A stretch of DNA of 29,176 nucleotides from Spirogloea muscicola (Eukaryota; Streptophyta; Zygnematophyceae; Spirogloeales; Spirogloeaceae): positions 306,185 to 335,360 of the forward strand of contig WELB01000053.1 of NCBI GenBank assembly GCA_009602725.1, given 5' to 3'. Position 1 is the stretch's first letter, and the number at the start of each line of letters is the position of its first letter. This document shows, piece by piece, positions 1 to 29,176 of the stretch. Both the position numbers and the translations under genes were made by a program. A model generated the notes under the pieces. The model saw only the letters and a list, made by a program, of their open reading frames with translations, was not told the DNA's origin and did no database searches.

Positions 1-1
1 C

Positions 2-2282
2 GCCGCCGCCGGCGGCGGCGGCGGTCGGGCCGGCTCGTCCTTCGTCACCTGCGAGGGCTGCGGCAAGGCCGTCTTCGGCCTCACCTTCGGCTTCCACGAC
101 TGCACGGGGCTCGCCGCCGCCATCGCAGCCTCCCAGCGGGACCTCCTCCGTGGCCGCGTGCCGCCGCCGCCGCCGCCACCCTCGCAGGGTGGCGGCGAGG
201 GCCTCGACCTCGGCGACAGCGGCGGCAGCGGGTGGCTCGAGGCGCCGCTGCTGGAGCCGCAGCCTGGCAGCACCCCTGCCGCGGCCGCCGCTGCCGCCAC
301 AGATGCCAGGACCTCGACTGCGACGAGCTTGCCGCAGGTGTGGTTCTGTTATCATTAATCTAGAACCATCTGCTAGAGGCTGTAAGTAACCGAACAGACC
401 TACGACGTTAGGCCCCTTTCTTCGTCGCTTAGAGGCCATTACCTTGCGCTCAGCTAATACCAAGAAAGCAACATGTAACGATAATGGTATGATGATTACC
501 AAGCTGGCGCCTTTCGGCCTTTTGGACCTTGTTCATTTCTGTCTGGGCTGGCCTCACAGCCCCCGCTCCCGGCTTGGGAAGAGCTCACGCCTTCTTGCCG
601 CAGGGCTCGCAGATGTCAGCCGAGCCCCTGTCGTCTCCAATGGTGGCGAAGGCTGAGGAGAAAGCCGAGCAGGAGGAGAGACCTGGCCTGGAGGCCCTCT
701 CTGTGGAGCGCGACACGCTTGCCATGGAGCTGGCGGCGGCGCGGAGCGACGTGCAGTCTCTGCAGGCCACCGTGGATGAGCACGCCAGCTGTGAGGGCCT
801 CAGGGCCTCGGCGGCAGCTCGGGAGGCGGCCCTCCTGCAACGCGAAGCGCAGCGGGAGGATGAGCTCCGACAGCTCCGGCGTGAAGTTCAGGACCTGGCA
901 GTGAGGTCCAGGTGAGCTTCAAGAAGCCCTGCCAGGTAGTGTGCTGCTTGTATAGGCAGGTTCTGCCATTGCGGCCTGGGGGCTCCTCAAGTCTCACTGT
1001 CAGGGCCATGGCTGTCGGCGGCCTGCAAGTGGCTGCAGCTCATTGTCAGAATGTCAATGCAAGCCTGGGCTGCAGCTGCCAATAGGCCCTGCTGTTCAGG
1101 TGTTATCAGCTGGCAGCATTGCCAGCACTGGGCCAGTGATAACAAGAAACATTTACCTTCTGATGCTTGTAGCGTATTTCAGGCGACGTCTTGAAGCCCT
1201 TGCACCTCATCATTGCTCCATTGCGATCCGCCCCTTCTTGAGGCACTCTGACATTACTGACGGCTTTGGATCATCAAGTCTAACCCTTTCGAATCAGACT
1301 CCACTTTAGGCTTTCCTACACCAGATGGAGCAGCCAACCTGAACCTGAACCTGAACCTGAAACCAACCTGAACATTTTGTTACAATGCAGCCACCTGGAG
1401 CTGGAGCTGTGCGAGTCGCGTGAGCGAGAAGGCGTGGCAGCGGCAGAGGCGCAGTCCATGTGGGAGGAGCTCCTGCTGCTGCGCGCTCAGCGGCGCTCTG
1501 GCCTCGCCGAGAAGTCGGAGGACATAGCGCGCAAAGAGCTGGAGCTGCAGCGCGTGCGCAAGGACCTGGAGGCGTGCCGCGAGGAGTTCCGGCGGGAGAT
1601 TGAGGCAATCCGCATCGCGGCCTCGTCTGCAGAGGATGATGCGAGTGGTGGCGTCGAGCCGTCAGGTGGCGTCCTTGTCCTGGGGAGGAGCACGCCTGCT
1701 GTTGGCCGGGCCGCCAGGACTCGGAGCGCCTCTTGCTCGCCAGCCAAGCTGCCAGACCTGGCACAGAGCGCACGGCTTTGGGCGCTTGGCACCAACCCGA
1801 CGCGGGAGTGTGGTGACATGGCCACCACAGCCACAACAATGCGAGAGCCCGTGTCGATGGGCGACGAGATGTGCGCCAAGGCCCTGACAGGCCTCAAGGC
1901 TGGCGCAGACCCCAAGCTGGCGGCAACAGTGGGCGGACGGGCCGGCGGCGACCGCAATGTGGCCTGGCTAAGCGGGAGCCTCAGCACCGGCAACAACTCG
2001 GAGGACTCGGATGACGACGACCTTGTGCGTGTGCGGTGGCAGAGGACTCGGGCAAGGGCTGCGGTGCGTGCCGACGAGATCGAAGATGACGCTGCAGCCA
2101 CTGAAGAGAGGGATAGTGGCGGCAGCCAGCAGGCAACGACGCCGTGGGGGCCCTTCCCGCTGCACAGGCGGCTGCGGAAGCGGCTCCAGTTCTTCTCGCT
2201 GGCTACCAATGAGGAGCTTCCAGATAGTCCCACGGTACTCACGGCCACTGGCGTGACCACGCGGAGCAGGTCCAAAACCTGA
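2..2282 (+). CDS. Coiled-coil protein with N-terminal CxxC-x11-HxC motif (5' end missing)
   Basis: Three exons, 2-337, 604-911 and 1391-2282, join with matching phases (0 then 2) and give about 511 residues; the start lies left of the window. Residues 17-34 read C-x2-C-x11-H-x-C ([19 protein letters not shown]), a plausible zinc-binding site; from memory the spacing resembles an N-terminal motif in some plant HMG-box-related proteins. A Pro/Ala/Gly-rich linker follows. Residues of about 130-295 are rich in Glu, Arg, Leu and Ala with heptad-like spacing, so a long coiled coil. The C-terminal third is disordered, with an acidic run (NSEDSDDDD) and a basic end (TTRSRSKT). An alternative donor at 2269 (phase 2) could splice to an acceptor before 2487, replacing the last residues with a basic/Ala-rich tail ending at 2721. 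The function is unknown. Exon structure is fairly secure; the motif's role is inference. Confidence 0.6.
511..597 (+). repeat. R1 interspersed repeat, copy 1 (inside gene 1 intron 1)
   Basis: Shares the core GGACCTTGTTCATTTCTGTC followed by GGGCTG-6 nt-CAGCCC and a pyrimidine-rich end. It ends six bases before exon 2 of gene 1, so its tail supplies most of the acceptor's pyrimidine tract. Confidence 0.7.
1338..1361 (+). repeat. CCTGAA hexamer microsatellite (4 units)
   Basis: Four perfect CCTGAA units lie 30 bases upstream of the exon 3 acceptor of gene 1; a fifth partial unit follows at 1367-1372. It is inside intron 2 and needs no function. Confidence 0.85.
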
Positions 2283-2789
2283 GAGCTGCTGCTTTTGGCT
2301 CTCCATGATCCCCTGGGCAAATGGTGCACGCCGCTCACGGCACCGTGGGACTGCCACCTGCTGTCAGTGGCTTCTGCCAATGCAGCTGCTTGGAGTATCG
2401 GCAAACAGCTCGCCCGAGGGCTCTCGCTGGTCGAAGAGGCAGCCCATACCGTCGACAGAGCATGGCTAGCCTTTTCCTGTGCCTAGAAAGGGGCCGAGGC
2501 CTGCCACCAAGGGGCGCAGTGCGAGCTCTGGCTCTGCCACGGGGCCTCAATCGGCTCCGAGAGCGTGCATGTTGGTGGCCGCTGCTCTGCCAAGCCTGTC
2601 ATGCGAGGCGGGGGGACCAGCGGCGACGGCAGCGACGGCGGCGACGGCGGCGGCCCTGGTGGGCTACACAGTACCATACCTGGTGGCAGCTGCGCAGAGC
2701 CCTCCACGCGTCACAATGTGATTAGTCAGCAGGGAGGTCAAGAGGTCCTCCCTCAAATCAAAAGAGGACGAGAAACCTCTAGAAATTGG

Positions 2790-2848
2790 AGGTGATGGCT
2801 GTGAAAGGCCAGTCCAAAAGATTGGACAAGGTTCAGAGGGGCCTGAAG
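2790..2848 (-). repeat. R1 interspersed repeat, copy 2
   Basis: Minus-strand copy lying against the 3' remains of the copia reverse transcriptase. It keeps the GGCCCCTCTGAACCTTGTCC start and the GGCCTTTCACAGCC half of the hairpin; the distal half is lost. Confidence 0.65.
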
Positions 2849-3097
2849 TGCAAACTCCTCACGAAGCAAAGCAAGTGACCACCATGGATGGCCACTGAGC
2901 TGAGATTTGGACCTAGTCAAATCATATAGGTGCCTGCCGAGGAAGATCAGGTCATTGACATGTAATGCACTTATGATGAAACTGTCTTCACGTCTAAGAA
3001 CGAAAAGATATCCACGTTTCCATCTGCAGTTCTTTTGATAAACGACAGAGCTGAAGGAAAAGACAAAGGTGCCCCCTGTAGTGCCGTGAAGGCACAA
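2849..3097 (-). pseudogene. pol: copia reverse transcriptase fragment
   Basis: The minus-strand frame contains LRREDSFIISALHVNDLIFLG. This fits the copia catalytic region, in which a 'Y.V..... l.lYVDD.l..g' pattern is expected, but the active-site YVDD equivalent reads HVND (2951-2962), losing the first catalytic-motif residue and one aspartate. About 35 residues upstream and 20 downstream are still loosely alignable; the rest of the polymerase and RNase H are absent. It is truncated by R1 copy 2. Confidence 0.55.
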
Positions 3098-3597
3098 GTA
3101 GATTCAAGTGGTGCTGCCATTGAACTTGTAGTAGGCTCGGCAGCTGAAGGTCTTTGTAGGGACTGGATGTGCTGATGTTTGGACTTCAGCAAATACTTTT
3201 TCACTTTCCAATGGTGTTGCATCATTGGAAATAACCAAGCCTGTAAAAGACAAACACTCATCACAAGAAGGAAGTTGAGGATCAGAAGTCCAAACTCCTT
3301 CTGATGATGGCTGCTGCACGATAACCAAGCATTGCAGAAAAAAACGTTCCTTGCTGAATGCCAGCAGCCACTGCCTTTTTCTGCATGCAAACAATGTTTT
3401 TAGCGTTGGCAGCTTCCTGCCTCAAACAGCATTAACATAAGTCTGAGGTCGAGAAAGAGAGGAAGGATCCCCCTGCCATGCCATGAAAGCATGTTCTTGT
3501 GGAAGTGAGGAAGATGTGGAAGAAGCAGCAGGTGCAAGGACTTCAAGAGGAACAGCAGCTGCATGTACAGCATGTACTGCTCCTTGAACTTGCAGTC

Positions 3598-4262
3598 TCA
3601 CTCCCTCTTGCTCCATGCTGTTGAAATTGGTCTCCCTCCAATGATGTTGGGAGTAGCAGAGCTTGTGAAAACAGAGCCATGAATACTTGAACGTTTCCGA
3701 TTTGCGGGGTTAGTGCATGCCCTCTCTGCCGGAGCACGAGGATGACGAGATGATGACTGCTCAACAATTGAGCATTGCAACCGATACATGTTCCCATATT
3801 GCATTCCTGCAGCCACTACAACCCCTGTTACGTTGCTGATGAGTTGACAAGCATTCGCAGAGAAGTTCACCTGCTTACCTTGAGAAGTTGCCTTACAGAC
3901 AGAAAATAGATTCGTCTTCAGGGAGGTAACATACAGGACATTCTGCAGGATGCAGGGAGTACTTTTGTTTCCTACTTGACAACGAATTCTTACTGACCCT
4001 AGGCCAACAGCATGACCTGCACTTCCATTAGCATAAGTTACAGAAAGAGGTGAAATACGTTCGAAGCTGGCGAACCAGTTCTTCTGGCAGCAGACATGCT
4101 GAGTTGCTCCAGTATCTATCAACTAGACATCATCGTCCTCTAGCTTAGTAGTGTTAGTTCCAGAGACAGCCATGAAGGCTTCCTCTGCGACTACAGACAA
4201 TGTCGAGGATGGTTTTGGATGAGGGTTTAGTTCTGGATACTTCTTCCAGCCTGCCGACATAG
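3598..4262 (-). pseudogene. pol: copia protease / pre-integrase region pseudogene
   Basis: After an in-frame TAG at 4123-4125 (a tryptophan is usual here), the frame reads LIDTGATQHVC, the catalytic D-T/S-G-A motif of copia aspartic protease. Then come VTYANGSAGHAVGLGSV and ILQNVLYVTSLKTNLFSV, the standard 'vLyvP.l..NLlSv' landmark, and a Gag-pre-integrase-like stretch up to QYGNMYRLQ. The frame upstream of the stop (AFMAVSGTNTTKLEDDD) joins smoothly to the protease, confirming a point nonsense change. Downstream sequence becomes Ser/Ala-rich without integrase zinc or catalytic signatures. The region is nonfunctional. Confidence 0.75.
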
Positions 4263-4501
4263 TCGGGCGGGTAGCTTGGGGCATTCTAGCGTCCCGCAAG
4301 CCATCGTTGCATGCTATAGAATGCGGCTATCATTGAGTCTACAGCGCTCCCAGGCACTCGCGATACACCAGCGTGCTGGTCGTGCATTAGCCCTGGCTAA
4401 TGGCTTCCGTGGTGGTGGTTTGGCGCCTCAGTATAGCATGTCAGATATGCATGTGCTCACTCGGGGATATTAGTTTCACCCTTAGCCAGCTCATTACCCA
4501 G
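4263..4501 (+). mobile_element. LINE 3' tail inserted in copia between gag and protease
   Basis: The plus-strand frame ends in LQRSQALAIHQRAGRALA...MSDMHVLTRGY-stop. This parallels the tail of the LINE at 6185-6690 on the other strand (LQRAQAHALHQKAGRALA...VSDLYVLTRGY-stop). The nucleotide match is imperfect, so it is an older or different subfamily. Copia gag sequence is on its right and copia protease sequence on its left, so it inserted into the copia copy. Confidence 0.6.
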
Positions 4502-5394
4502 TTAACAGGACATTTGTAAGGCTAGAATTGGCCTCCCTTTCAATTTCATGCGCACCGCGCGCCTTCTCTTCCAGCATGTTTTCTCGGTGTGTCTAGATCT
4601 CTGACAAAAGGAGCAGATGGGAGACCCTTTCAAACTGGTAGTGCTGAGAAGTGCCAAACCATCATTGGAGCTACTACCATACACCTTCTCCTTCCGCTTG
4701 GTCTCTTCCAATAGAAGCCTGGATATGACTTGAGACAGCAACGGAGCTGGTTCTCTCCCGTCAAGAGAGGTCACTACCAGCTCGTGGGATGCAGGCAAGC
4801 TAGAAAGTAGATATGAGGCCATATGCTTTTCTGAAACCGGACTATCTAAGATAGCAAGTTGGTTTCCTAGACTCTTCATTGCATCCACATGGGTTAGTAA
4901 TGAGGCTCCCTCTGTCATTCGTAGAGCGAGTCTCCTGAACAAAAACATCTCATTTGCAGGCAATTTCGGCTGGTAGAGCTCTACGAGCCTGTCCCAACAG
5001 GCCTTTGCAGAGTCTAAGAGCTCAATATGATGCAGTTGATCGTTTTCTGTGAATTGAGAATAATTACGGCCCTAGCCTGATAGTCCATTCTATGCCAGAA
5101 GCCAAACTCTGACGATGTATGATCAGGCTGGTCAAGACTCCCATCAAAAAGACCCCACAAACCAATGGCTTGCAGCACAGTTGTCACCTTCAGACTCCAC
5201 AAGGAAAATTTATCTCCCCCAAACTTGAAACCGACTGCTCTTGGAGGGAGTGCCGCGCTCCTTCCTCGCCTTCTTGCCCATGGCGGTGACGGCGGCAGGG
5301 TCCGGCGGGAGCAGGCCGGCAGCTGACTCAAGGCAGGTGGCGTGGGCGCTGGCCAGCGAGGAGGAGCAGTGGGCCGAACAGACTTCATGCTCAC
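4502..5394 (-). pseudogene. gag: copia gag (capsid/nucleocapsid) pseudogene
   Basis: The first part contains GFKFGGDKFSLWSLKV and FGFWHRMDYQARAVI, matching the start of copia Gag, where the 'F.G.nf..W' and 'W...D..A...I' positions are typical. The frame then shifts near 5060 and continues as SAKACWDRLVELYQPKL and EMFLFRRLALRMTEG, the usual middle of copia Gag. At 4574-4615 a zinc knuckle, CSFCQRSRHTEKTC (C-x2-C-x4-H-x4-C), identifies the nucleocapsid. The reading stops at 4502, exactly where the inserted LINE tail begins. A proline-rich N-terminal stretch of about 50 residues upstream may be leader rather than protein. The element cannot make an intact product. Confidence 0.75.
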
Positions 5395-5569
5395 TGGGCC
5401 CCCTTTTGTGTGAATTGGAAGAATGCCAATTTCACGGCACAGTGGGTCCCGGCAGGTCGACCCGCCGTTAACCTAGTTAAGCCGTTAAGCTAGTCGGGCA
5501 GGGGCCGACTGCAGAGCCGGCTCGCAGGTGCCCGTTAAGCTACTGAGCCCGCAGGTGCGAGGCACATTT

Positions 5570-5581
5570 TCACACGTGTGA
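5570..5581. repeat. Perfect palindrome TCACACGTGTGA
   Basis: A 12-bp perfect palindrome centred on CACGTG (G-box core), with a second CACGTG at 5589-5594. It may be a bZIP/bHLH-type site or part of the palindromic mobile DNA around it. No gene start lies nearby, so the second is more likely. Confidence 0.5.
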
Positions 5582-5662
5582 TCTGCCCACGTGTCACCCC
5601 GATGGTCCGGGCAGGCCGCCCCCTGGAAGCGACAAGCGCTTCACAAGCGCTTTTTTTTAAAA

Positions 5663-5772
5663 TGCATTAATGCATATATTCTATTTTATGCAGAAAGCAT
5701 AGTCGTGCAGAAATCAATGTAGTAATGCTTAAGTGTCCACTTAGCGCATAAAATCAATATGCATTAATGCAT
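5663..5772. repeat. AT-rich imperfect inverted repeat (MITE-like)
   Basis: The left arm (5663-5691) and right arm (5746-5772) are reverse complements except for a few bases in the middle. Each ends in the 12-bp palindrome TGCATTAATGCA. About 54 bases separate them. The composition contrasts sharply with the GC-rich flanks, as expected for a small inserted element. Confidence 0.65.
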
Positions 5773-5785
5773 AAACTCCAATAGT

Positions 5786-5829
5786 GGACGGAACTGGGCC
5801 CTCCTCAGGAGGAGGGCCCAGTTCCGTCC
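5786..5829. repeat. Perfect 21-bp hairpin with 2-base loop
   Basis: Bases 5786-5806 and 5809-5829 are exact reverse complements separated by AG. The arm begins GGACGGAACTGGGCCC. Such a structure would extrude easily and is not followed by a T-run, so it is not a simple terminator. Confidence 0.9.
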
Positions 5830-5834
5830 GCGCT

Positions 5835-5957
5835 CGTGGCAAATGGCGCCGTTGCTTCTTCAGCGGGGGGATTGAGGCGTCCTAGTCAGCAACAAACGTG
5901 GCAAACGGCGCCGTTCCTCCTCATCGCGGGCAAACGGCATCCTAGTCAGCGCCCAAT
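5835..5957 (+). repeat. Two tandem ~61-bp imperfect repeats
   Basis: Units 5835-5896 and 5897-5957 share CGTGGCAAAyGGCGCCGTT at their start and TCCTAGTCAGC near their end. A third start (GTGGCGCTTCC) follows. The block abuts the perfect hairpin. Confidence 0.7.
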
Positions 5958-6047
5958 GTGGCGCTTCCGTGGCGGGCCTCCGCGTCCGGGCGCGCAAAGG
6001 GTTGTATAGCCGAGGGTCTCCAAAGACCGCGCGACACGTACCCCTCC

Positions 6048-6137
6048 GTCCGTCCGTCCGTCCCGGTGTACATTGGCCCTAAGGGCACGGTTACACCCGC
6101 CCTAAGGGCCGGGTTGCACCGGGAAGGACAGACGGAC
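6048..6137. repeat. Nested inverted repeats with two CCCTAAGGG cores
   Basis: The outer arms 6048-6066 (a CCGT run) and 6119-6137 pair at 16 of 19 positions. Inside, GGTGTA...TACACC brackets one GGCCCTAAGGGC, and ACCCG...CGGGT brackets a second CCCTAAGGG. This cruciform-rich layout is typical of nonautonomous DNA-transposon ends. Confidence 0.65.
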
Positions 6138-6184
6138 GCCTGGCGTCCACCCTGTCAGGGTCAATGAAGGAGTTGTGTATTAAG

Positions 6185-6690
6185 AGATGGAGGGCCTGTG
6201 TGGCCAAGTACAATGGCAAGCATTTTGACTAATGTACATCACCTGCTGCTAAGCTGACCCGCTCAGTAACCACGAGTCAGCACATAGAGGTCGCTAACTG
6301 ACGCCCGAATACCGGACGGCAATTGACAAGCTCTTGAGCTACCAGCTAAGGCTCGACCAGCTTTCTGATGCAACGCATGAGCCTGAGCTCGCTGCAGACA
6401 AGGTGACACTCCACATCGCAAGAATGACAAGTAGGCTGCCGGCATGCCCATCTGAGCTGGAAGCATACCCTCACGTCGAGCATATCCCAGACTTGCAATA
6501 GGTTTAAGTAAGGTATGGAAGCGAGGACCCATGCAGCCGAAAGTGTCAATTGCGGCTGTTAGGAGGTGATCACTGCGGGGGTAGTCAGAGTAGTGTTGGA
6601 GCTTTCTCTGCTCTGCACCTCCCACTGCGTGTGGCCAGCGATGTGAGTTGATGCGGAACTCCTGTACGCCTCCGTCACAACCACATCAAT
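6185..6690 (-). mobile_element. 5'-truncated non-LTR retrotransposon (LINE), C-terminal ORF and 3' UTR
   Basis: The minus frame ending at the TGA at 6263-6265 reads WPHAVGGAEQRKLQHYSDYP, then TAAIDTFGCMGPRFHTLL, SFLRCGVSPCLQRAQAHALH and VSDLYVLTRGY. From memory the 'E..K...Y', 'A.dtfG.mGp.f..lL' and 'flr..vs..LQRaqA' positions match the extreme C-terminus of LINE reverse transcriptases common in algae and oomycetes. A 78-base 3' UTR (6185-6262) follows. Its sequence recurs at 28651-28815 and 12120-12210 and ends near GGCCCTCCATC on the minus strand. No reverse transcriptase domain is present, as expected from 5' truncation on insertion. Confidence 0.65.
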
Positions 6691-6825
6691 TAAGGCTCGT
6701 AGGCCTCCGCCAGGTTGTACCCCCACAATGTTCAGGGTGCGACAGTGGTGGTGTCTGTCGTGCTATGTCCTATCGACTGCCTTTGTGTCGATCTGACTAG
6801 GACAGCTGACTTGGCTTACTACGTG

Positions 6826-6980
6826 GCCTCCTAGGTTGACTCATCCACTTTTGTGTGTGATTCACACTAAGGATGGATGACCACTTCTCTCTCTCCCTCT
6901 TATGGCCTCCTGGGCTGGGTTATACACTTTTTTGCGTGGTGCACGCTAAGGATGGAGGACCACTGCTTTCCCTCTCTCTC
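6826..6980 (+). repeat. Two tandem ~78-bp imperfect repeats
   Basis: Both units run from GGCCTCCT through CACTTTT, CACrCTAAGGATGGA and GACCACT to a CT-rich end; they start at 6826 and 6904. The second unit flows into a long TCTCTC/CTTTCC tract. Confidence 0.7.
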
Positions 6981-7010
6981 TTCCTTCCTCTCTTTCCTTT
7001 CCTATCTCTC

Positions 7011-7115
7011 TCGACGACAACAACAACATCGACCGCTCCTCCAAAGTGGACGACAACAACACCCTCGACCGCTCATCAAATGCGGACGACAACAACGACG
7101 ACCGCTCATCAAACG
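7011..7115 (+). repeat. Three ~36-bp repeats (GGACGACAACAAC ... GACCGCTC)
   Basis: Units start near 7011, 7047 and 7083, each with GACGACAACAAC and GACCGCTCmTCAAA. One plus frame gives a Thr-rich repeat (WTTTTPSTAHQ, RTTTTTTAHQ), but no wider coding signal supports a protein. Confidence 0.7.
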
Positions 7116-8819
7116 CGGACTTCTACGTGGACTACAGCGACCACAAGGGCCAAAACCCACGCGCGACGCCGACCGTCAGCAGACCGTTCGAAGCGCAACG
7201 AGGGATGCCCATCTGAAGGGACCTCAACCACCCACAAGACCGTGAAGGTGGGCGCTGCAGAAGCGGTGGCGAGGCGATCGTGGAACGGACGGCTGAATTT
7301 GACCATCTTACGGTCGAGTCGGCCACTGCGACGGGTGACGGCCCACGACAGCCGGCCCATCCAGCTTAGCCTACCAGCGTAGCCAACGGCCGAACCTGGC
7401 CTATCAGGCAGCGCTAAGATCTTCGCCGCGCCCGGCCCAAGCCGGGGCGAGCGACCCTTGCAGTCTGCTTTGCAAGTCTTACCCATTTGCCGCGAGCCAC
7501 GCCTGCGCCACCGCCGCGCCATAGAAGCGTAGAGCCTAGGGCAGGACCCGCAGCAGCTAGTAAACCTTCGCACGGACCTGCGGCGCGACTGCGAGAAGGC
7601 GTGGTGATTCTGTGGTGAGCAGCCTCGAGTATTGCGCTGCGTATCGCAATCTTCACTAGGCTGAGCACTAATTCTCAAATCGCATCAGTTACGGCTGTGC
7701 ATTGAGGCCTAGTAGCACCATCATCGATTGGCATTCACTGACCTTGCACAAGTGATCATCTTGTGGACAAAGGGACTGCATATTCACTTGTGTATGCTTT
7801 TTCACATAGCTCGCATTTCAAGATACACTTGTATGCTTGCATCGCACCATCTGACCGGTTCACAGTGGCCACGAGTCACTTGGTTCTGGATACGGAAACA
7901 ACTGCTCAGTAGACAGTCCATGGTCCTTTATACTAAAGCTAAAGTTCTAATTCGGACTGTTCTTACCTTTCTTCTTATGTTGTGAGACTTTCAATGATTC
8001 TCAATGTTGGCCTCTCGTCGGACTGTTTTCTTTCAGCCTGGCCAACGGGATCGACAATTCCATTCGGCTTGTTACATGTGTAGTCTAGCACGTCAGTATT
8101 TGTCGTTATCTAGACTAATCGATGCCATTGCATTGCGCAATCGACGCCTTCTTGCATGACACGTCACTGAGAATCCGTGGTGATGGGCATTATATTGCTC
8201 ACTTCCACGACGGCGCGGTAGCCGGCGTCGCGCGTGGCGTCAGGGGGATGGATGCGGCCATGGAGGCCGTGTTGTCCTTAAGCGAGACATTGCTAAGGGG
8301 AGGCCTTCAATGACTGGAGCTAGCTAGCCAGCTTCAGGCGGCGACAGCAGCCGCGGACTAGTTTCCCATCCCCCTCCCTTCCAGATTAGATAGGGGTGGT
8401 GAGTGGTTCTGCGAAGGCGGTAACCACCTGCAGCACCTGCTTGGTGGGCGGCAGCTAGCCGCGTACACCGCCTCAAGCAGCTCTGTCAGATACTTGGGGC
8501 GGCGCCCTCCCGGGCTCTCCGACGCCAATATAACCAAGGGCACCAGCCGAGTCCCCTTTTGCGTAGCGAGCGGGCTCTCACTTCCTGCATACTGGCCCAA
8601 GCCCTGCCTCTCTGCCCTCTCAACGCTCCATCTCCCCTCACCTCTCAGTGGGCTCTGCCCAGCCGCTGGCACGCCGTTCGGCCTTCAACAATCTTCCGCT
8701 GCTAACGGTAGCCCGCCATGGCTGCCGATGACCAATCTGTCCTTCAGTATCTGTCTCAAGGCCGCCGAGACGGACAAGAAGGGCCATGCCGCCGACGACG
8801 ATGAAATGCAGTAAGAAAC
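7116..8819. other. No gene supported
   Basis: Open frames here (for example minus 7109-7678) are arginine-rich with no recognisable domain. Two GC-rich islands, 8200-8300 and 8460-8815, stand out from AT-richer flanks. The second contains a good start context, GCCCGCCATGGCTGCC at 8711-8726, opening a 28-codon frame, but I cannot connect it to a splice chain. Confidence 0.4.
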
Positions 8820-8928
8820 AGCTCTTCCAAACACGGCAATGGCTGTGAGAAGAAGTGGCTCTCCCAATGGGGGCAAGGGCTGTGGAAAAAGTCAGCCCGA
8901 AAAGAAACGACAAAGGTTTGAAGGGACC
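8820..8928 (-). repeat. R1 interspersed repeat, copy 3 (nearly full length)
   Basis: It carries the whole consensus on the minus strand: a TTCAAACC(T)TTGTC start, GGGCTG...CAGCCC hairpin, GCCCCCATTGGG and an AAGAGCTGTTTCTT-like end. The hairpin loop is longer than in other copies, yet both stem arms are intact. Confidence 0.75.
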
Positions 8929-8930
8929 AA

Positions 8931-8964
8931 AAGGCCAGCCCAAAGGAATGTACGAGCCTTGAAG
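8931..8964 (-). repeat. R1 partial copy 3b
   Basis: The first third of R1 only (TACATTCCTTTGGGCTGGCC), directly abutting copy 3 in the same orientation. Confidence 0.55.
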
Positions 8965-9710
8965 AGCTGGGTGGCGCCAAATGCAAGATATTCGTCTCCA
9001 AGACGTCAGCAAGTGGGCGTTCAACAACCTCTAGTCAGCAAGTGCAAGTGAGAATAACTAGAGGGTGGAAAAGCGTCGCCCTGACGGAACCTGGAGACAC
9101 AGGAGGCGACCGGTACCTGCATCTTCGATCCCCTGGATAGGACCTCACGATGGGAGTTGCAGCTCGTTTCAGGGCTTTCAGGGAACAGTATGTCCATCAG
9201 TACACGAACAATGCCCAAGGCGACATGACATTGCCACCATTCCCACTGCGAAGGGGTCTCTTTCAAGAAAGGAGGGAAAGTGCGGGCTTGCAACGGTTCG
9301 CGTGGACGATTCCTTACCAGATGTTGCACAACTGGATCTCGTCAGCTTGTGAGCTATCAATGCCATCTTCTGACCTTCCTAGCAAGGCAACCAAGCACTG
9401 CCAAGGTGAAAATAAGAGAATGCCCTCGCTGGTGCTGGATCTGGTCCTTGAAGTGCACAAAAGCTTGCGTACCATCGATGTTGGATACATGCTGATCATG
9501 CACCACCCTCCTCTGTAACAGGACTCATTAGGAACTCGATCGTACAAGACGTGAGAAGGAGACAGCCGCTGCTGCCATCTGGTACGGTGTGTTGAGCCAC
9601 GCTTGCAAAAATTCATGGGGGTATCATCGGTGTTGCTATCTAGCGAAGAGACTTGATGGAATATGCAGCGAGCATCACACTGATCGGAGCAGAACACATC
9701 AGGCAGTGGA
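8965..9710. other. No gene supported
   Basis: A minus frame ends in LHLLTRGC-stop at 9021, echoing the LTRGY-stop end of the LINE tails, but its upstream part shows no match. The remainder has no recognisable domain or repeat. Confidence 0.35.
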
Positions 9711-9802
9711 GAAAGAAGAAGAAAGGACGCTTCCAGGAGAGGGCGGTGGCTGTGAGAGGCCAGCCCAGGAAAAAGACTGAACAAAGTTTGAAGGGGCTAA
9801 AG
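9711..9802 (-). repeat. R1 interspersed repeat, copy 4
   Basis: Minus-strand copy with AGCCCCTTCAAACTTTGTTC, then GGCTG-8 nt-CAGCC and a CTTTCTTCTTC end. It lies about 240 bases downstream of the kinase stop. Confidence 0.75.
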
Positions 9803-9946
9803 AATGCGGTAAGTGGAGAAAGGATGGGGGCTACAGTGATAGAAGAGCAGAAGTTGCTCACTATTTATAATGAATGCTTTTCAATGAGGTGGTGCCAGAA
9901 TTGTGGCAGAGAGGAGTCTGGGAACAATGCCTACTACAGTACAAGT

Positions 9947-9951
9947 TTACA
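9947..9951 (-). terminator. Possible TGTAA polyadenylation signal for the kinase
   Basis: TGTAA on the minus strand, 87 bases past the kinase stop at 10039. TGTAA is the usual signal in chlorophyte algae. A 5-mer is weak evidence by itself. Confidence 0.3.
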
Positions 9952-10038
9952 TCTCAGGGGGCGGCAGTGCCACTCGCTTCTAGGGGACTACAAAGCATCT
10001 TCTATAAATTTGCGGCATGAGGTGGGTGATCAACACTG

Positions 10039-11616
10039 TCATGGCACGCGGGTCAACACTAGGGTTGTGGAGGACTTGCTAGCACTGAATCCGAAGTCTT
10101 GCGCTGAGCTTGTCTGGAGGCTCAGCTTGTAACTGCTGCCAGTTTGCGAGTGGCAGGCAGCAGCGAAGGGGTTGTCTTCTTGCATCAAACACTCTGCAGC
10201 ACCTCCGACTTCTTCCAGCAGCCTCTTCTGGAGAGCCGCCGTTGCCGCGCGAAGACGCTCACGAAAGCGGGAGAGGATGTTGGGCTCGCAGGTGGCGACG
10301 TTCGCTGTCTCGTCCGCCGACTCGACCATCGAAGAGCCTGCCTGGGCAGCCTTGGCCTCCTCGACATCCGGTCCGCTGCTCGACGCCATGCGCGGCAGCT
10401 GGAAGGTGGAGCGCAGGGAGGCGGCGCAGGAGAGATGCAGCAACTGCTGCCGCAGCCACGTACTGTGGTACACCTCCTTAGCGGTGAAGCGCATGGCAGG
10501 GTCCGAGCGCAGCATCCCTTTGAGGAGGCTCTTGGCGTCGGCGCTGACCGAGGTCCAGGGCTCGCACTCGAAGTCGGGCTCGTTGCTGCAGATTGCGTCG
10601 TAGATGGCAGTGTCGGACTCGCCCCAGAAGGGCGGCACGCCGGAGAGCAGGACGTAAAGGATGACGCCCAGCGACCAAACGTCAGCCTCCACGCCGTGCG
10701 TGCCGAGGATGACCTCGGGCGCGACGTAGTACGGGGAGCCGACGAACTCGGCAAGGCGCTCGGCGCCGTCGAGGACCACCGCCAGCCCGAAGTCGGCGAT
10801 CTTGGCAACGTAGCGGCCGCGTGCCCCGGGCCGCTCGGCGAGCAGGATGTTCTCCGGCTTGAGGTCGCGGTGCACGATGCCGCAGGCGTGGAGCGCAACA
10901 ACGGTGGCGGCGACGTCGGCGAAGACGGCGGCGGCCTCCGGCTCGGAGAGCCGCCCGCGGGCCTCGATGTGGCGGAACAGTTCGCCGCCGGCGCAGAGCT
11001 CCATGACCAGGTGCACGCCGTCGGGGTCCTCGTACACGCCCTGCAGCGCGACGACGCCGCCGGGCGCCGCGCCGCCGGCCCGCCGCAGGATCGCCACCTC
11101 CCGCAGCACTGCCTGGCGCTCGCGCGGCGTCCCCAGCTCGCCCTTGTCCAGAGTCTTGCAGGCGTAGCGGCGGCCGTTGAGGTGGGAGGTGGCCTCGCGC
11201 ACGATGCCGAACTTGCCGCGGCCCAGCTCGTCGCCCAGCGTGAAGTGCTGGGCGAGGAGCGGCGTGCCGGCGGGCAGGACCAGGTCGGCGGCGGCGGCGT
11301 CGGACCAGCTCTCGCGCCGCGGCCGCTTCTTGAACGGCAGCTTCCACGGCGGCAGCAGCGACGACGGCGGCGGCGGGGGCGGCGACGGCGGCGACAGCTG
11401 CGGCACTCGCGCAATTAATCAGTGTCCAGTTAAACGAGGGGTATGTCTTCGTGAATCTACTAGAACACCAAGGATATCGAATTCTACTCTACGTAAAATT
11501 GCTAAAGTACGATAAAGTAATCGTATGCAAGTCATCGCTGACATTCCCGGAGAAGGTCACAACTTACAAGAACACTCTGTTGTGGGCGCGGCGGCGGCGG
11601 CGGCGGCGGAGCGGGG
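10039..11616 (-). CDS. PEPRK/PPCK-like Ser/Thr protein kinase (first exon cut by gap)
   Basis: The main exon (10039-11397) encodes a complete protein kinase domain: glycine loop GRGKFG, catalytic lysine in YACK, alpha-C glutamate in [18 protein letters not shown], and the APE equivalent in YYVAPE. The order and wording resemble, from memory, the plant PEP-carboxylase-kinase-related branch of the CDPK/SnRK superfamily. There are no EF hands or autoinhibitory helix; about 130 C-terminal residues are Ala/Ser-rich with no known domain. No ATG precedes the domain: a GTG at 11404-11406 is preceded by an in-frame TGA four codons upstream. An acceptor (GCCGCAG) at 11398 and a strong donor (GTAAGT on the minus strand, 11562-11567) imply an upstream exon ending at 11568, which runs GC-rich into the gap at 11617. 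Residues before the domain are proline-rich. The kinase call is secure; the subfamily is probable. Confidence 0.85.
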
Positions 11617-11981
11617 NNNNNNNNNNNNNNNNNNNNNNNNNNNNNNNNNNNNNNNNNNNNNNNNNNNNNNNNNNNNNNNNNNNNNNNNNNNNNNNNNNNN
11701 NNNNNNNNNNNNNNNNNNNNNNNNNNNNNNNNNNNNNNNNNNNNNNNNNNNNNNNNNNNNNNNNNNNNNNNNNNNNNNNNNNNNNNNNNNNNNNNNNNNN
11801 NNNNNNNNNNNNNNNNNNNNNNNNNNNNNNNNNNNNNNNNNNNNNNNNNNNNNNNNNNNNNNNNNNNNNNNNNNNNNNNNNNNNNNNNNNNNNNNNNNNN
11901 NNNNNNNNNNNNNNNNNNNNNNNNNNNNNNNNNNNNNNNNNNNNNNNNNNNNNNNNNNNNNNNNNNNNNNNNNNNNNNNNN
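11617..11981. other. Assembly gap (365 N)
   Basis: The gap is flanked by a GCG-repeat on the left and a run of nine C on the right, a difficult-to-sequence GC-rich stretch. It probably hides the start codon and promoter of the kinase gene. Confidence 0.99.
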
Positions 11982-12020
11982 CCCCCCCCTCCCTCCTGCC
12001 TAGCCCTGTGGCTAATGGAT

Positions 12021-12092
12021 GGAAACAGCTCTTATAGTTTACGGCAAAGGCTGTCTGTGAGAGGCCCAGCCCAAAAGAATGTACAAGGTTGA
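12021..12092 (-). repeat. R1 interspersed repeat, copy 5
   Basis: Minus-strand copy with ACCTTGTACATTCTTTTGGG, then GGCCTCTCACAG and an AAGAGCTGTTTCC end. It begins 40 bases after the assembly gap. Confidence 0.7.
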
Positions 12093-12119
12093 TTAATTGT
12101 CATGTATTTGAAACAAACG

Positions 12120-12210
12120 AGGGCCAAAATGACCAAGTACAAAGGCAAGCACATCTAATGCCGTACGTCACCCACAGCAGCAGGTCTTAAAGGTGTTCAT
12201 GACCCGCTAA
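12120..12210 (-). mobile_element. LINE 3'-UTR fragment
   Basis: Shares GACCAAGTACAAAGGCAAGC and the following GTACGTCA..CAGCAG..GACCCGCT positions with the tails at 6185 and 28651, in the same orientation. No ORF part remains. Confidence 0.5.
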
Positions 12211-12234
12211 TGGGGGATAGTTAGCGCTTCCCCT

Positions 12235-12317
12235 GGCCCCCTTCTCCTACTTTGTTCCTCATTTTTTGGGCTGGTTTTTTTTAGCCCCTATCCTCAATTG
12301 GCGAGCCCTTTCTTCTA
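12235..12317 (+). repeat. R1 interspersed repeat, copy 6
   Basis: First of four plus-strand copies in a row. It has a GGGCT...AGCCC stem around a T-run loop and keeps GGCGAGCCCTTTCTTCT at its end. Confidence 0.65.
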
Positions 12318-12464
12318 GTTTTCGCACTCGTAACTACTGAGTGGTCCATCCTCCCACGTTCTGACTCTGATCTGCTGTTGCTCACACGTGGATACTGAGC
12401 AGCCATCTGCATCTCCCTCTGCACCATCTTGCACTTTGTAGTGTAGTCCTTTTTCAGCACCTCT

Positions 12465-12545
12465 TTCTTTGGCTTTGAACATTGTCCATTCTTTTTGGGT
12501 TGGCTTTGCCAGCCCCTCTTCTCAATGGGCGAGCACCTTCTTCTG
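12465..12545 (+). repeat. R1 interspersed repeat, copy 7
   Basis: It has TTGTCCATTCTTTTTGGG. Its stem reads GGTTGG/CCAGCC, still able to pair through one G-T wobble, and it ends GGGCGAGCACCTTCTTC. Confidence 0.7.
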
Positions 12546-12621
12546 ACATAGCATCTTCAGGCCCCTTCGTAAACAGTCGTGAACAACCTCTTCATGCACC
12601 TCGCCGGCTTATTAAATAGGA

Positions 12622-12639
12622 ATATATATATTATATATA
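12622..12639 (+). repeat. AT dinucleotide microsatellite
   Basis: ATATATATATTATATATA between R1 copies 7 and 8. Confidence 0.8.
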
Positions 12640-12702
12640 GCAGCTCTTTGAAGTGAATGTCCTACATGGTCCTTGCTTATTGATGTCTTTCTCAGCGCTT
12701 TC

Positions 12703-12785
12703 CGGCCCCTCTTGACATTGTCAACTCTCCTCGGTCTGGCTGCTCACAGCCCTCGCCCCCTTTTGGGCGAGCCACTTTCTCCTTT
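12703..12785 (+). repeat. R1 interspersed repeat, copy 8 (best two-hairpin example)
   Basis: It contains GGCTG-CTCA-CAGCC directly followed by CTCGCCC-6 nt-GGGCGAG, two perfect stems in tandem. It starts GGCCCCTCTTGACATTGTC. Confidence 0.75.
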
Positions 12786-12827
12786 TCTTTTGATGTCAGC
12801 AGCCGCGTTCTTCTTTCTTATTAGTTT

Positions 12828-12910
12828 GGCCCCTTCGAACCTTGTCAAAGTTTTTTGGGCTGGCTTCTCACAGCACTTGGCCCCATTGGCAGAGCCGCTT
12901 CTTTCTTATT
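12828..12910 (+). repeat. R1 interspersed repeat, copy 9
   Basis: It starts GGCCCCTTCGAACCTTGTC (the reverse strand reads GGTTCGAAGGGG, like a polymerase III B box). Then come GGGCTGGCTTCTCACAGC and GAGCCGCTTCTTTC. Confidence 0.75.
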
Positions 12911-13070
12911 CTCTTTCCCCCGAGCGCCCGGGCCAAGCCCCTGTCTTGCCACAGGGCGTCGACTGCCATATAACGTCGACAAGTCAAATCAGTACCGAAG
13001 TAGGCGACAAATAAGCCTGTACGTGGTGGCCACGCAAAAAAGAAAAGCAAGCGCGGCCAGATTAACTGGT

Positions 13071-13118
13071 GCCTGGGAGAGGCCAGCCCAAACGAATGGA
13101 CAAGGTCTGAAGAGGAGG
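13071..13118 (-). repeat. R1 interspersed repeat, copy 10 (partial)
   Basis: Minus-strand fragment with GACCTTGTCCATTCGTTTGG then GCTGGCCTCTCCCAGG; the distal half is missing. Confidence 0.6.
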
Positions 13119-13919
13119 TGGAAAGCAGGTTTGCGAGGAGTTCAGGAACTACACTGACATTGAATGAAAAACAGCCGGGGAGAAAATTACAGAATATGAG
13201 TAACCAAGAGATAGCGTGATTAGCAATCTAGGACTTAGGATGGATGAATATTCTCTCTAGTAAAACAGGTCGAGGGACACGGCACAAGCAAAGTATGTGA
13301 ACAAGAGACTGACATGAGCCAAATAGTACCTTCAGAGAGGGTTTCCCATGCGAACGGTAACAGAATGGGGTACCCTCAGAGAGAGTTTCAAGAGAAATAG
13401 TAACGGATCGTAATGGAAATGTACCTGCGGATCAATGATAGGGGACAGTGACAGCGTTTTGGGCACTAACCTTGATAACCGATCCTAGCTGGAAATGTCC
13501 AGAGGACAAACTCCCACGAAACTCAGTGACAAGGACAAGATGCAAATAGAGCAATCTCAGGATGCAGATAGATGCAGTCGCACAATGAGAGTCGCTTGCG
13601 CATACCAGTTGAGACTTTCCTAACATCCAAGGTTGGGCTTGGATGCAATTTCGTACAAAGTCGCGGTATTGCTGCTTCCCAAGTGCGCGCCGGTCTGACG
13701 CGGCCGATGCGGGGCTCCTCGGGGTTAGGCTCTCTGCGGAGGTTGCGGCTCGTGCCTGTGTCCACGCCTTTTTTGGTGTGGCCCTGGACGCGCGCGTGCT
13801 ACGCTTGCTGGGCAACAGCAGCGGCGGCGGCGGCAGCGGCAGCGGCGGCGGCCAAGGTTGGCAACAGCCAAAGGGAGAGATTCGGTTCGCGGCAGAATGA
13901 CTTGGGGTAGAAGACTATC
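13119..13919. other. No gene supported; GC-rich island at 13640-13870
   Basis: An imperfect ~43-bp tandem duplication (GGTACCyTCAGAGAGrGTTTC) lies at about 13326-13415. The island 13640-13870 is open in several frames on both strands, with a GGC/AGC repeat at 13818-13853, but no frame shows a recognisable domain. It could be an exon of an unrecognised gene. Confidence 0.35.
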
Positions 13920-14837
13920 TCATTGATCGAAAGTGTTGTGGTTCACGAGGTTGGGGTATTGATGCCGGAGGAGGTCGATATGGTGGGCTGCCGCCTCGCG
14001 TGCCTGAGGGTCGATATCAAGGTAGATATAGCGAGCCACCTTAATGTGGCTTTGCATCGCGGCGTGTAGTCCATCTGCAGTACCCCCAAATATTTCCACC
14101 AGTAGTATGCCAGCAGGGGTTAAGGTCCAGTTAATCACACCATTGAAGAAATCCCCATATCTTCTACGACTTCGGTGCCCGCGATTGGGAAGCACATCCG
14201 AGCAGCCTTTATGCGCTCAAACTGCTTCTCCACCTCCAAACCGTGCAGATGTGGTCATGCCCAAATTAGGCGTTGGCATGTAAATCCTGATTGGCTGCTC
14301 AGGTGCTGACTGGCTTGACGAGGTGGATGCCAACTTCCGCTTGGTTGTCAAGCTCAGCACCAAAGGAGGAGGTAACGGAGGAGGCACAACTGGCGAACGG
14401 ACAGGAGGACGTACAGTAGGAGGATTGTCTGGCGTGGTGCCGTCCTCCCTTCTTGGAATATCTCCCTGCAATATCGATTTGCCTGTCTGCATTGGGAGAA
14501 ACAATTTCATCAGTAGCGGTTTCACTGTCTTGTGAAATGAGCTATTGTCGACCTGACCAGTATGTACTGGGATGTCAGTACACCTCCAGTCTTTAAGCAA
14601 AGGTAGCCTTACTTTAGTCGTCAGCCGCAAGTCGAAATGACAAGCAGCAGCAGCAATATATAGTCCAGCCGAAAGCCTGAGGAGGCAGCCAGGGCACGGA
14701 AAGAACACAGTTGCAAGGCCAGTGCCTGGCCTCGCTGCTGTGCAATACACAGGGCACTGATTTTGGATGCTTCCCTTGCTGCTGCTGCCATGAGACACTG
14801 CCCGTCCGCTGCTGATAGACAAGCCTCCGAGCCCCAA
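13920..14837 (-). pseudogene. Retroelement-like frame with cytosine-methyltransferase motif I/II fragment
   Basis: One minus frame runs from 14837 to 13920 with a single in-frame TGA at 14217-14219. The upstream part (206 residues) is featureless except for a Pro-rich linker. After the stop comes WTLTPAGILLVEIFGGTADG, resembling motif I (aDLFxGxGG, SAM-binding) of C5 cytosine methyltransferases. YIYLDIDPQAREAAAHH follows, resembling motif II (the acidic ribose-binding position, here LDIDP). The frame ends before motif IV (the PCQ catalytic cysteine), so it cannot methylate. From memory, similar 'FGGI.tGL...RYvYvD.d..Ar..A.hh...L...YP' segments occur in retrotransposon polyproteins of algae and other eukaryotes. 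No reverse transcriptase or integrase lies beside it here. Confidence 0.5.
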
Positions 14838-14869
14838 ACTCTTCCAGCAGAGGGCGATGGCTCAAGTGG

Positions 14870-14957
14870 CCGCTGGATGTGCTTGTCCGCTTCTGTTGGG
14901 CTGGCCTGTCACAGCCATCGCTAATCGCCACCTTGTCTTTCTGGAAGAAGAGCTCCG
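14870..14957 (+). repeat. R1 interspersed repeat, copy 11
   Basis: It has CTTGTCCGCTTCTGTTGGG, then GGCTG-8 nt-CAGCC and a GGAAGAAGAGCTC end. It lies about 75 bases upstream of the telo-box pair of RPN2. Confidence 0.7.
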
Positions 14958-15029
14958 TTGTCCAAACGCCCCCGGTGACGTGGTCTGCCGGTGGGACAAC
15001 TTGCTGGTAGGACCAGCACCTTCCCCATA

Positions 15030-15060
15030 CCCTAAACCTCGAAGACGTCCTAAACCCTAA
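15030..15060 (+). promoter_or_regulatory. Telo-box-like pair upstream of RPN2
   Basis: CCCTAAACC (15030-15038) and AAACCCTAA (15052-15060) lie 82-112 bases before the RPN2 ATG. AAACCCTAA is the plant telo-box, found in promoters of many ribosomal and housekeeping genes. A GC hairpin (GCCGCGC-8 nt-GCGCGGC, 15062-15083) follows in the presumed 5' UTR. Function here is inference. Confidence 0.45.
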
Positions 15061-15141
15061 CGCCGCGCGCTCCTCTGCGCGGCTCTCCCGGCGCCGGCGG
15101 GACTTGATAGTCGGGCGACGGCGGCGGCGGCGGCGGCCGCC

Positions 15142-18100
15142 ATGACGGTCGTCAGCAGCGCCAGCGGCCTGCTGGCCATGCTGGACGAGGAGCAGGACGC
15201 GCTCAAGGTGCACGCGCTCAAGAGCCTCGACGGCCTGGCGGACCAATTCTGGGCCGAGATCTCCGCCAACATCTCCAGCATGTGCGCTCCTTCGCCGCCC
15301 CCCGCCGCCGCCGCCGTCGCGCCCGCCGTGGAAGGCGGCTGGAATCCCGTTTGTCGTTGACGAGGCTTCGCTCCGCCGCTCGTCAGTCGAGCGGGGCTTC
15401 GCCGGCCGGCCCTGACCGCCGAGGCCCTCGGTGCGCGCAGCGAGAGCCTGTACGAGGACGAGGGCTTCGAGCGGCGGGACCTCGCCGCGCTGCTGGCCTC
15501 CAAGGTCAGTGCTTGCGCCTTTGCAGGACCAGAGTTCGATTCTCGGCAGCGGACATCGCCGGGCGCTGCGCTTTTTTGCTGTTGTCCAGCCGGTGGTTGT
15601 CGTGCTGCACCGGTCGTCATGCCGGTTGGTGCAACGCGACGTCAAGCAGCGCTCTCAGCCCGACGGCGGAGCGGGCGCCGTTGACGGCGGCGGCAGGTGT
15701 TCTACCACCTCGGCGAGCTCGACGACTCCCTCACATACGCCCTGGGCGCCGGCGCGCTCTTTGACGTCGCCGACGGCTCCGAGTATGTCCAGACGCTCGT
15801 TGGTGAGGCGCCTGCCGTCGTCCTTATGCTCATTGGTTCGCCTCAGCCGTGCAGGCTGATGATCAGTCACAAGACATGGCTCCGTGCACGGCAGGCCATA
15901 ACTGCTATAGATGAAGGCTTGTTACCATTGTCGAGTGGTTTGCAGCAAAGTGCATCGACGAGTACATCAGCCAGAGCGTCAAGGCGTCGGAGTCTGCGGA
16001 GGAGGCGCCGCCTGCGGACTCCCGCCTCGTGGCCATCGTGGAGAAGATGCTAGACAGGTCGCCGGGATGAACTTCTGGTGGTTGCAAGCTATCTGCTTCT
16101 CTGCTCCATCATACCCTGTCGTAGGATCGCCTAGTGTCTGGCCTTCTAGATAGGATGCTGGACTACCAGATGAGATGTAGAAGATACGATACAGAGGTTT
16201 CGTGTTGCATGCAGGTGCATGGATGATGGCCAGTTCCACCAGGCAGCAGGCATCGCCCTCGAGTGCCGGCGCTTGGACAAGCTAGAAGAGGCCATCCTAC
16301 GGAGCGATGATGTGTCCGCCATGCTCTCCTACTGCCTCCGCATTTCCCAGGACCTCGTCAAGCGGCGGGAATTTCGACATAAGGTTGAGTCAAGTGAATC
16401 GACTCTGGTCATTATTTAGTCTTAATATGGTGATTTTAATGTGTCTTAATGGGGCATAGCTTGGTTGTCTTAGGATGAACCATCGCCGCATGCAGGCTTG
16501 ATGTCTCACACTCATGCCTTTGGGAGAGGCTGCGCAGGTCCTTCGCACGCTGGTCAAGCTGTACCAGCAGTCCCACACGCCCGACTATGTCAACATCTGC
16601 CAGTGCCTCATGTTCCTCGATGACTCAGCCGCCATTGCGTCGATCCTGGACAATCTTCTGCAAGGAAGTCTGGTACTTTCTCATGGAACTTCAAGTCCCT
16701 TCCCTGTGGTTGTGTAGGCAATCTGGTCGTGGCTGGCTAGATAAGTGCTATGAGTGTCCTAAGTGGCTGGCTAGATAACATAGATAATTGGGTCAGCTTG
16801 ATCAAGTTACCTCCACATTACAGCACCTGACTCCATCGCACTGTGCATGGTAGCAATATCCACATTACATATCTTCCTTACTAAGTGTACTTCGCATCTG
16901 CTCTGTCTGCTGGAAGCTTTCATATATTTCAGCAATTTTGACGTTATGCATATCCATCTATTGTGTGTACATAGGAGGATACGCTGATGGCATACCAGGT
17001 TGCATTCGACCTCTTTGAGAACGAGTTTCAGCAATTCCTCCTTAATGTGCGGGATCGCTTACCAAACCCCCGTTCCGCTGCTCCAAGTGGACCCGGCCCT
17101 TCTCCCGCTCCCACCGACGCCCCCGAAGCATCGGCAGTCGAAGCTGAGGCCGAAGAGCCAGTGGCCATGGACACAGACGAGGCTGGTCGTGACAGCAGAC
17201 GACAGCATCTGGATGCATCCAACCTGGCGGTTATCGAGGACGCAGCTGCAGCTGTGAGAGCTGCAACCGAGCCTCCTGCAGCCACTGATGAGTCGACGAT
17301 GACGGCTACAGAGCCACCTGCTGCAAGTGCTGCAGAGCCTGCATCCACCACCTCCAACACTGGTAGCACGGCCCCGGCTTCCACCAGCGTGGACATGGAG
17401 CAGGAGGAGTCGCCAACATATGTCGAGCGCATGGCAAAGCTCAAGGCGATTCTCTCTGGCGATACACCCATCAGCCTTGTCCTGCAATTTCTGTACAGCC
17501 ATAATAAGTGAGCACCTGACGATGTCACAAATACTGTGCAAGGCAGAATGTACTTCTTGTGATCAAGCCACAAACAATCATGATTGAGTTTGAATGTGCT
17601 CACAGTTGGCGGGTTGTATTGGATCTCTATCTCTGTTTGTGAGTATGCTCTCGCTTGCTCAGGTATGATAACAAGCTGACAATTGCATCAATATTGTCAC
17701 GCATTGAGCATGCTGCCACTTACCATGCTGACACAACATTGTGACGCAATTGTAGAGCGGATCTGCTCATCCTCACCAACACCAAGCAAGCGGTGGAAAT
17801 GAGAAATATTGTGTGCCACAGCGCCACCATCTTTGCCAACGCTATAGTACATGCAGGCACTACAGTAGACACGTTCTTGCGTGATAATCTGGTGAGTGCT
17901 TGGCCTCTTGCCCAGGTTTGCGCATGGTTGGACTGTACATTGCATCAGGATCAGCCTTCTAATACAGTCTCTGAGGTGATGCCGTTATCAATCAAGTGCT
18001 TGATTGAGTGCAGGATTGGTTAAGTCGGGCGACCAACTGGGCAAAGTTCTGCGCGACAGCTGGTCTGGGCGTGATCCACAGGGGGCACTTGCAGCAGGGG

Positions 18101-21100
18101 CGGTCGTTGATGGCGCCCTACCTCCCGCAGAACGGCGCTAGCGGCAGCCCATACTCGGAAGGTGGGGCGCTGTATGCGCTGGGCCTCATCCACGCCAACC
18201 ACGGGGAGGGCATCAAGCAGTTCCTTCTGGAGAGCCTGCGGAACACGAGCAACGAGGTGCGCTCAGGAGAAGGATCACGCTGTCGTTGACAAGGGAGAAA
18301 GGATGTTGCTGATTTAAGATGGCACTGTGATCCAGCAATCAAAGCAGAAGTCTCGACTTGTCCATTGGCTTGCAAGTCAAAGAGTTACCTCAGCAGTACT
18401 TCAGGGATTCGTCGTTGTGTGGCAATCTCAGAATATGTCCAATGTGTTGTTGGGGATAGTGGTCTTACATCAGGTCAACAAATGGCATTGCACCCGTTAC
18501 TTAGTGTGCTGAGGTCTCACTCAGTCTCCCGAATCCTCATCTGACTGCAGGTCACACAGCACGGCGCCTGCCTGGGTCTTGGTCTCGCAGCAATGGGTAC
18601 AGCAGACGATGAGGTATACGAGGACGTCAAGCAAGTCCTGTACACGGACAGTGCGGTGGCTGGCGAGGCGGCGGGCATCGCCATGGGGCTCCTCATGGTT
18701 GGCACCGCAAGCGAACGTGCTGGAGAGATGCTGGCCTATGCCCACGACACGACGCACGAGAAGATCATCAGGTACATCGCCCTGGGTGTTGTTGGTGTTG
18801 TCTTGGCCATCATAAATTGCATATCTGCTGGAGACATCTGCCACTGCAGCTGAGGTATCACCTTAGTAAACTTCCCCTTGCATTATACAAAGGCAAGTTT
18901 TGTACGCATTTCGTATGCAGTAGACGCAAGCCCGTATCCCACATTGTAAATGAGCTGTGCGAAAGCTAAGAATTGCATACATGTGATTATTTGCATGAAT
19001 ATGCCTCAATCTTACTGCTCTCTAAGTGGCAAACATGTGGGCAGGGGACTGGCTCTGGGAATTGCTCTTGTGGTATACGGTAGGGAGGAGGAAGCGGACA
19101 CTCTGATTGAGCAGATGACACGGGACCAAGATCCGATTTTGCGATATGGCGGCATGTACGCCCTGGGTATGGCCTACCGAGGTACGGCCAATAATAGCGC
19201 CATTCGTCGGCTGTTGCACTTTGCCGTCTCGGACGTCAGTGATGATGTGCGGAGGGCCGCCGTCCTTTCGCTTGGCTTCGTCCTCTGTGCCCAGCCTGAG
19301 CAGGTACACTTGCAACTTGTGTACAAAGTCAGACGCTGACAAGTATTGCGTGCCGTATAAGGTCCAGGCACTGTGATACACTTTGCAACTCGTGTACAAT
19401 GTCAGACGCTGACAAGTATTGCGTGCCGTATAAGGTCCATGCACTGTAAAATGGCACTGCGTTGTCTCAGTCAGCTCTGTGCTTCTGTGAAACTGTTCTG
19501 AGATCAAGGTGTTGACGAGGCTCTCAAGCATCACCCTCTACTGATAGTGTCTTGCTTTTATATCCCTGTTCCACAGACACCTCGGATTGTATCACTGCTC
19601 TCTGAGTCGTACAACCCGCATGTGAGGTACGGTGCGGCCATGGCCGTTGGCATCTCCTGCGCGGGAACTGCCTTGCCAGAAGCTGTGGACCTCCTGGAGC
19701 CTCTCACCTTGGACACGACAGACTTTGTTCGACAGGGAGCCCTCATTGCCATGGCCATCATCTTGCAGCAAAGCACAGAGGCCCGCGAGCCTCGTGTTGG
19801 ACATTTCAGGTATGTTGGAAAACGCCTTCAGTGTAGCAAGCAAGCAAAGCAGTCACTTGCAATGCTCCAGCTTACATACAACATCCTCTATGTGCTTGCA
19901 GGCGTCAGCTGGAGAAGATTATTCAAGACAAGCATGAAGACACAATGAGCAAAATGGGCGCAATCCTGGCCACGGGAATCTTGGATGCCGGCGGACGAAA
20001 TGTTGTAGTCAGCCTCCGGTCGCGGACGGGCCATGACCGAATAACTGCCATTGTGGGCATGGCCGTGTTTACTCAGTTCTGGTACTGGTACCCACTCATA
20101 TACTTCATCAGCCTTGCTTTTGCCCCAACAGCTTTCATCGGCTTGAACGCGGACATGGAGGTATAATGCACATTCAACTCTATGTTTGCATCTAGAAGAA
20201 ATCTACTTGCAGAGTGCCAGTTGTTGTCAGACCCTTACATTGTCAAATATTGGATTTCATACTTAAGCAGGCCAAATTGGGAGCAACTTTTCAGGTCAGC
20301 TTTATAAGCTGGCGAATGCTGACAATGATTCGTATCTGCCAGCTTCCCAAATTTGAGTTCCTGTCGGACGTGAGGCCATCGATTTTCGGATACCCTCCAC
20401 CTGCAGCAACCCCTACATCGACGGCAGCAACCAAGATGCCAGCAGCGATTCTCTCCACGGCTGCCCGCCACAAGGCCAAGGCCAAGAAGGACGCTGAGGC
20501 CAAGGCAGCGGCCAAGAAGGAGGAGCGGGAGAGGTGGCGGGCCGCAGCCATCGCTCGGCAGAAGGCCGCTGCAGATGCTGCCAGAGCCGCCTATGCTGCT
20601 AAGCACAACATGGAGGCCAAGGACGTGACAAACGAACACCTCCTTAGCGCTGGCGCTGATAGTGCCAAGGACGCGAAGAGCGATGACATGGAGGTAGAGG
20701 GTCCTCTCACTTATCACCCAAGGCTTGAAGGCTCCTGGCAAGTAGCACCTCAACAGATAGGTGGCAGCTTCTGACACTTACATCTAGCATCAAAATAGAG
20801 GCTCATGCTCATGACAGGCCAGCCATGCTCCTCGTGGACTCTACCGCTGACCTGAAGATTGTGGCTTGAGTATTGTCGATCAGTGAGGGCAAGTGAGGTC
20901 ATAGAAGTATCTTACTGTTTGGAATCTGGGAGTACGATGTTAGAAGTCTCACATAAAGACATCACTGATTGGTTGAGCTACACACATGAGGTTTGGACTT
21001 CACGTGCAAATTGACACTCAGGTGCCGGATTGGCAGGTCGAGGCAACGGCAACGGTGCCGGCGCGGGAGGGCCCGCCGGCGCGGGAGGGCCCCCCACCTA

Positions 21101-21432
21101 AGCTCAAGAGGTCAGGCCCGGTGACAACTGCTGAGCACACCTCAGAGACGCTCTCCAATCCGGCGCGTGTGTTGCCAGCGCAGGAGCCATTCATCAAGTT
21201 CTATCCGCATGGGCGCTACTTGCCGCTCAAGAAGGTGCCGTCAGGCTTTGTGATGCTGCACGACCTCACCCCTGGCGAGCCCCAGGAGATCATCTCATCC
21301 GCGGCGCCAGCGAACGTCACTCCCCCGCCACCTGCCGCCATTGACAATGGCAGCGGCCCCTCCGCAGTCGCTCAGGAGGACATTGAGGATGCCGTTCCAC
21401 CCCCTGAGCCCTTCGAATACACTCCCAATTAG
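15142..21432 (+). CDS. RPN2: 26S proteasome regulatory subunit RPN2 (PSMD1/S1)
   Basis: Largest non-ATPase subunit of the 19S base; it scaffolds the ATPase ring and docks Rpn13. Exons: 15142-15281, 15439-15502, 15697-15802, 15946-16057, 16215-16383, 16538-16672, 16975-17507, 17756-17891, 18014-18256, 18551-18771, 19045-19303, 19577-19809, 19902-20160, 20343-20693, 21022-21432. All are GT-AG with matching phases, totalling 3372 nt (1123 residues). The ATG at 15142 has a CGGCCGCC context and opens [20 protein letters not shown], the family's N-terminus. Landmarks are [47 protein letters not shown] repeats ([49 protein letters not shown]) and [15 protein letters not shown]. The C-terminal [19 protein letters not shown] is also typical. 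It is about 120 residues longer than plant RPN2 as I remember it, mainly from a Pro/Ala/Thr/Glu-rich linker (residues ~273-389, exon 7) and a KEKE-like segment (exon 14). The exon 14/15 joint is the least certain. Confidence 0.95.
19306..19450 (+). repeat. Tandem ~72-bp duplication in RPN2 intron 11
   Basis: Units 19306-19377 and 19378-19450 share GTCAGACGCTGACAAGTATT and GCGTGCCGTATAAGGTCCA with only a few differences, indicating a recent duplication. It begins at the splice donor but leaves donor and acceptor intact. Confidence 0.85.
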
Positions 21433-22054
21433 AGTGTGGAGTTTAGTCCTCTTGGCAGCCCACCTGAAGCTCCGGGAGCACCGCATGTACTGTGTGCTCC
21501 TTGTGGCCCCTACTATTCTTTTGCAAAGAGTGCAGATGATGGCTGCCATTATTTGCAGTGGAAGTGAGGGGCTGCGTTAGAAGCGAACTTGAGCTTCAGC
21601 TGCTGTTCTGACCGGGCTGCTGAGGTGATAGGGCCGAGCAGCCAGCTGTTCTGGGCGGTCTGACAGTCATTCCTCTGAGGTGGCCCCATGCTCCCACCTT
21701 GCAACAACTCGGGTTGGCTCCACTGGATGGCAGCTTCTATGGTGGTCATTTCAGTCATAACGCACATGCGCAGCGCATGCACTGCGTGCTTGTACTGTGC
21801 AGTGACATGTGAAGCTTAGCTATGCACTTAGAAAGGTGGAGTGTCTCAGTCAAAGCAGCAGGGCCTCCATGTCTCAGTGTGAAGTCCCATTGAGAGGCCG
21901 TGCATACTGGCCACAGTACACTTCCAATGACCATGGAGGACTTCCACTTAAGCCTGATGGTACCAGGATAGCCCGAGCTGGTGAGCCAGTGTCATCCCCA
22001 CAAAAGGGCGGCGGCAGTAGAGCAGTGGCGGTGGCAACAACGACAGCGTCGGCC
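21433..22054. other. RPN2-DCAF4 intergenic region
   Basis: It holds the RPN2 3' UTR and the DCAF4 promoter; no TGTAA was seen. Palindromic ATGCGCAGCGCAT lies near 21767-21779. The DCAF4 frame stays open upstream of its ATG to at least 21809, so a longer N-terminus from an ATG at 21869 (MSQCEVP...) is possible. Confidence 0.4.
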
Positions 22055-25000
22055 ATGGCCGCTGCCGGACGACTGGAGCTTCCGGGGTTCTACTTCGACG
22101 AAGCCCGCAACCGCTACTTCCGGCTGCCCCGCGGCGGCGGCGGCGGCGGCGGCAGGAACGCCAGTGATGGCGTCGTCAGTAACAGCGGCGGCGGCGAGGT
22201 GATAGTCGTGGCGCTTACTGCCGCCGCTGTCGCCGTCGGCTGCTACGTGAGCCGAGACCCCTCAGCCCCTAAACCCAAAGCCCAATAGCTTGAACTTCGC
22301 TGTTGCGGGCAGGCGATCGGCGGCGGCCGGGAGGACGAGGGCGGCGGCGGCGTAGCGGCGTCGTCGTCCGGGCGGGGTAGCGCTGCGCCGCTGCTGCCGC
22401 TGCTGCGGCTGCTGCAAGACCGCGAAGCCAGAGGTCGTTCGGGCAATCGGTTCCGGCGAGCCGTTCTGGAGACTCAGGCTTCGAGCCCTGAGGTATATAA
22501 TCTCGGCAAACTTGAAGTCCTTCACTGCAAGGAGGCCATGGATGGTCAGCGTAACCAATAACATTTTAGCTATTACAATATTGATTGCTATGTTTCCTTA
22601 TGCTGGACTTCCTCCTCTTGCTAGTTTACAATTTGGGTTGTCAGTTTTGTAAAGGCGCCGGCACGAGAGTTGGCAGGTCTGGTGGTTCGAGCGCGGGCAG
22701 GCCGCAGCCGGCGACGTGGCGCTGGTGTGGGCTCGCATCGCCTGCCAGTCTGACGAGGGCGTCCAGCTGCTGCCCGCGCTCGTCGGCTGCGGCACCAACG
22801 GCCTCCTGCGGTCGGCTCTCCCTGGCCACACCCAGCTGCACCTTACCCCTAACCCTAATTCTCGAAGTTTGAAGTCAATCTCTCGGAAGTTAGTTTCTCG
22901 AATCCTGAGGCCGTCACTAAAAGGATTTGTGCCTAAAAGGCTGACATCCTGGAACCCATCCCCTCGGACAATTTATGAGCTCTCCAGAAGCTCTGATCTG
23001 ATCGCTTAACACCAGTTGTGAAGCAAAAGCTTGTGTACAAGCACATATATGACAGGAGAATCATGTCTATCTAGTTTTCAAGACGATGGGCCTAAATTTA
23101 GTCCCATGTTCTTGGACCTCAGAAGGCCAACATCCTTATGCGTCCGACCTTCAATGGCAGCTTGGCTGGTCGGCCAGGTACGAGGCAACGGTGTTAAGTC
23201 CTTGCACTCCTCACTGCTTGATCTCAAGTCGGTACCCTGTGCCTACTGCTGCAGGCAGTGGTTCCCATGCAACGAGGCGGGGGTGTGGGAGCAGCGGGAG
23301 GTGCTGCGGCCCAGCAAATGGCCGCCGGAGTGCAGCCAGGGTTTAGACGGCGAGCGCAGGAGGCCGAGGTCCGCCGGCGCTGCCAGTAACAAGGCTCCAC
23401 GTGACGAGAGTGGGGGCTTCGCAGCGGCAGCGAGAGCGCAGGAGCCACTCCTCAACTCTGGGTGGGACCAGTACCTGGCTGCGCGGCCGAGCTCCCTGCG
23501 CAATGCTGGTGCGCTGGGTGGCGACAGTGACGAGGGAGGCAACGAGCTGCTGTGAGTACTTTGCCTTGGTGGCGTTGGAGCAGCTGCTGAGCCCATCTGT
23601 CGGGCTGCTGTAGTAGCGCAAGTTGGCTCACAAGTGAATCTTGGCTTATGGGATTATGTCACAACATGGAGACAGGGTCCAATTCAAGTGTTGTCTTCAG
23701 GGAGTGGTATCTAGAGTCACCTGAGGCTGTGTAAGTTGCCATGATCCTGAAAGTCCAAGTTTTCATGTGAGCACGTGGTTGTGTCAATGAATTGATTCTC
23801 TTTACTGCATTCTAGATTGTCAGCCACCAATACAGGTCCTCATAAGGCATAAGCAGCACGTGCATTAATTGGACACTTAACACTTGATTGGCATTTACCC
23901 CCTAAATCATTCACCCGCCGCTTGGCGCAGAGTGACAACGCTGGGCGAGCGCGAGGAGCCGGCAGCGCTGCAACTGTTTCGGCTGGAGGTGCGGCCGCCG
24001 GGGGTGCTGCACCCCAGCCTAGAGCAGCGCAGCCTCGTGAGCCGCCGGAGTGTCGTGGCCACCTCTCGCAGCAGCATCTGGACGTGCGAGGTCCAGCCGG
24101 GTGGTACCCGGGCTGCCAGCTTGGGTACTGATCTCTGAATTATCTCTGTCAACTCCCACTATGTTAAAAAACATATACCTAATACCTGAAGCCTCATGGT
24201 ATGGAGATGTTGTTTTCTTTAGTGAGCTCTGTGGTCGAGGTTGAGGTCCCTTATGCAGTTTGCAACGATAGTGTTGCAGGAACGTCGGGTGGTGCGCAAC
24301 TGGTGGATCTGACCACCAAGGGAACCCGTGCTCTGTGCACGAGCGCGAGCGCGGTGCTGGCTCAGCAGTTCGACCTTGTCGTAAGTCCGCCCCGGGCCTC
24401 GCCTGTGCTTGTCCATGCTCGCACCAGGCTCGCACCTTGCCAGCTGCATGAAGGGCTTGTGCTGATCAAGACAAAACAAACAGTAGCCTTTATACTACCT
24501 TCGACAGCAGATTTTCCACCTCGTCGAGATTTACCACCCTGAGTAGCACGCTTTGGACAGAAGAAGCATGTTCTATGTATAGTAGCAGCAATTACCTGAC
24601 GTCTAGGAGAGTTGCGCGCACGTTGCAAGACTGGCTGTGGACTCAGTCATGTCTTACCTGACTCACGCTTGTCGCCGGGGGTGCCTAGGACGGCCTGCAC
24701 AGGGCAATATCGTACTCAACGGCTTTCGCAATGGCGTAATATCCACCATCGACTTGCGGCTGCCGCCCCCGCGCCCTCAAGCTGGGCGGCCAGTGAGCGT
24801 CAAAGTGCGGAGGTTGCAGAGAGGGTCTCGAGGAAGGGGAGGCGGTCACAAGACGGTTGTGCTGGTACGTCATAATATTACTATCTTAATGCTTGACATC
24901 ACAAGTCCGTGTTTACTCCCTGGCTAGAGTAAGGACCTGGGCATTTTCACGAACGTTATACAAAATTAGACATGGAGAGCTTGCTTACCCTGCAGCTGCA

Positions 25001-26579
25001 AGCTTGAGATTGTCCTTATTACTGCATGGTTTGAAGGACTTCTCATCCTTGCTGCAACAAAACTAAGGCAACTGTCTTTAGCTGCCCAATCACTTAGGGA
25101 GCCCAGAACTAGACGCTGCGAGTTCCTTGCCAGAAAGCCGTCACTTTCTCATATTTGCATTGAGGTGTATATATTCTTACTATGATGTCGACCAACTCTG
25201 ACAGTGACCCGTGTTTGCTCGCCTGCTGGTGTGATGTCCAACTTTGGTCGTAAGTGTGGCGCGGGACGAGGCTTTCCCCAGAGCGATCGCATGTACTGCA
25301 GTCACACGGCCATTATGAGGGCCCCATCGGCAGTTTGCAGGTACAGCTGACACAGCACCCAAACAACTCCACTCGTTCGGTCTTGCACGTTGCCATCATA
25401 CTTTGGCAGATCTACTTTAGGAAATGTGGACCACCTGTAAGTGTCTCTTGGCGTTCATGGCAGCTTGAGGGCTCTGCGGTCAGTCGACAATTACCTGGTC
25501 AGCAGCTCCATGGACGGATCTGTGAGCAGTCGTCTCTCCTTACCTCGGTCGGCAAAATCAATGCAAAGAGCTGCAAGCTCCACTTTCAAGTTGCGGTTAC
25601 GTTTTAACTAGGTTACTAGGCTATCACTTTTACTTAGCCTTCGACCTGATCAATGATAAAGTTCCGCAGGTAAATCCTTATCCTCGTATTCACATCTGAC
25701 CACACATTCCCACTGTCTCCCCAACTTTGCTCGAGCAGTTGTTGCTGTGGGACAGGAGGTGGAGCGAGCGGCCAGTCCTCAGCTATGGTGGCCACGTCAA
25801 CTCGCACTCCTTCTTGCATTTTGAGCTCGATCAAACAGAGACCCTCCTTGCTTCAGGTGAAGCGACTGGCCTTTCCTCCTGCAGGAGAGGAGTGCTTCTT
25901 GGGTTTGCTCCTCCATTGCTCCTGAACCGGTATGCTATGAGTAGTAGACCCAAAACCATGAGTAGTAAACCCATGTTCGACCTCATCCTTGCTCCTGAGA
26001 CAAACGGTGACACGTCTTGTAAGGTGGCGAGGACTCTGTGGTCCGCATCTGGAGTGCAATCTCAGGCAAGCTGCTGAGGAACGTGCGAGGCTTCCCGGCG
26101 CCAGTCTCCTCAGTCTGCTCTCCCTCCCTGCCAGGTAAAGCCCCACTAAGAGCAATATCTTACTACAAAAATGCTCAAGCCTCAACTAAATCTCCCCTAA
26201 CCCCCGAATACGGTAGACGGCGGTAGCCCTTGCGCCGCCGGTCCTTCCATCACAATTTACACTTTCTGGACCCTGCTTGGCAGACCTTCGTGTTGTTTAT
26301 GGATGCATGTCCCCAATATAGCATCTCCCGCATTCGTGATATACATCACAAATCAGTCACCTCATTAAGCCGTCGGGCCACAGGCGTCTTTAGGGGTTGT
26401 AAGCCCCTGCTGGCATTTCTTGATACGCATCATTGAGATCCTTCTTGGCAGTCGCTTCAGAGAGCTCAGAGCTTGCGGGCCTGAACGACTTTGGCAGGCC
26501 GTGGACGTTCTGGCTCGGGTCCTCGGCAGGCCTCTCTTATATGTGCGGCTCCTCTGCACCCTTGGGTTTCAAGACATAG
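22055..26579 (+). CDS. DCAF4: DCAF4/WDR21-like WD40 protein (DDB1-CUL4-associated factor)
   Basis: DCAF4-type proteins are WD40 substrate adaptors of CUL4-DDB1 E3 ubiquitin ligases. Exons: 22055-22198, 22313-22492, 22677 to 22810 or 22888, 23255-23551, 23931-24124, 24280-24380, 24703-24864, 25282-25340, 25464-25521, 25739-25856, 26024-26134, 26452-26579. All joins are in phase; about 587 residues. Family landmarks are LELPGFYFDEARNRYFRLP (the N-terminal DCAF4 signature), LLRLLQDREARG, SASAVLAQQFDLV plus NIVLNGFRNGVISTIDLRLP, SVDNYLVSSSMDGS-LLLWDRR, GGHVNSHSFLHFELDQTETL and ASGGEDSVVRIWSAISGKLL. The last exon gives GRPWTFWLGSSAGLSYMCGS. The wording is nearest, from memory, to plant homologues. 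Odd points: the end of exon 3 is unclear and falls beside CCCTAACCCTAA; poly-Gly follows the signature motif; exon 4 carries a low-complexity insert (residues ~180-275). It sits 622 bases after RPN2 on the same strand. Confidence 0.85.
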
Positions 26580-27472
26580 GCTTAGGGTCGGTCAGGGCAG
26601 AATCAGGGTCCAGGTTTTGAGGTTTAGGAAATGGTAATCGGGTAATCGTATTCTCATTCTTGACGTCCTTGACTCAGAGAGGTGGGTGTAGAGTTGCTCT
26701 CAGAGCCGGGTTGAGGACCGGTCGTCTTGTAGGCATTGTGTGACATGCACCAGATGCCCTGGCTGCAGCATGTGACTGCAGTCAGCTCTTGGACTTGGCT
26801 GTACGGCAATGCACCTTTGTAGATTGAATCTCACTGAGTCTACCATTCCTTTGATAGTGCCTTGACTGGGATGCATGACAGCATCTTGGTCCTTGCCGCA
26901 AGTGATAAATTCTGGCACAATGACATATTTCTCAATGAGTATGCCAACGGTAATTTTGACTGTGATGTAAGCCCTTCTATCGCATTGCGTAACTTGGCAG
27001 ATTACGTGAAGCTACTGCTCTGGCATTCTTGTTGTTATGCCAGTGTGCAGGTCGTTCGCTGCAAGCAAGCACAGGTCAACCGTGCAAGTTGCATGGAGAA
27101 AGTCGCTTGGCCAGTAAATATCATGCAGGTTGGCAGGTCGCACACTACAGAGCAAGTCTATGGCAAATTACGCGGTATTGTGTTGAGGTACAGACAATTG
27201 AGAATAAGAGGAAATGGCAGCAGTTAATGACCCTGGCCTTTCCAGACTACACCTGCACCCCCACACATCTGCAGAAGAGTGTACTCAAGTGCACCTCAGA
27301 TGAACATTACAGTACAAGAAAACTGTTAAACAGTATACAATATGCACAATGATATGTACAATCCAGTGGCAAAACTGTGAGGCAAGCCAACAGGCAGCCA
27401 GTGTTTTTGCATGGATGAGGTGGTCAATGCTGGGTCAGTATGAGCTGCCAGATAAGGGCTTGAGCCTTAGGC
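26580..27472. other. Convergent intergenic region
   Basis: Between the DCAF4 stop (plus) and the monooxygenase stop (minus); it holds both 3' UTRs. A plus TGTAA at 26966-26970 may serve DCAF4. The open frame at 26862-27227 has no recognisable domain and is probably chance. Confidence 0.45.
27307..27311 (-). terminator. Possible TGTAA polyadenylation signal for the monooxygenase
   Basis: TGTAA on the minus strand, about 160 bases past the stop codon at 27473. Confidence 0.3.

Positions 27473-29176
<1,704 letters not shown>

Follow-up and report, generated by a model that had tools for sequence, protein, structure and literature searches.

R1 copies and LINE remnants in the window

The window, the whole 29,176-nucleotide stretch of Spirogloea muscicola contig WELB01000053.1 that was analysed (positions 306,185 to 335,360), contains copies of the interspersed repeat R1 and remnants of open reading frames (ORFs) of LINEs (non-LTR retrotransposons). 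These features are as follows, with E values from the R1 profile unless another method is named.

328-338 and 594-604: 11-bp direct repeats CTTGCCGCAGG, flanking the candidate insertion at 339..593
339..593, plus strand: candidate 255-bp LINE 3'-end insertion, containing R1 at 513-596 (E 3e-10)
2765..2845, minus strand: R1 copy forming the 3' end of a LINE that is truncated on its 5' side (E 1.8e-13)
4315..4470, plus strand: C-terminal remnant of a related LINE ORF that ends in ..LTRGY-stop (tblastn match to the L086 ORF, 61.5% identical over 52 aa, E 7e-11)
6266..6652, minus strand: C-terminal remnant of a more distant LINE ORF (tblastn match over 129 aa, 38% identical, E 1.5e-16)
8821..8852, minus strand: partial R1 (3'-terminal part), adjoining the next copy as a tandem 3'-end duplication (E 1.4e-4)
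8846..8930, minus strand: full R1 copy (E 2.9e-16 for 8858-8928)
8930..8964, minus strand: partial R1 that, in sense, immediately precedes the copy at 8846..8930 (weak, E 0.018)
9705-9715 and 9812-9822: 11-bp direct repeats, AGTGGAGAAAG on the plus strand, flanking the insertion at 9716..9811
9716..9811, minus strand: 96-bp LINE 3'-end insertion with R1 at 9715-9800 (E 1.3e-12)
12043..12090, minus strand: partial R1 copy (E 1.4e-6)
12249..12306, plus strand: R1 copy of a diverged subfamily (E 7.2e-4)
12466..12546, plus strand: R1 copy of the GGGTTGG..CCAGCCC subfamily (E 3.7e-9)
12702..12784, plus strand: R1 copy (E 2.7e-14) with the strongest predicted fold among 12 sequences (z -3.24)
12811-12822 and 12899-12910: direct repeats TTCTTTCTTATT, flanking the insertion at 12823..12898
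12823..12898, plus strand: insertion of ~75 bp, R1 alone (E 2.8e-18)
13071..13114, minus strand: R1 copy, partial match (E 6.8e-9)
14882..14921, plus strand: R1 copy, partial match (E 2.6e-6)

The preliminary description had listed at least 12 R1 copies on both strands, and all 12 were recovered among the 13 window matches at E ≤ 0.1 of a 68-position profile built from matches that included the window copies; the copy listed at 8820 proved to be two separate matches. The weakest were those at 8930-8964 (E 0.018) and 12249-12306 (E 0.0007). A single 70-base seed, one sequence taken from genomic R1 copies outside the window, found 9 matches within it at E ≤ 1 (best 4e-13). The profile found nothing at E ≤ 0.1 when the window and ten 5-kb stretches were each Markov-resampled ten times. 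The exact core GGGCTGGCYNNTCACAGCC occurs 7,981 times (3,998 + 3,983) in the 153-Mb genome, a genome-wide count, with the individually listed places all on one contig, and the reversed core pattern has 0 + 0 occurrences across the whole genome. Profile and core count bear out a real dispersed family, and no paper on it was found in the open-licence literature searched. R1 is real, yet it is no new kind of element: it is the tail of a very common LINE.

No R1 was found within 700 nt downstream of either ORF remnant (4315..4470 or 6266..6652), the second of which is from a group whose 3' UTR mostly lacks R1. The 5' limit of the insertion at 339..593 is uncertain because about 339-488, upstream of R1 at 513-596, had no match among the fetched loci.

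Position of R1 relative to LINE reading frames

R1 almost certainly forms the last portion of the 3' UTR in a LINE lineage. We place it at the 3' end of the LINE RNA because a LINE ORF lies upstream, copies are 5'-truncated and some carry target-site duplications. Among the 105 ORF ends, out of 111, with at least 350 nt downstream, R1 lay in sense 60-170 nt past the stop codon at 70, a count biased by most loci having been fetched for holding R1, and in antisense in the same interval at 14; at ≥80% identity the corresponding counts were 30/32 and 0/32. When ORF ends near the R1 by which the locus was fetched were left out, R1 was in sense at 33/54 (11/12 at ≥80% identity) and in antisense at 9 (0). 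At 35 of the 105 ends there was no R1 in this interval, most of them (31/35) with identity under 70%. Three loci fetched for their ORF instead (L085, L086 and L087) have frames of 718, 833 and 1,338 aa, each followed by R1. Loci fetched otherwise than by R1 contain six ORF ends; R1 was present in sense at two, one of which also had it in antisense, and neither ORF end in L072 had R1 in the interval.

The preliminary description had named membership of a longer known transposon as an outcome that would overturn its reading; the R1 segments are indeed parts of a longer transposon, a LINE, one not matched to a named element. It also suggested amplification through a folded RNA or DNA form; amplification through RNA is supported.

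Ends, truncation and target-site duplications

In the orientation of the preliminary description, R1 has one fixed, (TTC)n-like end and one variable end, and copies show the fixed 3' end and frequent 5' truncation of LINEs. First-look candidates numbered 21,092 for the LINE C-terminus versus 1,453 for the reverse transcriptase (RT), and ORF coverage across loci, only 1-2 matches at aa 100-199, had climbed to 133 by aa 750-799, a rise inflated by short flanks. Within the window, repeat coverage dropped to 0-5 beyond the 3' end for 10 of the 13 profile matches, reaching 0 beyond the copy at 2765..2845; the other three were still covered past their edge (14, 20 and 41), two of them being partial matches that stop before the 3' end. 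The proposed length of ~80 bp holds for the segment common to subfamilies but not for the copies themselves, which range from about 75 bp up to LINE length. An apparent truncation hot spot at 77-80 nt was rejected as largely subfamily boundaries; the apparent 5' boundary of R1 partly reflects LINE subfamilies, since 23 of the 37 copies that seem to start there have upstream sequence in common with at least one other among them.

Some copies have candidate target-site duplications of 11-14 bp, variable in length, including three candidates in the window. Direct repeats of at least 12 nt in the 60-130-nt range flanked 11/289 copies (2.7 expected), two of the 11 listed candidates (L041 and L038) being R1-like words. 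Most of the 289 copies had no clear duplication, and matches of at least 16 nt over wider ranges showed no excess (4 vs. 4.0 and 6 vs. 8.2 expected). New copies would arise by target-primed reverse transcription, in which the LINE protein nicks DNA and the nicked end presumably serves as primer for cDNA, starting from the UUC-rich RNA 3' end; cDNA synthesis would usually stop early, leaving thousands of 5'-truncated copies that retain R1.

Short copies of 75-100 bp with direct repeats, and copies starting just at the R1 5' boundary, could also be expected of a SINE that carries a pol III promoter of its own and has its 3' end in common with the LINE, and the antisense strand reads GGTTCGAAGGGG, which the preliminary description had likened to a B box. 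That word is antisense to the LINE RNA and lies inside the LINE 3' UTR, no tRNA-, 5S- or 7SL-like head with pol III boxes in sense was found by the scans described next, and 23 of the 37 copies apparently starting at the boundary share upstream sequence. A gathering-threshold Rfam scan of the window gave no matches, ARAGORN with bacterial settings found no tRNA in it, and a permissive Rfam search (E up to 10) of the single stretch 12690-12920 brought up no tRNA family. We regard a SINE as very improbable. We had initially favored a SINE, taking the fixed end for the 5' end and likening the hairpin to an anticodon arm, but abandoned this reading once the variable end was seen to continue into an ORF. 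The other model offered earlier, a hairpin-bearing MITE moved by a DNA transposase, has the conserved inverted GGCTG/CAGCC arms in its favor but can practically be dismissed, as the arms are internal rather than terminal, one end is variable, the candidate duplications of 11-14 bp have no single length, and longer copies run on into the reverse-transcriptase ORF.

Encoded reverse transcriptase and putative endonuclease

The long open frames encode an RVT_1 domain (E 7e-18 in L086, 8e-16 in L087), and the nearest solved proteins to the RT are R2 retrotransposon proteins (E 6e-5 and 9.5e-7). The element appears to have a single long ORF, with RT followed C-terminally by what reads as a restriction-like endonuclease (RLE). 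RLE motifs were read by eye in an 18-sequence alignment and compared with the RLE description in the available part of PMC5678591. The first K of KX2KY is invariant (18/18), the strict motif occurs in 6/18 sequences, and the L086 type has K..KH; R-x-x-D-[LVI]-V stands where PD is expected, with the P missing, and DVV or DIV follows downstream. The CCHC knuckle reads CX1CX11-12HX3C, not the CX2-3CX7-8HX4C given in that part of PMC5678591. Comparison of a C-terminal region profile with solved structures found no RLE, and Pfam found no apurinic-type endonuclease in the 1,338-aa frame of L087, in which two zinc-finger-like stretches were read (Pfam C2H2 matches below the cut-off, E 0.1-0.4). The LINE is fairly likely of the RLE type, with the occurrence of strict KX2KY in only 6/18 sequences counting against it.

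Conservation and pairing of the hairpin

The preliminary description had proposed a hairpin of GGCTG/CAGCC arms with variable spacing, plus CTCGCCC/GGGCGAG. The former stood up, with a standard pair in 92.5% of stem cells across 85 copies, while the latter was much weaker (58%); these 85 rows were retained from 115 non-redundant rows after 30 were dropped by hand (inserts, odd ends or unusual rows), a choice not blind to the hairpin. In a scan of all 5- and 7-pair helices, GGCTG/CAGCC had the highest pairing (92.4%), exceeding independence by 0.002, and an outer-stem model had 63% of cells paired by a custom script only. The hairpin sequence is kept across subfamilies, as had been claimed, but the further suggestion of selection on the fold gained nothing from covariation: RNAalifold predicted 0 pairs on the 85 copies, the covariation score of the two-stem structure was under all 500 shuffles of that alignment, and genome-wide the middle stem pair had 11 double mutants against 9.7 expected, 4 of 11 pairing, the level of independence. 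Folding of 12 sequences, with L085:70-155 taken on the antisense strand, gave one z below -3 and others from -2.03 to 1.57.

Like R1, the 3' ends of the stringent-type LINEs UnaL2 and ZfL2 have a hairpin-forming sequence near the RNA terminus that is kept among subfamilies; these LINEs differ in having an apurinic-type endonuclease, and covariation does not support pairing in R1. The UnaL2 and ZfL2 stem-loop is required for movement according to the accessible portion of PMC4176376. By analogy with these LINEs, the GGGCUGG..CAGCC hairpin is probably what the LINE protein recognises on its own RNA.

Tandem and clustered copies

Slippage or template jumping at the CUUC end may account for part of the tandem R1 copies; the R2 enzyme is known to be capable of template jumping, as reported in the available text of PMC12203849. 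A junction like that at 8821..8852 was read in other loci too. Clusters could instead reflect the LINE inserting into existing copies, nested as described for Zepp in the part of PMC8226300 available, an explanation that we take seriously but lean slightly against. Consistent with nesting, R1 matches are clumped (of ten 5-kb stretches spaced evenly, two held the 6 matches at E ≤ 0.01), L008 has an insertion with a direct repeat inside another R1, and same versus opposite neighbors were nearly equal in number, 28 vs. 23, in the loci from the tandem-bearing query with centres left out. However, nesting predicts equal orientations, whereas same exceeded opposite by 105 vs. 58 over all loci and 29 vs. 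17 in a less biased set, and a junction between the R1 end and the LINE 5' part is common to L087 and L090, though absent from L088 and L089.

Comparison with known LINEs

The lineage resembles R2 and other RLE LINEs in its one long ORF, an RT whose best solved matches are R2 proteins, C-terminal H..xD..DVV..K motifs, as read by eye, after a Cys-His knuckle, and a putative cDNA start at the 3' UTR end. It differs in its dispersed insertions, knuckle spacing and strict KX2KY in only 6/18 sequences. Unlike R2 proper, the insertions are not at one fixed 28S rDNA site, flanks and duplications differing among them and core copies numbering 7,981. The HERO clade is comparable by description, consisting of RLE LINEs of which many are not site-specific, as stated in the available part of PMC4640811. 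Zepp and Zepp-like green-algal LINEs also have many 5'-truncated copies and arrays of mostly 3' ends, but Zepp groups with L1 elements (both from the portion of PMC8226300 at hand), whereas the RT here is closest to R2 proteins. Dualen LINEs carry an RLE (PMC4640811, in part) and are found in Chlamydomonas relatives (PMC8226300, in part), but Dualen also has the apurinic-type endonuclease that Pfam did not find in L087.

These results settle an apparently unnamed repeat as LINE tails, and the case shows that a 3'-terminal piece read alone can mimic a SINE or MITE. Most unusual is that a probable RLE LINE should be both dispersed and so abundant, and should show hints of template jumping. If the endonuclease assignment is true, a photosynthetic genome would contain an RLE LINE that is abundant and dispersed, as opposed to the RLE clades that, in the part of PMC4640811 available, are mostly target-specific. 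Template jumping could have left a natural record in the tandem junctions. We tentatively propose, as a scenario we consider possible but rather doubtful, that an R2-like RLE LINE lineage lost site specificity and is now among the commonest repeats, with tens of thousands of copies and a fixed 3' hairpin sequence, its RT hopping between RNA ends, so that truncated as well as full copies would be strung head to tail with their joins at the CUUC end.

Two observations lie apart from R1. Two light-harvesting fragments resemble many chlorophyll a/b-binding chains, 9vfj ranking first for one fragment and some of the best others being moss or land-plant chains, and we provisionally regard the genome as green-lineage, perhaps streptophyte. 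L043 contains a TTTAGGG run.

R1 as the 3′ end of a LINE

R1 is a genuine repeat of an ordinary kind, formed by the 3′ terminus of an abundant LINE; its interest lies in a likely R2-like endonuclease, the lack of site specificity and the tandem junctions. All 12 copies listed in the preliminary description were covered by profile matches in the window (13, E ≤ 0.1), and a seed taken from R1 copies elsewhere in the genome gave nine matches there. The profile (68 positions, built from matches in the fetched loci as well as in the window) had no match in shuffled sequence at E ≤ 0.1.

The genome searched comprised 153 Mb in 471 contigs, the window being part of contig C53, and held 7,981 occurrences of the exact core GGGCTGGCYNNTCACAGCC, with none in the backward reading. 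This core was present in 2 of 12 window matches and in 1 of 6 R1 matches from an evenly placed sample; the counts were 4 of 33 for a set of 13 other loci and 111 of 429 for all sequence examined. Since most profile matches lack it, profile-level copies are several times more numerous than the core, perhaps 30,000 to 60,000 genome-wide as a rough figure. Scaling the six matches in the evenly placed sample (50 kb, E ≤ 0.01) gave roughly 18,000, an uncertain value because they were confined to 2 of the 10 stretches.

Pairwise alignments of R1 copies showed a sharp start at one end, the "TTTCTTCT-like end" of the preliminary description, while at the opposite end alignments broke off at many different positions, most often at the limit of the part common to subfamilies. 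In some copies the sequence extended hundreds of bases beyond this variable end, and in the originally described orientation it read as a protein ending in SDVRLLTRNY* or similar shortly upstream of R1. The fixed end is therefore an RNA 3′ terminus, and short copies are 5′-truncated.

Association with the reading frame

Searching the genome with the C-terminal protein gave at least 150 scored matches, with identity up to 99% among the matches listed, and 21,092 first-look candidates, against 1,453 for the reverse transcriptase (RT). In the three loci fetched for their open reading frame (ORF), a short 3′ UTR came after the frame, and then R1 (3/3). RVT_1 (Pfam) was matched in L086 (E 7e-18) and L087 (E 8e-16), and the solved chains nearest to these two proteins were R2 retrotransposon proteins.

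Open frames in loci fetched for their ORF
L085: 718 aa
L086: 833 aa
L087: 1,338 aa

The loci contained 111 ORF ends, of which 105 had at least 350 nt downstream, and R1 lay 60–170 nt past the stop in sense at 70 of these and in antisense at 14; at ≥80% identity the counts were 30/32 and 0/32. Because most loci had been chosen for holding R1, we repeated the count after setting aside ORF ends close to the centre of a locus, which gave 33/54 sense and 9/54 antisense, or 11/12 and none at ≥80% identity. Of the six ORF ends in loci that R1 had not brought in, two had R1 in sense, one of them with an antisense copy as well. Stop-to-R1 distance varied with subfamily (139, 125, 130, 87, 153 nt and others), and ORFs ending in LYVLTRGY*AGQ mostly lacked R1 in the 60–170-nt interval; the window holds a remnant of this group. 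Separately, 18 LINE RT matches of equal score (374.7 bits) had open frames of 1,142–1,403 aa, on C14, C17, C20, C33, C55, C66 and other contigs, pointing to recent amplification.

Further features of the window
4505–5071, strand −: gag remnant of Copia type (Retrotran_gag_2, E 5e-23)
6266–6652: remnant of the LYVLTRGY*AGQ-type ORF group
6250–6310 and 28717–28777: near-identical pieces (61 bp, 95%), the first overlapping the end of the LINE remnant
10042–11418, strand −: reading frame for a protein kinase (Pkinase in Pfam, E 1.4e-64)
19310–19447: tandem duplication of 73 bp, 95% identity over 65 bp
20196–20771, strand +: frame with a match to the C-terminal domain of 26S proteasome RPN2 (E 1.6e-14)

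Probable endonuclease and candidate target sites

In the LINE C-terminus a Cys-His knuckle precedes H, R-x-x-D-[LVI]-V, D-[VI]-V and K-x-x-x-[YH], in that order; the first K of the last motif was invariant (18/18 sequences). According to PMC5678591, KX2KY with a catalytic first K marks the LINE restriction-like endonuclease (RLE); the strict form occurred in six of the 18 and also in L087, as KELKY. The knuckle spacing differs from that described in the paper, and no RLE was found when a profile of the C-terminal region was searched against solved structures. We are therefore confident that the element is a LINE and class it provisionally as RLE-type, which it quite probably is. RLE clades are mostly target-specific, HERO having many non-specific members, according to PMC4640811.

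ORF coverage in the loci climbed toward the C-terminus, a rise exaggerated by the 1.5-kb flanks around R1; with the C-terminal excess among candidates, this is the pattern that target-primed reverse transcription usually leaves. We looked for direct repeats around 289 distinct R1 copies, with expectations from re-paired flanks. Matches of ≥12 nt that the 3′ flank shared with sequence 60–130 nt upstream numbered 11 (2.7 expected), and those of ≥11 nt over 60–300 nt numbered 24 (10.3 expected); repeats of ≥16 nt showed no excess in wider ranges. Eleven low-multiplicity candidate duplications, three of them in the window, measured 11–14 bp each; two of the eleven (loci L041 and L038) were R1-like words and may be joints between copies. 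The first base was C or T in 10 of 11, and the insertion boundary is ambiguous because TTCTT is also the terminus of the element; the nicked target would pair with the CUUC end of the LINE RNA.

Candidate direct repeats in the window
328–338/594–604: enclosed insert mostly without match upstream of R1
9705–9715/9812–9822
12811–12822/12899–12910

Hairpin conservation

The GGCTG/CAGCC stem was 92.5% paired in 85 aligned copies, the level given by column composition alone (excess 0.002). RNAalifold predicted no pair in these copies, and the two-stem structure had a covariation score below 500 of 500 shuffles. Genome-wide, the middle C alone was changed in 229 matches, the middle G alone in 338 and both in 11, where independence predicts 229 × 338 / 7,981 = 9.7; a standard pair formed in four of the 11. 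The double-mutant count and the two-stem score thus remove the argument from covariation by which a folded form had been proposed. Because dead copies decay base by base, the double mutants speak neither for nor against a role of the fold in living RNA. Both arms were kept at >90% in the 85 diverse copies while other columns varied, and stringent LINEs require a 3′ stem-loop (PMC4176376), so recognition by the LINE protein would be the likeliest role of the hairpin, a reading we favour moderately.

Tandem copies and junctions

In many loci the 3′-terminal part of R1 was repeated, or its end was fused to another LINE segment. L087 and a further locus, L090, shared an identical junction from the R1 end of a truncated same-subfamily copy to the 5′ part of a long LINE copy. 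Two more loci included in this comparison, L088 and L089, lacked that junction.

Positions for long LINE copies preceded by an R1 end
L087: 175–235 and 4464–4524
L090: 593–653

R1 neighbours within 160 nt ran in the same direction in 105 cases and in opposite directions in 58, a count biased by loci L040–L068, whose retrieval query itself held a tandem. Without these loci and without locus centres the counts were 29 and 17; within them, centres left out, 28 and 23. Template jumping is known for the R2 enzyme (PMC12203849), and nested insertion is described for Zepp (PMC8226300); nested insertion as in Zepp may lie behind the tandem R1 copies. A TTTAGGG telomere-type run was present beside LINE copies in L043, at about 1441–1475.
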